Source: Colwellia sp. BRX10-3 (lineage in GTDB: Bacteria; Pseudomonadota; Gammaproteobacteria; Enterobacterales; Alteromonadaceae). From it: a stretch of 64,000 nucleotides of DNA. Positions within the stretch are counted from its first letter, which is position 1, and each line of letters begins with the position of its first letter. Below the pieces are notes generated by a model. The model did not search any database and had not been told where the DNA came from. It saw only the letters and a list, made by a program, of their open reading frames with translations. Shown here one piece after another: positions 1 to 64,000 of this stretch. The stretch is taken from positions 62,001-126,000 of the forward strand of contig NZ_JACGWA010000003.1 in the NCBI RefSeq assembly GCF_014077505.1, written 5' to 3'. Position numbers and translations under genes: made by a program.

Positions 1-406
1 CCTTATTTTTGGCCGTTTCATATATCTCTTATCCTTAAGTATTGAAATTATACGAGGTCATATTTTTTAATGTCTTAACTTCCGATTTGTTAGACAGCTG
101 GCGAAGCTATTGATACTAAACTTATCGTAAATGCCTATACACAGTATCGTAAATGTAAAGTGTTTAAAATACAAACAAGTATAGCTTATGTGTTTATTTT
201 ATCTACTATAACTACACCACTTCAAACTGCTATTACTCAAAACTAATACCCAACGATTATGAAAATATATTATGGTGTGAATATTTTCCTTGGGGAAATT
301 TAAGTTGACCACTACATACAGAAGCATATATTGTTTTAAGTACATTAAGACTGAATATATTAACAGTTTATTTTGTGATGTTAAATTGCATAAATAGGAG
401 AAAGAG
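1..406. other. AT-rich intergenic region at window start
   Basis: No coding frame in this stretch has a convincing start, ribosome site or recognisable protein. It is AT-rich and ends in the leader of the HDOD gene. Apart from the candidate promoter listed separately I see nothing in it. The gene to the left lies outside the window. Confidence 0.6.
305..332 (+). promoter_or_regulatory. candidate sigma-70 promoter for the HDOD gene
   Basis: TTGACC (305-310) and TATATT (327-332) are separated by 16 bases and lie about 75 bases before the ATG at 407. The spacing and composition fit a housekeeping promoter, but the region is AT-rich and chance matches are common. Confidence 0.35.
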
Positions 407-1246
407 ATGTTAACGACAGCGCTTGAATATGCAGAAAAAGCAGAGAAACTCTGTGTTTTACCCGATGTTTATTTACGCTTAAAAGAGATGATGGATGACG
501 AGCAATCAACTTTGGTAGATATTGCCAATATCATTGCACTAGATCCTGCGTTATCTTCTAAACTCCTAAACGTTGCAAATAGTGCGCTATTTAATTTTCC
601 TCGAGAAATAGACAGCATTTCAAGAGCAATATCTATTCTTGGTACTGATGAAGTTCACAATTTAATTAACACCTATGGTGCAACCACGGCTTTTTCAGCG
701 ATTGATACTAGTATTATTGATATGGATAGGTTTTGGGAAATTAGTGTTGATTGTGCATTGTTGTGTAAGTTCTTAGCGCAGAAAAAAGGCATTAAGAATG
801 CTAAAGGTTTATTTGTTTCGGGCTTACTTCATAACATTGGTGAATTAGTCGTTATGCAATCTGATCCTAAGAAGGCTCAATATTGTCAAGGCTATGATAA
901 AAATGAAACCCCATGGCAAAGGCAAAAAGATGTTTTTGGTTTTACCTATGCCGACTGTAGTGCGCAATTATTAAATTTATGGCAACTTCCACAAAGTATA
1001 ATTTCTCCAATTGAACAATATCATCAAGCTTATAATGAAGATAAAGATGAGGCGGTTTCACTACTTTATATCTGTACTAGGCTGGCCTTACTAAATTCTC
1101 ACCCAGGTATGTATTCAAAAAAATCATTCGTTGGTCAACATGTTATGGAAGATCTTGGTATTACTTTAGCTGATTTAGATGAAGCGGTGAATTTTTGTAA
1201 TATCGAAGGTATGGCTATTATTTCAGCATTGAAGTTAAAAACGTAG
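407..1246 (+). CDS. HDOD domain protein
   Basis: This is a 279-aa stand-alone HDOD-domain protein. HDOD proteins are relatives of HD phosphohydrolases that usually lack the metal site and act in signalling or regulation. The domain covers roughly residues 15-215, with the family-like stretch ALDPALSSKLLNVANSALF near residue 50 and the weakly conserved SGLLHNIGEL near residue 145. No receiver, GGDEF or EAL partner domain is attached. The start has AGGAG a few bases before the ATG. Nothing adjacent gives it a pathway. The exact signalling role cannot be read from the sequence. Confidence 0.85.
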   Translation: MLTTALEYAEKAEKLCVLPDVYLRLKEMMDDEQSTLVDIANIIALDPALSSKLLNVANSALFNFPREIDSISRAISILGTDEVHNLINTYGATTAFSAIDTSIIDMDRFWEISVDCALLCKFLAQKKGIKNAKGLFVSGLLHNIGELVVMQSDPKKAQYCQGYDKNETPWQRQKDVFGFTYADCSAQLLNLWQLPQSIISPIEQYHQAYNEDKDEAVSLLYICTRLALLNSHPGMYSKKSFVGQHVMEDLGITLADLDEAVNFCNIEGMAIISALKLKT

Positions 1247-1561
1247 CGGCTAATGTTTTAAAATTAAATTATGCCGCTATTAATAAGATAAATTAAAATA
1301 AAAGTTTACTTTGTCAATTGTTGGGGATATAGTGCAGTCGTTAATTATTCCTATCTAGTTTATTTAGCCGATTGTTTAAAAAATCGTGTTATGCCTTTCC
1401 CTTTCACAGTTAGTCATCACTTAATTTATTAAGCTTAAATTATTGTCTGATTTTTCGAGTTTTTTTCGTAAATATTTTTTATTTTTCACATATAAAAAGA
1501 ACAACTACACAATAATATAGCTTTTGTTCATGCGTTATTACGCACATTAAAAGAGTTTATT
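1247..1561. other. intergenic region, no gene seen
   Basis: This AT-rich gap lies between the HDOD gene and a 55-codon ORF. It shows no RNA gene and no clear terminator. The last 100 bases probably carry the promoter of the small ORF, but no box is good enough to name. Confidence 0.5.
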
Positions 1562-1729
1562 ATGTCTTATACATACCAAGGTACGATCTATTCGATCGCC
1601 TCACCCGTTCAATCAATTTCTGTTAACAAAAATAATGTTGCAGTGACAGATAAAAACGGCACAAAATTAATCTCATTTACTAATGTAAATGAGTCAAAAT
1701 CGTTTCTAGCTTGGATTTACCAAAGCTAA
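1562..1729 (+). CDS. small hypothetical protein (55 aa)
   Basis: An ATG frame of 55 codons runs MSYTYQGTIYSI to FLAWIYQS and stops with TAA. It has a purine-rich AAAAGAG about 5 bases before the ATG. The protein has no membrane segment or signal peptide. Its short alternating hydrophobic stretches (GTIYSI, SISVNKNNVAVTD, TKLISFTNV) suggest a small beta-rich fold. I do not recognise the family. It stands alone, with the gene to the right on the opposite strand. It could be a real small protein or a chance ORF. The clean start and natural codon use favour a gene. Confidence 0.5.
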   Translation: MSYTYQGTIYSIASPVQSISVNKNNVAVTDKNGTKLISFTNVNESKSFLAWIYQS

Positions 1730-1793
1730 AAACCAAACCCTAGCTATTACAAGTTACTTTAAAAACGCTTAGTTAAGCTTTAGATTAGTTACT

Positions 1794-2546
1794 TTATTGA
1801 TTTAATAGCACCCGTTTGAGTTTTGTTTTGACTGAACGCCAATGTGTCGCAGGTTTAGTTGGTGCTATCGCTATCAACTGTTGCCATTGCTGTTCAGTTA
1901 ATTGAACTTTTGCACCATGTGCTAAAAGTACAGACTCAACATTCAACGCCTTAATTTTTTTTAACGACTCAATATAGCGATTAGGGTAAAAAACCGGGTA
2001 GGGTGGTATAAAAGCGCCTCTAACTTTTACCATCAAATCGGCAACATATATTTGTTCACTAGCTTTATGATGCAACGATATATCTCTATCAGTATGACCT
2101 TGCGTAAAGTGCACTTGCCAATCTTCAAAACCAGGTAAAATGGCCTGATCAACTAGATAATAATCAGGTGTCAGGGAGCTTGAGTAATAGATATACTTTT
2201 TTGCTTTCTTCTGGCGACCAGCTACCCATAACGTCAATAACATATCCGTTAAATGCATTAATTTACCGTCAATTCCTGAATACCATTGCCCTGGTACATT
2301 TGCTGCGGCTACTTTACAACCATATTTTTTACGTAAAATATTTGCCGCCCCTGCGTGATCTGGATGCATATGTGTGACGACAATTAAGGCAAGATCAGAC
2401 ATAGAACGTTTTAGTTCTTTAACTATAAAATTTTCTATCATGGCAATATCAGCTCGGCAACAGCCATCAAGCAATAAAAGCTTGTCAGCGTACTCGGCCA
2501 AATAAATATTTTGAATATAACCATTTAAGTAATGTAGTTTGATCAT
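1794..2546 (-). CDS. MBL-fold metallo-hydrolase
   Basis: This 250-aa protein has the metallo-beta-lactamase fold. The metal-binding motif THMHPDHAG (HxHxDH) is near residue 60, a second histidine sits in QGHTDRDISLHH near residue 150, DLMVK supplies the bridging aspartate near 170, and LLAHG near 210 carries the last histidine. These residues would bind two metal ions, usually zinc. There is no signal peptide, so it is cytosolic. The substrate cannot be told: the family includes glyoxalase II, lactonases and other hydrolases. It is a single gene facing away from the DMT transporter. Confidence 0.85.
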   Translation of the reverse strand: MIKLHYLNGYIQNIYLAEYADKLLLLDGCCRADIAMIENFIVKELKRSMSDLALIVVTHMHPDHAGAANILRKKYGCKVAAANVPGQWYSGIDGKLMHLTDMLLTLWVAGRQKKAKKYIYYSSSLTPDYYLVDQAILPGFEDWQVHFTQGHTDRDISLHHKASEQIYVADLMVKVRGAFIPPYPVFYPNRYIESLKKIKALNVESVLLAHGAKVQLTEQQWQQLIAIAPTKPATHWRSVKTKLKRVLLNQ

Positions 2547-2786
2547 AAAAGCGACTATGACGATTTAGTTATGATTAAACTACCTTGTTATTGTTGAAAC
2601 CTCAACAGGTAAGACCACACATTGATAAGCTATTTATATTATCGTATTTCCACGTGCAATATATTATTTATTCAACTGATAATTTTAGTAGACCACCTAG
2701 TAATTAAATAGAAAATTTCAATAATGGTTTTTAGTTTCATCAAACCATACAATAGTATTTATAAAGTATTGATACTTGGATTTTTC

Positions 2787-3674
2787 TTGGAACTTTGGAT
2801 TTACTTCACTTTACTTGCTGCTTTTATGCAAGCCATTCGTACTGCTGGCCAAAAACAGCTTACTCAACATCTCAATGCTATGGCAACTACTGGTGTTAGG
2901 TATATTTACGCGCTACCTTTTGCTTGGCTATATTTATGGTGGGTACTAGATTACCGAGCATTGCCTCTGCCACCATTAAATAATGAGTTTTTACAATACG
3001 CGCTTATCGCTTGTGTTATGCAAATTATTGGTACGGTTTGTTTAGTTGCGGCATTTAAATATCGCAATTTTGCTGTTGCCACGAGCTTAGCTAAAACCGA
3101 AGCCATTCAAGTAGCCGTTGTGGGCGCTTTGTTATTTTCGGCCAGTTTATCGCTGATGGGTTGGTTTTCAGTAATTATTGGTGTGGTGGGTGTTTTGTTA
3201 GTGTCTAAAGTGAAATTTACTTTTAAAGATGTCTTTCAAAATCCTGGAGCTGGCTTTGGTTTAGCATCAGGTTTAGGTTTAGCCATAACAACACTACTTA
3301 TACGCCAATCGAGCTTAGCATTAAATAGTGACTTGTTACTAAGTGCAGCGATTACCTTAACTTTTATGATCACAGTACAGTCGATAATTTCTTTTATTTA
3401 TGTTTATTGTCAGGATAAGCGACAGCTTCTTACGATGTTTAGTCAATGGCGGTTATGCTTATTTGTAGGTGTCACGAGTGTTGTTGGTTCAATAGGTTGG
3501 TTCACCGCTGCGAGCTTTCAAAATGTCGCTTATGTTAAAGCATTAGGGCAAGTTGAGTTCTTTATTACTTTGTTTATCACTTATCGTATTTTTAAAGAAA
3601 AAATATCAGCCATAGAGTATGTTGGTATGTCGTTAATTATTGTGAGTGTAGTGGTTTTATTATTATGGGCTTAG
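2787..3674 (+). CDS. DMT/EamA family transporter
   Basis: This inner-membrane transporter of the drug/metabolite superfamily has about ten hydrophobic segments arranged as two EamA repeats, the second starting near residue 150. I chose TTG at 2787 (reading MELWIYFTLLAAFMQAIR, about 295 aa). It gives the normal family N-terminus and has TTGGA six bases upstream. An ATG 21 codons earlier at 2724 lacks a ribosome site and adds an untypical lead. The conserved glutamate-containing stretch KTEAIQVAVVGALLF lies in the first half. The substrate is unknown; members export amino acids, metabolites or drugs. Confidence 0.8.
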   Translation: MELWIYFTLLAAFMQAIRTAGQKQLTQHLNAMATTGVRYIYALPFAWLYLWWVLDYRALPLPPLNNEFLQYALIACVMQIIGTVCLVAAFKYRNFAVATSLAKTEAIQVAVVGALLFSASLSLMGWFSVIIGVVGVLLVSKVKFTFKDVFQNPGAGFGLASGLGLAITTLLIRQSSLALNSDLLLSAAITLTFMITVQSIISFIYVYCQDKRQLLTMFSQWRLCLFVGVTSVVGSIGWFTAASFQNVAYVKALGQVEFFITLFITYRIFKEKISAIEYVGMSLIIVSVVVLLLWA

Positions 3675-3851
3675 CGCTAAAGCTAGTTCTAGCGTTAATT
3701 ATACCTTAACACGACATTAATTCTCACTATGAGAACAATTCTTAATTCAATTGGTATCACTATTTTGCTAAACTCTTGCGCAAAGACTCACGCACAATTT
3801 TTTGCCATATAAATGTGGCACATTAAAACTAAATACTAGCTTGGAAATAAT

Positions 3852-4346
3852 ATGAAAATTACCGATAAAACCGTTGTTCAGTTTCACTATGTACTTAAAG
3901 ATGAAGCGGGTGTTGAAATAGAAAACTCTCATGCTGGCGATCCTTTAGCCTACCTACACGGTTTCAAAAACATGTTAGTTGGCGTAGAAAACGCATTAAC
4001 AGGCAAAGAAACGGGTGATAAATTCTCAGTAACGTTACAACCAGAAGACGCTTACGGTGAGCGCCAAGAAGATGCTATTCAACGTGTGCCAGTAAAACAC
4101 ATGCAAGGTTTACCTACGCCAAGTGCTAAATGGAAAGCGGGCATGACAGCCGCTGTAAATACTGATGGTGGCCAACGCCAAGTGACTGTAGTTAAAGCCG
4201 GTAAATTTATGGTTACTGTTGATATTAATCCGCCGCTAGCGGGCAAAGTTCTGACTTTCGATTTAGAGGTTGCTGATGTACGAGAAGCAACGGCTGAAGA
4301 AATTGAGCACGGCCATGCTCATGGTGCAGGTGGTCATCACCACTAA
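3852..4346 (+). CDS. slyD: FKBP-type peptidyl-prolyl isomerase SlyD
   Basis: This 164-aa cytosolic peptidyl-prolyl cis/trans isomerase and chaperone contains an FKBP domain with the insert-in-flap chaperone domain between about residues 70 and 125. The C-terminus is histidine-rich (HGHAHGAGGHHH), the nickel-binding tail that lets SlyD take part in hydrogenase metal delivery in E. coli. The tail is shorter and has fewer cysteines than in E. coli. Motifs such as YLHGFKNMLVGVENALTGK and VTLQPEDAYGER are typical. It is monocistronic, with its own terminator just downstream. Confidence 0.93.
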   Translation: MKITDKTVVQFHYVLKDEAGVEIENSHAGDPLAYLHGFKNMLVGVENALTGKETGDKFSVTLQPEDAYGERQEDAIQRVPVKHMQGLPTPSAKWKAGMTAAVNTDGGQRQVTVVKAGKFMVTVDINPPLAGKVLTFDLEVADVREATAEEIEHGHAHGAGGHHH

Positions 4347-4368
4347 GCGAAAATAATTTTCGTTAATC

Positions 4369-4397
4369 AAAAAACCAGCTTAATGCTGGTTTTTTTT
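4369..4397 (+). terminator. rho-independent terminator of slyD
   Basis: ACCAGC and GCTGGT form a stem around the loop TTAAT, preceded by an A tract and followed by a run of eight T. Confidence 0.9.
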
Positions 4398-4738
4398 ATT
4401 CCAGACAATAACAAAGTACCTGCGTCCATGCAGGCAATGTCGTGTTCATATCGCCATTGTTAGCTCTCTTGGTAATTGCTCGTGCATTTCACTAATGACC
4501 TTACTTCCGTGTAGAACATAGCTCCACGGCATTAATACATGCATTTACGTCGATGTGAAAGCTCAAAGGTGTTTGTTAATATTTGAAACTTAAAGACTGT
4601 TAACCGTTATTGAACTGAATAAACTTTCCGTTTATCGAATTCAATTTTTATTATTTTGACATACTGTTATGGTGAGTAATCGATTTAGTCCGATTTATTA
4701 AGACATTCAGGTCATAAAATAACAATAAGGTCCAGAAC
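4398..4738. repeat. intergenic gap with dispersed repeat, copy A
   Basis: The gap between slyD and the amidohydrolase has no gene. Positions about 4466-4561 match 40807-40892 with interruptions. Shared blocks include GGTAATTGCTC, AGAACATGGCT/AGAACATAGCT and GTCGATGTGAAAG. The phrase GCTCCACGGCATTA occurs here near 4520 and again near 40790. The last 150 bases are AT-rich and should hold the promoter of the amidohydrolase gene. Confidence 0.65.
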
Positions 4739-6043
4739 ATGTTTACATTGAAATCATCTATTACAACCCTAGCGTTAATCGTGAGTGCCGCGTTGTCTCA
4801 GTCAGCATTAGCGACCACTACCGTTATTCATGCCGGTGAATTATTAGTTACCGCTGGAAAAACACCGCTTAAACAACAAACTTTAGTGATTACCGATGGT
4901 AAAATTACTGAGTTTAAACCTGGTTTTGTTGATTTGAACCGCTTTGCAAAAGATGCAAAATTAATTGATTTATCCTCAAGTTTTGTTATGTCAGGCCTTA
5001 TGGATATGCATGTACACCTGCAAGGAGAACTGGGGCCGAACAACGATAGTGAAATGGTTAATTTATCTGACGCAGATGTATTAATGAAAAGCGCCTATTT
5101 TGCTAATAAAACCTTAATGGCTGGCTTTACTACCGTGCGAGACCTAGGAGGCAGTGCTGAACAGATATTTGCGCTACGCGATGCTGTAAAACGTGGTTGG
5201 ATAACCGGGCCAACAATTATTGCTGCTGGTAGTAGTGTCGCAGTAACTGGTGGGCATGGTGATGTAGATGGCATGGCACCTGACTTAATGGAGCTACATA
5301 CAGCAAAAACGGTTTGTGATGGCCCTTATGATTGTCGACGAGCTACTCGTCATGCGATTAAATTTGGTGCGGATGTTATTAAAATCACATCAACGGGTGG
5401 CGTGTTATCAGATACAGATACTGGCACGGGTCAGCAAATGGCAGATGATGAGTTAAAAGAAGTGGTTGATACTGCGCATGCACTGGGTCGTAAAGTGGCG
5501 AGTCATGCACATGCTGCTGCGGGCATTAACGCGGCATTACGTGCAGGGGTCGACAGCATTGAACATGGCAGTTATGCCGACAAAGAAAGCATTAAACTAT
5601 TCAAAAAAGGTGGTGCTTATTTAGTACCCACATTAATGGCAGGCGATACCGTGGTTAACCTAGCCAAAACTACTGACTTTATGTCACCTACAATCCGCGC
5701 TAAAGCTATACGTGTTGGTGGTGATATGATCGAAAACTTTAAACGCTCATACAAAGCAGGTGTAAAAATAGCTTACGGTACTGACAGTGGCGTTTCAAAA
5801 CATGGTTATAATGCGCGAGAAGCACAATTAATGTTTGAAGCTGGGATGAGCACGCAAGACATTTTAGTTTCTGCGACAATTAACGGCGCTGACTTAATTG
5901 GCAGGTCAAAAAGTTTAGGCACATTAGAAGTGGGTAAAGTGGCGGATATTATTGCTATGCATGCTAGCCCGTTAAACGATATTAATGAACTGCTAGACGT
6001 TGATTTTGTAATGAAAGACGGCAAGGTCGTTAAGCAAAAATAA
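4739..6043 (+). CDS. exported amidohydrolase (Xaa-Pro dipeptidase-like)
   Basis: This 434-aa metal-dependent hydrolase belongs to the amidohydrolase superfamily. Residues 1-25 are a Sec signal peptide ending ALA, so it should act in the periplasm or outside. The TIM-barrel metal ligands are visible: HVH at 91-93, the likely carboxylated lysine K215 in DVIKITSTGG, histidines in SHAHAAAG near 256 and EHG at 276, and aspartate D349 in YGTDSG. Relatives are annotated as prolidases or imidazolonepropionase-like enzymes and cleave small peptides or amides. It is a single gene with its own terminator. The precise substrate is unknown. Confidence 0.85.
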   Translation: MFTLKSSITTLALIVSAALSQSALATTTVIHAGELLVTAGKTPLKQQTLVITDGKITEFKPGFVDLNRFAKDAKLIDLSSSFVMSGLMDMHVHLQGELGPNNDSEMVNLSDADVLMKSAYFANKTLMAGFTTVRDLGGSAEQIFALRDAVKRGWITGPTIIAAGSSVAVTGGHGDVDGMAPDLMELHTAKTVCDGPYDCRRATRHAIKFGADVIKITSTGGVLSDTDTGTGQQMADDELKEVVDTAHALGRKVASHAHAAAGINAALRAGVDSIEHGSYADKESIKLFKKGGAYLVPTLMAGDTVVNLAKTTDFMSPTIRAKAIRVGGDMIENFKRSYKAGVKIAYGTDSGVSKHGYNAREAQLMFEAGMSTQDILVSATINGADLIGRSKSLGTLEVGKVADIIAMHASPLNDINELLDVDFVMKDGKVVKQK

Positions 6044-6076
6044 GTGCATTAGCGATTAAATTACATTGTTTAAATG

Positions 6077-6102
6077 AAGGCTGTTTTATAACAGCCTTTT
6101 TT
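6077..6102 (+). terminator. rho-independent terminator of the amidohydrolase gene
   Basis: AAGGCTGTT and AACAGCCTT form a nine-pair stem around TTAT, followed by a T run. Confidence 0.9.
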
Positions 6103-6103
6103 A

Positions 6104-6173
6104 TGCTCAGGACGAGCGGTATGCTGCGAACACATGGATGCTCTTCACGCGCAGTATGCTGCGATCACAAGAG
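6104..6173. repeat. dispersed repeat, copy C
   Basis: The phrase GGACGAGCGGTATGCTGCGA is followed here by ACACATGG. The same phrase occurs near 40743, followed by TCACATGG. A partial echo (CAGTATGCTGCGATCACAAG) follows immediately. As at the other copies, the element starts right behind a transcription terminator. Confidence 0.7.
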
Positions 6174-6186
6174 TAACGATATTACG

Positions 6187-7098
6187 TTATTTCCTTTGTA
6201 AAACGCCAGTTGTTAATGCCACGCCAAACAGTATCACACTGCCTCCAATAACCATCATTAGGCTAATAGTTTCACCTAAAAATAACGCGCCCCAAAGAAT
6301 GCCAAAGGCAGGAATTAAATAGGTCACTGAAATCGCTTTTGCAGGACCAAGCTGCGCGATAAGTCGAAAAAATAATATATAGGCAACGCCAGTGCAGATA
6401 ACACCAATCAATATTACTGACCAGATTGCATTTGTGCTGGGTAATGTTTCAGGAATAAAAAATAAACTTAAGGGTAATAACATAGCGGTAGCGGCAATTT
6501 GGCTGCCAGCAGCTAAAGCTAAAGGCTTTATTGTGCTGAGATATTTTTTAGTATAATTTGCTGAAATACCATAACAAAGTGCAGCTAACATCGCTGCTAA
6601 TGTTGGCAGTAAGGCATTTTTGTTAACTGACTCTTCAGTAAGCTCCATACCAAAATGTAGATTGTCAGAGACTAATAAATACACGCCGATAAAGCCAATA
6701 AATAAGCCAAATATGGCACTTAGGCTTAACTTATCTTTTAACCACAAATAGGCGACTATTGCGCCAAACATCGGGGCGGTAGCGTTCAATACTGATGCTG
6801 TTCCAGCCGTTAGTGTTAATGTCGCAAAGCTGAACAAAGCAAAAGGTATCGCGGTATTTAACGCCCCAACCACGAAAATATCTCGCCACCGACCTTTTAG
6901 AGCTTTAGTTTCTTTGAATAAAACTAAACACATGATCAAAAAGATAGCCGCTATACCTGTGCGTAATGTGGTAAAAACTATTGGACCAAACTCTGGTGCG
7001 CCGACCCGCATGAACATAAATGACGCACCCCAAATGGCGGCTAATAATAGTAGTTCAATACTGGCTGTATGTTGTTGAGTGTCTGGTATCTTCAACAA
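6187..7098 (-). CDS. DMT/EamA family transporter
   Basis: This 303-aa membrane protein has about ten hydrophobic segments forming two EamA repeats (roughly 12-140 and 165-295). The first repeat has the typical lead LLLAAIWGASFMFMRVGAPEFGP and ends in GFIGVYLLV. The second ends in LGETISLMMVIGGSVILFGV. It is probably a metabolite exporter, with substrate unknown. It is distinct in sequence from the other two DMT proteins in the window. It is a single gene on the reverse strand. Confidence 0.88.
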   Translation of the reverse strand: MLKIPDTQQHTASIELLLLAAIWGASFMFMRVGAPEFGPIVFTTLRTGIAAIFLIMCLVLFKETKALKGRWRDIFVVGALNTAIPFALFSFATLTLTAGTASVLNATAPMFGAIVAYLWLKDKLSLSAIFGLFIGFIGVYLLVSDNLHFGMELTEESVNKNALLPTLAAMLAALCYGISANYTKKYLSTIKPLALAAGSQIAATAMLLPLSLFFIPETLPSTNAIWSVILIGVICTGVAYILFFRLIAQLGPAKAISVTYLIPAFGILWGALFLGETISLMMVIGGSVILFGVALTTGVLQRK

Positions 7099-7190
7099 TT
7101 ATCCTTAGTTAAAAATTATTATTCTTACCATTAGTTTATATAGTTAACTGATGGATAGTCGCGGTATTCGGACAGCGCTTGTAAATTTCA

Positions 7191-7226
7191 GCATTAAACA
7201 GCATTAAACAGCATTAAACAGCATTA
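7191..7226. repeat. short tandem repeat at the end of trmO
   Basis: The ten-mer GCATTAAACA occurs three times in a row (7191, 7201, 7211), followed by a partial fourth unit. The trmO stop codon lies in the third unit, and the other units lie downstream of the stop. Confidence 0.9.
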
Positions 7227-7972
7227 CTGCTGATCTCTTCGATAGCTATAACGTGCAATGTTGATATATCTGTCATTTGCCAATTAATATTAAAATCATA
7301 CAAAGTCATGCCGTAAATTTTATCGTCAGCTTTGTTTTGTTTATAGGCTGGGCGAGGATCTTGGTTTAACACTTGTTCGACGAGGTTTTGTAGTCTTGGG
7401 TAATGCTCGCTATTGTTATCTAAGGTAACTAGTGCGGCGCTGGAGAATATCACTTTAATATTGTTGTTCGGCTGTTCTTGTGCATAGCCGCCATGGGCAT
7501 TTTCGATAATATCAGCATAAGGCACGTAAGGTTTTATATCGATAATCGGCGTACCATCAAGTAAATCTAATTCACTTATATGCAAAATCACCTGCGAAGC
7601 CCTCTGTCCTGCATTGTCTTGTGCTGTAAAACCTTGCTCTATTCGGTCAAGTTTAACCACTGACATACCTATAGGATTAGGCCTAAACGTAGAGCGGGTG
7701 GCAAATACGCCGAGTTTTTTATTACCGCCTAAACGTGGTGGGCGTACCAGTGGTTTCCAGCCTTGTGCTTGTGTGCCATGAAAAACAAACAATAACCAAA
7801 TATGACTAAATTGTTCTAAGCCTCTGACTAACTCAGCATTATTGGCTGAGCCAGTCAGACGCAATTGTCCTTGAGCGGCGGTAACAATACCGGGTTGCCT
7901 AGGTATAGCAAACTTTTCCTTGTAGGGAGAGTCGATAGTGCCAATGACATTTAAGTTAACGCTGTCGGTCAT
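7214..7972 (-). CDS. trmO: tRNA (N6-threonylcarbamoyladenosine37-N6)-methyltransferase TrmO
   Basis: This 252-aa homologue of E. coli TrmO (YaeB/TsaA) uses S-adenosylmethionine to methylate t6A at position 37 of threonine tRNAs. The N-terminal beta-barrel domain (about 8-150) carries PRQPGIV, the family signature TRSTFRPNPIGMSVVKL, and ISELDLLDGTPIIDIKPYVPY. The C-terminal domain follows. It overlaps the upstream rcsF-like gene by four bases, implying translational coupling. The same rcsF-trmO order is found in E. coli. The C-terminal end lies in a ten-base tandem repeat that does not alter the reading frame. Confidence 0.93.
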   Translation of the reverse strand: MTDSVNLNVIGTIDSPYKEKFAIPRQPGIVTAAQGQLRLTGSANNAELVRGLEQFSHIWLLFVFHGTQAQGWKPLVRPPRLGGNKKLGVFATRSTFRPNPIGMSVVKLDRIEQGFTAQDNAGQRASQVILHISELDLLDGTPIIDIKPYVPYADIIENAHGGYAQEQPNNNIKVIFSSAALVTLDNNSEHYPRLQNLVEQVLNQDPRPAYKQNKADDKIYGMTLYDFNINWQMTDISTLHVIAIEEISSNAV

Positions 7973-8397
7973 TTTTTGACTTGCTCAACCTTATAAGCTC
8001 GACCATAGCAAACGGTAGATGCTACACAATATTTCGAGGCTTTATCTTCTTCTATCATGACACATTGACTAAAAATGATGGCATTGGCTTCAAGTTTATA
8101 GGCTTTGCCTCGTGCTTCGGTGCGAGCATCAATTTCATTGGGCGCAGCATGATGTGCCTTCTCTTGGCAAGACTCGCCTTCAACCAAACCTAGAAACTTA
8201 TATTTACCGACGAAGTCTTTTTCACTTGTGACAATTTTTACTTTGGTCGGCGAAAAATAATTTTTAAAATTTTCACGGTCTAAGTTTGTTGATATGTCAT
8301 TTATTTTTGCACAGCCACTAAAGAATAATGACGTAAGCAATAAAATCTTTGCATTGCGTTTAGTTGCTGCTGAGGTTGCTTTGAAATTTTTAATCAT
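7969..8397 (-). CDS. rcsF: RcsF-type outer-membrane lipoprotein
   Basis: This 142-aa lipoprotein has a charged N-terminus and hydrophobic stretch ending in the lipobox-like FFSGC. After it come VKIVTSEKDFVGKYKFLG and GESCQ, matching the start of the RcsF fold. Four cysteines follow in GESCQ, FSQCV, KYCVA and VCYGRA, equivalent to the four cysteines that form two interlocked disulfides in E. coli RcsF. In enterics RcsF senses envelope stress and feeds the Rcs phosphorelay. No other rcs gene lies nearby, so the partner here is unknown. The stop overlaps the trmO start, as expected for an rcsF-trmO operon. Confidence 0.82.
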   Translation of the reverse strand: MIKNFKATSAATKRNAKILLLTSLFFSGCAKINDISTNLDRENFKNYFSPTKVKIVTSEKDFVGKYKFLGLVEGESCQEKAHHAAPNEIDARTEARGKAYKLEANAIIFSQCVMIEEDKASKYCVASTVCYGRAYKVEQVKK

Positions 8398-8441
8398 TTT
8401 TATAAACTCATTATCATCTGATCTTTATGGAATATATCTTT

Positions 8442-10574
8442 TTACTGCTTCTGTTTTGCCAAACTACTATCGCCTTTAATCCAATAGTTAAACAGTTTAT
8501 CGATGGTTTTACTTTGTTGTTTCATTGTGATCCAATTGCGCATAAATAACTCAAAGCTATGATCATTTTTATTAATCGGGAAGGCCATAAAAAGTGGCGC
8601 TAATTCAGGTTTAGGCACCACTACTGTATAGCTTGGGTTTAATAGCGTCCAGGCAGATGACGCTGCTGCACCAAAAAGCATGGCGTCAATATGAGCAAAT
8701 TCAGCTTTAAAGAATAATCGGGGAGTCGATATCTCCCAGGCTTTGCCGTGGGTAAAGGTTCTAGCGATGCCTTTTTCATAATAAAAACTTTCAGGAATAC
8801 CTAAAATAAGATCATCTCGTTGTAAAATATTATCCCATTGGGTAAATTCTGCGCGTCTTTTATCTTTAACGATAATCGCCAAATTTTGTGAGCTGTAAGG
8901 CATTGTTAAGGTGAATTTAGTCATGTTATCTGGAATAACGGGCACACCTGTAGTGATGTCTAGATAACCTGATGCTAATAACGCCCTTGCTTGGTTGCGA
9001 AATATTTTAACGAACTCAATACCGACATTAAGATCAATGGCGAGTTGGTTCATTATTTCAATATCGAAGCCAACAAGTTTGCCTTTATTGTTGTGAAATG
9101 AATAAGGTAAATCGTCACGAAAATATCCTACACGGATAAAACCCCGCTGTTTGATGCGAGTTAACACACCAATAGAAGGCTTTACAGTTTCGCTATTATC
9201 CAGTGCTTTATCTAAATATTTACTGTTGACATTATCCATCAAAAAGTCGCGTTCAATAAACTTAACATAGCCTTCGTACTGATAACTTATTGAGCTAAAA
9301 GCATACTTTAAGCTGATAAAGGATAAAACAGACAATGCAGGAATAATGAGTAAGTATTTAATCAGTGCTTTTTTCTTTAGGGTAAAAGCCTTAGCCATGC
9401 TGGTTGCAACAAGTAAAGGTAAGCAACTGGCGAAAGTTACTGAAAGTAATGCCGATAAACGACCAACAACTAAGTTTTCAGAAACAAGAAAAAAATCAAA
9501 CATGGTATGTGAAACGTTAAATATCTCTAATAGGTTTTGCATCGCCAAAGTGCTAGTACCAAACAATTGTGGAATACCTATTACCACCAATTTCACATAA
9601 TCTTCAAAGCTTATGTAGGCACCTGAGAACCATGCGGCAAACAACACAAAAAGCAGGGAAAGCAATTTACCACCAACCGGTAAACTGTAACTAATAGGGA
9701 CAATAACATCAGAAACTTTATCGGCATTTTCGGTGTCAGGATATTGGGTGGCAATTAACTGTTTAGTTTTTTCAACAATAATCGGAATAACGACAAAAAA
9801 ACTGCCAGTAGCAAATGCTGTGATCATAGCTTCTCTTGAGGCTTTTAAAATTGCTCGATAGCCAAAAGGTGTAACGGTTGCTAATAGCGCCGGAAATACC
9901 ACAAAAGCCAGTAAAAGTGTCAACACTAAGGCACTGGCAACATAAATCATTAAACCATCGAGTTGAGAGGCATCAAGGGTTGATGCGGCTCGCCAACCGA
10001 TACAAAAAATGCCAACAGGAGCAAAGCGCATAACTAAGTGACTTATATTGCTCACCGATTGTTTTAAGTTGCTTAGCACGGCTAGCGTCTGACGCTTATT
10101 TTTAATCGGCATTAAGCCAACGCCAATAAATACGCTAAAAAACACTACGGAAGGGATCACGGCATTTGCGAAGGCATTAAAAGGATTCGACGGAATAAAT
10201 AATTCAATAATATTAAATTCTTGGCTAACTTTGATGGTATTGGCACTGTAAAACTCAGCGGTTTGCCAATTTGGAAATGATAACGGTGCCATCAATATAA
10301 AACATAACATCAGAGCAATTAGCAATATGACCAGCAGTATGCTGCTCTTAAGTGCAGATTTAGCTTTGCTGGCAGACAAACCGCCAATACCCACCATAAG
10401 TGACAGAGAAATATAAGGTAGCGCTGTCATTTGTAGTAGCATCACAAAAGCGTCGGCAAGGTGGTTTACCGTTGAATATAAGGTGTTGGAAAAGCTACCA
10501 ATCAAAAGCCCCATGGCCATGGCAATGATAATACGGGTAGATGTTGGAATTTTGCTGAGCTTAAATGTTGTCAT
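8442..10574 (-). CDS. dicarboxylate/amino acid:cation symporter fused to a family 3 solute-binding domain
   Basis: This 710-aa fusion protein begins with a DAACS-family symporter (about 1-420): LIGSFSNTLYS at the start, multiple membrane segments, and a conserved core including TAFATGSFFVVIPI and SYSLPVGGKLLS. After a last membrane helix near 410-430, residues about 465-700 form a periplasmic family 3 binding domain, starting RIKQRGFIRVGYFRDDLPYS and including GKLVGFDIEIMNQLA. The binding domain would face the periplasm and deliver substrate to the transporter. Such domains normally serve ABC transporters as separate proteins. The substrate is probably an amino acid or dicarboxylate. It is monocistronic. 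Confidence 0.85.
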   Translation of the reverse strand: MTTFKLSKIPTSTRIIIAMAMGLLIGSFSNTLYSTVNHLADAFVMLLQMTALPYISLSLMVGIGGLSASKAKSALKSSILLVILLIALMLCFILMAPLSFPNWQTAEFYSANTIKVSQEFNIIELFIPSNPFNAFANAVIPSVVFFSVFIGVGLMPIKNKRQTLAVLSNLKQSVSNISHLVMRFAPVGIFCIGWRAASTLDASQLDGLMIYVASALVLTLLLAFVVFPALLATVTPFGYRAILKASREAMITAFATGSFFVVIPIIVEKTKQLIATQYPDTENADKVSDVIVPISYSLPVGGKLLSLLFVLFAAWFSGAYISFEDYVKLVVIGIPQLFGTSTLAMQNLLEIFNVSHTMFDFFLVSENLVVGRLSALLSVTFASCLPLLVATSMAKAFTLKKKALIKYLLIIPALSVLSFISLKYAFSSISYQYEGYVKFIERDFLMDNVNSKYLDKALDNSETVKPSIGVLTRIKQRGFIRVGYFRDDLPYSFHNNKGKLVGFDIEIMNQLAIDLNVGIEFVKIFRNQARALLASGYLDITTGVPVIPDNMTKFTLTMPYSSQNLAIIVKDKRRAEFTQWDNILQRDDLILGIPESFYYEKGIARTFTHGKAWEISTPRLFFKAEFAHIDAMLFGAAASSAWTLLNPSYTVVVPKPELAPLFMAFPINKNDHSFELFMRNWITMKQQSKTIDKLFNYWIKGDSSLAKQKQ

Positions 10575-10684
10575 ATTGGGTAATAATAATTTTAGTGCGT
10601 ATTAATTCGCACATTTGAATGTGCACATCAGCGTTTATACATTTCAATAAATCGAGAATATGAAATATACGACACAAGATATTA

Positions 10685-10722
10685 AAAAGGCAAACCCTTG
10701 TATACGCTCAAGGTTTGCCTTT
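10685..10722. terminator. bidirectional-looking terminator between metG and the symporter gene
   Basis: AAAGGCAAACC and GGTTTGCCTTT form a long stem, extended by CTTG/CAAG around a short loop. A tracts and T tracts flank both sides. It would stop transcription from metG on the reverse strand before the symporter gene. Confidence 0.85.
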
Positions 10723-10790
10723 ATTTCTTATTCTGCCTTAAATACTGCCGTTATGCTTACGGTTATTTATAGGTACTTCGTTGATAATGA

Positions 10791-12920
10791 CTATTTAACG
10801 CGCATACCCGGTTGAGCGCCATCATCCGGATTAAGTATCCACAAGTCTTTGCCACCAGGACCTGCGGCTAAAACCATGCCTTCAGACATGCCAAAGCGCA
10901 TTTTACGTGGCGCTAAGTTAGCGACCATAACTGTCAGTTTGCCAATTAAATCTTCAGGTTGATAAGCTGATTTGATACCAGCGAATACTTGGCGAGTTTC
11001 ACCACCTTCTTGGTCATCAAGAGATAACGTTAAACGCAGCAATTTATCGGCTTTTTCAACATGCTCAGCATTAACAATTTTTGCGATACGTAAGTCTATT
11101 TTTGCAAAATCATCAAATTGAATTTCAGGCGAAATTGGATCATCTAGTAATGGCTCACCGGTCAGTTCTTTCACAGGCTCAGATTTTTTAGACTTCTTCT
11201 TATCCGCTTTTTTATCTTTTTTTGCATCAGCTTCATCAGATGTTACCGCTAAATTATCTTTTGAATCATCAGTCATGGCATTAACTTTATCCATATCAAC
11301 ACGCTGTAATAATGCTTTGAACTTGTTGATTTTATGATCTGTTAATAAGGTTTTATGACCTTCCCAAATAAGTTCGTCATTTAAGAATTCAGCTGTGCTG
11401 TCGGCTAAAACCGGTAGTACTGGCTTTAAGTAAATCATTAACGTGCGGAACATATTAATGCCAAGCGAACAAATGTCTTGTACTTCTTGCTGTTTCGTCT
11501 CGTCTTTAACTAACTGCCATGGTTCTTTAATAGCGATGTATTCATTAACTTTATCAGCCAGTGCCATTATTTCTCGCATACCACGAGCAAAATCGCGCGA
11601 CTCGTAATGGGCAGCAATACTATCACCAGCGACCATAACTTCGTCAGCTAAGGCTTGATTATCAATATTAGTTGAAAGCATGCCGTCGAAACGTTTAGTA
11701 ATAAAACTGGCACAACGTGAGGCGATATTAACTACTTTACCAACAAGATCTGAATTCACCCGTTGAGCAAAATCTTCAAGGTTTAAGTCTAAATCATCAA
11801 TACGATTTGTCAGTTTTGCCGCATAGTAATAACGCAGGTACTCAGGATTTAAATGATCTAAATAAGTGCGGCCTTTAATAAAAGTGCCTTTTGATTTAGA
11901 CATTTTTGCGCCATTAACGGTAACAAAACCGTGCGCATAAACAGATGTAGGTTTTCTATAACCAGCGCCTTCAAGCATAGCTGGCCAGAATAGACTATGA
12001 AAATAAATGATGTCTTTACCGATAAAGTGGTAAAGCTCAGCTTCTGAGTCCAATTGCCAAAAAGCATCGAAGTCGATACCGGTTTTGTCACAAAGGTTTT
12101 TAAAACTGCCCATGTAACCGATAGGGGCGTCTAGCCAAACATAGAAGTATTTACCGGGCGCATTAGGAATTTCAAAACCAAAGTAGGGTGCATCACGACT
12201 GATATCCCACTGCTTTAAGCCTTGTTCAAACCATTCAGCTAATTTATTGGCCATTTCTTCTTGAAGTGCACCACTGCGTGTCCATTCTTGCAACATGTCG
12301 CCAAAAGCGGGTAGGTCAAAGAAGTAATGTTCTGAATCACGCAGCACTGGCGTCGCGCCAGAAACTACTGAACGTGGATTTAAAACTTCCATAGGTGAAT
12401 AGGTTTCACCACAGTTATCACAACTGTCACCGTTTTGGTCTTCACTTTTACATTTAGGACAAGTGCCTTTAACAAAGCGATCCGGTAAGAACATGCCTTT
12501 TTCAGGGTCATATAACTGTGAAATAGTACGGGTTTTTATGTGACCATTCGCATGTAAACGGTTATAAATCTCTTCAGCAAAAGCTTTGTTTTCATCGCTG
12601 TGCGTTGAATGATAATTATCATAGCTGATATGAAAGTCGGCGAAATCTGCCATATGCTCTTCACGAACACCTGCTATTAATTCTTCAGGCGTTATACCAA
12701 GTTCTTGTGATTTTAACATGATAGGCGTGCCGTGAGCATCGTCAGCACAAACAAAGTAAGTTTCATGACCACGCATACGTTGAAAACGAACCCAAATATC
12801 AGTTTGAATATGCTCTAATAAATGGCCTAAATGAATAGAACCATTGGCATAAGGAAGGGCACAAGTGACTAAAATTTTACGCTTATCTGCAGCTTGCACA
12901 GATGACTTTGATAAAGACAT
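10791..12920 (-). CDS. metG: methionyl-tRNA synthetase
   Basis: This 709-aa class I synthetase charges tRNA-Met with methionine. The HIGH-type motif is HLGH at 30-33 within [14 protein letters not shown], and the KMSKS motif is [10 protein letters not shown] near residue 345. A four-cysteine zinc knuckle ([17 protein letters not shown]) lies near 155-171. The anticodon-binding domain is followed by a lysine-rich linker ([13 protein letters not shown]) and a C-terminal EMAP-II-like tRNA-binding and dimerisation domain from about 600. Length is close to the 677 aa of E. coli, the extra residues being mostly in the linker. It is divergent from apbC, the usual arrangement in gammaproteobacteria. 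Confidence 0.97.
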
Positions 12921-13040
12921 ATAAAGTTTACATATTATTGGTGGTAATTATGCAGGGAATGGTACAGAATTTGTCGTTACTTTTCATTAAGAATTATCGT
13001 CTTTATGTCAATAAAGGCTAGATAAAAGCGCGTTTTAATC

Positions 13041-14141
13041 ATGTTATCAAATTTCTTTTCTAAAAATGAAGTCAGTGTCGAAAGCCAAAAAGCGATTAAT
13101 GCTTTTTTAGACGCTTATCGCTCAGATATTTTTCCTCAAGGGCTGCTGGTTATTGCTCAGGCTGTTACCATGGTGATGACCAAAAAAAACATCCTGATCA
13201 AGATGGTACTTCCTTTTCCCTGTGATGGGCAATTACATAATATTGCAGAGCAATTATCAGAGTTAGTGCAACAACCGGTTAATTTTGATGTTGAATATAA
13301 AGTACAGCCCGTTAGAGAGCACAAGATTAAAGGCATAAAAAATATTATTGCAGTTGCTTCGGGTAAAGGCGGTGTTGGCAAATCAACTACCGCAGTTAAC
13401 TTAGCGTATGGCCTAATTGCAGAAGGTTGTAACGTGGGTATTTTAGATGCAGACATTTACGGCCCTTCTGTACCGACTATGCTGGGTCTTAAGGGCGCGA
13501 AACCGAGCTCAAATGACGGTAAGTTGATCACACCGCTTGAGGCAAATGGTTTAAGTGCTATGTCAATTGGCTTTTTAGTCGATGATGCCAATGCAACGGT
13601 ATGGCGAGGCCCAATGGCCAGCCGTGCTTTTTCGCAATTACTCAATGAAACTGACTGGCCTGATTTAGATTACCTTATTATCGATATGCCGCCGGGTACG
13701 GGCGATATTCAGTTAACCTTAGCACAACAAGTGCCGGTTGCAGGGGCCGTGGTGATCACCACACCGCAAGACATTGCCTTAGCTGATGCCATTAAAGGTA
13801 TGGCGATGTTTGAGCAAGTAAAGTTGCCTGTGCTGGGTATTATTGAGAATATGAGTTATCACCAGTGTGAAAACTGTGGTCATCAGTCGCACTTATTTGG
13901 TGAGGGCGGTGGCAAGCGCATTGCCGAAGCGGCAAAAACACAATTACTCGGACAATTACCCCTAGATATCCGCATTCGAGAAGACGCTGATAGTGGTAGT
14001 TGTGCAATAAATGAAAATAGCACTGGAGAAGTTGCGCTGCTGTATCGTAATATAGCGCGTAATGTCGCAGCACAATTATACTATCAATTAGATATGCGCA
14101 GCCCAACAACCGCTAAAGTGGTCGTTAAAGAAAATAAATAA
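13041..14141 (+). CDS. apbC: iron-sulfur cluster carrier ATPase ApbC/Mrp
   Basis: This 366-aa P-loop ATPase of the Mrp/NBP35 family carries and transfers [4Fe-4S] clusters to apoproteins in the cytosol. A short N-terminal DUF59-like segment (1-95) precedes the ATPase domain. The deviant Walker A GKGGVGKST lies near residue 110, the Walker B-type stretch YLIIDMPPGTGD near 205, and the cluster-binding CENC near 275. Start choice is weakly supported because no strong ribosome site precedes the ATG, but the length equals E. coli Mrp (369 aa). It is followed on the same strand by dcd. Confidence 0.95.
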   Translation: MLSNFFSKNEVSVESQKAINAFLDAYRSDIFPQGLLVIAQAVTMVMTKKNILIKMVLPFPCDGQLHNIAEQLSELVQQPVNFDVEYKVQPVREHKIKGIKNIIAVASGKGGVGKSTTAVNLAYGLIAEGCNVGILDADIYGPSVPTMLGLKGAKPSSNDGKLITPLEANGLSAMSIGFLVDDANATVWRGPMASRAFSQLLNETDWPDLDYLIIDMPPGTGDIQLTLAQQVPVAGAVVITTPQDIALADAIKGMAMFEQVKLPVLGIIENMSYHQCENCGHQSHLFGEGGGKRIAEAAKTQLLGQLPLDIRIREDADSGSCAINENSTGEVALLYRNIARNVAAQLYYQLDMRSPTTAKVVVKENK

Positions 14142-14196
14142 AGCCAATATAATTTTAAGACGCAAAAAAGAATACAAAGTTCTTTTCGTCGAAATA

Positions 14197-14224
14197 ATAC
14201 CAATCGAATTAATTCGATTGGTAT
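14197..14224. repeat. perfect 28-base palindrome between apbC and dcd
   Basis: The sequence starts ATACCAATCGAATT and is followed directly by its exact reverse complement. Half-copies with ATACCAAT or ATTGGTAT occur elsewhere in the window, for example near 3750, 17346 and 32745. It could form a hairpin or cruciform, or be a remnant of a dispersed palindromic repeat. No T tract follows, so a terminator role is unlikely. Confidence 0.85.
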
Positions 14225-14250
14225 AACAACTGAGTCTAAGAAGAATAATC

Positions 14251-14844
14251 ATGAGATTAAGTGATAAAGATATAGAAGAAAGCCTTCGCAAAGGGCAGAT
14301 AGTGATCTCACCAACACCAGACAGTAGTATGATTTCTGGTGTCAGTGTTGATATTCGGTTGGGCAATGAGTTTCGCGTATTTCAAGATCATACCGCGCCT
14401 TATATCGACTTAAGTGGGCCAAAAGAAGAAATGCAAAATGCGATGAACTCTGTGATGAGTGATGAAATTTATATTCCAGACGGCCAAGCGTTTTTTCTTC
14501 ACCCAGGTGAGTTAGCATTAGCGGTTACTTTAGAATCAGTAACCTTACCTGATAATATTGTCGGTTGGTTAGATGGCCGTTCATCGTTAGCGCGTTTAGG
14601 CTTAATGGTGCACGTTACAGCTCATAGAATTGACCCTGGTTGGTCAGGTCAAATAGTGTTGGAGTTTTATAACAGCGGTAAATTACCCTTGGCATTGCGC
14701 CCAAAAATGAAAATAGCCGCGCTTAATTTTGAAACTATGTCTTCAAGCGCCGATCGCCCTTATAACAAGCGTGAAGATGCAAAGTATAAAGGCCAAATGG
14801 GGGCTGTTGCTAGTCGCATTAGCCAAGATGAGAGTCATAAATAG
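14251..14844 (+). CDS. dcd: dCTP deaminase
   Basis: This 197-aa enzyme deaminates dCTP to dUTP, the main source of dUMP for thymidylate synthesis in gammaproteobacteria. Family signatures are [12 protein letters not shown] at the start, [12 protein letters not shown] near 30, [12 protein letters not shown] near 110 with the active-site arginine and serines, and [15 protein letters not shown] near 128 holding the catalytic glutamate. E. coli Dcd is 193 aa. AAGAAG before the ATG may serve as ribosome site. It is followed by its own terminator. Confidence 0.96.
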
Positions 14845-14873
14845 TAAAGCTTTAAAAAAACTTTACTGCTAAT

Positions 14874-14905
14874 AAAAAGCCAACGAGATAATCGTTGGCT
14901 TTTTA
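14874..14905 (+). terminator. rho-independent terminator of dcd
   Basis: AAGCCAACGA and TCGTTGGCTT form a stem around GATAA, followed by TTTTAGTTTT. A second weak hairpin (AGTAAAG/CTTTACT) lies just after the stop codon. Confidence 0.9.
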
Positions 14906-14993
14906 GTTTTAATTACTGTCTTATCCTGAAATTTTTTAAAATTTGTTGCTAACTACATATTAAGCTTTGAGCTCTGAGTCGATAAAATAGCCC

Positions 14994-15923
14994 TTAGTCA
15001 GCATTCACCGAAGCTTTTCGCACTGATTCAATGTTGTTACTTACTTTTGAAATACAAACATTCAAGGCAGAAATTAATTTGTCGCGGCTATGATAATGAC
15101 TAACAGTGTCACTACTTAACTCATGATGGCAAACATCTATAAGTGTTGAGGTGACGTTCGCATCGTGACATATCGCGCTATCAATCGGCAGACATCCGAC
15201 GTTTTCTTCAATCCAAGCTAACTTTTCATCTAATGTTAAAGCCGCAGCAGGACTATCTTCAGCAATAATATTATCAATAAACACGCGATGAGCATTGGTT
15301 TGGTTTAACGCATTACTAATATCACGGACGAGCAACGGTGGAATAACACTGGTTAGAAAGCTGCCTGGGCCCAAAATAATTAAGTCGGCTTTCAATATTG
15401 CTTCAACACAGCTTGGTAGCGTTTTAACTAAAGGGGCTAGCATTAAGCTTTTAGGCATCATCGACATTTTATCAACAGATAACTCACCAACACGACATAG
15501 GCCCTCAGGGTAAAATGCCATCAAATCTGTTGGTGTTTCAGACATAGGTAATACCGGTGTTTTAACTCTTAATAATCGACGGACAAGTTTTATAGAATCG
15601 AGCGGACGTGAATGTATTTGTCCTAGGCCGTATAAAATTAAATTACCGAGATTATGACCACCAAGTTCGTCTTCACCATCAAAACGAAAATCGAATAGTT
15701 GGCTGCCAACTGACTTTTCATCAACTAATTGGGTAAGGCAATTACGTAAGTCACCCCAAGCAATTGAACTACTGCGTTTTCTTAAACGGCCAGTAGAACC
15801 ACCATTGTCAGTTGTAGTTACAATACCAGTAAGCTGGTTTCCTAAAAAGGAGAGGGTAGAAAGTACACGTCCTAGACCGTGACCACCGCCAATGGCAACA
15901 ACATTGAGCTCTTTTAGCTGCAT
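14994..15923 (-). CDS. yvcK: YvcK/CofD-like UDP-sugar-binding protein
   Basis: This 309-aa protein belongs to the CofD-like Rossmann family YvcK (YbhK in E. coli). It begins NVVAIGGGHGLGRVLSTL, the glycine-rich nucleotide loop, followed by GIVTTTDNGGSTGRLR and GDLRNCL, all conserved. Bacillus YvcK binds UDP-N-acetylglucosamine and is needed for growth on gluconeogenic carbon and for peptidoglycan control. The gammaproteobacterial role is less clear. It is convergent with dcd and monocistronic. Confidence 0.9.
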   Translation of the reverse strand: MQLKELNVVAIGGGHGLGRVLSTLSFLGNQLTGIVTTTDNGGSTGRLRKRSSSIAWGDLRNCLTQLVDEKSVGSQLFDFRFDGEDELGGHNLGNLILYGLGQIHSRPLDSIKLVRRLLRVKTPVLPMSETPTDLMAFYPEGLCRVGELSVDKMSMMPKSLMLAPLVKTLPSCVEAILKADLIILGPGSFLTSVIPPLLVRDISNALNQTNAHRVFIDNIIAEDSPAAALTLDEKLAWIEENVGCLPIDSAICHDANVTSTLIDVCHHELSSDTVSHYHSRDKLISALNVCISKVSNNIESVRKASVNAD

Positions 15924-16206
15924 ATAACTATTATTTTTTTCAATTGATTATTTACCATAACGTTTTATTAACTAAAAATAAAGCAACTAGCCATAGTTTA
16001 TGGTGTCGTTAGCCAGATAAAGCAACATTTTAAGCTTTTTTTATTCTAGGGTATTATTACTAATAGAACTGTTACTTCATTACCAGCTAATCAAAGCATC
16101 CTAGGTATTATATATAGTTGATAAGGCAAAATTTAGTCAACTTGTACTATTAGTAAACAGTTAGATAAAATCTTTCAAAAAAATGGCCTAATATCTAAAA
16201 TAAGGG
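15924..16206. other. intergenic region upstream of the tRNA locus
   Basis: This AT-rich stretch between yvcK and the tRNA promoter shows no gene or hairpin of note. It should contain the yvcK promoter on the reverse strand. Confidence 0.5.
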
Positions 16207-16235
16207 TTGACAGTATCTTGGTCGCTGCTTAGAAT
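16207..16235 (+). promoter_or_regulatory. sigma-70 promoter of the tRNA-Ala/tRNA-Glu locus
   Basis: A perfect -35 TTGACA (16207-16212) lies 17 bases before -10 TAGAAT (16230-16235). It is followed by the GC-rich stretch GCGCCTCGC, the kind of discriminator seen at stringently controlled stable-RNA promoters. The tRNA-Ala starts about 83 bases further on. Confidence 0.85.
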
Positions 16236-16318
16236 GCGCCTCGCTTTCAACGAGTAACTCGATTATTTGTTGAGAGAGAATTAGGGTAAGTATTAGGCCA
16301 CTTATTTTATTTCTATGT

Positions 16319-16394
16319 GGGGCTATAGCTCAGCTGGGAGAGCGCTTCGCTGGCAGCGAAGAGGTCTGCGGTTCGATCCCGCATAGCTCCACCA
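16319..16394 (+). tRNA. tRNA-Ala (GGC)
   Basis: This 76-base tRNA has acceptor GGGGCTA pairing with TAGCTCC, anticodon arm CTTCG-CTGGCAG-CGAAG giving anticodon GGC, T arm with GGTTCGATCC, and an encoded CCA end. Confidence 0.97.
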
Positions 16395-16518
16395 ATATTA
16401 TTCACTAGTGCTGATAGCATTAATGAAAGATAGTTAAAAAGATAATGTAATTGGATATATCGCGAGGTTGTCGGATTACAAAAACAAAATGCTTTAAGTT
16501 TTGTTTTATCGTTTTAGT

Positions 16519-16594
16519 GTCCCTATCGTCTAGAGGCCTAGGACACCGCCCTTTCACGGCGGTAACAGGGGTTCGAATCCCCTTAGGGATGCCA
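16519..16594 (+). tRNA. tRNA-Glu (TTC), copy 1
   Basis: This 76-base tRNA starts GTCCCTATCGTCTAGAGGCC. The anticodon arm CCGCC-CTTTCAC-GGCGG gives TTC, and CCA is encoded. It is the first of four tandem copies that look identical. Confidence 0.97.
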
Positions 16595-16636
16595 CTTCTT
16601 CGGAAGCTTCTTCGGAAGTAAAATGAAAATGAGTTC

Positions 16637-16725
16637 GTGTTTTTTGACACAAACAAGAAATATATAATGTAAATCATAAGTTCACTAGGCTAGAGCTTTT
16701 TACGGTTTCATTATACTAAGTGTTT
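16637..16725 (+). repeat. tRNA-Glu spacer repeat, unit 1
   Basis: The spacer between tRNA-Glu copies 1 and 2 shares a long block with the spacer at 16848-16935. It includes GTGTTTTTTGACACA and the stretch TTCACTAGGCTAGAGCTTTT, so the duplication unit contained spacer as well as tRNA. Confidence 0.85.
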
Positions 16726-16739
16726 CGAGTTTATAATGT

Positions 16740-16815
16740 GTCCCTATCGTCTAGAGGCCTAGGACACCGCCCTTTCACGGCGGTAACAGGGGTTCGAATC
16801 CCCTTAGGGATGCCA
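16740..16815 (+). tRNA. tRNA-Glu (TTC), copy 2
   Basis: Same 76-base sequence as copy 1, with anticodon TTC and encoded CCA. Confidence 0.97.
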
Positions 16816-16847
16816 CTCATTTTTTAGTTAGACAAGTTTATTGGTAA

Positions 16848-16935
16848 GTGTTTTTTGACACATACTATAGAATATATAAAGTTATTATAAGTTCACTAGG
16901 CTAGAGCTTTTTACAATTACATTATGTTAAGTATT
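16848..16935 (+). repeat. tRNA-Glu spacer repeat, unit 2
   Basis: This is the second copy of the spacer block, with the same TTCACTAGGCTAGAGCTTTT core and several substitutions on either side. Confidence 0.85.
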
Positions 16936-16952
16936 CTATTTGGTATTAATGT

Positions 16953-17028
16953 GTCCCTATCGTCTAGAGGCCTAGGACACCGCCCTTTCACGGCGGTAAC
17001 AGGGGTTCGAATCCCCTTAGGGATGCCA
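16953..17028 (+). tRNA. tRNA-Glu (TTC), copy 3
   Basis: Same 76-base sequence as copies 1 and 2, with anticodon TTC and encoded CCA. The following spacer is shorter and unlike the other two. Confidence 0.97.
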
Positions 17029-17121
17029 CCATTAACTTAGATTGATAAATGTTTTTATAATATTTAACAATCAGATACAAAACATGAAGTAGTTAATTAA
17101 CTATTATCATATTGTTTTAGT

Positions 17122-17197
17122 GTCCCTATCGTCTAGAGGCCTAGGACACCGCCCTTTCACGGCGGTAACAGGGGTTCGAATCCCCTTAGGGATGCCA
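17122..17197 (+). tRNA. tRNA-Glu (TTC), copy 4
   Basis: Same 76-base sequence as the other copies, with anticodon TTC and encoded CCA. It is the last gene of the tRNA locus, with a terminator about 50 bases downstream. Confidence 0.97.
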
Positions 17198-17244
17198 CTA
17201 ATTATTTTACTTTTAGTCAAATAAAAAGTGCTTAAAAGTGAAAT

Positions 17245-17272
17245 AAAAAAACCGACTTATGTCGGTTTTTTT
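17245..17272 (+). terminator. rho-independent terminator of the tRNA locus
   Basis: ACCGAC and GTCGGT form a tight stem around TTAT, with an A tract before and seven T after. Confidence 0.92.
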
Positions 17273-17441
17273 ATGCCTAAAATTTATTAGCTGTTCAATA
17301 TCAAGTGGTTGGTGAAAACGTTATGAGTTTAAGTCTTTACTATTCATCTCAATACCAATTAAATGAGGTAAGTGACCACTTGCTTATTCTGAATACAACC
17401 GAACTAAATATTTTTCAGTCAATACTTATTCCTTTCTCATT

Positions 17442-17504
17442 ATTTCCTCCCTGTAAAATAATAAAATAATTCACAGGGAGAAAGGAAGGAGAACCGCAAG
17501 AGAA
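17442..17504. repeat. dispersed hairpin repeat, copy 1
   Basis: CTCCCTGT and ACAGGGAG form a perfect stem around an AT-rich loop with AATAAAATAATTC, preceded by ATTTC and followed by a purine-rich tail. A close copy lies at 27091-27154. The rest of the gap 17273-17590 shows no gene. Confidence 0.8.
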
Positions 17505-17590
17505 GTAAAAAGGCTATTGGGATAGATTGTAGATGTTTGTGGTTCCAGACATAAACATATGAATCTGCAGGCAAAGCAGATATTGTAGAT

Positions 17591-19159
17591 TTAGTTCTTT
17601 TTTAATAGGCTCATACTTTCTTCAGCAAATCCAACGCCAGCTTCGTTATAAAAGTTAAACACTTTATCTACACCGAAGCTTTCAAGCGTTAACCGTTCGT
17701 CATCATAGCGCGCAATAGCGGCTATCTTACCTTGATAATTCGTACGTTTTATTTGCCTCGTAATATTCTTCATATCGAGTACCGAAGGCAGTGCTAAAAG
17801 TATTAGTTCTACTTTGCTAAGATCAATCCTTTCCCAAAAGTCAGCATCTTCAGCATCGCCACAATAGGTTTGAATACCTTGTTCATTTAACCATTTTACT
17901 TTGTCTTTATCAGTGTCTAAGCCCCAAACTTGATTACCAACCTGAGCATTTAAAGCCTTGTAAGCGCCGATGCCAACACGGCCCATGCCAATAATAGCGA
18001 TAGGTGCTTCGCATGGCTGAACAAAATCATCTTCGCTTAAACGCTTTTTACTTTCGAAGCGCTTAAATTTTTCTTTATTACTAGCAAAGTAATCATGGGC
18101 AAAGTTATAAAGTACATTAGTGATAATAAAAGATAGCGCAACCGCTAATGACAATATGACCAACCACTCAGAAGATAGCCAACCTGCTTTAGTACTGAGC
18201 GCAGCAATAATAAGACCAAATTCGCTAAAGTTACTTAAGGCTAACGCTGATAAAAATGCCGTTCGTCCACGTAGGTTAAGCTTGACCAGAATAAAGAAAA
18301 ATAGCAGAAATTTAACCGGTAGTAATAAGGTTAATACTGAGGCTATAGCTAGCATTTCAAGTGTAGGCAGGGCGGTAAAACCTATTGATAAGAAAAAACC
18401 AATTAAGAATAAATCTTTAAAACTAAGTAATGATTTTGTTATTTCGCTCGCTTTACTATGTGAAGCTAAATACATGCCAGCTAAAAGCGCGCCTAAGTCA
18501 CCTTTAACATGAACTAATTCGAATAACTCATAGGCACCAAACGCAATAAAAAAACCCATTAATGGAATAAGCTCGCCATGGCCTGCTTTATTAATGGCTT
18601 TGCCAATAAAAGGTTTTAATGGGATGAAAAGCAATAACAAGCCAGCCCATGGGCTAGGTATTTTGCCCGTAGCAACCACTAAAAATAATACCGCAATAAC
18701 GTCTTGCATCACCAATATGCCAATCGCAAGTTTACCATGGCGTGTGCGCATCTCACCGTGCTCTTCCATCAGTTTAACAACACAAACTGTGCTACTAAAG
18801 CTTAAAGCAAACACTATTAATGCTGATGTGGTGATACTTAAACCACTAACAAACGGAATAGTTATAAGCGCGATGCCTTTTAATAGTACGAGGCCAATGA
18901 ATAACCATAAAACACTATGGCTTAAGCTACCAAACCAAACTTCTGCTTTTAGTAAGTCTTTTATATTTAGCTTTAGCCCTATGGTAAATAGCATCAATGT
19001 AATGCCAATATCAGCTAATACGTTAACCATGCTATCAGCTTCATAACCTAGAAAGAGCAGAATGAACCCTGCAGCTAAATAACCAATTGACGGTGGTAAA
19101 GCCACCATTTTAATTACTAACCCACAAATAAAAGCAAAACCAATCCAGATAAATTCCAT
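17591..19159 (-). CDS. CPA2 family cation:proton antiporter with TrkA-N domain
   Basis: This 522-aa inner-membrane protein of the Kef/YbaL type has about twelve hydrophobic segments in residues 1-375. It includes ALSFSSTVCVVKLMEEHGEMRTRHGKLAIGILVMQD, split here by its conserved LMEEHGE turn. A cytosolic TrkA-N domain follows from about 390, with the dinucleotide loop IAIIGMGRVGIGAYKAL. It would exchange potassium or sodium for protons under control of NAD(H) or another ligand. There is no C-terminal TrkA-C domain. The start lies six bases downstream of the tesA stop on the same strand, so the two may be cotranscribed. Confidence 0.88.
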   Translation of the reverse strand: MEFIWIGFAFICGLVIKMVALPPSIGYLAAGFILLFLGYEADSMVNVLADIGITLMLFTIGLKLNIKDLLKAEVWFGSLSHSVLWLFIGLVLLKGIALITIPFVSGLSITTSALIVFALSFSSTVCVVKLMEEHGEMRTRHGKLAIGILVMQDVIAVLFLVVATGKIPSPWAGLLLLFIPLKPFIGKAINKAGHGELIPLMGFFIAFGAYELFELVHVKGDLGALLAGMYLASHSKASEITKSLLSFKDLFLIGFFLSIGFTALPTLEMLAIASVLTLLLPVKFLLFFFILVKLNLRGRTAFLSALALSNFSEFGLIIAALSTKAGWLSSEWLVILSLAVALSFIITNVLYNFAHDYFASNKEKFKRFESKKRLSEDDFVQPCEAPIAIIGMGRVGIGAYKALNAQVGNQVWGLDTDKDKVKWLNEQGIQTYCGDAEDADFWERIDLSKVELILLALPSVLDMKNITRQIKRTNYQGKIAAIARYDDERLTLESFGVDKVFNFYNEAGVGFAEESMSLLKKN

Positions 19160-19165
19160 TTTAAA

Positions 19166-19840
19166 TTAAGGCTCCATTGTCATTAAATTTTTCAGCTGCT
19201 GTTCTACATAATCAGCGATTATCGGTTGTGCTTGTGCATTAGGGTGAATGCCGTCTGCTTGCATAAGTGCTTTATCCGTTGCAACGGCTTCCATAAAGAA
19301 GGGCAGTAAGTTGATATTGCTGGCACTGGCGACATCTTCAAAAGCTTGTTCAAACATTTTATTATATCTTGGTCCGTAATTTGGCGTTATTTTTATCTTA
19401 ATCATTGAAACTTTTATGTTTTTATCTTGCGCGAGTTTAACCATTTGTAACAAATTATTTTTTATCAATTTAGGAGAATAGCCTCGTAAACCGTCATTAC
19501 CGCCTAACTCAATTAACAAATGGTCAACTTTTTCATTCGCTAAAATGCCCGCCAGCCGAGATAATCCGCCACTCGTCGTTTCACCACTAACACTGGCATT
19601 TATTATTGTGTAAGGTTGCTTTTGCTCGCTAAGCTTTTTATTGAGTAAATGTACCCAACCTTGAGTGGGTTTCATCCCGTAACTTGCGCTGATACTATCA
19701 CCTAATAGTAAAATATTGCTGGCTGGTGTGATACTAATGCTGTTATCAACCGTATTGATCTGTTTCTCTTGTGCAGCTGCGTTCGCTGTAGTGATAAAAA
19801 GTAAGTTAATAAATAATATAAAAAGTGGATAATTTTTCAT
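19166..19840 (-). CDS. tesA: multifunctional acyl-CoA thioesterase/arylesterase TesA
   Basis: This 224-aa periplasmic GDSL (SGNH) hydrolase matches E. coli TesA, which acts as thioesterase I, protease I and lysophospholipase L1. Residues 1-22 are a signal peptide ending ANA. Block I is LLLGDSISASYG with the nucleophilic serine, block II includes NASVSGETT, block III is ELGGNDGLRG, and block V is DGIHPN with catalytic Asp and His. It is divergent from ybbA, and the two ATG codons overlap by two bases on opposite strands. This head-to-head order is conserved in E. coli. Confidence 0.94.
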   Translation of the reverse strand: MKNYPLFILFINLLFITTANAAAQEKQINTVDNSISITPASNILLLGDSISASYGMKPTQGWVHLLNKKLSEQKQPYTIINASVSGETTSGGLSRLAGILANEKVDHLLIELGGNDGLRGYSPKLIKNNLLQMVKLAQDKNIKVSMIKIKITPNYGPRYNKMFEQAFEDVASASNINLLPFFMEAVATDKALMQADGIHPNAQAQPIIADYVEQQLKNLMTMEP

Positions 19841-20639
19841 GCATGTAAATTCCGAGAATATTCTAAGCGTTAAAGACCTAACTAAATCAGTACAAGTTGA
19901 AGATAAAACGCTAGTTTTGCTTCAACCACTCAATTTAACCGTTGCGGCGGGCGAGTCAATTGCCGTTGTGGGTTCATCTGGCTCAGGTAAAACGACGCTA
20001 TTATCGATTTTAGCTGGTTTAGATTTACCAAGTTCCGGACAAGTGTATCTTAAAAACAAGCCACTACACCAGTTTAATGAAGAGCAACGTAGTCAAGTTC
20101 GTGCGCAACATGTGGGTTTTATTTTTCAACAATTTTTATTAATTAACAGCTTAACCGCACTCGAAAATGTGATGTTGCCGGCAGAGTTAGCAAACTTAAC
20201 CGATGCTCGAGCGCGTGGCGAAGCTTTACTTGAACAAGTGGGCTTAGCTGACAGGCTTGACCATTATCCTTCTCAGCTTTCTGGTGGCGAACAGCAACGG
20301 GTAGCTATTGCGCGGGCATTTATCGCTAAACCAGACATTTTATTTGCGGATGAACCAACAGGTAACCTGGACAGTAAAACGGGCCAACATATTACCGACT
20401 TAATATTTGATTTAAATGCTAAAGAAGGCACTACGTTAGTGCTAGTTACTCATGATGCTAAATTAGCAGCACGGTGTCAGCGTCAGGTTGAAATGGACAG
20501 TGGGGTGCTAACAGAGCCGACTGTTGAACAAGTATCAAACAATGCGAAAACAAGTAACGTTGAGAGTACAAAAACACAGCATCATGATGTTGAAACTCAA
20601 AACTCAGCGGCACAAGCCACTACTCCACAGGTAGGTTAA
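19839..20639 (+). CDS. ybbA: ABC transporter ATP-binding protein YbbA
   Basis: This 266-aa ATPase of the LolD/MacB type has Walker [10 protein letters not shown] near residue 47, signature [15 protein letters not shown] near 147, Walker [14 protein letters not shown] near 168, and a switch histidine in VLVTHDAK. It energises the membrane protein encoded directly downstream. Compared with E. coli YbbA (228 aa) it carries a C-terminal tail of about 35 polar residues rich in T, Q and N. The start codon overlaps the tesA start, leaving no room for a separate upstream region. Confidence 0.92.
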
Positions 20640-23225
20640 ATGATGAGTAGTGCTAATCAAAAAGCCTCAACAATGTGGTTCACGCAATCACTGCGTTTGT
20701 TGCATCATGAACTTCGCCGGGGCGAACTCACCATTATATTTCTCGCTATTGTGCTTGCCGTTGCTACGGTGTTTTCACTGACGGGATTCTCAGGGCAAAT
20801 TAAGCATGCCATAGTCGCCAATAGTACTAATACTATAGGTGCCGATCGTGTATTGCGCATGTCGTCAGAAGTTGATCTTAGTATTATTGAGAAAAGCCAG
20901 TCATTAGCGCTAAAGTCTGCACGAAAAATTGAGACTGAATCAATGGCATTTGCTGGCGACAATATGTTACTTAGCGAGCTCGATGCGGTATCTGAAACCT
21001 ATCCTTTGCGAGGCGAACTGCGAATTAAAACCTCGCTAACACAAAGCGAAAGTATGGTGGTTAATGCCCCTAAGCAAGGCAGCGTTTGGGTTGAACCAAG
21101 TGTACTAAGCCGCTTGGACGTTAATATTGGTGACATTATCGAAATTGGTGTTGCACCACTCACGATTGCCGGAATTGTTACTGATATTCCTGACCGTTCT
21201 TATCGCGCTTTTATTGCCGGCCCAACGGTTATTTTAAATATTGCTGATATGCCAAAAACTGAGCTTATTCAGCCTGGCAGTCGCATAACCTACAAGTATT
21301 TATTTGCCGGTGAAACCGACGCTATTGAAACCTTTGAAACGTGGATAAAACCTCAAATTAATGAATCACAACGTTGGTATGATGCTAAGGCAGCACAAAA
21401 TCGTTTATCAAGAATATTAGACACTGCAGAAAAGTTTCTTTCGCTCGCCAGTATGTTAGGTATTGTATTAGCCGCGGTTGCCGTGGCTGTAGCAAGTCGA
21501 CGTTATGGGCAGCGCCATCAGTCTACTGTTTCAATATTTAAAGCGTTGGGGGCGTCAATTTCACATGTCAGAAAACTTTATTGTTTGCACTGGACCTTAC
21601 TGAGTTGTTTAAGTATCGCAACAGGTTTAGTGGTGGGCTACGGTTTATTGTTGCTCGGTGTTAACGCCATTGCGAGCTATTTATCGTTGGCTGATGCGCC
21701 GCTGACCTTTGTGCCATTTTTAACCGCGATATTTACCGGTTTATTGTGTGCGATTGCGTTTGCTATTCACCCGATTATGACCTTAGTAAAAAGCTCACCA
21801 TTAAATGTTATTCGCGGCTTTAGCCAAGACAAAGTGGCGCGCTTTGGTTTGCATCAATTACCACCAATATTAGCGTTATTTTTATTACTGTTTATTTTCA
21901 GCCAAGATTTAGTGATGAGTGCTGCTTTGTTATTGGGCGGCGTTGTTGTCTCTTTCATTTTATTGTTACTTGGTCGAGGATTAATGAGTGCCGGGCGCAG
22001 TGTGGGTACTAAGGCTGGAAAGTCTTGGCATTTAGCATTAGCAAACTTAAAGCGCCGCGCCAGTGAAAATAGCGTACAACTGGTCAGTTTTACTATCGCA
22101 ATAAAGCTTTTGTTACTGATCACGGTAATGAAAAGTTCAATATTATCGGAATGGGAACAGCAATTCCCTGAAGATACGCCGAATCATTACTTGATCAATA
22201 TCACCCAAAATCAAATTGATCCTTTAAAAACTTTTGCTGAAGAAAATAACATTGCTAATCAAGGGTTCTATCATGTTTATCGTGGTCGCTTATCGGCAAT
22301 AAATGGTATAAAAACCGTCGATGAAGATGACCACGATAAACCAGCGCAAAGCGATGAAAAATCTGGCAACCAGGCAAAGCAAGAAACCAAGAAAACTGAG
22401 CAGAAAAAGAGCCGGCAAGGTATGGGCCGTGAACTTGGCTTAACGTGGCGTACTGAATTACCCGAGGAAAATGAAATTATTGCTGGCCAATGGTGGCAAG
22501 TTGGCGATGAAAAACCCCAAGTATCAATTGAAAGTAACATAGCAGAACGCTTGGAGGTTGAACTAGGTGATGACTTAACCTTCACTCTAGGCTCTGATGA
22601 GTTTACGGTGCCAGTAACCAGCATTCGTAAAGTGAACTGGCAAAGTCGCCAGTTGAACTTCATTATGGTTTTTAATCAAAGTGTGCTCGAGCAATTTCCA
22701 ACGACATCGATTTCTGCTTGGTCAATTCTTGATAAAGACCGTGATTTGGTATATCGCTTTTTGGCAAACTTTCCTACCATTACTGTGATGGACTTTGCCG
22801 CTATTATGGCGCAACTCAATAGCATTATTGAACAAGTAACGGTTGCGATTCAGTTGATCTTGATTTTGGTAGTACTCGCGGGCAGTTTAGTGTTGATAGC
22901 GCAAGTACAAGCCAGTATGGAAGAACGCGAGCGTGAACTGGCGATATTAAGAACCTTAGGGGCTAAAGGCAGCCTACTGCGTAATAGCGTATTATATGAA
23001 TTTGTCGCATTAGGCGCAATTGCTGGATTAATGGCGAGTATTGGGATGGAAATAGCGGTTTATATTCTACAAAGCCAAGTATTTAACATGCCAGGCAGTT
23101 TTCACTTTCAATATTGGTTATTAGGCATTGGCGCAGGGGCATTTTTTGTTGGCACAATTGGTATGCTCAGTTGTTGGCGCTTGCTTAAATTATCGAGTGT
23201 TACTTTAATTCGTCGAACGATGTAG
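20640..23225 (+). CDS. ybbP: FtsX-like ABC permease YbbP
   Basis: This 861-aa membrane protein partners YbbA. It has an N-terminal membrane helix, a MacB-like periplasmic region, a first FtsX domain (about 265-385), further helices, a second large periplasmic part (about 510-720) and a final FtsX domain (about 735-855) with ERERELAILRTLGA. A charged insert around residues 560-595 (E, D, K and Q rich) makes it longer than E. coli YbbP (804 aa). It starts immediately after the ybbA stop. The complex is thought to act on outer-membrane or lipoprotein traffic, possibly with TesA, but this is not settled. Confidence 0.92.
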   Translation: MMSSANQKASTMWFTQSLRLLHHELRRGELTIIFLAIVLAVATVFSLTGFSGQIKHAIVANSTNTIGADRVLRMSSEVDLSIIEKSQSLALKSARKIETESMAFAGDNMLLSELDAVSETYPLRGELRIKTSLTQSESMVVNAPKQGSVWVEPSVLSRLDVNIGDIIEIGVAPLTIAGIVTDIPDRSYRAFIAGPTVILNIADMPKTELIQPGSRITYKYLFAGETDAIETFETWIKPQINESQRWYDAKAAQNRLSRILDTAEKFLSLASMLGIVLAAVAVAVASRRYGQRHQSTVSIFKALGASISHVRKLYCLHWTLLSCLSIATGLVVGYGLLLLGVNAIASYLSLADAPLTFVPFLTAIFTGLLCAIAFAIHPIMTLVKSSPLNVIRGFSQDKVARFGLHQLPPILALFLLLFIFSQDLVMSAALLLGGVVVSFILLLLGRGLMSAGRSVGTKAGKSWHLALANLKRRASENSVQLVSFTIAIKLLLLITVMKSSILSEWEQQFPEDTPNHYLINITQNQIDPLKTFAEENNIANQGFYHVYRGRLSAINGIKTVDEDDHDKPAQSDEKSGNQAKQETKKTEQKKSRQGMGRELGLTWRTELPEENEIIAGQWWQVGDEKPQVSIESNIAERLEVELGDDLTFTLGSDEFTVPVTSIRKVNWQSRQLNFIMVFNQSVLEQFPTTSISAWSILDKDRDLVYRFLANFPTITVMDFAAIMAQLNSIIEQVTVAIQLILILVVLAGSLVLIAQVQASMEERERELAILRTLGAKGSLLRNSVLYEFVALGAIAGLMASIGMEIAVYILQSQVFNMPGSFHFQYWLLGIGAGAFFVGTIGMLSCWRLLKLSSVTLIRRTM

Positions 23226-23308
23226 CTTTCTCAATTTAATAAAACTATATGCCTTTAACACTAGCGAGCATGCTATGAAATCGCGTATAGTTTTAAGTAC
23301 TTATGCAT

Positions 23309-23334
23309 ATGGGTTTACAAAATGGGTTTACAAG
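23309..23334 (+). repeat. 13-base tandem duplication over the start codon
   Basis: ATGGGTTTACAAA is directly followed by ATGGGTTTACAAG. Both copies contain an ATG, but only the second is in frame with the AI-2E family gene. Confidence 0.9.
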
Positions 23335-24356
23335 GAAAGTCGGAAGGCGCGGTGAAGTTTTTATTGGTTACTGCCGCATTATTTGTGGTACTCGCGGGTA
23401 TAAAAACCGCGGCGACATTATTAGTGCCATTTTTATTATCGGCGTTTATCGCCATTATTTGTAACCCGTTAGTGGTAATGGCAGCGCGCTATAAAATTCC
23501 AAAACCGATAGCGGTTGTCTTTGTGATTGGCATTTTTGTTTCAATTGCGCTTTCACTGGCTGGGCTGGTCGGTAATTCATTAAATGAATTGTCGCAACTT
23601 ATTCCAGTATATCGTGCGCAACTTCAAGAACAGTTTATTTGGTTAACCCAACAACTAGACGATTACAATATTATAATATCATCAGAATTATTGATTGAAT
23701 ACTTTGATCCCGCGGCAGCCATGGGGTTAGCCGCTAACATGCTCAGTGGTTTGGGCGGTGTTATGGCGAACTTGTTTTTGATCATTATCACGGTTGTTTT
23801 TATGCTGTTTGAAGCGTCATCAATACCGCATAAATTACATTTAGCCCTTGATGATCCACAAGCGCGATTAAAACAAATTGACCAGTTTTTGGCATCGGTA
23901 AATAATTATCTGGCAATAAAAACCTTAGTCAGTATCGCTACCGGCGTGATTGTTTCAATTATGTTGTGGGCGTTTGGTTTAGATTTTTTCTTACTGTGGG
24001 GCGTGTTAGCATTTCTGCTAAATTACATTCCAAATATTGGTTCAATTATCGCAGCCGTTCCTGCTATGTCGCTAGCTGTTTTACAGTTAGGGCCAGCCGC
24101 CGCAGGTTTTATTGGCTTAGGTTATTTAACCATAAACACCGTTATGGGTAATGTTGTAGAGCCACGTTATTTAGGACGTGGCCTAGGTCTGTCGACCTTA
24201 GTGGTATTTATTTCGCTAATTTTTTGGGGCTGGCTACTTGGTACTGTTGGCATGTTGTTATCAGTACCTTTGACCATGATCATTAAAATAGCCCTAGAAA
24301 ACTCTAAAGAAGGAAGCTGGTTTGCCGTGTTATTATCCAGTGAAGAGGCTAAATAA
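23322..24356 (+). CDS. AI-2E family transporter
   Basis: This 344-aa membrane protein of the AI-2 exporter-like (TqsA/YdiK/PerM) family has about seven to eight membrane segments. They include the N-terminal pair (16-75), a central soluble stretch (80-140), and the conserved C-terminal block with LLWGVLAFLLNYIPNIGSIIAAVPA near residue 230, split by the family PNIGS turn. Members have been linked to autoinducer-2 or sodium/proton export, so the substrate is uncertain. The ATG lies in a 13-base tandem duplication and has no clear ribosome site. It follows ybbP by about 100 bases and ends with a terminator. Confidence 0.85.
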   Translation: MGLQGKSEGAVKFLLVTAALFVVLAGIKTAATLLVPFLLSAFIAIICNPLVVMAARYKIPKPIAVVFVIGIFVSIALSLAGLVGNSLNELSQLIPVYRAQLQEQFIWLTQQLDDYNIIISSELLIEYFDPAAAMGLAANMLSGLGGVMANLFLIIITVVFMLFEASSIPHKLHLALDDPQARLKQIDQFLASVNNYLAIKTLVSIATGVIVSIMLWAFGLDFFLLWGVLAFLLNYIPNIGSIIAAVPAMSLAVLQLGPAAAGFIGLGYLTINTVMGNVVEPRYLGRGLGLSTLVVFISLIFWGWLLGTVGMLLSVPLTMIIKIALENSKEGSWFAVLLSSEEAK

Positions 24357-24447
24357 GCAGAGCTCAGGATAGTAGACTATCAAATTTATGATCAGCGCAT
24401 CATAACGCAAAATTAGCGTATAGCTAAAGTCAAATAACAGCATATTT

Positions 24448-24473
24448 AAGGGGGAAATTACTTCCCCTTTTTT
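24448..24473 (+). terminator. rho-independent terminator of the AI-2E family gene
   Basis: AAGGGGGAA and TTCCCCTTT form a stem around ATTAC, followed by a T run. Confidence 0.88.
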
Positions 24474-24758
24474 GTACCTGAAAAAGCGGTGTGAAAACTA
24501 ATTTTCGTACGTATTAAGCTGATTTAAAAATTAACTAATGGTTTTTATACATTATTTATTACTGCACATCACTCATAATATGCCTCAAATACTTTAACTA
24601 CTATTACTGCTGAGTAAAAGACAATTACCATATTGGTGTATTGTACTTAGTTTAGAAGTCAAGATAATGGAGTGACAAGAAAAATCATATTCAGTTGAAA
24701 ATTTAGCTTCGGCCAATGTGATCTTGATGACTAATAATTTAAGAAATTGGAGGTATTA
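24474..24758. other. intergenic region upstream of the oxygenase gene
   Basis: This AT-rich gap of about 285 bases has no ORF of note. It ends in the strong ribosome site TTGGAGG (24747-24753). The promoter of the oxygenase-transporter pair should lie here, but no pair of boxes stands out. Confidence 0.5.
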
Positions 24759-25532
24759 ATGAAGTTTGAAGACGTTATAGATCTTAAATCAAATCAGATC
24801 ACAGACCCAACTTATATACAAAAGTGCAAAGAAATACTTGAGCGTGATGGCGCAATCGTTATCGATAAATTTATTACTGCACAGGCTTTAGAGCAAGTTC
24901 GACTGGAAGGTGAAGCAAAGAAAGGTTTAGCATTTTTTACCAATCAACAACATAACGTATACATTAGTGATGCCGACCCTAGTTACCCTGAAGATCACGT
25001 CCGAAATCAGTCAGTAACATCTAGCAAAGGCTGTATTACTGATGATCAAATTGGTAGCGATTCTGTACTTCGCACCTTATATGATAGCGAATTGTTTCGT
25101 TCATTTTTAAAAATTGTGTTAAATGAAAAAGAGCTTCATTCCTATGCTGACGAGTGTTCTTCAATTAATCTACATTATGCCAGTGAAGGGCAAGAGTTGG
25201 GTTGGCATTTTGACAATTCATCTTTTGCTACTACTTTATTGATTCAAAAACCTAAAGGTGGAGGAGAATTTCAGTATGTTAGAGATGTTCGAGATGCAGA
25301 TAAAGGTGAAATGAATTTTTCTGGTGTAGAAAAAGTACTTAAGGGTCATGTTACGCCGAACATGCTTGCCATAGAACCAGGTGCATTAGTGTTATTTAGA
25401 GGACGTAATGCTATCCATAGAGTAACACCGACAATGGGCGATACAACACGCATGATGGTAGTACTTGCTTATAACAATAAACCTGGAGTATCACTCTCGG
25501 CATCGGCTCGTAAAACCTTTTACGGAAAATAA
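24759..25532 (+). CDS. BesD/HalD-like Fe(II)/2-oxoglutarate oxygenase
   Basis: This 257-aa protein belongs to the Fe(II)/2-oxoglutarate family that includes the amino-acid halogenases BesD and HalD. Counted from the upstream TTG, the iron ligands are H154 and D156 in LGWHFDNSSF and H224 in NAIHRVTP, with R235 in DTTRMMVVL likely binding 2-oxoglutarate. Halogenases replace the aspartate by Gly or Ala. The intact HxD here points to a hydroxylase. I chose ATG 24759 because the upstream TTG at 24747 is itself part of the ribosome site TTGGAGG. The substrate is probably a free amino acid, by analogy only. A transporter gene follows 39 bases later. Confidence 0.85.
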   Translation: MKFEDVIDLKSNQITDPTYIQKCKEILERDGAIVIDKFITAQALEQVRLEGEAKKGLAFFTNQQHNVYISDADPSYPEDHVRNQSVTSSKGCITDDQIGSDSVLRTLYDSELFRSFLKIVLNEKELHSYADECSSINLHYASEGQELGWHFDNSSFATTLLIQKPKGGGEFQYVRDVRDADKGEMNFSGVEKVLKGHVTPNMLAIEPGALVLFRGRNAIHRVTPTMGDTTRMMVVLAYNNKPGVSLSASARKTFYGK

Positions 25533-25571
25533 TAATTAAGCTCAACTTGGCCGTTAACAAAAGGTATTACA

Positions 25572-27029
25572 ATGGAAAATATTAAGCCTAAGAGCAATAG
25601 CGTTAAGTATTCAGAGATTAAAGTTGTTATATCTATACTATCGATGGCTATTGCTTATATGATTTATGAATCTATGCGTTCGGGTTCTGCCATGCTTAAC
25701 GCTGTGCTTGTCTCAATTTTATTGATGTTAAGTTTAAGTTTACTCCGGGTTAACGTAGTGGTTGCGCTGCTTTTATCTGCTATTTTTGCTGGTGTTGTCG
25801 GTGGGCTTAATATAACTGAAACCATTGACGCATTTAATACTGGAATAGGCTCAGGAGGCCGAACCGCATTAAGTTATGCCTTGCTTGGTGCATTCGCAGC
25901 AACCATCTCTAAATCAGGTTTACCGGCAATGTTTGCGAGTAAAATTACTAAAAAACTCAATGGCGTAACTACCGAAAGCCAAACCCGAAAAATTAAATAC
26001 TTTGTGTTAACTTTTTTATTGTTAGCCGCATTCTCATCCCAAAACATTGTGCCTATTCATATCGCCTTTATCCCGATCCTTGTACCGCCTTTATTGTTTA
26101 TGATGACTAAAATGGGTATTGACCGCAGATTAGTCGCGTGTATTTTAACCTTTGGTTTAGTCAGCCCTTATATGTTCTTTCCTGTTGGCTTCGGCGCGAT
26201 TTTTTTAAATGATATTTTACTGGGCAATATTCAACAAAGTGGTATGCAAACCGATGGTATTAATGCGGCGGTGGCCATGTTAATTCCAGCATCGGGCATG
26301 TTGGTAGGGTTGCTGATTGCGGTTTTTTATAGTTATCGTCATAAACGTGTATACGACCTAGAAAAGTTGGAAAAAGTAGAAGGCATTGAAGAAGACCATG
26401 AAACCCCATATTGCGGCAGAACCATTGCCGTAGCTGTAATCGCTATTGTTTTAGCCTTTACTATTCAAATTATGACGCATTCAATGATTTATGGTGGGGT
26501 GGCAGGCTTTTTAGTGTTTTTATTATCAGGGTCGTTAAAATGGCAAGACTCAGACGATGTTTTTACGCAAGGCATGCGTATGATGGCCATGATTGGCTTT
26601 ATTATGATAGCCGCTGGTGGTTTTGCTGAAGTATTGCGCTCAACCGGAGACATTAATTCACTCGTTGCGGCTTCGGTCAATATAATGGGCGACAGTAAAG
26701 CGATTGCCGCTATTTTGATGTTATTAGTCGGACTTTTTATAACCATTGGCATTGGTTCGTCGTTTTCAACCATTCCTATTATTGCCGCAATTTATGTTCC
26801 TCTTGCCTTGCAATTAAACTTTTCACCATTAGCTATTGTAGCTTTAGTTGGTACGGCGGCAGCACTTGGAGATGCAGGTTCTCCAGCGTCTGACTCAACA
26901 CTAGGGCCAACAGCAGGGCTTAATATTGACGGACAACATAACCATATTTGGGACAGTGTAGTCCCTACATTTATTCACTACAACTTACCGCTAATTGCCT
27001 TTGGTTGGATAGCCGCCATGGTTTTATAA
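25572..27029 (+). CDS. Na+/H+ antiporter family transporter (COG2056, YuiF-like)
   Basis: This 485-aa inner-membrane protein of the NhaC/ion-transporter superfamily (COG2056) has about twelve hydrophobic segments. Typical stretches are GIGSGGRTALSYALLGAFAA near residue 92, SQNIVPIHIAFIPILVPPLL near 160 and GDAGSPASDSTLGPTAGLN near 435. Bacillus YuiF of this family is thought to carry amino acids, so annotation as a sodium/proton antiporter is only by family. It starts 39 bases after the oxygenase gene on the same strand with AAAGG near its start. Cotranscription is likely, which suggests it imports or exports the oxygenase substrate or product. Confidence 0.87.
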   Translation: MENIKPKSNSVKYSEIKVVISILSMAIAYMIYESMRSGSAMLNAVLVSILLMLSLSLLRVNVVVALLLSAIFAGVVGGLNITETIDAFNTGIGSGGRTALSYALLGAFAATISKSGLPAMFASKITKKLNGVTTESQTRKIKYFVLTFLLLAAFSSQNIVPIHIAFIPILVPPLLFMMTKMGIDRRLVACILTFGLVSPYMFFPVGFGAIFLNDILLGNIQQSGMQTDGINAAVAMLIPASGMLVGLLIAVFYSYRHKRVYDLEKLEKVEGIEEDHETPYCGRTIAVAVIAIVLAFTIQIMTHSMIYGGVAGFLVFLLSGSLKWQDSDDVFTQGMRMMAMIGFIMIAAGGFAEVLRSTGDINSLVAASVNIMGDSKAIAAILMLLVGLFITIGIGSSFSTIPIIAAIYVPLALQLNFSPLAIVALVGTAAALGDAGSPASDSTLGPTAGLNIDGQHNHIWDSVVPTFIHYNLPLIAFGWIAAMVL

Positions 27030-27090
27030 ATATATTGTGACTAGATTAGAGGCTTTGGTAATGAAAATATTTAATTTGTCTTAAGTTGAT

Positions 27091-27154
27091 ATTTCCTCCC
27101 TGCAAAATTAATAAAATAATTCACAAGGAGAAAAGAACGAGGACTGCAGAGGAA
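27091..27154. repeat. dispersed hairpin repeat, copy 2
   Basis: This close copy of the element at 17442-17504 starts ATTTCCTCCCTG, followed by AATAAAATAATTCACA and a purine-rich tail. The stem is imperfect here (CTCCCTGC against ACAAGGAG). Both copies sit in a gap upstream of the 3' end of a reverse-strand gene. Confidence 0.8.
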
Positions 27155-27193
27155 AAAACTGAATAACGTAATTAAACATATGTTTTAACGGTC

Positions 27194-27670
27194 TTAACTT
27201 GGCTTTTTACCTATCTTAAAATACCCGGTTGATAGAAATTGCACGGCTTCATTGCGCTTTTTGCCAACCAAAATTGCACCATCATCCATAAAGAGAAAGT
27301 TTTTCCAACAACGTTGAAATACCGCCCAGGTGGTTTCAATAACATTGTCTCTCGCACTGCAATAATAAACCACGGTATTATTATCCCACTTTAGATGCGT
27401 TAAAATCATCTCGGGTAATAAACTTTCTTCACTATCCCAAGTACTTTCCCATTTACCATTATCTAGCCACGATGCTGCGTTTTCAGGCCAATCACCTTTT
27501 TTAAAAAAGTCAGGATGATCAACTTGTTTACTAATAGCGCCATCCCAAAGTACCTTTGCACGATTACTCGCCATAGGCTTTATTTTTGTTTTGTCGCTAT
27601 CGCTAATAGGTAAACTATTATGCTTAAAGACCCAAGCGTTTTTTAATTCGTCAATTGAGGTGTAATTCAT
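27194..27670 (-). CDS. DUF2947 family protein
   Basis: This 158-aa soluble protein has no signal peptide or membrane segment. It is rich in tryptophan and aromatic residues, with phrases such as ELKNAWVFKHNSLPISD, HPDFFKKGDWPENA and RCWKNFLFMDDGAILVGKKR. These match my memory of DUF2947, a small family of Vibrio, Shewanella and Colwellia. No catalytic motif is evident and the function is unknown. It lies downstream of the LRR kinase gene on the same strand with a 77-base gap, so they may share a transcript. Confidence 0.65.
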   Translation of the reverse strand: MNYTSIDELKNAWVFKHNSLPISDSDKTKIKPMASNRAKVLWDGAISKQVDHPDFFKKGDWPENAASWLDNGKWESTWDSEESLLPEMILTHLKWDNNTVVYYCSARDNVIETTWAVFQRCWKNFLFMDDGAILVGKKRNEAVQFLSTGYFKIGKKPS

Positions 27671-27747
27671 GGTGTCTTCTATAAAGTAATTGTTGCCGCA
27701 TTATAACAAGGCTGTGTGATAACTCATTAATAATTTTGAATGACTAT

Positions 27748-29007
27748 TTAGTGTTTATTTTCAGCAATATCATTAAGTTTTTGCTCGATAACTTTATATT
27801 GCTGGCTACTTTGCGCTTGTTCATTACAAATACTTAATAAGTCTTCAATAAAAAATGAAAGTGCTCGGCGTTCAATTTTACGGATTAACTTTTGCTGCTC
27901 GCCGTTTAGCATGTGATACATAGTAGCTGCACCAAAGTCGCCAAAAATTATATTAGCGTTTTCATCAAACAGGGTGTTATGGGCATATAAATCGCCATGG
28001 CATACTTTATTCGCGTGTAAATGCTCAAACACGTTTTCCATTTGTATCACTATCTTTTCAATTTGCTCGGTGCTTAAGGTAAAGCCTTTAGGAAAGGTGT
28101 CACGAGTGCAAGTTTGGAAGTTGGGCGGTAAACCTAAATTTTTAAAGTTATTCGGAATTAAGTTCATGATTAACGCTAAATAGTTATCTTCATTAACTTG
28201 TGCCAAAGAACAAACTAGGTTTTTATGATTGCCAACTTTTAAGCAAGCTTGTAACTCATCTTCAGGGTAACCATCGCTAGTTACTTTTCCTTTAAACACT
28301 TTTACAGCAACTTCATCTGGAAAGTTTAATGGCTTATCTGTCCAAATAGCTTTTGAAATAACACCTGACGCGCCTTGCCCAAGCACATTATGCAAAGAAA
28401 AACTTGATGAGGGCAATGACGGTACGGTTGCTAGCTTAAGTTGAGAACGACTGAATGGGTTACCTGAGAAGGCAAACCATGCAAGCTTAGGTAAACCTAA
28501 CAATTGTTCAGGGCACTCAGTAATGTTATTCGCTGAAATACGCACTAATTCAAGGTTGCTTGATTTTGCTAGTGTTAATGGTAGTTTGGATAATTTATTG
28601 CCGGCTAGCGCTAATTTTTGCAGTTGAGGACGCTCGCCTAATGAGTCAGGTAATGTTTCAATGCAGTTGTCGGTTAAAATTAACCACCGTAGTTTATCTG
28701 GTAAAGCTTTAGCAGGTACCTGATTAATTTGGTTTGATTTAAAACCAACCATTTCTAAATTTTCGCATTGTCCTAAAACTTCAGGTAATACTTTAAATAA
28801 ATTGTTTGAGGCAAAAATTATTTTAAGCTTTTTGAGCTGGGTTAACTCGTTTGGCAGTGAGGTTAATTGATTGTCTGATAAATCTAGAATTTCTAAGCTG
28901 TCTGCTAACGACAGAATTTCCATCGGAAATGAGCTTAAGTCTTCGGAGAGTTTTAAACGCGTTATACCCATGAGTTCGCCAGATTTTAACTGAGTCAGAG
29001 TGTGCAT
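27748..29007 (-). CDS. leucine-rich-repeat protein kinase
   Basis: This 419-aa cytosolic protein has an N-terminal half (about 15-185) of some seven leucine-rich repeats, for example LEILDLSDNQLTSLPNEL and LQKLALAGNKLSKLPLTL. The C-terminal half is a eukaryotic-like protein kinase: glycine loop LGQGASGV at 209-216, VAVKVF with lysine K236, catalytic loop HGDLYAHN with D339 and N344, and DFG at 357-359. The catalytic loop has HGD instead of HRD, as in small-molecule and atypical kinases. It has no membrane segment. The LRR part probably selects the partner. Targets are unknown. Confidence 0.88.
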   Translation of the reverse strand: MHTLTQLKSGELMGITRLKLSEDLSSFPMEILSLADSLEILDLSDNQLTSLPNELTQLKKLKIIFASNNLFKVLPEVLGQCENLEMVGFKSNQINQVPAKALPDKLRWLILTDNCIETLPDSLGERPQLQKLALAGNKLSKLPLTLAKSSNLELVRISANNITECPEQLLGLPKLAWFAFSGNPFSRSQLKLATVPSLPSSSFSLHNVLGQGASGVISKAIWTDKPLNFPDEVAVKVFKGKVTSDGYPEDELQACLKVGNHKNLVCSLAQVNEDNYLALIMNLIPNNFKNLGLPPNFQTCTRDTFPKGFTLSTEQIEKIVIQMENVFEHLHANKVCHGDLYAHNTLFDENANIIFGDFGAATMYHMLNGEQQKLIRKIERRALSFFIEDLLSICNEQAQSSQQYKVIEQKLNDIAENKH

Positions 29008-29080
29008 TTATTAATCCTGTTGTTATTTTAGCAGATAAAAGTGATGATTATACAAGGTGGTATTACATCGCTTTAAACAT

Positions 29081-29123
29081 AAAAAAACCCGAGAAGCACA
29101 ATTAAATGCTCTCGGGTTTTTTT
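29081..29123 (-). terminator. rho-independent terminator of tRNA-Val
   Basis: Seven A, then CCCGAGA-AGCA pairing with TGCT-CTCGGG, then seven T. The A and T tracts make it usable on both strands. On the reverse strand it follows tRNA-Val. Confidence 0.9.
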
Positions 29124-29142
29124 GGGTTAATAAACCCTAATA

Positions 29143-29219
29143 TGGTGCTCGCTACTGGACTCGAACCAGTGACACCTTGCATGTCATGCAAGTACTCTAA
29201 CCAACTGAGCTAAGCGAGC
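29143..29219 (-). tRNA. tRNA-Val (GAC)
   Basis: On the reverse strand this 77-base tRNA starts GCTCGCTTAGCTCAGTTGG. The anticodon arm CTTGC-ATGACAT-GCAAG gives anticodon GAC, the T arm contains GGTTCGAGTCC, and CCA is encoded. Confidence 0.95.
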
Positions 29220-29394
29220 TTTATTTCAAGTGAAAATGTTGAGTAACTCAACGAGGCGCTATGTTAGCGATCTGTTTTAGCAAGTGCAAGCAGTTTTATA
29301 TAAAACTCGCTGCAACTGCTGATTAATTCAGCAGCGGCTATTGCACTTGCTCATTTTAGCGACAAATAATCTAATTCGAGCTGAATAATAAATG
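29220..29394. other. short intergenic region upstream of tRNA-Val
   Basis: This gap contains an imperfect inverted repeat (GCAAGTGCAAGCAG near 29280 and GCACTTGC near 29342) lying 3' of the MATE gene. It may act as terminator of the MATE gene, or be part of the tRNA-Val promoter region. Confidence 0.35.
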
Positions 29395-30771
29395 TTAACT
29401 TGCTAATACTGCTTGTTGATCAAAGCGATTTTGTACCACTTTTAAACGCCAAGCCAGTAACACTGCAGCAACGGTTAAACCAGAAATAAAGCCTATCCAG
29501 AAACCATAAGGGCCAGATGCAGGGGCTATCCAGTCGGTTAATCCTAATATTAAACCGAAAGATAGGCCAACAACCCAGTAGGAGAAAAAGGTGATATACA
29601 AAATTGATTTAGTGTCTTTGTAACCACGTAATGCGCCTGCTGAAATAACTTGTATGGCATCGGAAAACTGAAATAAAGCCGCTAAAAACATTAAGCCAGC
29701 CGCAAGTTCAAGTACTTCAGTATCTATGGTATAGATAGCTGCAATTTGTGTGCTAAACAATAAGGTAACTGCTGCTGTTACAACCGCAATAATCAGTCCT
29801 AAAATAACTGAATATCGGCAAAGCTCTTTTGCTTTATCAAGGTTTTTATTGCCGACTTCAAAGCCTACTTTTATGGTGACAGCCATCGCTAAACTTAACG
29901 GCACCATAAAGACTAAACCAGAAAAGTTAATGGCAATTTGGTGACTTGCGACAACATTAGCGCCAAATGGTACTAATATTATGGCTACTGCAGCAAATAG
30001 GCTTACTTCGAAAAGTAATGAAAATGCTATGGGTGTGCCTAATGCCAATATAATTTTCATTTCTGACCATTGCGGCCAATAGAACTTGGTAAACAGTGGT
30101 GCGTGTTTTAGGTGTTTAGAGAAATAAGCATAGGCAAGCATTCCTAGGAACATAACCCAATAAACAATGGCGGTTGCAATACCGCAACCTGCGCCACCCA
30201 ATGCTGGCATGCCAAACTCACCATAAATAAATATATAGTTGGCTGGTATGTTAATCAGTAAGCCTAATATGCTAATGATCATGGTTGGGCGCGTAAAAGA
30301 TAAGCCTTCTGAATAATTACGTAAGACTAAATACAAGCAATAGCCCGGACCGCCCCAAACAATGTAACCCAAATAATCAAACATCAAATTTTTGAGTTCA
30401 GGATCCATCGAAAGAGAGTCTATCAACATAGGCGTTGCAATGTAGTACAGAATAATGATGATTATTGAGAAAAAAACAGCTATCCAAGCGGTTTGATAGC
30501 TAGCTTTTGCCACATCGTCGAATTGTTTGGCACCTGATAATTGCGAAATAATACTGGCGAGTGCCATCACCAGACCTGATATGGTTAAAATTAAAGGTAA
30601 CCAGACACTACTCGCTACGGCAACGGCTGCCATATCGGTAGCACTAACTCGACCGGCCATCACGGTATCAGCAAAACCCATTAAATTTTGGATCAATTGG
30701 GCGATTAAAATTGGGTAAGCCAATTTCATTAAATTTTTGCTATTGGAAAAAAAAAGATTAATGTTCATCAA
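29395..30771 (-). CDS. MATE family efflux transporter (NorM-like)
   Basis: This 458-aa inner-membrane multidrug and toxin exporter has twelve hydrophobic segments in two six-helix halves. Family-typical stretches are LAYPILIAQLIQNLMGFADTVMAGR, split by the conserved FADTVMAG turn near residue 35, and FKRPT-like SFTRPTMIISILGLLINIPANYIFIYG around 165. NorM relatives expel cationic drugs in exchange for sodium or protons. It is divergent from ribE with a 66-base gap, an arrangement also known in Vibrio and Shewanella. Confidence 0.92.
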   Translation of the reverse strand: MMNINLFFSNSKNLMKLAYPILIAQLIQNLMGFADTVMAGRVSATDMAAVAVASSVWLPLILTISGLVMALASIISQLSGAKQFDDVAKASYQTAWIAVFFSIIIIILYYIATPMLIDSLSMDPELKNLMFDYLGYIVWGGPGYCLYLVLRNYSEGLSFTRPTMIISILGLLINIPANYIFIYGEFGMPALGGAGCGIATAIVYWVMFLGMLAYAYFSKHLKHAPLFTKFYWPQWSEMKIILALGTPIAFSLLFEVSLFAAVAIILVPFGANVVASHQIAINFSGLVFMVPLSLAMAVTIKVGFEVGNKNLDKAKELCRYSVILGLIIAVVTAAVTLLFSTQIAAIYTIDTEVLELAAGLMFLAALFQFSDAIQVISAGALRGYKDTKSILYITFFSYWVVGLSFGLILGLTDWIAPASGPYGFWIGFISGLTVAAVLLAWRLKVVQNRFDQQAVLAS

Positions 30772-30837
30772 GGCAATTATATCATTGGGTTATTCTTGCT
30801 AAGATAGCAAAAAATAGAGTATTTATCTGGATGATAT

Positions 30838-31461
30838 ATGTTTACCGGTATAGTGCAATCACAAGCTGAAGTAATTGCGATAATTAGTAAAAATAATGCG
30901 ATAAGATTAAAAATCGCCATAGAAAACACACTGATAGATAACCTTGAAATTGGGGCGAGTGTTGCGATAAATGGCGTTTGTTTAACGGTTGTTGAATTTG
31001 GTCGTTTGGATGAAGTTAGCAGCTTTATAAGTTTTGATGTTATTGATGAAACTCTACGGGTATCTAACCTTGCTGATATTGAATTGGGTACAGAGGTTAA
31101 TGTTGAGCGCTCGTTAAAAATTGGTGATGAAATTGGCGGACATATGCTCAGTGGCCATGTTCATACTCAAGCCATTCTCGCTAATCGTATCGATAGCCAA
31201 GATAATTGCACACTAAGTTTTACGATTGCAGCGGAATATAAAAAGTATATATTTGCCAAAGGCTTTATCAGTATTAATGGCATTAGTTTAACACTGGGCG
31301 CGGATGTAGGAGAGTCGTTTTCGGTGCATTTAATACCTGAAACCTTAGCTCGTACCAACTTACAGTATGTGCTTGTTGGCGATAAAGTTAATATTGAAAT
31401 TGATCAACAAACTATGACCATTGTTGAAACTATTGAGCGCATGAAGCTTAGCCTTAATTAA
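30838..31461 (+). CDS. ribE: riboflavin synthase alpha chain
   Basis: This 207-aa enzyme converts two molecules of 6,7-dimethyl-8-ribityllumazine to riboflavin plus the pyrimidine precursor. It has two lumazine-binding repeats. The first starts MFTGIVQSQAEV and contains SVAINGVCLTVVEF. The second contains GHMLSGHVHTQ near 103 and KGFISINGISLTLG near 140. E. coli RibC is 213 aa. There is no FMN riboswitch in the short gap before the ATG, and no other rib gene next to it. Confidence 0.95.
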   Translation: MFTGIVQSQAEVIAIISKNNAIRLKIAIENTLIDNLEIGASVAINGVCLTVVEFGRLDEVSSFISFDVIDETLRVSNLADIELGTEVNVERSLKIGDEIGGHMLSGHVHTQAILANRIDSQDNCTLSFTIAAEYKKYIFAKGFISINGISLTLGADVGESFSVHLIPETLARTNLQYVLVGDKVNIEIDQQTMTIVETIERMKLSLN

Positions 31462-31542
31462 TTTTTTGATATGAAAGCTAAGCTTATTAACAGTACCTGT
31501 GCACAACCGCGATGTTTAGGTTTTTGATAAGACAATGCTTAT

Positions 31543-31749
31543 TTAAAAATACTGTTCATTATCACTAGCAACCGCTAATTGAATTTTTTTACGGTATTCA
31601 TCAATATGTAAATTCAAATGCATTTCCATGCAACAAGCCGGGCATTCTTCATAATAATCTTGGTCGCCTTCACTGGCGTCTAAGGAAACACGAATATGGT
31701 GACCGCAATGAGGGCATTCGATGCGTTGTTCTTTAATATCATGGGGCAT
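31543..31749 (-). CDS. CPXCG motif-containing cysteine-rich protein
   Basis: This 68-aa protein has a CPHC pair near residue 12 and a CPACC pair near 37, likely binding one zinc ion in a ribbon fold. The family is a widespread small gammaproteobacterial group of unknown role. No membrane segment is present. It lies convergent with ribE. Confidence 0.88.
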   Translation of the reverse strand: MPHDIKEQRIECPHCGHHIRVSLDASEGDQDYYEECPACCMEMHLNLHIDEYRKKIQLAVASDNEQYF

Positions 31750-31848
31750 AATGGCTCCTAGGTTTTAACTTTTTTAACCGTAACTTTAGTATGAACAACT
31801 TTAGCCAAAGTGCGAATATTTCCCCGTTAAAAATACACTTTTACTGGC

Positions 31849-32721
31849 TTAATACAGTGCTAATATACGGTTTAAGTTGGCTTTAGACTGTTCAATATAA
31901 ACCCCACCAAATAAGTTAGCATGATTAAGGATATGGTAAAAATTGTAGATTAGTTTACGTTTGTCGAAGCCGCTTTGTAATGGGTATGTCTCCTGATAAC
32001 CTTGATAAAATTCATCAGGCATTTGACCAAACAATTCTGTCATGGCGATATCAACTTCACGATCACCATAATAACTGGCGGGATCATAAATAAACACACG
32101 GCTATCACTAAAGCCAATATTGCCTTGCCATAAGTCGCCATGCACTAAACACGGGGTGACTTGATGGTGCAGCAAGGTGTCATGACAAACACTTATAATA
32201 TGTTCAATGTCACCAAAGATTATTGATTTTTCAGCTAACAGTTGTAATTGCCAGCCAATACGTTGTTCGGCAAAAAATGTTCGCCAATTACTTTGCCAGT
32301 CGTTAGGTTGTTGTGTATTACCAATAAAATTATCATGTTGCCAACCAAATTGACCATGTGATGATTGTTGATGCATTTGCGCAAGCTGTTTGCCAAATAG
32401 CCACCAATTCTTAGTGCCAGCATGATTAAAGGGTAAGTATTCTAATACCAAATAGCTTTTGTCTAATGAAGTGCCTGTGGTAATAACATCAGGGCATGCA
32501 ATGGCATTAAGCTGTTTTATTTTTGCTAAAGAATACGCCTCGGTTTCAAATTGTTGTAGACGAGGTTTATCATTAAGTTTTATAAAATAATTGTGCTGAT
32601 AGTCACTTAGCCAATAGCATAAATTTATATCGCCACCAGTGACGAGTTGTTTATGCTTAATGCTAAATTCTTCACCTATAACTTGTGATATATCTCGTTC
32701 AATATTTTGCCACATGTTCAC
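31849..32721 (-). CDS. fructosamine kinase family protein
   Basis: This 290-aa relative of fructosamine-3-kinase has an aminoglycoside-phosphotransferase fold. Residues 25-33 give VTGGDINLCYW, the nucleotide loop. YFIKLND holds the ATP lysine near 47, VHGDLWQGNIG near 195 the catalytic aspartate, and YDPASYYGDREVDIAMTELFG near 215 the metal aspartate. Bacterial members phosphorylate ketoamines on protein lysines, starting deglycation. It is monocistronic. The exact substrate is inferred from the family. Confidence 0.9.
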   Translation of the reverse strand: MNMWQNIERDISQVIGEEFSIKHKQLVTGGDINLCYWLSDYQHNYFIKLNDKPRLQQFETEAYSLAKIKQLNAIACPDVITTGTSLDKSYLVLEYLPFNHAGTKNWWLFGKQLAQMHQQSSHGQFGWQHDNFIGNTQQPNDWQSNWRTFFAEQRIGWQLQLLAEKSIIFGDIEHIISVCHDTLLHHQVTPCLVHGDLWQGNIGFSDSRVFIYDPASYYGDREVDIAMTELFGQMPDEFYQGYQETYPLQSGFDKRKLIYNFYHILNHANLFGGVYIEQSKANLNRILALY

Positions 32722-32835
32722 CTACTCCGTTAGGCTGTACTAATACCAATAGCAATTATAGTTGAAGGTGAAAAATAAATGTTAATAATGGCAGAGGTTG
32801 CTGAAACAAGGCTAAAAATATGAGATATATTTTAT

Positions 32836-33168
32836 TTATTCAATATCGATAATTAAGTTTGCTATTTTATTTGGCACACCATCCCATTGCTCTGCATCAG
32901 CAGGTGCAGGAATAACTTCAGTAATAACCGGCCATGATTTGGCCAATTCAGCGTTGAGTTCGATAAAGTCTTTTTGACTTTCAGGTACTTCACTTTCTTC
33001 ATAAATAGCGTCGGCAGGGCATTCAACTGGACACAAGTCGCAATCAATGCATGAGTCAGGGTTAATGACTAAAAAATTGGGTCCTTGATGAAAGGCATCG
33101 GCAGGACAAACTGCGACACAATCTGTGTATTTACATTGAATACAATTATCAGTTACTACAAACGCCAT
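32836..33168 (-). CDS. fdxA: 7Fe ferredoxin FdxA
   Basis: This 110-aa ferredoxin resembles Azotobacter ferredoxin I. The N-terminal cysteines lie in [14 protein letters not shown], the second cluster motif in [12 protein letters not shown] near residues 40-50. Cysteines matching the ligands of the [3Fe-4S] and [4Fe-4S] clusters are present. The extra non-ligand cysteine of the Azotobacter protein (VDCF) is alanine here (ADAF). The C-terminal half ([23 protein letters not shown]) is characteristic of FdxA. It is a cytosolic low-potential electron carrier, divergent from the flavoprotein gene with a short gap. Confidence 0.93.
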
Positions 33169-33351
33169 TTTACTCTGCTTAGTTTATTATGTTGGGAGAT
33201 GAAATTTATCCGCATTTGTGCGACTAATATGCGGATCATACCTTGCTAGCGAACAATTTCAATTATTGTTTTAGCTTTGTATTTGGTATCGCTAGTACTA
33301 TCAGGTAAAATAGCGCCAATTTTTACCCTAGTCTCGCTTTGGATACACAAT

Positions 33352-34998
33352 ATGTTGCGTTTAACTAACGTCAAATTACCACTCAATCATCAGCCTGAAG
33401 AGTTAGAGCAAGTTATTCTTGCAACATTAAAAATCACGGCTGAGCAGCTAACAAGTTTTTCAATCTTTAAGCGTGGTTACGATGCACGTAAAAAGAGCAA
33501 CATAATTTTGATGTACACCTTAGACGTAGAAACGACAAAAAATGAACAGCTTCTTGCTGAGCATTCCAGTGATCAAAATATTAAAGCCAGCCCAGATACC
33601 CGTTATAAGTTTGTTGGACATGCACCAGAAAGCATAACCGAGCGCCCGGTAGTTATTGGTATGGGACCTTGTGGTTTATTTGCAGGTTTATTATTAGCAC
33701 AAATGGGTTTTAAACCGATTATTTTAGAACGTGGTAAAGAAGTACGTCAGCGCACTAAAGATACGTTCGGTTTTTGGCGCAAAAAAATTCTGAATACCGA
33801 ATCTAATGTGCAATTTGGTGAAGGTGGTGCGGGTACGTTTTCTGACGGTAAACTTTGGAGCCAAGTTAAAGATCCAAAGCATTATAGTCGTAAAGTTTTA
33901 CATGAGTTTGTTGACGCCGGCGCACCAGATGAAATTTTATACGTTAGCAAGCCACATATTGGTACCTTTAAATTAGTTACCATGGTTGAGCAAATGCGCG
34001 CTGAAATTCACCGTCTCGGCGGCGAAGTGCGTTTTGAACAACGTGTCGATGATATTCATTTTAAACAAACTGAAGATGAAAACGACAGCAGGCAAGTGAC
34101 AGGTTTAACCTTGGCAACAGGTGAAGTGATTGAAACTAAACATGTTGCTTTAGCTATTGGTCATAGCGCGCGTGATACTTTTACTATGTTGCATGAAAAA
34201 GGCGTGTTTATAAAAGCTAAGCCATTTTCAATTGGTTTTAGAATTGAGCATGAGCAATCGGTTATTGACGATGCCCGTTTTGGCGAAAATGCTGGAAACC
34301 CTATTTTAGGTGCGGCGGATTATAAACTTGTTCACCATTGTAAAAATGGCCGTTCAGTTTATAGCTTTTGTATGTGTCCAGGCGGCACAGTAGTCGCCGC
34401 AGCATCAGAAGAAGGGCGTTTGGTTACTAATGGCATGAGCCAATACTCGCGCCATGAACGCAACGCCAATAGTGCTATTGTTGTTGGTATATCACCAGAA
34501 GATTATGACGAAAATGGCAGTAAAGATAATGTACTTGCCGGCATTGAGTTTCAGCGTCGGTTAGAAGAAGCGGCCTTTAAACTTGGTGGAGAAAACTATG
34601 ATGCACCCGTGCAGTTGGTTGGTGACTTTCTTGCCGGACGTAAAAGTGGTGAGCATGGTGTTGTAGCGCCATCTTATAAACCTGGTGTTAAATACTGTGA
34701 TTTGAGTGACATTTTGCCTAGTTATGCCACCGAGGCTATTCGTGAAGCATTACCCGCATTTGAGCGTAAAATAAAAGGTTTCTCGATGGCGGATGCCACA
34801 TTGACTGCGGTTGAAACACGTACATCGTCGCCTATTAGTATAACCCGTGATAAAGATAGCTATGAGAGTTTAAATACCAAAGGGTTATATCCTGCGGGTG
34901 AAGGTGCAGGTTATGCCGGCGGTATTTTGTCTGCGGGTATTGATGGTATTAAAGTAGCGGAAGCCATGGCGCTTTCTATGCTTAAAAGTCATAAATAA
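33352..34998 (+). CDS. FAD-dependent dehydrogenase (COG2509)
   Basis: This flavoprotein of about 548 aa belongs to the uncharacterised FAD-dependent dehydrogenase family COG2509. The dinucleotide loop is VIGMGPCGLFAGLLLAQMG near residue 110, followed by FGEGGAGTFSDGKLWSQVKD near 160 and a C-terminal YPAGEGAGYAGGILSAGIDG near 518. I chose ATG 33352 (MLRLTNVKLPLNH). A TTG 25 codons earlier extends the frame, but the added stretch is untypical and the ATG has TTTGGA eight bases before it. The reaction is unknown. The ferredoxin gene fdxA is divergent next door, which hints at electron transfer but does not prove it. Confidence 0.88.
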   Translation: MLRLTNVKLPLNHQPEELEQVILATLKITAEQLTSFSIFKRGYDARKKSNIILMYTLDVETTKNEQLLAEHSSDQNIKASPDTRYKFVGHAPESITERPVVIGMGPCGLFAGLLLAQMGFKPIILERGKEVRQRTKDTFGFWRKKILNTESNVQFGEGGAGTFSDGKLWSQVKDPKHYSRKVLHEFVDAGAPDEILYVSKPHIGTFKLVTMVEQMRAEIHRLGGEVRFEQRVDDIHFKQTEDENDSRQVTGLTLATGEVIETKHVALAIGHSARDTFTMLHEKGVFIKAKPFSIGFRIEHEQSVIDDARFGENAGNPILGAADYKLVHHCKNGRSVYSFCMCPGGTVVAAASEEGRLVTNGMSQYSRHERNANSAIVVGISPEDYDENGSKDNVLAGIEFQRRLEEAAFKLGGENYDAPVQLVGDFLAGRKSGEHGVVAPSYKPGVKYCDLSDILPSYATEAIREALPAFERKIKGFSMADATLTAVETRTSSPISITRDKDSYESLNTKGLYPAGEGAGYAGGILSAGIDGIKVAEAMALSMLKSHK

Positions 34999-35134
34999 AG
35001 TTTTATACAATAGTTAATAATTAACATTATCTTTTAGAACACCAAAAGAGAAACACTTCAAGTTACGCTGACAGTATCTTGAAGTAATCTGACGTTAGTT
35101 AGTAGCACAGCCTAGCATTAGTAGGTATGCAGAA

Positions 35135-35884
35135 TTATTTATGCTGTATTTCTTGAATGTTGGCTTTAGCTTGCTGCTGGTATTTACTATTGGGTAATTG
35201 TTCTTTCATATTATTGAGTGTGGTCCAAATAGCGTTTAGTGTCATCGGTTTGGCCAGCCATTGTGGAATGCTACCTTTTGGGTCAACCTTAAATTGATAA
35301 GTAATAGCTATTTGCTCAGGTTGAGTGGGTATAATCTTCCAATGTGCATGTAACACTTGCATGCGAACGAAGTCTTTGGTCTTCGCAATGTTATCGCCAT
35401 CGTCTGTAACGGCAATTTCGATCGATAAATCCTGATTTTGCCAATAACGAGAATGCACAATCATCTCGCGCGCTGAAAACGGCCATAAACTTTTAAAGCG
35501 CGTTATGAAGATATATTCGTTAGGTGATATTTTACTGATTATTTCGGCTGACGCTGCATTGTCTAGCCAGCGTGGAGTCATCTTTAAGTCTTCAATAAAG
35601 TAAAGGAAACCAGCAAGCGTTGATTCAAACGTGGCTTGCGCCTTTATTTCAATTAAACTTGTAATGTCATCGATACGATAGCTGACTTTAAAATAATCGT
35701 CTGATCGCCATAATTTCCAGGGCACGTCGTTAACTTTACTATAGGTTTTATTAGCAACTTCAGCGGTATTTTGTGCCGCTAAATTAAAGCTTGAATATAA
35801 GCTAAGTAAAACGCTGAAAATTATCAGCACTTTTAAGGTTATAAATTTTTTTACTCGCTTACTCAATATACTCGTCCTGTCCAT
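35135..35884 (-). CDS. START domain-containing protein
   Basis: This 249-aa protein has a hydrophobic N-terminal segment (about 15-37) acting as signal peptide or anchor. The START-like fold of about 200 residues covers most of the rest, with PWKLWRSDDYFKVSYR, the central FLYFIEDLKMTPRWLDNAASAEIIS and IAITYQFKVDPKGSIPQWLAK. START domains bind lipids or other hydrophobic ligands. In bacteria such proteins are periplasmic and of unknown role. It is monocistronic and divergent from thrS. Confidence 0.85.
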   Translation of the reverse strand: MDRTSILSKRVKKFITLKVLIIFSVLLSLYSSFNLAAQNTAEVANKTYSKVNDVPWKLWRSDDYFKVSYRIDDITSLIEIKAQATFESTLAGFLYFIEDLKMTPRWLDNAASAEIISKISPNEYIFITRFKSLWPFSAREMIVHSRYWQNQDLSIEIAVTDDGDNIAKTKDFVRMQVLHAHWKIIPTQPEQIAITYQFKVDPKGSIPQWLAKPMTLNAIWTTLNNMKEQLPNSKYQQQAKANIQEIQHK

Positions 35885-36088
35885 TGCAAATTATAGCGAA
35901 TTACCCTATATTCCTGTGCTCGCTTTAATGCAATTTTTTATCTTCGTGTTAATAGCCACCGATATAGTATCGAATTTAGCTTTATATAGCGCCATTAATT
36001 GCCTAAGAATCAATAATGTCGTGATAAAAATTATTAATAATACTCAAGCGGCACTTAGTGTGTGTCGCCACTGAATAAAGGAAAATAC

Positions 36089-37999
36089 ATGCCTGTAATT
36101 ACGCTTCCCGACGGTAGTCAACGCACTTTTGAACAAGCAGTTTCTGTAATGGACGTCGCCTTAGATATTGGCCCTGGTTTGGCAAAAGCCACCATTGCTG
36201 GTCGCATTAACGGCGAGTTGGTCGATGCTTGTGAATTAATTAAAGAAGATGCAGCACTGCAACTCATTACGAGTAAAGACAGTGAAGGTCTTGAGATCAT
36301 TCGTCATTCTTGTGCGCATTTATTAGGTCATGCTATTAAGCAATTATGGCCTAACACCAAAATGGCGATTGGCCCTACAATCGATAACGGTTTCTATTAC
36401 GATGTTGATTTAGAAGAATCAATTACCGAAGACGATTTAGTTAAGCTAGAAAAGCGCATGACAGAATTAGCGCGTACCGGTTACGAAGTTGTTAAGAAAA
36501 CCGGCACTTGGCAAGACGCTTATGACGCTTTTACTGAGCGTGGCGAAAGTTATAAATTACAAATTCTTGATGAGAATATCGATAAGTCAGATACACCAGC
36601 GCTTTATCATCATCAAGAATATATCGACATGTGTCGTGGACCACACGTACCAAGCATGCGTCATTGTCATCATTTTAAACTGATGAAAGTTGCCGGAGCT
36701 TATTGGCGTGGCAATTCAGACAACAAAATGTTGCAACGTGTTTACGGCACAGCTTGGGCTGATAAAAAGCAACTTAAAGCTTATATAGTACGTTTAGCTG
36801 AAGCTGAAAAACGTGATCATCGTAAAATTGGTAAAACTTTAGATCTTTTCCATTGGCAAGAAGAAGCTCCAGGTATGGTGTTTTGGCATAACGATGGTTG
36901 GACTATTTATACTGAGTTAGAAAAATTCATTCGTGAAAAGTTACACGAATATGATTACGACGAAGTTAAAGCGCCTATGATGATGGATCGCAGTCTTTGG
37001 GAAAAGTCAGGTCATTGGGATAAATATGCTGATGGTATGTTTACCACTGAGTCTGAAAAGCGTGAATACGCGATAAAACCGATGAACTGTCCAGGGCATG
37101 TACAGATATTCAACCAAGGTTTGAAGTCTTACCGTGATTTACCGTTACGCATAGCCGAATTTGGTTGTTGTCATCGTAATGAACCATCAGGCTCTTTACA
37201 TGGCTTAATGCGTGTACGTGGTTTTACTCAAGATGACGCGCATATTTTCTGTATGGAAGAGCAAGTTCAAGCCGAAGTAACCAAATGTATTGAAATGGTA
37301 TACGACGTTTATGGCTCATTTGGTTTTGAAGATATTATCGTTAAACTGTCAACTCGACCAGAAAATCGCATTGGTAGTGATGAAATTTGGGATAAAGCAG
37401 AAGCCGGTCTTGCAAAAGCATTGACTGATAGTGATATAGCTTTTGAATATTTACCCGGCGAAGGTGCTTTTTACGGTCCTAAGATAGAATTCACTTTAAT
37501 GGATTGTTTGGGACGTGCTTGGCAATGTGGTACTGTGCAACTCGATTTTGCTTTGCCAGAGCGTTTAGGCGCAACTTATGTTGGTGAAGACAACGAAAGA
37601 TACATTCCGGTCATGATCCATCGTGCAATTTTAGGTTCGCTTGAACGTTTTATCGGAATTTTGATCGAAGAGTACACTGGCAAATTTCCAACTTGGTTAT
37701 CGCCAATTCAAGCAACTGTGATGAATATTACCGACAAACAGGGTCAATATTGTGAAAAAGTTGTAAAAAAACTAAAAGAAAGTGGATTTAGAGCAAAACT
37801 AGACTTGAGAAATGAGAAGATAGGCTTTAAAATCCGCGAGCATACTTTAAAGCGTGTTCCGTATTTGTTAGTCGTCGGTGATAAAGAAATGGAAACTGGC
37901 GAAATTGCAGTACGAACTCGAAGTGGTGAAGATTTAGGTACAATGTCGGTAGACGACTTTATTACTAAATTATCGGACGAAGTTAAAAACCGTCGATAA
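36089..37999 (+). CDS. thrS: threonyl-tRNA synthetase
   Basis: This 636-aa class II synthetase starts [14 protein letters not shown]. The ATG at 36089 has AAAGGA before it, and a GTG nine codons upstream is less likely. Domains are TGS (1-62), the editing N2 domain with [10 protein letters not shown] near 73 and CRGPHVPSM near 187, the catalytic core with [11 protein letters not shown] near 336 and [18 protein letters not shown] near 375, and the anticodon-binding domain from about 535. The zinc ligands Cys, His and His are present. It heads the translation cluster with infC, as in E. coli. Confidence 0.97.
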
Positions 38000-38090
38000 G
38001 CACTTTGAAATAAAAAACACGTAATATTATTATTTAACCCAAGTAAGCTAAAACTAGTGCTTACTTGGTCACAACGTTCTTTGGAGGAAC

Positions 38091-38645
38091 ATGGCTATTA
38101 AAGGCGGACAACGTGGCGGGCAAAAAGAGCCGGCGCATCGTTTAAATGAGTTAATCACAGGTATTCTGGACAATGAAGTTCGTTTAATTAAATATGACGG
38201 CGAACCAGGTGGCATAGTTACATTAGATGAAGCTATGGACCAAGCAGAGGACGCAGGTGTCGATCTTGTAGAAATCAGCCCAACAGCAAAACCTCCTGTT
38301 TGTCGAGTTATGGATTACGGTAAGTTTATCTATGAAAAGGCTAAAGAGCAGAAAGAACAGCGTAAAAACCAGAAACAAATACAGGTTAAGGAAATTAAAT
38401 TCCGACCTGGAACAGATGAAGGCGATTATCAGGTAAAACTACGCAACCTGAAACGCTTTTTAGAAGGCGGCGACAAGGTCAAGGTAACATTACGTTTCCG
38501 TGGCCGTGAAATGGCCCACCAAGAACTTGGTCTTGAAATTCTAACTCGCGTTAAAAACGATTTAGAAGAATTGACCGTAGTCGAGTTTTTCCCTCGTAGA
38601 GCGGAAGGGCGTCAAATGGTGATGGTCTTAGCCCCTAAAAAATAG
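38091..38645 (+). CDS. infC: translation initiation factor IF-3
   Basis: IF-3 (182-184 aa) binds the 30S subunit, prevents premature 50S joining and checks the initiator tRNA and start codon. The N-domain has [21 protein letters not shown] and the C-domain [19 protein letters not shown] and [12 protein letters not shown]. Two starts are possible. ATG 38091 is only 3 bases from GGAGG (38083-38087). ATT 38097 is 9 bases away and begins ATTAAAGGCGGA, as the AUU-initiated infC of E. coli does. AUU lets IF-3 repress its own translation. I report the ATG frame but regard the ATT start as about equally likely. Confidence 0.95.
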
Positions 38646-38825
38646 ATAATACCCGGTTTTACAAGCAGCTAAATGTTTTTCGAAATATTTAGCTCACCGC
38701 TATTATCTTTAAGCTGGTAAACAAGGCCTACAAGTAGAGTTCGATATCTTAGCTTAACCGCTAAGCGCTGAGAAACTCTCGCCTAGTTTACTTTATATTT
38801 GGCATAACAATGCGGAGTTATTAAC
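38646..38825 (+). promoter_or_regulatory. infC-rpmI leader, possible L20 regulatory region
   Basis: The 180-base gap between infC and rpmI contains a strong hairpin at 38667-38694 (AGCTAAAT pairing with ATTTAGCT) and a second short stem near 38775. In E. coli ribosomal protein bL20 represses rpmI-rplT translation through a structure in this region. The sequence here is not shown to be the same structure, only placed the same. There is no T tract after the hairpin. Confidence 0.35.
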
Positions 38826-39020
38826 ATGCCTAAAATGAAAACCAATAAAGGTGCTGCAAAGCGCTTTAAACAGACAGCCACAGGCTATAAATTTAAACAA
38901 GCCGGTCTTCGTCATATCTTGACTAAACGCCGTACTAAAGTTAAGCGTCATCTTCGTGCGAAGTGCATGATTTCCGCTGCTGACATTAAGTCAGTTAAAA
39001 AACTTTTACGTCACGGTTAA
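38826..39020 (+). CDS. rpmI: ribosomal protein bL35
   Basis: This 64-aa basic protein starts [20 protein letters not shown] and ends KKLLRHG, the standard bL35 pattern. E. coli L35 is 65 aa. GGAG precedes the ATG. It is part of the large subunit and is cotranscribed with rplT 15 bases downstream. Confidence 0.97.
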
Positions 39021-39035
39021 TAGGAGAGATAGAAA

Positions 39036-39392
39036 ATGGCAAGAGTAAAACGTGGTGTACAAGCGCGTGCACGTCACAAGAAGGTTCTAAAGCAAGCTAA
39101 AGGTTACTACGGTGCTCGTAGTCGCGTTTATCGTGTTGCTTACCAAGCTGTAACTAAAGCTGGCCAATACGCATACCGTGACCGTCGTCAACGTAAGCGT
39201 CAATTCCGTCAACTTTGGATTGCTCGTATTAACGCAGCAGCTCGTCAAAATGGTTTATCTTACAGCCGTTTCATTAATGGTCTTAAAAAGGCTTCTATTG
39301 AAATCGATCGTAAGATCCTAGCTGACATTGCAGTATACGATAAAGCAGCTTTCACATTCTTAGTTGAAAAAGCGCAAGCTTCTTTAGCATAG
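39036..39392 (+). CDS. rplT: ribosomal protein bL20
   Basis: This 118-aa protein has the family pattern [19 protein letters not shown], then [13 protein letters not shown] and [18 protein letters not shown]. It is needed early in 50S assembly and binds 23S rRNA. In E. coli it is also the repressor of the rpmI-rplT mRNA. AGGAGA precedes the ATG. A terminator follows directly, ending the thrS-infC-rpmI-rplT cluster here. Confidence 0.97.
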
Positions 39393-39414
39393 TTTGAGAT
39401 ATTAGCTCTGAGAT

Positions 39415-39444
39415 AAGGACGCCCTAGGCGTCCTTTTCTTTTTT
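39415..39444 (+). terminator. rho-independent terminator of rplT
   Basis: AAGGACGCC and GGCGTCCTT form a nine-pair stem with a two-base loop, followed by TTCTTTTTTT. Confidence 0.92.
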
Positions 39445-39584
39445 TAGAAGATAAAAAATTGACTAAAAAGTCAGGAAAAATGAAACCACAATAATGAACC
39501 GTTAACTAAGCTGGTTTATCAAATCTATAATCAAGCCTGTTTATTTAAAAGTTTAATTTTATTATAGGAAGTGAAGGTCTTATT

Positions 39585-40688
39585 ATGAGTCTTGCTGATC
39601 AAATTCTAGCGGTAAATAATGATTTACCTATCCGTACTGATGTTGCTGTTCATAGCGGAAAAGTGCGTTCTGTTTATTGGTTAACTCAAGCTGACAGTCG
39701 TCGCTTAATTCAAGAAAAAAACTATGATGTTGCACAAGATACACCTTTAGCTATTATGGTGATCAGTGACCGAATTTCAGCGTTTGACTGTATTTGGCGC
39801 GGTGAGGGCGGCATGAAAGGCGTTCCTGGCAAAGGTGCAGCATTAAATGCCATTTCTAATCATTGGTTTAAATTATTTAAAGAGCAAGGTTTAGCTGATA
39901 GCCATATTCTTGATATACCACACCCATTTGTTTGGATAGTGCAAAAAGCTAAACCTGTAATGATTGAAGCTATTTGTCGCCAATACATTACGGGTTCAAT
40001 GTGGCGTTCGTATGCAAAAGGCGAACGCGAATTTTGTGGGATTGAACTCAGCGATGGTCTTGAAAAAGACAGTAAATTACCAAAATTGCTGCAAACACCA
40101 TCAACAAAAGGCATTCTACTCGATGTTCCTGATGTGCCAGCCGTTGATGACGTCAATATTACGCGTAAAAACATTGAAGATAATTTCGCTGCCTTTAATT
40201 TCAAATCAGCTGACGATATAGCCTTGTATGAAAAGCTATTAACCGAAGGTTTTGATGTTATTTCAGCAGCATTAGCGAAACTTGATCAAATTTTTGTTGA
40301 TACTAAATTTGAGTTTGGTTATGTCAAAGATCGTAACGGCAATGACAAGCTTATCTATATGGATGAAGTAGGCACGCCTGATTCATCACGCATTTGGGAT
40401 GGCGAGCAATATCGCGCGGGTAAAATTGTTGAAAACTCTAAAGAAGGTTTCCGTCAATTATTACTGAGTCACTTTCCTGATCCCGATATTCTTTTGAATA
40501 AAGACCGTATGAGCGAGCGTGAAGCACTGGCTCGTGATAATGAGTTACCTGCCTCTGTGCTAATGGCTTTATCAGCGACTTATCTTGCGATTGCAGAAAA
40601 AATTATTGGTAAAAAAATCGTGTTATCACAAAACCCTAAACAAGAAATTATTGATATTTTACGTGAAGAATATCAACTGATTGACTAG
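39585..40688 (+). CDS. purC: phosphoribosylaminoimidazole-succinocarboxamide synthase (long form)
   Basis: This 367-aa SAICAR synthase joins aspartate to CAIR in purine biosynthesis. It is the long form known from Vibrio and Shewanella, not the 237-aa E. coli type. Motifs include [11 protein letters not shown] near 24, [17 protein letters not shown] near 65, [16 protein letters not shown] near 127 and [19 protein letters not shown] near 255. It stands alone between the rplT terminator and its own terminator. Confidence 0.94.
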
Positions 40689-40710
40689 GTTTTAGTGATT
40701 AAGCGTAAAA

Positions 40711-40737
40711 CAGCCTCGCAATAGCGGGGCTTTTTTA
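40711..40737 (+). terminator. rho-independent terminator of purC
   Basis: AGCCTCGC and GCGGGGCT pair around AATA with one wobble pair, followed by six T. Confidence 0.87.
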
Positions 40738-40892
40738 TACTTAGGACGAGCGGTATGCTGCGATCACATGGCCGTTCCTAGCCATCCATGGCTCCACGGC
40801 ATTAGTACATCTCGGTAATTGCTCCTGCATTACTCTAATAACTTACGTCCATTAAGAACATGGCTCTATCGCATTAGTACGTCGATGTGAAA
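40738..40892. repeat. dispersed repeat, copy B (longest)
   Basis: This intergenic element joins both blocks seen separately elsewhere. GGACGAGCGGTATGCTGCGA at its left end matches the copy at 6104. The right part from 40807 (GGTAATTGCTC, AGAACATGGCT, GTCGATGTGAAAG) matches the copy at 4466. GGCATTAGTAC occurs twice inside it. It starts right behind the purC terminator. Confidence 0.75.
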
Positions 40893-40993
40893 GAGAGTGA
40901 TACTCAATCAATATATTTTTAACCTCCACTCTGTAAAAAATTAGCCTGAATATCTGCTATCCACTTCACTTTAATTTATGTGCCCATTTGTGA

Positions 40994-41533
<540 letters not shown>

Positions 41534-41610
41534 TAAATATTATCAAGCAATAGAAATAAATTTGGCTGTTAAGCATTGAGCCTAAAAATATTCAAATAGT
41601 GGATGTAAAA

Positions 41611-42903
41611 ATGAATAAAATAATTATCACACTTTTAGCTTTAACTTTTTCTCTACCGAGTTTTGCTGAAGAATCAACCCTTAACGGCGCTAATACCGCG
41701 TGGATATTAACTGCCACGGCACTGGTGTTATTGATGACATTACCAGGCTTAGCTTTGTTTTATGGTGGTTTAGTACGTAGAAAGAATATTCTATCAATTT
41801 TAATGCAGTGTTTTGCCATTGCGGGTGTTTCATCTATTTTGTGGTTTATCGTAGGGTACAGCATAGCCTTTGGAGAAGGTAATGCGTGGGTTGGCGATTT
41901 TAGTAAAGTCCTTATGGTTGGAATGACTAAAGAAACACTCTCGGGTGATATTCCTGAAAGTTTATTCATGCTGTTTCAAATGACTTTTGCCGTGATAACG
42001 CCTGCGCTAATTATTGGTGCTTATGCTGAAAGAATGAAGTTTTCTGCGGTCTTGTTATTTTCAGGATTATGGCTTTTGGTAGTTTATGCTCCGGTTACCC
42101 ATTGGGTGTGGGGTGGTGGTTGGCTTGCACAAATGGGCGTTTATGATTTTGCTGGTGGTATTGTTGTTCATATCACTGCAGGTGTTGCGGCTCTTGTGGC
42201 AGCGCTAGTCTTAGGGCCTCGTCACGGTTTCCCTAAAACACCTATGTTGCCTCATAACCTTACGATGACAGTAACAGGCGCTGGTATGTTATGGGTTGGC
42301 TGGTTTGGTTTTAATGGTGGTAGTGCATTAGCCGCAAATGGTGACGCTGCAATGGCGATGTTAGTTACTCATTTGTCAGCTTCAGCCGGGGCGCTTACAT
42401 GGGCTGCTATTGAGTGGAAAAAATTTGGTAAAGCCAGTGTGCTCGGTGCAGTAACCGGGATGGTTGCAGGTTTAGGTACCATTACGCCAGCGTCAGGTTT
42501 TGTTGGGCCAGGCGGTGCTTTAATTATTGGTGTTTCAGCCGGTATAATTTGTTTTTATTCGACGGTTTACATCAAACATAAACTTAAAATCGATGATTCG
42601 TTAGATGTGTTTCCAGTGCATGGTATTGGCGGTATTTTAGGAACTTTACTCGCCGGTGTTTTTGCCTCAACTGAGTTAGGTGCATTTAGTGGTTTCGGTT
42701 ACGCTGAAGGTATTAGTACTATGATAGGACAGGTCACAGTACAACTGATTGGTATCGGCTCGACTATTCTTTATACCGCTGTTGTATCTTACATATTATT
42801 TAAATTAGTCGCGTTATTGACTGGCGGACTAAGAGTGTCGAAAGAGCAAGAAATCACAGGCTTAGATTTAACTGAGCATGATGAAGTTGGCTACAATCTT
42901 TAA
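41611..42903 (+). CDS. amtB: ammonium transporter AmtB
   Basis: This ammonium channel of about 430 aa has a cleavable signal peptide (to about residue 20, ending SFA) and eleven membrane segments. Signatures include NTAWILTATALVLLMTLPGLALFYGG, split by the family turn TLPGLALFYGG, then DFAGGIVVHITAGVAALVAA near 185 with the first pore histidine and VFPVHGIGGILGTLLAG near 330 with the second. I prefer ATG 41611 over the GTG four codons earlier. GlnK binding at the cytosolic face is expected. Confidence 0.95.
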   Translation: MNKIIITLLALTFSLPSFAEESTLNGANTAWILTATALVLLMTLPGLALFYGGLVRRKNILSILMQCFAIAGVSSILWFIVGYSIAFGEGNAWVGDFSKVLMVGMTKETLSGDIPESLFMLFQMTFAVITPALIIGAYAERMKFSAVLLFSGLWLLVVYAPVTHWVWGGGWLAQMGVYDFAGGIVVHITAGVAALVAALVLGPRHGFPKTPMLPHNLTMTVTGAGMLWVGWFGFNGGSALAANGDAAMAMLVTHLSASAGALTWAAIEWKKFGKASVLGAVTGMVAGLGTITPASGFVGPGGALIIGVSAGIICFYSTVYIKHKLKIDDSLDVFPVHGIGGILGTLLAGVFASTELGAFSGFGYAEGISTMIGQVTVQLIGIGSTILYTAVVSYILFKLVALLTGGLRVSKEQEITGLDLTEHDEVGYNL

Positions 42904-42956
42904 TTTTTTTCGTTAACTGCATTGAAACTCCCAACAGTAATATGCTTTGAACAAGT

Positions 42957-42987
42957 AAATGGCTTCAGTATTTGAAGCCATTTTTAT
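42957..42987 (+). terminator. rho-independent terminator of glnK-amtB
   Basis: AAATGGCTTC and GAAGCCATTT form a ten-pair stem around AGTATTT, followed by a T run. Confidence 0.9.
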
Positions 42988-44252
<1,265 letters not shown>

Positions 44253-44264
44253 GAAAGCCATATA

Positions 44265-46676
44265 ATGAAATTTAGTGAATCTTGGTTACGTGAGTGGGTA
44301 AATCCTGCTATATCTTCAGATGAATTAGCACATCAAATTACCATGGCTGGCCTTGAAGTTGATGCCGTAGAACCTGTTGCAGGTGAATTTAGTGGTGTGT
44401 TGATTGGTGAAGTGGTTGAATGTGGTCCGCATCCTGATGCTGACAAATTACAAGTAACAAAAATCAATTTAGGACCTGATTACAATGATGGTGAACTTGC
44501 CGATATTGTTTGTGGTGCTAAAAATTGTCGTTTAGGCTTAAAAGTTGCCGTTGCCACCGTTGGTGCTGTTTTACCGGGTAACTTTAAAATTAAAAAAGCG
44601 AAACTTCGCGGTGTTGCCTCAAACGGCATGCTGTGTAGTGAGTCAGAAATAGGTTTATCTGAAAGTGCTGATGGCATCATGGAATTAGCGAGTGATGCGC
44701 CTATTGGTATGTGTGTTCGTGAATACCTTGATCTTAACGATGTAACAATTGACGTTGACTTAACTGCTAACCGTGGCGATTGTCTCGGCTTAAAAGGTCT
44801 AGCACGTGAAGTGGGCGTATTAAATAGCTTAAGCGTTACTGAGCCAGTTATTAAAGTCGTTACGCCAACCATTGACGATACAGTGGCAATTACTTTGTCA
44901 GCTGAAAAAGCTTGTCCGCGCTACTTAGGTCGCGTGATTAAAAATATTAATATTGCAGCCCAAACGCCTTTATGGATGGTAGAAAAACTCCGTCGTTGTG
45001 GTACGCGTTCAATTGACCCTGTAGTTGATGTGACTAACTACGTATTGCTCGAGCAAGGTCACCCGATGCATGCCTTTGACTTGTCAGCAATTGAAGGCGG
45101 TATCGATGTGCGTTTCGCTAATGAAGCTGAAAAACTAACCTTGTTAGATAGCAATGAAGTAACATTATCGACAGAAACGTTAGTGATTGCCGATAATGTA
45201 AAAGCATTAGCTATGGCCGGTATTTTTGGTGGTTTGGCCTCAGGTGTTACTAGTGAGTCAAAAGACATATTTTTAGAAAGTGCTTTCTTCGCACCTTTAG
45301 CTATTTTAGGTAAAGCCCGTCAATATGGTTTACATACTGACGCATCGCATCGCTATGAACGTGGTATTGACCCACAACTACAGCGTGATGCAATGGAGCG
45401 TGCGACACAATTATTACTAGAAATAGTGGGTGGTGAAGCCGGACCAATCGTTGAAGCGGTATCGATAGAAAACATCCCTGCTGAGCGAACCGTTACACTT
45501 CGCCGTGCAAAATTGGATGGCCGTATTGGTTACCATATCAATGATGCAACGGTTAGCGAAATATTAACGCGTTTAGGCTTTAATATTACACAAAATGGCG
45601 AGAACCAAGATAAAGTTTGGACCGTTGTGGTACCTGCATACCGTTTTGATATCAGCATTGAAGTTGACTTAATTGAAGAAGTTGCCCGTATTTTTGGTTA
45701 CAACAATATTCCAAATGTTTCACCAAAAGCAACATTGGCAATGCGTGAGCAAAAAGAAGCACAGTTACCGTTAAGCAAATTACGCAATGTTTTAGTTAAT
45801 CGTGGTTATCAAGAAGCGATCACCTATAGTTTTGTTGACCCAAAAGTACAAGCGCAGCTTCATCCAGGCCAAGCTACTATGACTTTACCGCATCCTATTT
45901 CGTCTGAAATGTCAGAAATGCGTGTGAGCTTATGGACAGGTTTATTACAATCTGTTGCTTATAATCAAAATCGTCAACAAAACCGCGTACGTTTATTCGA
46001 AACCGGCTTACGCTTTATTCCTGATGAAAGTGTAGAAAATGGTGTTCGCCAAGATAATATGATTGCGGGTGTTTTAAGTGGTCAACGTAGTGAAGAACAT
46101 TGGGATATCGAAAAAGCAGCAACCGATTTTTATGATATTAAATCAGATGTTGAAGCGTTACTGGGTTTAACAAACAACGAAAGTGATTTTGTCTTTTCAA
46201 AGGTAGAAGTTGACGCGTTACATCCAGGGCAAACGGCCGCAATTCACAAAAATGGTGTGCTAGTTGGACACGTTGGAGCCTTACATCCTGAATTAGAACG
46301 AAAATTAGGCCTTAATGGTCGCACATTAGTTTTTGAACTTTTATTGGCTGAAGTTTGTACACTAAATATCCCGCAAGCACGCGACATATCTCGCTTTCCG
46401 GCTAACAGACGTGATATAGCTGTAGTGATTGATGAGCAAGTTAGTGCAAATAAAGTACTACAACTTATTGAAAAGGTTGGCGGAAATTATTTAGTTGATC
46501 TAAACTTGTTCGATGTATACCGAGGTAGTGGTATTGAAACTGGTTTTAAAAGCTTAGCAATCGCAATGACATTGCAAGATAATAATAAAACCTTAGAAGA
46601 AAAGGATATCACTGACGTAGTTAACCGAGTGGTTGATACATTGAAAACTGAACTAAATGCATCTCTGAGGGATTGA
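44265..46676 (+). CDS. pheT: phenylalanyl-tRNA synthetase beta subunit
   Basis: This 803-aa subunit carries an N-terminal tRNA-binding EMAP domain (40-150, with [17 protein letters not shown]), the B3/B4 editing domain with [18 protein letters not shown] near 167, the B5 and catalytic-like core, and a C-terminal anticodon-binding FDX-ACB domain with [20 protein letters not shown] near 705. E. coli PheT is 795 aa. It is followed four bases later by ihfA, the usual pheST-ihfA operon. Confidence 0.97.
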
Positions 46677-46679
46677 ATA

Positions 46680-46973
46680 ATGGCGCTAACAAAAGCAGAA
46701 GTAGCAGAACATTTATTTGAAAAAGTTGGGCTAAGTAAGCGCGACGCAAAAGATATGGTTGAAGTGTTTTTCGAAGAAGTTCGTGAAACCTTAGAAGCAG
46801 GCGAACAAGTTAAATTGTCTGGTTTTGGTAACTTTGACCTTCGTGTGAAAAGCGAACGCCCTGGACGTAACCCTAAAACGGGTGAAGACATTCCAATTTC
46901 AGCACGCAAAGTGGTGACATTTCGTCCGGGTCAAAAACTTAAAAGTCGCGTTGAAGACGGTAACGGCGAATAA
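46680..46973 (+). CDS. ihfA: integration host factor alpha subunit
   Basis: This 97-aa DNA-bending protein starts [20 protein letters not shown] and has the intercalating-proline arm in [20 protein letters not shown]. With IhfB it forms the heterodimer that bends DNA at specific sites for replication, transcription (including sigma-54 promoters) and recombination. E. coli IhfA is 99 aa. It lies at the end of the pheST operon, with a terminator after it. Confidence 0.97.
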
Positions 46974-47005
46974 GTTAGCAAGTCAGTTTTGCATTAGTAC
47001 AATAT

Positions 47006-47033
47006 AAAAAAGGTTGCTTCGGCAGCCTTTTTT
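47006..47033 (+). terminator. rho-independent terminator of pheST-ihfA
   Basis: AAAGGTTGC and GCAGCCTTT pair around the stable TTCG loop, with A and T tracts on both sides. It could also serve the convergent DUF2937 gene. Confidence 0.9.
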
Positions 47034-47049
47034 AGTTCTACGCGATGAT

Positions 47050-47586
47050 TTACTTCGAATTATTTTCAATAACCTTATCTTGCTTTACTTTAATAAAAGG
47101 ACGTTTAACGGCAAAAACAGTTAATTCTTTCATTAACAATGCACTAATCGCTAATATTCCCCCTGTGGCAATCGCATTTAACTCAAGCGGAATAGCCATG
47201 GAAAAATGCTCTGCTGTACCCTGAGCAATTTGTTGATCTAAATGCCAAATAAATTGATAAACACGGTTTAGATAATCAGGTTGGGTAATTTGCTCTAAAT
47301 GACTTGCCAGATAATCAACACGCACTGACAAACGTTCAATCAACTCGCCTGTGCTGATAATAGACGCTTCAGTATTCTCTTTATAGCGTGTGATCATGGT
47401 CATCAAGCTGCCATCAAAATGTTGCTGAGCAATAATCTCAAATTGGTCTAATTGCGAGCTGGATTCAGCTAAGTGGCCGGCAAGACGTTGTTGATATTGC
47501 TGTATAAACTCAGGCAGCTGCACGCCTAATATAAAAGTAACCGTGAAAAAACAACGATCAATAACATTGTTAATTAAGGCAAACAT
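47050..47586 (-). CDS. DUF2937 family membrane protein
   Basis: This 178-aa protein has a hydrophobic stretch near the N-terminus (about 10-25, CFFTVTFILGVQLPEFI) and one near 135-152. Between them is an amphipathic region likely to form coiled coil (residues 28-120). The lead LPEFIQQYQQRLAGHLAES matches what I remember of DUF2937, found in marine gammaproteobacteria. Function is unknown. It is convergent with ihfA and divergent from the Atm1-type ABC exporter. Confidence 0.65.
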   Translation of the reverse strand: MFALINNVIDRCFFTVTFILGVQLPEFIQQYQQRLAGHLAESSSQLDQFEIIAQQHFDGSLMTMITRYKENTEASIISTGELIERLSVRVDYLASHLEQITQPDYLNRVYQFIWHLDQQIAQGTAEHFSMAIPLELNAIATGGILAISALLMKELTVFAVKRPFIKVKQDKVIENNSK

Positions 47587-47771
47587 AATTGCTAGTTACC
47601 GTGTTAATAGAAAAGCCTCACGTTAGCACAACTACTTGGAAAGTACATGGGCAAAAAAATGTTAATTCAAAAGTAAAGTTTTGTCAGATATTCGTATAGT
47701 ATCGATGTTAATATACTCAACATTAAAACAGTTAACCATAACTAAAATTTAAGTGGAAATTACCAGCTATT

Positions 47772-49559
47772 ATGCGCAGATCTTCCCATCAAAGCGAACA
47801 TGAAGTAACGACCTTTAATTGGCGTGTTGTTAAACTTTTAATGCCCTATCTGTTTGAATTTAAAACGCGAATTTTTTTAGCTTTAGCTTGCTTAGTGCTG
47901 ACAAAAATTGCGAGCGTTTATTTACCCTTTATTCTTAAAGACATTGTTGATGTTTTAGATAACCAACAAGAGAATAGAATTTACTTAGTACCATTTGCTT
48001 TAGTTGGCGCTTATGGTTTAGCAAGACTTACCATTGTTATATTTGCAGAAATTCGCGATACCTTATTTGGCCGTGTTACCGAACGCGCGATCCGCAGAAT
48101 TGGTTTAAAGGTTTTTCAGCACCTGCATAAATTGGATTTAGACTTTCATTTAAATCGCCAAACAGGTGGTTTATCGCGCGATATTGACCGTGGCACCTCA
48201 GGCATTAATTTTTTAATGCGCTTTATGATTTTTAATATTATTCCAACGCTGATAGAAATTATCATGGTAGTGGGTATTTTATTAGTAAATTACGGTATTT
48301 GGTTCGCGTTAATTACCTTATCTTCTATCGTGTTATATGTTGGTTACTCGGTTTATGCTACCGACTGGCGCACACGCTTTATACGCGAGGCCAATAAGGC
48401 TGATTCATCAAGTAATACCCGCGCTATCGATAGTTTACTCAATTATGAAACAGTAAAATACTTCACCAATGAAGATTTTGAGGCCAAAGCCTATGATAGC
48501 CAATTGGCTACTTGGGAGCAGGCCAAAATGAAGAACCGCTTATCTTTATTTGCTTTAAATGGCGGCCAGGCGCTTATTATTTCTTGTTCGATGACCGCAA
48601 TGTTGGCACTAGCCGCGTATGAAGTAACCTATGAAAATATGACATTAGGCGACTTTGTACTGATTAACGCCTTTATGATGCAACTTTTTATCCCGCTTAA
48701 TTTTTTAGGTTTTGTTTACCGTGAAATTAAAGGCTCACTTGCCAATATAGAACACATGTTTGAATTGATGTTAAGAAAGCCGACAATAGAAGACAGCGAA
48801 AATGCCGCTGTTTTGGCTTTATCTCAGGCAGAAATTAAATTTGAAGGTGTATCGTTCGCTTATAATGTAAAACGGCCCATTATTAAAAATATATCATTCA
48901 CTATTAAATCAGGGCACAAAATTGCTGTGGTTGGTGAAAGTGGCTCAGGTAAATCTACCTTAGTTAAGTTGTTGTTTAGGTTTTACGATTGTGACAGTGG
49001 GAAAATTACCATTGATGGGCAAAATATCCGTGAAGTAACACAGCATTCGCTAAGAAAAAACATTGGTATTGTGCCGCAAGATACTGTGCTATTTAACGAT
49101 ACACTTTTTGCTAATGTTAATTATGGCGAACCTGAAGCCAATGAAGAAAGAGTTAATAACGCCTTTAAGCTTGCTCATTTGTCTGATTTTGTTTCGAGAT
49201 TACCTGATGGTATGGAAACGGTCGTTGGCGAGCGAGGTTTAAAACTCTCTGGTGGAGAAAAACAACGGGTTGCTATTGCCCGCACTATTTTAAAGAATCC
49301 TCGTATATTAGTATTCGATGAAGCAACGTCTTCACTTGATAGCCAATCAGAACAAGCGATATTAAGCGCCATTAAAGAAGTAGCTGAACATAGAACCAGT
49401 TTAGTCATTGCTCATCGTTTATCGACCATAGTGGACGCCGATAATATTATTGTTATGCAACAAGGCGAAATTATTGAGCAGGGCACACACCAAGACCTAA
49501 TCGCTAAAAAAGGTCATTATTATAATATGTGGCAACTACAACAAAGTGCTAACAGCTAA
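47772..49559 (+). CDS. ABC transporter, Atm1/HMT1-type heavy-metal exporter family
   Basis: This 595-aa half-transporter has six membrane segments (about 35-320) and a C-terminal ATPase. Walker A is GESGSGKSTLVKLLFRFYD near residue 390, Q-loop GIVPQDTVLF near 430, signature LSGGEKQRVAIARTI near 492, Walker B ILVFDEATSSLDS near 514, and H-loop VIAHRLSTI. The membrane part has VTERAIRRIGLKVFQHLHKLDLDFH, split by the conserved LDLDFH turn, and TGGLSRDIDRGTSGI, typical of mitochondrial Atm1 and bacterial AtmA. Relatives export glutathione-metal or glutathione-persulfide species. It probably works as a homodimer. Confidence 0.92.
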   Translation: MRRSSHQSEHEVTTFNWRVVKLLMPYLFEFKTRIFLALACLVLTKIASVYLPFILKDIVDVLDNQQENRIYLVPFALVGAYGLARLTIVIFAEIRDTLFGRVTERAIRRIGLKVFQHLHKLDLDFHLNRQTGGLSRDIDRGTSGINFLMRFMIFNIIPTLIEIIMVVGILLVNYGIWFALITLSSIVLYVGYSVYATDWRTRFIREANKADSSSNTRAIDSLLNYETVKYFTNEDFEAKAYDSQLATWEQAKMKNRLSLFALNGGQALIISCSMTAMLALAAYEVTYENMTLGDFVLINAFMMQLFIPLNFLGFVYREIKGSLANIEHMFELMLRKPTIEDSENAAVLALSQAEIKFEGVSFAYNVKRPIIKNISFTIKSGHKIAVVGESGSGKSTLVKLLFRFYDCDSGKITIDGQNIREVTQHSLRKNIGIVPQDTVLFNDTLFANVNYGEPEANEERVNNAFKLAHLSDFVSRLPDGMETVVGERGLKLSGGEKQRVAIARTILKNPRILVFDEATSSLDSQSEQAILSAIKEVAEHRTSLVIAHRLSTIVDADNIIVMQQGEIIEQGTHQDLIAKKGHYYNMWQLQQSANS

Positions 49560-49661
49560 TGGATTTTCAGTTATAAAATTGTGAGAAGTAAAAGCCAGTA
49601 AGTGATTATCTATAATTGAAAGCCAGCAAGTGAATTAAGTAAAATATTGAGATAAGTTGTT

Positions 49662-50210
49662 ATGAGCGCAATACCTGAAATTGAACAAACCAAGCAATGG
49701 TTAGAGCAAGTGATTATAGGGTTAAACTTTTGCCCGTTCGCAAAAAAAGAGTTTGTTAATAACACTATTCATTATCATTCCAGTGATAAAGAACAGCTTA
49801 AATCAGCCTTAGTTGAACTTTTAGCGCAATGTCATTACTTACATGATAAGCCTGAAATCGAAACGAGTTTAGTTATTTATAATCAAGGTTTTCGAGACTT
49901 TAATCGTTTTTTAGATTTGGTTGATGATGCCAATCACCTTATCGTTGAATATGGCTTTGAGGGCATATTTCAACTGGCGACCTTTCATCCTGAATATTGT
50001 TTTGCAGATGCCAATTATGATGACGCTGGCAACTATACTAATCGCTCACCTTATCCCACTTTGCATTTAATTCGCGAACAAAGCATGGCTAAAGTGCTCA
50101 GTGTCTATAAAAACCCTGAAGCTATTCCTGATAATAATATCGCCTTAGCCGAGAAGAAAGGCGCGAATTATTTTCAAACCTTACTGAAAAATATTAAAAA
50201 CAACGCTTAG
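49662..50210 (+). CDS. DUF1415 family protein
   Basis: This 182-aa soluble protein begins with TKQWLEQVIIGLNFCPFAK, the hallmark of DUF1415, followed by FNRFLDLVDDAN and IFQLATFHPEYCFA. There is a single conserved cysteine in NFCPFA, and histidines in TFHPEY and TLHLIRE could take part in catalysis or metal binding. Function is unknown. It follows the ABC exporter gene on the same strand after about 100 bases. Confidence 0.88.
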   Translation: MSAIPEIEQTKQWLEQVIIGLNFCPFAKKEFVNNTIHYHSSDKEQLKSALVELLAQCHYLHDKPEIETSLVIYNQGFRDFNRFLDLVDDANHLIVEYGFEGIFQLATFHPEYCFADANYDDAGNYTNRSPYPTLHLIREQSMAKVLSVYKNPEAIPDNNIALAEKKGANYFQTLLKNIKNNA

Positions 50211-50332
50211 CCTTTTATAATATGAATAACTCTTTTAGCTTATTCACACACACCTACGAATTGCGATATACTGACGGCAATTAAGATAAAATAAGCGTTA
50301 ATTATACGTTTAATCATTAGGTAATATTTTTT

Positions 50333-51121
50333 GTGGAAAAACTTCCTGTTGTAAAAGTTGGTGGTAGTGTTGAAGAAGCCGTTAAAGGCGAGTATGAACT
50401 TGATGTAGCGGCTATATTGAAAGAAGCATGGCAAATTACCTTGAAGTCGCGCATGGCGATTAATTTAGGGTTATTAACCTGTTTGATCATTGGTATGTTG
50501 GTTTCAATGTTAGTTAGCAGCCAATTAGGTGGCATTGAAGTAGCAATTCAAGACCAACAATCAGCAACTCTACTCAATATTATTGTGACTTTAGTTGTCT
50601 ATCCATTTATTGTTGGTGTTGAAATGATGGGCGTTTTTCATTCTGTTGGCTTAAAAACTCAACCAAAATTGATTTTTGGCTTTTTAAAACGCGGCAGTTG
50701 GGTTGCGGTTAGTGCCTTACTAACGTCTACCTTAGTTACCATAGGTTTAACATTATTTTATTTACCCGGAATATTTTTAGCGGTAGCCTTGTCGCTAGTA
50801 TTGCCTTTGGTGGTAGAAAAGAAAATGTCACCTATAAAAGCAATTTGGGTCAGTATTCAAGCGACACGTTTTCAATGGTTTAAAATATTTTCAATTTATT
50901 TGATTCTAGCGTTGGCAGTTTTGGTTTCTGCTTTACCTGTTGCCGCTGCTGGTGCTTCAGAATTAGGCTTTATTGCGATCGCATTTTTCCTTTTCTGTTT
51001 GGCTTATTTAGCGCCATTGTTTTATAACGTTAAGGGGATTTTGTATCGAGAAATATTTGGTTTACAAATGCAAACATCTGCAGATCAAAGTAAAACAATA
51101 ACGGACACTTTTTCTGCTTAA
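50333..51121 (+). CDS. conserved inner-membrane protein of unknown function
   Basis: This 262-aa protein has a polar N-terminus of about 40 residues with VGGSVEEAVKGEYELDVAAILKEA, followed by five or six membrane segments. It resembles the multi-pass proteins with DUF975- or glycerophosphodiester-phosphodiesterase-membrane-like folds, but I cannot place it in a family with certainty. The start is GTG at 50333, with no good ATG nearby and a weak ribosome site. It precedes the glucosaminidase gene on the same strand. Confidence 0.7.
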   Translation: MEKLPVVKVGGSVEEAVKGEYELDVAAILKEAWQITLKSRMAINLGLLTCLIIGMLVSMLVSSQLGGIEVAIQDQQSATLLNIIVTLVVYPFIVGVEMMGVFHSVGLKTQPKLIFGFLKRGSWVAVSALLTSTLVTIGLTLFYLPGIFLAVALSLVLPLVVEKKMSPIKAIWVSIQATRFQWFKIFSIYLILALAVLVSALPVAAAGASELGFIAIAFFLFCLAYLAPLFYNVKGILYREIFGLQMQTSADQSKTITDTFSA

Positions 51122-51191
51122 TGGCTATTACTTTGTAAAGTTTGCTCAGTGAATAATACTAAAAATAATTGCATAAGGAGCTTTTGACTTG

Positions 51192-52043
51192 ATGAAATTT
51201 AATAAACAGTTTTTCTTAGGATTGATTTTTTTCACTTTGTTTGGTGTTGGTTTAATTGCACCATTTACTTTTTTACCTTTACCGGAAAGTACACAGACCG
51301 AACAAATTATTGAGCAGAAAACGACAAAATCGCCAAAAAAGGTGATTAAAAAAGTTGAACAACCACTGCATGATGTTAATTTACCTAACTTTGCCAAAAT
51401 TCGAGATGTAAAAGAGAAAAAACGAAAATTTTTCGCTTTTATTAAGCCTGCGGTAATGGCTGAAAATAAAAAGATACTTGCTAAGCGTGTTGAAGTAGAG
51501 CGTTTAATAGAACAGTTGACCTTAGAGCAACCTTTTAGCGTCGAAGATGAAGCGTTAGTAGCAAAGTTAATTACGCAATATAAAGTCAGTAAAAAATTCT
51601 CACTATTAAAGCAGCTCTATGAATTACAGCTTAAAGTAGACGTTATTCCGCAAGCGCTTGTATTAGTGCAGGCGGCAAATGAGTCAGCTTGGGGGACTTC
51701 TCGGTTCGCCCGAATAGGTTTAAATTTTTTCGGTGTTTGGTGTTATAGCGAGGGGTGTGGCATGGTGCCGAATAGTCGTAATTCAGGTGCAGCACATGAA
51801 GTCGCCGCATACAGTTCTGTAAAACAAGGCGTTGAGCGCTATTTACATAACATTAATACGCATCGGGCCTATAACGTATTTAGGCTTATTCGTGGCCAAT
51901 TAAGGGAACAAAACCAACATCTGGCACCAGAAATATTAGCTACAGGCTTAACAGCTTACTCTGAACGTGGTGCGGATTATGTTTTAGAACTCACTGAGAT
52001 GATCCGACATAATCGTCCATACTTTAATCTTACAAATAAATAG
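51192..52043 (+). CDS. Bax-like glucosaminidase-domain protein
   Basis: This protein of about 283 aa belongs to the Bax family (COG2992). Residues 7-26 are a single membrane anchor or uncleaved signal. Residues about 120-280 form a glucosaminidase/mannosyl-glycoprotein endo-beta-N-acetylglucosaminidase-like domain with QAANESAWGTSRFARIGLNFFG, split by the catalytic-type glutamate turn ANESAWG, and AYSSVKQGVERYLHNINTH. It likely cuts peptidoglycan or binds it in the periplasm. AAGGAG is 8 bases before a TTG at 51189 and 11 before the ATG, so either start is possible. Confidence 0.87.
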   Translation: MKFNKQFFLGLIFFTLFGVGLIAPFTFLPLPESTQTEQIIEQKTTKSPKKVIKKVEQPLHDVNLPNFAKIRDVKEKKRKFFAFIKPAVMAENKKILAKRVEVERLIEQLTLEQPFSVEDEALVAKLITQYKVSKKFSLLKQLYELQLKVDVIPQALVLVQAANESAWGTSRFARIGLNFFGVWCYSEGCGMVPNSRNSGAAHEVAAYSSVKQGVERYLHNINTHRAYNVFRLIRGQLREQNQHLAPEILATGLTAYSERGADYVLELTEMIRHNRPYFNLTNK

Positions 52044-52215
52044 ATCTTTAGTAGCTTTGCCGTTCCAAGTATAAAACTATACTGAACGGCAAAACTGTAA
52101 AATAATTTACTCTAAGATTAAAACTAAACCGTTAGCCAACATTAAACCAAGCAATACGCTGTGCTTCATAAGCTAACGTTAAATATGGCTTAATCATTGA
52201 AAAGTTTAGGTAATA

Positions 52216-53148
52216 TTATTTTATCTCTGTTACTTTCAATAAATTTTCTTGATGAATGTTAACAGGGTTATTTTCAGGTACTGCTTGAGCAAAGGTTTCT
52301 TGATCAAAAGCGGTATCGCCACCGTTGATAATCCCAGAGCTTGAATTGATACCTTTAAAGTCAAAGAGTTCGCTGTCACATAAATGTGAAGGCACAACGT
52401 TTTTGATCGCAGTAAACATAGATTCTATTCGCCCAGGATGGTTTTTATCCCAATCTTGTAGCATTGCCTTAATGTTTTGACGTTGTAAGTTAGGCTGTGA
52501 ACCACATAAGTTACAAGGGATAATAGGAAATTGCTTTAGCGCAGCATACTGAATTAGCTCTTGTTCTTTACAAAATGCTAATGGACGAATAACTACATGT
52601 TCGCCATTGTCAGACACAAGCTTTGCTGGCATTGATTTAAGCTTACCGCCGTAAAACATATTTAGCATTAAGGTTTCTAGCATGTCGTCGCGATGATGAC
52701 CCAGTGCAACTTTAGTGGCTCCTAACGCTTTCGCCGCTTTATACAGCAATGCTCGGCGTAAACGTGAACATAAGCTACAGGTTGTTTTCCCTTCAGGAAT
52801 TTTCTCTTTAACGATAGCGTAGGTGTCTTCTTCAACGATTTTATAAGCGACACCAATTGATTCAAGGTAATTTGGTAATATATGCTCAGGAAAACCCGGT
52901 TGCTTTTGGTCGAGGTTAACCGCAATTAAGTCAAAATGAATAGGTGCAGACTTTTTCAAAAGCATTAATATCTCAAGCATGGCATAGCTGTCTTTACCAC
53001 CTGACACACACACCATTATTTTATCGCCGTCTTCAATCATATTGTATTGGGCAATAGCTTGACCAACATGACGTCGTAAACGTTTTTCAAGCTTTTCTAA
53101 CTGCGTGTTTTGGCTTGGAGATAGGGCTGATTTTAAAACTGCGCTCAT
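52216..53148 (-). CDS. ttcA: tRNA 2-thiocytidine(32) synthetase
   Basis: This 310-aa enzyme thiolates cytidine 32 in a set of tRNAs using ATP and an Fe-S cluster. The PP-loop is [12 protein letters not shown] near residue 48. Cysteines in CSLC near 123 and in CNLCG near 213 are the expected cluster ligands. [20 protein letters not shown] is conserved in the family. E. coli TtcA is 311 aa. It is monocistronic, with a 685-base gap upstream. Confidence 0.96.
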
Positions 53149-53833
53149 AATAAATTCCTGATAAATATTGGCGCGTAGTATAGCCGAAGTAGCTTAATGA
53201 ACAAAGTTGAACTTGGACAATTTATTTATCTAATTTAACTTTATATTTTTAATACTTTTGAAGTGTAAGCTTATGATTAACTTATAGTACTTTTTAAAAT
53301 AAGGTAAAGGTGTTTTTTCAATGATATTTGGGCTAAAGCTAAATCCCAAAAGTAATGAAAATTTAAGCTATAAATCTTGCAAAATAATTCGAAAAACCGG
53401 TCCAGGTTTGAGGGTCTATCGCGAGTCGTATTCTTGACTGTATGATGAGTGTTGATGCGGGTATTTAGGCATTTCAAACGAGCGAAAACATATAGGCATG
53501 CATGTAATATTACTACTAACTAATGTGAGCGTTTAACCAACGTTAAATATGACTAATGTTTTGAATATGCTGAACTGGTAATTTGTAAAATTATACAACG
53601 ACTACAATTTTTATTTAACACTCAGGTTTTTGTTGTTGGCTGCCTTAACGAGTAGTAATACTAAGGTGTTTATAATTGGCTATTTACTGGGGTATGAATG
53701 AGCACTGAACGGTAGTTGTCGGCATTAGAATTAACAATCAATTTTTGTGTTTAGTTGACACTAACAGTATGAAAAGGTTAATGTCTTTCCTGATCGACGA
53801 GCAGAACTTAAGTGGTTAATAAAAGGAATTAAT
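53149..53833. other. 685-base intergenic region, no gene seen
   Basis: No frame here has a good start plus recognisable product. The region is AT-rich throughout. A possible promoter, TTGACA at 53755-53760 with TTAATG 17 bases later, lies about 50 bases before the lipoprotein gene. The left end should hold the ttcA promoter. Confidence 0.5.
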
Positions 53834-54307
53834 ATGAAACACATTGTAAGCATTATTTTTATCGCATTTTTGATTTCCTGTGGTGGTGATAATAATGGTG
53901 ACTTTAATTTGGATGAAGTTAAAGCAAGCATAGAAGCTAATCATACTAAATGGAAACTAAGTGCATTGTCAGACTATTCATATACGTATCAACGAAATTT
54001 AGGGGATTGCCCTACGGCAGATGAATTACCTGCGATGGATATAACAGTGGAAGATAATGAAGTTGTATCTGTATTCTATGCGGGTACAAGTGAAATACTT
54101 GATTTTGATAATGCCCCAACGATTGATACTATTTTTGGTGCGATGCTTGATTCATTAAGCGCAAAGCCAATAAAGTTTAGAAAATCAAAAAATGATAGCT
54201 CATTACCTAGCTTCGATGATTCTTTAGGCTATCCATCAATGTTCTATATAGATATATCCTCAAAAGATTGCGATGCTACATTGATCAGAGTAACTGACTT
54301 TTATTAA
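53834..54307 (+). CDS. DUF6174-like lipoprotein
   Basis: This 157-aa lipoprotein has a signal peptide ending in the lipobox LISC, followed by GGDNNGD. The mature part has WKLSALSDYSYTYQR, then TVEDNEVVSVFYAG and IDTIFGAMLDSLSAKP. These match the pattern I recall for DUF6174 (a central SYSYTY-like beta strand, and a helix with IDxxF). Two further cysteines (GDCPT and KDCDAT) could form a disulfide. AAAGGAAT precedes the ATG. Function is unknown. It lies 259 bases upstream of the hydrolase gene on the same strand, but no shared transcript is evident. Confidence 0.75.
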   Translation: MKHIVSIIFIAFLISCGGDNNGDFNLDEVKASIEANHTKWKLSALSDYSYTYQRNLGDCPTADELPAMDITVEDNEVVSVFYAGTSEILDFDNAPTIDTIFGAMLDSLSAKPIKFRKSKNDSSLPSFDDSLGYPSMFYIDISSKDCDATLIRVTDFY

Positions 54308-54566
54308 CGTTACTCTGGAGAATTGAATTCGACCGAATATTTTAAAGTTCAAGGGCTAATGCGCTTATAAAACCGACATTAAAATTGTGTGAAGGAGTGA
54401 TAATTTTTAGGGCAATATCAGCCAAGATTATCTGCTCGCTTGTGAGGCAGGTTTAAGCAACATTGCCGAGTGTGGAGTTCAAATTCAAGATGTTTATTTT
54501 TCGCTTGTATTAAGGAGTTAAATTGAACATTATAAGATATACTATATTTGACTAGTTTATCTAAAT

Positions 54567-55373
54567 ATGCCTTTCAATATCAATGTACGAGAGCGAAATA
54601 ACGTCAAAGTAACAGGCAATGGTGAAACAACACTTATGCTTGCCCATGGTTTTGGCTGTGACCAAAATATGTGGCGATTTATGCTTCCGTCGTTGGAGTC
54701 TAATTATAAAGTTGTACTATTTGATTATGTTGGATGCGGTCAATCAGATATCTCTGCGTTTGATAAAAAACGCTACCAAACTCTTGATGGCTATGTTCAA
54801 GATGTTATTGAAATTTGCGAAGAGTTAAAGCTTCAAAATATTGTATTTATCGGACATTCTGTTAGTAGCATGATTGGAATGCTCGCTGCTCTTCAGTCAC
54901 CAACTATTTTTTCCAAAATAGTGATGATTTGTCCTTCCCCTTGTTTTTTAAATTTACCACCGGATTATTTTGGTGGTTTTGAAAGGGATGACTTAGAAGA
55001 ACTGATCACTTTGATGGACAAAAACTATATCGGCTGGGCCAATTATCTAGCTCCTTTGGTTATGGGGCAAAGCAATAACACCGAATTAATTAAAGAGTTG
55101 GAAGAAAGTTTTTGTTCTACAGATCCTAATTATGCCAAACCTTTTGCCAAGGCTACGTTCTTTTCTGATGACAGAGCAGCTTTAACTAAACTGCACTTAC
55201 CAACCATGATATTGCAGAGTAGTGACGACAATTTAGCATCGGTTGAGGTAGGTGAATACATACATAAAAAAATACCTAATTCGGTTCTAAAAGTTATTGA
55301 TTCTCAAGGACATTGTTTACATATGACAGCGCCTGATTCTGTACTTCAAGCCATTGAGCAATTTTTAGGGTGA
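54567..55373 (+). CDS. RsbQ-like alpha/beta hydrolase
   Basis: This 268-aa cytosolic alpha/beta hydrolase resembles RsbQ of Bacillus subtilis, the hydrolase needed to activate the PAS-domain phosphatase RsbP under energy stress, and plant KAI2/D14 receptors. The start region LMLAHGFGCDQNMWR, the nucleophile in IGHSVSSM (S98), the acid in QSSDDN (D221 by RsbQ numbering plus 2) and the histidine in GHCLHM (H249) form the triad. CPSPCFLNLPPDYFGGFER and MDKNYIGWAN are close to RsbQ. Its TGA stop overlaps the GTG start of the PAS-GGDEF gene (GTGA), showing translational coupling. It probably makes or binds a small ligand for the PAS domain. Confidence 0.9.
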   Translation: MPFNINVRERNNVKVTGNGETTLMLAHGFGCDQNMWRFMLPSLESNYKVVLFDYVGCGQSDISAFDKKRYQTLDGYVQDVIEICEELKLQNIVFIGHSVSSMIGMLAALQSPTIFSKIVMICPSPCFLNLPPDYFGGFERDDLEELITLMDKNYIGWANYLAPLVMGQSNNTELIKELEESFCSTDPNYAKPFAKATFFSDDRAALTKLHLPTMILQSSDDNLASVEVGEYIHKKIPNSVLKVIDSQGHCLHMTAPDSVLQAIEQFLG

Positions 55374-56281
55374 TAACACCAACTCTGGACTCCTTTCCGT
55401 GTATTTTGATAATAACGGATATGCAGACCAATAAACTTGAATATTGCAATAAATACGCGTTGGATGTATTGGGTCTAGATTCAAATAAAACAACTGAATA
55501 TAGCTTGTTTGACATTATTTCTAAGGCTAGTTCTATATTCTTCGAAAGTTATATTCTACCTACCATTGTTAGCTCAGGATCATGCCAAGAAATACAAATA
55601 TCGTTAATGTTGAATCCCAACGAAAAAGTCGCCGCTGTTGCTAATGTTAAGCTAGTTGAGTCAAAAATATTCTGGTCTATATACTTAGCTGTTGCTCGTG
55701 ACAAACTATATCAAGAGCTTTTAGATGCAAGAGGAGATTTAGAAAACAAAACTGAAGAATTAACCTTGTTATCAAGAATTGACCCGTTAACAAGATTACT
55801 TAATCGTAGAGCTGCAATTGATGATTTCACCAAAATCTTTAATCTACTACATCGTAACTTTGTGCCCGTCTCATTGGCGCTAATTGACATAGATTGGTTT
55901 AAAAAAATTAATGATACCTACGGGCATGGCCGAGGTGATGAAATTTTAATCGAGCTTTCTTCTATCTTGAAAAAAGTGACTCGCACTAGTGATATTGTGG
56001 CACGTTGGGGAGGCGAAGAGTTTTTAGTGATCTTGTACAATTCAAACCTCGAAAATACTCGAATATTCAGTGAGCGACTGCATAGAGAAATTAATAGCAT
56101 TAAGCTTGCCGGAGATAACAAATTATCTATTAGTGTCGGGGTGACTGCTTTAAAAATCGATAATTTAACTTGTTCTAATGTCATTGAGAAATCTGTCAAG
56201 GAAGCTGACATAGCATTATATGAGGCGAAAGATAATGGTCGCAACAGAACTGAATTTTTTGACGATATAAACTCCAATTAG
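55370..56281 (+). CDS. PAS-GGDEF diguanylate cyclase
   Basis: This 303-aa protein has an N-terminal PAS domain (about 5-112, with ITDMQTNKLEYCNKYALDVLG and SSIFFESYILPTI), a short coiled coil (112-134), and a GGDEF domain (135-300). The active-site motif is GGEEF at 214-218, preceded by DIDWFKKINDTYGHGRGD. The inhibitory site RxxD is intact as RTSD (205-208), so c-di-GMP product feedback is likely. There is no membrane segment. The start is GTG, overlapping the hydrolase stop by four bases. The domain order suggests the PAS domain receives a signal from the hydrolase and switches c-di-GMP synthesis. Confidence 0.92.
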   Translation: MITPTLDSFPCILIITDMQTNKLEYCNKYALDVLGLDSNKTTEYSLFDIISKASSIFFESYILPTIVSSGSCQEIQISLMLNPNEKVAAVANVKLVESKIFWSIYLAVARDKLYQELLDARGDLENKTEELTLLSRIDPLTRLLNRRAAIDDFTKIFNLLHRNFVPVSLALIDIDWFKKINDTYGHGRGDEILIELSSILKKVTRTSDIVARWGGEEFLVILYNSNLENTRIFSERLHREINSIKLAGDNKLSISVGVTALKIDNLTCSNVIEKSVKEADIALYEAKDNGRNRTEFFDDINSN

Positions 56282-56646
56282 ATATAACCTACTGTACCCT
56301 CTAATAAAATTATAAATGGTCGATTGAACTCACATGGCGCAGGAGCCATTCACAGCAACTTTCAATCTGCTATGCTTCCTGCAAGATCATAGCTAACATT
56401 GGTATTTCGTATACCACCGCTAGCTTTCAGGCATAGAATTTGGTGTTATATGCTTTTTCAGCCGACTTACTTAAATGACATAGTTGACCTACCTCTTTGA
56501 CAAGCTTAATGTCAGCATAGAGCTGTTTTTTTTTATCGTTCGTGATAAATAAATATAAATAGGGTCAGATTCAAAAGCACTATGACCGAAGGTCATTGCC
56601 AATTGCGCCATTTATAATGAATACTATCGTATATATGGGGGGAGAT
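56282..56646. other. intergenic region upstream of the decayed gene
   Basis: No intact gene is visible. A short hairpin (TGGTAT, TTCGT, ATACCA) lies near 56400, and AATAGGGTCAGAT at 56558-56570 is repeated in inverted form near 57459. The gap ends in a strong ribosome site (GGGGGGAG) before the ATG of the pseudogene. Confidence 0.5.
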
Positions 56647-57302
56647 ATGATTTAAAGCAGTGTAACAAAGCATGCTAAAGAGCAAAACTGGTTTGCGGTT
56701 TTTGTGGATTTTCTTATTGTCGTGGTGGGTGTGTTTATTGGTATTTAGGTAGCAAATTGGAACGAATCTCAGCATTAAACGACAAAGAAGCAAAGCTACT
56801 GATTGAGCTAAAACGTGAAATTAAAATGGGTATTGATGCCACTACATCGAAGGGTGATGCCTCACAATGGCAGGATATCAGAATAAGTCGCTCAATATAT
56901 GATGAAATGCGCAAACTTGGCTTACCGCACAGCCGAACAATTATTGACAGTTTTGAACTCGTTCTTGCACAGAATGAAGGGAACGCTGTAATTTTTGATG
57001 ACAAACCTGTTTACCGTAACCGAATCAGACAATTGATACCATTCGCAGTCCAAAAGTTTTATTGGAATAATTGTTATACTTATACAGGTGGTGTTGAAAC
57101 TTATTTACAAAACTGTCCAGAGGGAATAACTAAAGAACTTGCTTCTTAAGTACTTAAAACTATTCTTAGCTAACCAGATATTAAACGTCATTTGACAGCT
57201 TGGGTAAGCGATTTAGTGACAGTCCCATCTAATTTTGATGATCAAAACACGGAAGCCTTAAAAACTATTGCTCTTATTGATGCCGAATTGCAACATCATT
57301 GA
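56647..57302 (+). pseudogene. decayed DUF6090-like membrane protein gene
   Basis: Starting at ATG 56647, behind a strong ribosome site, the frame reads M-I-stop, then SSVTKHAKEQNWFAVFVDFL and IVVVGVFIGI-stop-VANWNES. It then shifts frame to continue as ALNDKEAKLLIELKREIKMG. The rest runs to stop codons at 57147 and about 57180, with PDIKRHLTAWVSDLVTVPS after them, ending near 57302. The one-helix lead KHAKEQNWFAVFVDFLIVVVGVF, split here, is typical of DUF6090-like proteins. At least four stops and one frameshift make it nonfunctional. The 130-codon fragment at 56757-57149 is the longest open piece. Confidence 0.82.
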
Positions 57303-57544
57303 TTTGAAATATAAACAGACATCCATCTTTATTGCTGAACTTCAAAAATTTCTGAGGGTAGAAATTGGCACTTTGAAATCATTTAAATTCAACATCATGA
57401 CTTCAAAGTACTAAAATACCTATCGGCAATTAAATATCACTAGCTGAAATCAATTGCTCTGACCCCTTTTATTGTCTTATGTTGGCTGTCTGGTCAAAGT
57501 TGCCAACAGAAACTTTGTTTTTGTCATCCTTTAATATTTTATGA

Positions 57545-58426
57545 CTAGTCAGCAGGCGAGACTTTGTCCGTCGAAGGTGAAGTGTTTATCTGATTAAGTA
57601 ATAAAGCGGCCAAAATAATCCCACCGCCAATGCTTAACCTCATTATATCGGCCTCTGTGTTCCATATCAGTACGTTAACAACAATACCTGCTGGAATGAG
57701 TAAATTATTCATTGCTGCTAACGCACCTACATTGACTAAAGTCGCGCCTTTATTCCACCCAAAATAGCCTAAGCCAGAAGCAACGACGCCTAAGTAGATG
57801 AGCACTCCCCATTGAGTTGGTGTACTTGGTAACTTATCTGTATTGCCAAATAAAACATAACACACAGTAGCGACTATTAATGCGCCAATAAAAAACCAGC
57901 CAAATACAGTTTTATGATCCAGCTTACTGTTGGTCATTAAGTGTTTGTAAGTAACTTGCCCTGTAGCAAAGCACATATTGGCGGCTTGCACTAATAACAA
58001 GCCCATCAAAAAGTTACTATTAATACTTTCATAGCGAATAGCTAACGCACCACACACGGCAATAATGGCTATAACAAAAAAACGAGGGTTAAAATGCTTT
58101 TCCAGCGCATCGTTTAGTAGGGTGATATAAATGGGGGTCATTACCGTAAATAATAATACTTCGGGCACAGATAAATATAAAAAGGAGTGATAGTAAAAAC
58201 TATACATGGCGCCAAGTTGAATCGCGCCTATGAGCATGAGTTTTATAGCTAAGGGCTTTGGTGTTTTTTTAAACTTTAAAAACGGTAAAAAAACTAAAGT
58301 CGCCAGCGCAATGCGCATCAAAACGCTAAACCACGCATCAACTTGGCCTGCTAAATAAACCCCAATTAAACTAAATGAAAATGCCCAAAGCAGGGTCACT
58401 GCAAATAAATAGCCCATAAATATCAT
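57545..58426 (-). CDS. DMT/EamA family transporter
   Basis: This 293-aa membrane protein has ten hydrophobic segments in two EamA repeats (5-135 and 150-285). It includes FSLIGVYLAGQVDAWFSVLMR, split by the conserved loop, and LGYFGWNKGATLVNVGALAAMNNLLIP with its conserved NKG turn. E. coli YedA and related carboxylate/thiamine pyrophosphate-related (CTP) transporters have a similar layout. It is probably a metabolite exporter, with substrate unknown. It is a single gene on the reverse strand. Confidence 0.87.
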   Translation of the reverse strand: MIFMGYLFAVTLLWAFSFSLIGVYLAGQVDAWFSVLMRIALATLVFLPFLKFKKTPKPLAIKLMLIGAIQLGAMYSFYYHSFLYLSVPEVLLFTVMTPIYITLLNDALEKHFNPRFFVIAIIAVCGALAIRYESINSNFLMGLLLVQAANMCFATGQVTYKHLMTNSKLDHKTVFGWFFIGALIVATVCYVLFGNTDKLPSTPTQWGVLIYLGVVASGLGYFGWNKGATLVNVGALAAMNNLLIPAGIVVNVLIWNTEADIMRLSIGGGIILAALLLNQINTSPSTDKVSPAD

Positions 58427-58895
58427 CGTTAATTAATTAATGGCGACAGTCTATCTCTTATAAGAAATAAAATCTCTCCAATGGGCTTTTATAAGAATGA
58501 CTTTATCGGCAAATTAATTCGTCACTACCTATGCATTAAAAATTTAGTACGACATCCATGTTATTACTTAACGTTCGAATAAGTCTACTCAATCGGAGTG
58601 TATTATTAGTGAGGGGCAGCGTAAGTAACGCCTCAATTTAATCTGTAAATGAGCATTTAAAACAGACATTTTGGCCTTGGTTTTTAGTGGTAATATTTTT
58701 AATTAGTGTCCATATTTATGGGATAAGATCACATTTTAGCTGCCATTAGATAAATAGAGGTTAAAGCTAGCTTTGGTATCTAAGTGATATATTAGCTTGG
58801 TGATTTGAACAACAAAAAACGACAGTTTTATGGTCGTAGTGATTGTACTAGGTGCTGTATACCAAACATCAGGAACCGACATAAAGAACATAAAG
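58427..58895. other. intergenic region, no gene seen
   Basis: This gap between the DMT gene and uspE contains no ORF with a credible start. It should include the promoter of the DMT gene on the reverse strand. Confidence 0.5.
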
Positions 58896-58931
58896 CGTCA
58901 CCAGAATGTTAAGCTTTCTCATTTGGTGACG
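58896..58931 (-). terminator. hairpin downstream of uspE, possible terminator
   Basis: CGTCACCA and TGGTGACG form a perfect eight-pair stem around a 20-base loop just beyond the uspE stop. On the reverse strand it is followed by CTTTATG, a weak T tract. Confidence 0.5.
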
Positions 58932-58963
58932 TACTTTTGTTTACTTATTAAGCTCCCTGCACT

Positions 58964-59896
58964 TTATTCAACATCGAGCGGTGAAACGTAACCATCGGGC
59001 TTTAATGCTAATACATCACAATTGAGTCTATCAATAACATGCTCTGCGGTGTTGCCAATCAGTGCTGCGGATAATCCTGTGCGACCAACAGTACCAAGAA
59101 TAACTAATTCCGCATCTAATTCAGCAGCAATGCTTTGAATAATATCTTCAGGTAAACCCTCTTTAATATGAGTGCACTCCTCAGTAATATTAAAGGCAGT
59201 TGCATGTTCTAACATCGCTTTTTTATGATGCTTTAACATAGCGTTATTGTAATCGCTGGCATTAAACTCTGGTATTTCTATCGCTATATTTACCGGTGTT
59301 CCAGGGAATGAATTGACTAGGTGGAGATTTGCTTTCATTACTTTGGCTAGCTGTTTAGCTTCGGCGGTAATTTTATCATTAAGCGCTTTGTGTTCTTCTT
59401 CTTCACTGCCAATATTTAACGCCGCAATAATATTGCCATTTTCAGGCCATAAATGTTCTTTCACCAGTAAAACAGGACAAGGACATTTACGAAGAATATG
59501 CCAATCGGTAGGGGTAAATATTACTGATTTAAATTTGTCATGCTGATGAGTACCTTTTATGACAATGTCATAACCGTGTTCAAGTACTTGAGCAATAATT
59601 TGTTCAAAGGGACGGTTATGCCAAATAACCTTACAATCGATAGATATGTTAGTTATATCAAGTTCAGCGAGTATTGATTCTAGCCACTGTTTACGATCAT
59701 TAATAACAGATTGGCACATAGCTTCGCGCTCGTCGCTTGATAGCATGGTGGTCATTTCATAAGAAAAATCATATATGGTCAAAAATGCCGTAATGCTAGC
59801 GCCAGTTTTACGTGCTAATTCTAATGCGCGCTTTAACGCTTTTTGATCTTCTGTTGTTGGGTCAATAACAGCGAGTATTTTTTGATACTTTTCCAT
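58964..59896 (-). CDS. uspE: universal stress protein UspE
   Basis: This 310-aa tandem Usp protein has a first domain at about 4-150 starting KILAVIDPTTEDQKAL, and a second at about 165-305 ending in ELVILGTVGRTGLSAALIGNTAEHVID, with the ATP-binding-type glycine loop GTVGRTG. The ATG at 59896 follows AAAGGAATTAGCT. A TTG six codons upstream would put the ribosome site inside the gene. E. coli UspE is 316 aa and lies next to fnr, as here. Its transcription may be under FNR because an FNR-type box lies 63 bases before the start. Confidence 0.93.
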   Translation of the reverse strand: MEKYQKILAVIDPTTEDQKALKRALELARKTGASITAFLTIYDFSYEMTTMLSSDEREAMCQSVINDRKQWLESILAELDITNISIDCKVIWHNRPFEQIIAQVLEHGYDIVIKGTHQHDKFKSVIFTPTDWHILRKCPCPVLLVKEHLWPENGNIIAALNIGSEEEEHKALNDKITAEAKQLAKVMKANLHLVNSFPGTPVNIAIEIPEFNASDYNNAMLKHHKKAMLEHATAFNITEECTHIKEGLPEDIIQSIAAELDAELVILGTVGRTGLSAALIGNTAEHVIDRLNCDVLALKPDGYVSPLDVE

Positions 59897-59958
59897 AGCT
59901 AATTCCTTTATCAATTGTCTGTTATGTATAACAATAGCCTACTTTGAAGCAATAATAA

Positions 59959-59972
59959 TTGTTTTAAATCAA
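59959..59972 (-). promoter_or_regulatory. FNR-binding site upstream of uspE
   Basis: TTGTTTTAAATCAA matches the FNR consensus TTGAT-N4-ATCAA at nine of ten fixed bases. It lies in the fnr-uspE gap, 63 bases from the uspE ATG, and the fnr gene is adjacent. Confidence 0.65.
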
Positions 59973-60067
59973 ATTATTATCACTTTAAACATAAAGTCAT
60001 TCAATACTAAGCATAGCGTGAAATAGTCGAAGAAGGAAGTTTAGAAAAACAGGTAAAAAGAGTTGGG

Positions 60068-60787
60068 TTAAAGTGCTGCGCACTGGTTTAATTTTTCGAT
60101 ATTTAGAATAGTAATTAATTTACCATCAACTTCAATTAAACCATTTTTATGAAAGCGATTAAGCAAGCGGCTTATTGTTTCAACGGTTAAACCAATATAG
60201 TTACCAATATCACTTCGGGTCATCGATAAACGAAATTCAGAGGCGGATAAGCCGCGAGCGTGATAACGAATACTTAAGGTACTGATAAATGTTGCTAGGC
60301 GTTGCTCTGCATTTTTACGGTTAAGTAGTGTTAGCATTTCATGATCTTCACGAATTTCAGTGCTCATCATACGCAAAATTTGTTTTTTTAATTTTGGCAT
60401 GCTGTTTGATAAATTATCGAGCGTATTATAAGGGATCTCACACACCATCGAGGTTTCTAGCGCTTTGGCAAAGCTTGGGTGTTCAGCATTAGCGATAGCA
60501 TCAAAGCCAAGTAAATCACCTGCTAAATGAAAACCGGTAATTTGTTCTTCGCCTTGTTTATTAATGGTATAGGTTTTAAACGTGCCTGAGCGGATGGCGT
60601 AAAGTGCCTGCATTGGCTGACCATCGTTAAATATTTGCTCACCTTTTTGAATAGGGAGCTTACGATCGATAATATTATCTAAGGTTTCTAGCTCTTTGTC
60701 ATTAAGAGAAAATGGTAAGCATAACTCACTAATACTGCAGTTTTGACAGTGAATAAGTTGCTGATCTGCGCGCGATTTATTACTCAT
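60068..60787 (-). CDS. fnr: FNR-type oxygen-sensing transcription regulator
   Basis: This 239-aa CRP/FNR family regulator has the [4Fe-4S] cysteines C14, C17 and C23 in [11 protein letters not shown], and C116 in SMVCEIPY. They match the spacing of C20, C23, C29 and C122 of E. coli. The sensory beta-barrel covers about 30-140. The C-terminal helix-turn-helix contains [20 protein letters not shown] with the FNR recognition residues E, S and R. Shewanella EtrA is the nearest known role. It sits between the cbb3-oxidase assembly genes and uspE. Confidence 0.96.
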
Positions 60788-60831
60788 AATAACCTTTAGA
60801 ACGTTGAATGATATTCACCATATTAGATACT

Positions 60832-61494
60832 TTATTTAAATGCAATCAGTATAGTATAAATGCCGTATGAAATTATTAAAAGGGCAGCCAGCTTTCTAAA
60901 GAGGGCATGGCTTAATAATGATTTAATACTTATAGTGCCTAATGATACTGAAAGTAAGGCAGGTAAGGTGCCAAGACCAAAGAAAAACATGATTAAAGCA
61001 CCATTAAATACATCGGCACTCGCCAACGCCCAAGTGAGCGTAGAATAGACTAAACCACAAGGTAGCCAGCCCCATAATGCCCCTAACGCGAAAGCACTTC
61101 GTATGTTTTTAATAGGAATAAATTTTTTAGTGTGTGGTGAAATATGACGCCAAATATTTTTGCCTAAATGCTCGACGCGGCTTAACCACATTAACCATTG
61201 ACCTAGATGCAAACCTAATAAGATAAGAAAAATACCCGCGATAGTTTTTAATATAGCTACGGGAAAGCCAATGTTTTTTGCGGCCATTGAACTGGTTAAT
61301 GCGACTAGCGCGCCAATGACACTATATGAGGCAATACGGCCGAAATTATAAGCAAATATAATGGCGTATTTTTTATGACGTGAAGTATCGGATATCGCGG
61401 TGGTTAACATGGTACTGATACCGCCACACATAACTACACAATGGCCTGAGCCTAATAACCCTATAACAAAAGCGGAAAAAAAATCAAGATTCAT
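60832..61494 (-). CDS. SafE/TauE-like membrane protein, cbb3 cluster
   Basis: This 220-aa protein has six membrane segments. The first carries GSGHCVVMCGG near residue 17, whose cysteines and histidine are typical of the cco-linked branch of the TauE/SafE family. Members next to ccoS are thought to help copper or sulfur handling for cbb3 oxidase, but this is unproven. It lies 4 bases after ccoS and 44 before fnr on the same strand, so a shared ccoI-ccoS-safE transcript is likely. Confidence 0.87.
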   Translation of the reverse strand: MNLDFFSAFVIGLLGSGHCVVMCGGISTMLTTAISDTSRHKKYAIIFAYNFGRIASYSVIGALVALTSSMAAKNIGFPVAILKTIAGIFLILLGLHLGQWLMWLSRVEHLGKNIWRHISPHTKKFIPIKNIRSAFALGALWGWLPCGLVYSTLTWALASADVFNGALIMFFFGLGTLPALLSVSLGTISIKSLLSHALFRKLAALLIISYGIYTILIAFK

Positions 61495-61498
61495 GAGG

Positions 61499-61774
61499 TT
61501 ATTTTTCTACCTGTTTACTTACTTGAATTTTTGGCTCATTGCTAGGGTTTACTTGGCTTTTGTCTATCTGATTTTCGTTTGGCTGACTTTCTTTTAGCGC
61601 AGCGTTGTTGACTTTATTATGATCGTTTATGTCATTTTCATCATCAAATAAAATGCTCATACCTTGCTTTTCTAAGTCATCAAATTGCTCAGTTTTTACC
61701 GCCCAAAAAAATAGATAAATACCGATAGTGGTAAGTAAAATGGCAATGGGAATTAATACGTAAATTATACTCAT
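61499..61774 (-). CDS. ccoS: cbb3-type cytochrome oxidase assembly protein CcoS
   Basis: This 91-aa protein has a single N-terminal membrane segment (MSIIYVLIPIAILLTTIGIY and on) followed by the family phrase FFWAVKTEQFDDLEKQG. CcoS is needed for heme and copper insertion into cbb3 oxidase. The C-terminal 40 residues are polar and Asn-rich, longer than usual. The start overlaps the ccoI end by four bases, showing translational coupling. Confidence 0.94.
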   Translation of the reverse strand: MSIIYVLIPIAILLTTIGIYLFFWAVKTEQFDDLEKQGMSILFDDENDINDHNKVNNAALKESQPNENQIDKSQVNPSNEPKIQVSKQVEK

Positions 61775-64000
61775 TTTTTCAAAAGCCTTAATGAATTGCT
61801 CACCACTAAAATTGAACTTGCCGACATACCAATTACCGCCATATAAGGTGCAATATGCCCAGTAACCGCTAGTGGTAATACAATCGCATTATAACCGAAA
61901 GCCCAAAGATAATTTTGCTTTATAATTCGCGCGGTACTTAACGATACCTGCCGCAATGTTTGCACGCCTTTAAGCTTGTTGTTAAGTAGTATCACATCAG
62001 CACCGTTTTTAGCAATATCGGTACCACTGCTCATAGCAATCGATAAATGTGCTGCGCCCATAACAGGACTGTCGTTTACACCATCGCCTATCATAGCGAC
62101 AGTGTGTGTATTTTGTTGCAGTTTTATAGCATTAACTTTGTCTTGAGCAGATAAATTAGCTTGTACATTATTGAGCTCCAATGAGGCTTGTAACTTATTA
62201 CAGCCTTGCAGGTGATCGCCAGATAGCATAGTGGTTTTAATGTCGTGAAGATGTAGAAACTCAATCAATGCTTTAGCATCATCGCGCAAGCTATCATGTA
62301 GATAAAATTCAGCAACTAAGTCTTCACCTTGCATCAATACACATTGCGCACTATCGGCAATGTTATCGTTATTGCTCAGTAACCATGAGCTTTTACCAAT
62401 GCGATAATGTTGGTTGTTAACTTCGCCAGAAATACCAGCACCAGGGGCAACCACAACTTGAGTTGTAGTTTGGCTAAAATCACGAAATGGGGTAAATGCC
62501 TTTGCCAAGGGGTGAGCCGAATGCGCTTCTAATGCCGCTGCAATGGCTAAAACTTGTTGTTGTCCTTCTGGCGCATTTTCCTTGGCAAAAACACCATAAG
62601 TTTTTACCTCAGCAATGGTAAATTCACCGGTAGTTAAGGTGCCTGTTTTATCAAATGCCACGGCATCAATTTCAGGCATAGTTTCCAGCACGTGTGCTGA
62701 TTTAATCAAAATGCCTTCGCGATTAAGGCGGGTAGTTGCACAAGTTAATGCGGTTGGTGTTGCTAATGACAAAGCGCATGGGCAAGTAACCACCAAAACA
62801 GATAAGGTGATCCAAAATGCTTCTGTTGGTTCATGCTGTACCCAATATATTGCCGTAACGGTGGCAACAAAGAGAATAAGCGCAACAAAATATTGGGCAA
62901 TTTTATCTGACAACTTCGCCAATTTAGGCTTATGACTTTGGGCGTTTTCACTTAAGCGAATTAATTGGCTTAAAAATGACTCTTGGTTATTGTGTTTAAC
63001 TTTTGCGGTTAAGTTACCATCGCCATTTATTGTGCCAGCGTAGATGTTATCAAGCGTTGTTTTATTCAGCGGCAGTTGCTCACCAGAAAGCATAGCTTCA
63101 TTGATTTGACTACTACCAGTAACTATTTCGCTATCAGCAGGCACTGTTTCGCCCGGCTTTATTAAAATAATGTCGTCAGTTTTTAAATGAGCTGCCGAGA
63201 TAAAACGTTCAATGCCTTGTTCAATTTTAGTGGCGGTCATCGGCATTAATTTTAATAAGTTTGCCGAAACGTCAGCCGCGCGACTGCGGGCTCTAAACTC
63301 AAGAAATTTGCCGATAAGTAACAGAAAGGTGAACATGGAAACAGACTCGAAATACACTTCACCTTTTTGGCTAAATGTTGCCCAAGTACTAGCAAGAAAG
63401 GCGAGGCTAATAGCAATAGAAACTGGTACATCCATTGAAAGTTGTCGAGCTTTTAGAGCAAAAAAAGCGCTTTTATAAAAAGGATAAGCGCCATAGGTAA
63501 CAATAGGAATGGTTAAAAATAAGCTTGCCCAGCGTAAATACACGACATTGTGCTCAGCCATATCTGCAAAAGCACCAAAGTACAAACCAAAGGCGATCAT
63601 CATCACTTGCATCATTAAAATGCCAGAAATACCTAAGCGCCTAATAAAATCTTTTGCTTGTCTTTTGTTTATTTTCTCAGCCGTACTGGCTTTAAATGGT
63701 AGGCCGTGATAACCAATTTTATCGATTAAACTGAGTATTTCGCTAAGTTTTACTTGGCTCTCTTGCCATTGCACGGTTGCTCTTTGTGTAGTGGCGTTAA
63801 CATTAATTTTATTAATGCCATCGAGCTTACTCACTTGCATTTCTATTAACCAAGCACATGCTGAGCAACTTATGCCCTCAATGGTTAATATAGTTTCTTT
63901 AAAACCGTCATGATAATAGGCAAACTCATTTTGTAGGCTTTCATCATCAAGAATTTCATTGCGCTGCAATTGTTCAGGTACTAATACTTCGCCTTTTTGT
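61771..64000 (-). CDS. ccoI: heavy-metal P-type ATPase CcoI (5' end beyond window)
   Basis: This copper-translocating P1B-type ATPase exports copper to the periplasm for cbb3 oxidase assembly. The frame continues open past 64000 (QKGEVLVPEQLQ), so the start and probably an N-terminal cysteine-rich domain are missing. A TTG at 63969 is not a credible start. Visible are a heavy-metal domain with GISCSACAWL near the start, the membrane metal site TCPCALSLATPTAL, phosphorylation motif FDKTGTLTTG, HP motif in SAHPLAKAF, and GDGVNDSPV. It overlaps ccoS by four bases. Confidence 0.94.
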   Translation of the reverse strand, partial: QKGEVLVPEQLQRNEILDDESLQNEFAYYHDGFKETILTIEGISCSACAWLIEMQVSKLDGINKINVNATTQRATVQWQESQVKLSEILSLIDKIGYHGLPFKASTAEKINKRQAKDFIRRLGISGILMMQVMMIAFGLYFGAFADMAEHNVVYLRWASLFLTIPIVTYGAYPFYKSAFFALKARQLSMDVPVSIAISLAFLASTWATFSQKGEVYFESVSMFTFLLLIGKFLEFRARSRAADVSANLLKLMPMTATKIEQGIERFISAAHLKTDDIILIKPGETVPADSEIVTGSSQINEAMLSGEQLPLNKTTLDNIYAGTINGDGNLTAKVKHNNQESFLSQLIRLSENAQSHKPKLAKLSDKIAQYFVALILFVATVTAIYWVQHEPTEAFWITLSVLVVTCPCALSLATPTALTCATTRLNREGILIKSAHVLETMPEIDAVAFDKTGTLTTGEFTIAEVKTYGVFAKENAPEGQQQVLAIAAALEAHSAHPLAKAFTPFRDFSQTTTQVVVAPGAGISGEVNNQHYRIGKSSWLLSNNDNIADSAQCVLMQGEDLVAEFYLHDSLRDDAKALIEFLHLHDIKTTMLSGDHLQGCNKLQASLELNNVQANLSAQDKVNAIKLQQNTHTVAMIGDGVNDSPVMGAAHLSIAMSSGTDIAKNGADVILLNNKLKGVQTLRQVSLSTARIIKQNYLWAFGYNAIVLPLAVTGHIAPYMAVIGMSASSILVVSNSLRLLKK

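Follow-up and report, generated by a model that had tools for sequence, protein, structure and literature searches.

An RsbQ-type hydrolase gene overlapping a PAS-GGDEF gene in Colwellia sp. BRX10-3: a likely RsbQ-PAS module with diguanylate cyclase output

The stretch of DNA analysed here (hereafter the window) comprises 64,000 nucleotides of contig NZ_JACGWA010000003.1 from Colwellia sp. BRX10-3. It contains a gene for an RsbQ-type alpha/beta hydrolase followed by one for a PAS-helix-GGDEF protein, the stop codon of the first overlapping the start codon of the second (Table 1). Both frames are intact, as are their catalytic motifs, and the open reading frame positions, GTGA overlap, Ser98-Asp221-His249 triad, GGEEF motif and RxxD site given in a preliminary description of the sequence were all recovered when the frames and motifs were checked again. 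A start codon is possible within a 4-base overlap of this kind in 32/136 downstream pairs. The genes lie in an accessory stretch between ttcA and uspE, whose remaining contents are a DUF6174 protein, a 130-aa ORF and an EamA-family transporter; the neighbouring genes are TtcA, UspE and Fnr (NCBIfam). Promoter-like patterns between positions 53100 and 56800 were found at the level of shuffled sequence (15 against 14.8 expected).

Table 1. Features of the RsbQ-PAS-GGDEF locus, in window positions.
Feature	Position	Strand	Details
Accessory stretch between ttcA and uspE, carrying the pair	53149..58963	.	5.8 kb
DUF6174 protein, lipoprotein-like N-terminus by eye	53834-54307		Upstream of the pair, in the insertion
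Upstream segment, candidate promoter/leader	54494..54566	+	73 bp; conserved in L028 and L029
RsbQ-type alpha/beta hydrolase gene	54567..55373	+	268 aa, ATG start; PF00561 6.5e-25
Catalytic Ser98 (GHS motif)	54858..54860	+	S in 101/101 aligned rows, window included
Catalytic Asp221	55227..55229	+	D in 101/101 rows
Catalytic His249	55311..55313	+	H in 100/101 rows
GTGA 4-base overlap, hydrolase stop/cyclase start	55370..55373	+	Read from sequence
PAS-helix-GGDEF protein gene	55370..56281	+	303 aa, GTG start; ORF and domain search
RsbP-type PAS domain	55385..55699	+	About residues 6-110 of 303; alignment and profile match
F-alpha helix signature F57...Y61..P64 (RsbP F55, Y59, P62)	55538..55561	+	PAS alignment
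Helical linker, PAS to GGDEF (signalling helix)	55697..55774	+	Inferred from model of relative L073
GGDEF diguanylate cyclase domain	55778..56248	+	PF00990 residues 137-293, E=1.7e-39
RxxD inhibitory site (I-site), RTSD, residue 205	55982..55993	+	RxxD in 71/75 GG[DE]EF partners
GGEEF active-site motif, residue 214	56009..56023	+	GGEEF in 74/75, GGDEF in 1/75 partners
130-aa ORF, TTG start	56757-57149		In the insertion; no Pfam match
EamA-family transporter	57545-58426		In the insertion; NCBIfam

The hydrolase is the only RsbQ copy in this genome, the six other hydrolase matches scoring 46 bits or less. Its top solved relatives (phmmer) were Olei00960 of Oleispira antarctica (PDB 3qvm, 359 bits) and Bacillus subtilis RsbQ (1wom, 323 bits), against 220 bits or less for plant KAI2/HTL and D14 proteins. 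A closer affinity to KAI2 than to RsbQ was rejected, as both bacterial proteins outscore the plant proteins in this comparison of phmmer bits. Olei00960 also ranks first among structural matches to the model of relative L073, whose fold is nearest to that of RsbQ and then to those of KAI2, D14 and DLK2. The plant proteins share a fold with the hydrolase and are related to it in sequence, but more distantly than RsbQ. Plant KAI2/D14/DLK2 hydrolases have F-box and SMXL partners. Olei00960 itself, for all its likeness, is listed as a lone hydrolase, and a full-text literature search with the code 3qvm returned only unrelated work.

The N-terminal domain of the downstream protein was matched poorly by Pfam (PAS_8, E=0.007, under its cut-off) and very well by a 21-row profile of RsbP-type PAS domains (E=6.6e-46). 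Because that profile includes the window row and the Pfam match is weak, alignment with the 97 partner PAS domains is the stronger evidence for a PAS domain. Across the 98 domains, which include the window and count some species twice, E72 never varies, P62 is present in 97/98, F55 is Phe in 80/98, Y59 is Tyr or His in 86/98 and P86 is Pro in 84/98. The DIT motif (pattern D[IV]T, last part of each row) is present in 0/98, the window included. RsbP numbering was mapped via a Ureibacillus RsbP-type protein (L097) instead of B. subtilis RsbP itself; L097 agrees with the B. subtilis protein at C10, L13, L48, Q53, F55, Y59, P62, E72 and P86. At the nine published signature positions, C10, L13, L48, Q53, F55, C56, Y59, E72 and P86, the window has C, I, I, S, F, F, Y, E and A respectively, so that 7/9 are identical or of the same class, with classes according to our reading of the published figure legend. 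The departures are Ala at P86 and Ser at Q53, a position occupied by Arg or Lys in 60/98 domains. Against PDB sequences the window PAS had no match and the PAS family profile had only weak ones to PAS domains, of which PAS kinase 1ll8 was the best (2.8e-5); therefore no solved RsbP-type PAS was found by sequence.

Between PAS and GGDEF, the L073 model has a continuous helix of 29 residues, where the published module is defined by a coiled-coil of 21 or more. With both a GG[DE]EF motif and an RxxD site, the C-terminal domain has the sequence characteristics of an active diguanylate cyclase. This genome contains 55 GGDEF matches, and one cyclase may therefore have little global effect.

To gauge how tight the association is, RsbQ-like places were collected from this genome (1), the order (19/394 genomes), the phylum (20/398), the family (28/147), the class (3/369) and, at species level, the best 80 loci of 139 relatives. 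These samples overlap, and several species are represented by two locus ids; filtering at 95% redundancy leaves 119 of the 139 paired places. Of 144 places (142 plus L179 and L180), one at a contig edge (L081) was excluded. An RsbP-type PAS gene lies downstream in 137 of the 143 testable places (a same-strand PAS frame with under 400 bp between it and the hydrolase), upstream in two and fused in one, i.e. 140/143 adjoin or are fused to a PAS domain. The three others (L110, L125 and L179) had no PAS neighbour in their 3.8-kb loci, with about 1.5 kb searched on each side. The genome of L125 (G525) also contains a paired RsbQ copy, L108.

The association also holds in the reverse direction. Across the 147 family genomes RsbQ was found in 28 and the PAS type in at least 27 at E-values up to 1e-10, and among the candidates scored all 29 PAS places, from 27 genomes, lie beside RsbQ. 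In the 28th RsbQ genome (G751), the PAS next to RsbQ (L146) is more divergent. All 21 rows of the PAS profile (A5) come from RsbQ-linked genes and at most 30 candidates were scored per family genome; these numbers therefore show that this PAS type is rarely alone, not that it never is. At class level (369 genomes, at most 12 candidates scored in each), RsbQ was present in 3 genomes and the PAS type in at least 2. Co-occurrence this close to perfect in both directions, within one family, is a strong genomic argument for regarding RsbQ and PAS as one receptor.

Could the two genes nevertheless be unrelated members of one operon, neighbours by chance or for housekeeping, with the hydrolase a general esterase? 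With so many GGDEF matches in the genome a GGDEF neighbour is not rare, and three RsbQ-like genes do lack a PAS neighbour. However, of the six further alpha/beta hydrolases matched by the query in this genome, none has an RsbP-type PAS within about 1.5 kb on either side, against 140/143 for RsbQ, and the PAS domain stays while outputs differ and is once fused to the hydrolase. This reading is extremely improbable, and chance adjacency was rejected on the pairing frequency, the two-way co-occurrence and the control hydrolases. The pairing is real and tightly conserved. The proposal of a two-gene sensor in the preliminary description is strongly supported, as regards the pairing, by the adjacency, the co-occurrence in 147 genomes, the fusion and published B. 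subtilis genetics (PMC3183031).

This kind of module has been known since 2011. Nadezhdin, Brody and Price (PMC3183031) defined RsbQ and the RsbP-PAS as a two-part sensing module and report 45 adjacent pairs whose output is a PPM phosphatase, a histidine kinase or a diguanylate cyclase; both Psychromonas ingrahamii pairs carry a cyclase domain. The window pair shares with such members (e.g. P. ingrahamii A1SVT3) an RsbQ gene directly upstream on the same strand, an N-terminal RsbP-type PAS without DIT, the F-alpha signature, a putative helical linker, a GGDEF output and an intact triad. There is no essential difference from the module as described there; the window pair has its Ala and Ser at P86 and Q53, and lies in an accessory insertion. 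A wholly new module was rejected on the same grounds. Compared with B. subtilis RsbQ-RsbP, the triad-bearing hydrolase, the PAS type and the gene order are shared, but the output there is a PPM phosphatase acting towards sigma-B and here a GGDEF cyclase. Thus the earlier claim that an RsbQ-PAS input is coupled to c-di-GMP instead of dephosphorylation appears true in form, judged from the sequence, whereas its novelty does not stand, as such pairs are already in PMC3183031; the suggestion of a hydrolase that produces a small molecule or presents it to the PAS domain is a version of one of the two models proposed in the same paper. Among open-licence papers from a full-text search, screened on titles, opening lines of abstracts and term counts, none appeared to test an RsbQ-cyclase pair.

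The same description spoke of a swapped output, which may mislead. Among 139 partners we counted 94 diguanylate cyclases, 4 cyclase-EAL proteins, 37 histidine kinases, 1 PPM phosphatase and 3 unclassified, making a cyclase domain the commonest output (98/139, about 70%) and the phosphatase the rarest (1/139) in a sample biased to relatives of a gammaproteobacterial query; therefore no ancestral output state is claimed. Classes were assigned by similarity to exemplars, mostly Pfam-checked proteins, with L021, L122 and L124 left unclassified by the script (L021 has PAS domains only) and the exemplar from L100 classed as a kinase solely by similarity, Pfam having detected only PAS in it. Parsimony on FastTree trees of the 136 labelled rows needs at least 10 changes of output class for the hydrolase and 10 for the PAS, from which we conclude that the input has been kept and the outputs exchanged. 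Across all output classes, 47 positions of the hydrolase are conserved to at least 95% in the 119 non-redundant pairs, and at five further positions cyclase pairs (79) are clearly distinct from kinase/phosphatase pairs (37). Conservation across classes with few class-specific positions suggests a common ligand or contact.

What is new here is the quantified two-way pairing, a single-frame fusion, an inverted cyclase-EAL order and the evidence for an insertion and a cassette. The fusion (L026:586-2340, minus strand) is a stop-free frame of 585 aa encoding hydrolase, PAS and GGDEF with a linker of ~14 residues. It comes from a one-contig genome of the same family (G090), which contains a separate two-gene form (L018) as well. 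One GTG and one TTG codon are present at its junction, and a second internal start is thus possible. RsbQ and PAS are given as separate genes in the available text of PMC3183031, where a fusion is not mentioned. In the inverted arrangement (L066:3220-5804 and L076:3098-5792) a PAS-GGDEF-EAL gene lies upstream and overlaps the RsbQ frame.

The pair has a patchy distribution. In 5/5 congeners ttcA, uspE and fnr form one uninterrupted run, the ttcA-uspE gap being 113-139 bp compared with 5.8 kb in the window. A 91%-identical pair is present at another site in one congener. In congener G773 the pair (hydrolase 93%) is on a different contig from its ttcA (87% identical); two congeners have hydrolases of 61-63% identity and two have none. 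Relatives of the EamA transporter (65-68%) occur elsewhere in 3/5 congeners. Among the best 80 of 139 relatives, Glaciecola sp. KUL10 and Marinomonas sargassi have hydrolases of 84% and 81% identity. Nucleotide similarity (blastn) to L028 (91%) and L029 (84%) begins at 54494 and ends at 56315 and 56289 respectively, and neither locus matches anything else within 45001-64000; the flanks compared were about 5 kb and 4 kb for L028 and shorter for L029. At the protein level the L028 flank has a distant GGDEF likeness. Since DNA similarity is confined to the pair and the 73 bp upstream, these appear to move together, and the 91%-identical pair elsewhere in one congener indicates that the two genes probably move as a 1.8-kb cassette, apparently between species. 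The ends of the insertion share only one 11-base AT-rich word, and no integrase is present among the four insertion ORFs with known families (DUF6174, the pair and EamA; ORFs of 130 aa or more). L029 is a 5-kb contig labelled Francisellaceae with a hydrolase of 85% identity and DNA of 84%, reflecting either recent transfer or a mis-binned contig.

A recently acquired cassette might work elsewhere and be poorly integrated, with no present role in this host. The absence of the 5.8-kb stretch between ttcA and uspE in 5/5 congeners and the presence of RsbQ in 19/394 genomes of the order fit this, but both frames and their catalytic motifs are intact and the upstream 73 bp are kept in L028 and L029, and we consider it quite unlikely.

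Instead, the hydrolase probably controls the cyclase through contact with the PAS domain while handling a small molecule. This is the best explanation of the locus. The present analysis establishes that the frames are intact, the pairing is near-obligate, the active site and the F-alpha signature are conserved, a fusion exists and DNA similarity is limited to the two genes, the last as would be predicted for a cassette. For B. subtilis, PMC3183031 reports that the catalytic triad is needed, that the PAS domain is necessary and sufficient for RsbQ binding, that F55 is needed for the contact and that F55A and Y59A lower binding. By analogy we infer that the same type of contact works here with c-di-GMP as output, whatever the direction of control. 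The RsbQ-type hydrolase would bind a small molecule in its Ser-Asp-His pocket, probably hydrolysing it slowly, and then dock on the partner's N-terminal PAS domain at the F-alpha face of that domain. The altered PAS dimer would in turn rotate the helical linker holding the two GGDEF domains, and c-di-GMP synthesis would be switched on (or off). There is thus a good likelihood that the pair is a member of the RsbQ-PAS module with a diguanylate cyclase output, in which docking of the hydrolase on PAS sets c-di-GMP synthesis.

Structure prediction and covariation were less informative about the contact. AlphaFold gave a pTM of 0.56 for the full read-through chain and 0.80 for hydrolase and PAS alone, with no confident arrangement of the two (alignment A1, in which part of the PAS rows was misplaced in hydrolase columns, was excluded from folding). 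The top mutual information in 119/139 pairs (95% redundancy removed) was 0.436, compared with maxima of 0.28-0.34 in 20 within-class shuffles. However, several of the top hydrolase columns (122, 251 and 254) also vary with output class; the pairs were therefore not read as contacts.

Two models of hydrolase action are proposed in PMC3183031. In one, the hydrolase is a receptor: occupancy of its pocket alone alters the PAS contact, catalysis acts as a timer and the PAS pocket may be empty. This model, stated in the same paper, has close to an even chance of applying here, given a fold nearest to RsbQ and then to KAI2/D14/DLK2 and F-alpha positions conserved across output classes; the triad kept in nearly all 101 rows fits true catalysis equally, and the data fit the other model too. 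Plant KAI2 and D14 act in a comparable way. In the other, the hydrolase is an enzyme that hands a product to the PAS pocket, the PAS domain being the sensor. The triad is intact in 100/101 rows and B. subtilis triad mutants are null (PMC3183031), and we give this a substantial chance, though short of even, as no PAS ligand is known and the direct-contact data in that paper fit a receptor as well. The ligand of RsbQ had not been identified as of PMC3183031, nor, according to the abstract of PMC10504578, has that of KAI2, the endogenous one in plants. Reporters of c-di-GMP make a cyclase output easy to read, and the L026 fusion removes the step of complex formation, which makes these pairs practical for a ligand search and for deciding between the two published models. 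We regard it as unlikely that the pair is a horizontally spreading receptor, borne on the 1.8-kb cassette, for a diffusible lactone-like or ester signal among marine bacteria, a counterpart of KAI2/D14 that writes c-di-GMP.

Lastly, RsbQ-like genes were found on 73 plasmid records, all below 60% identity, and 39/73 were typed conjugative or mobilizable. Two plasmid loci were inspected; the RsbQ-like gene adjoins a cyclase in one and a SpoIIE phosphatase in the other, and both have transposase genes within a few kb. The hydrolase and diguanylate cyclase pair is on a mobilizable Paracoccus plasmid (L186, NZ_CP034812.1 119096-125866), ~1 kb from an IS66 element.
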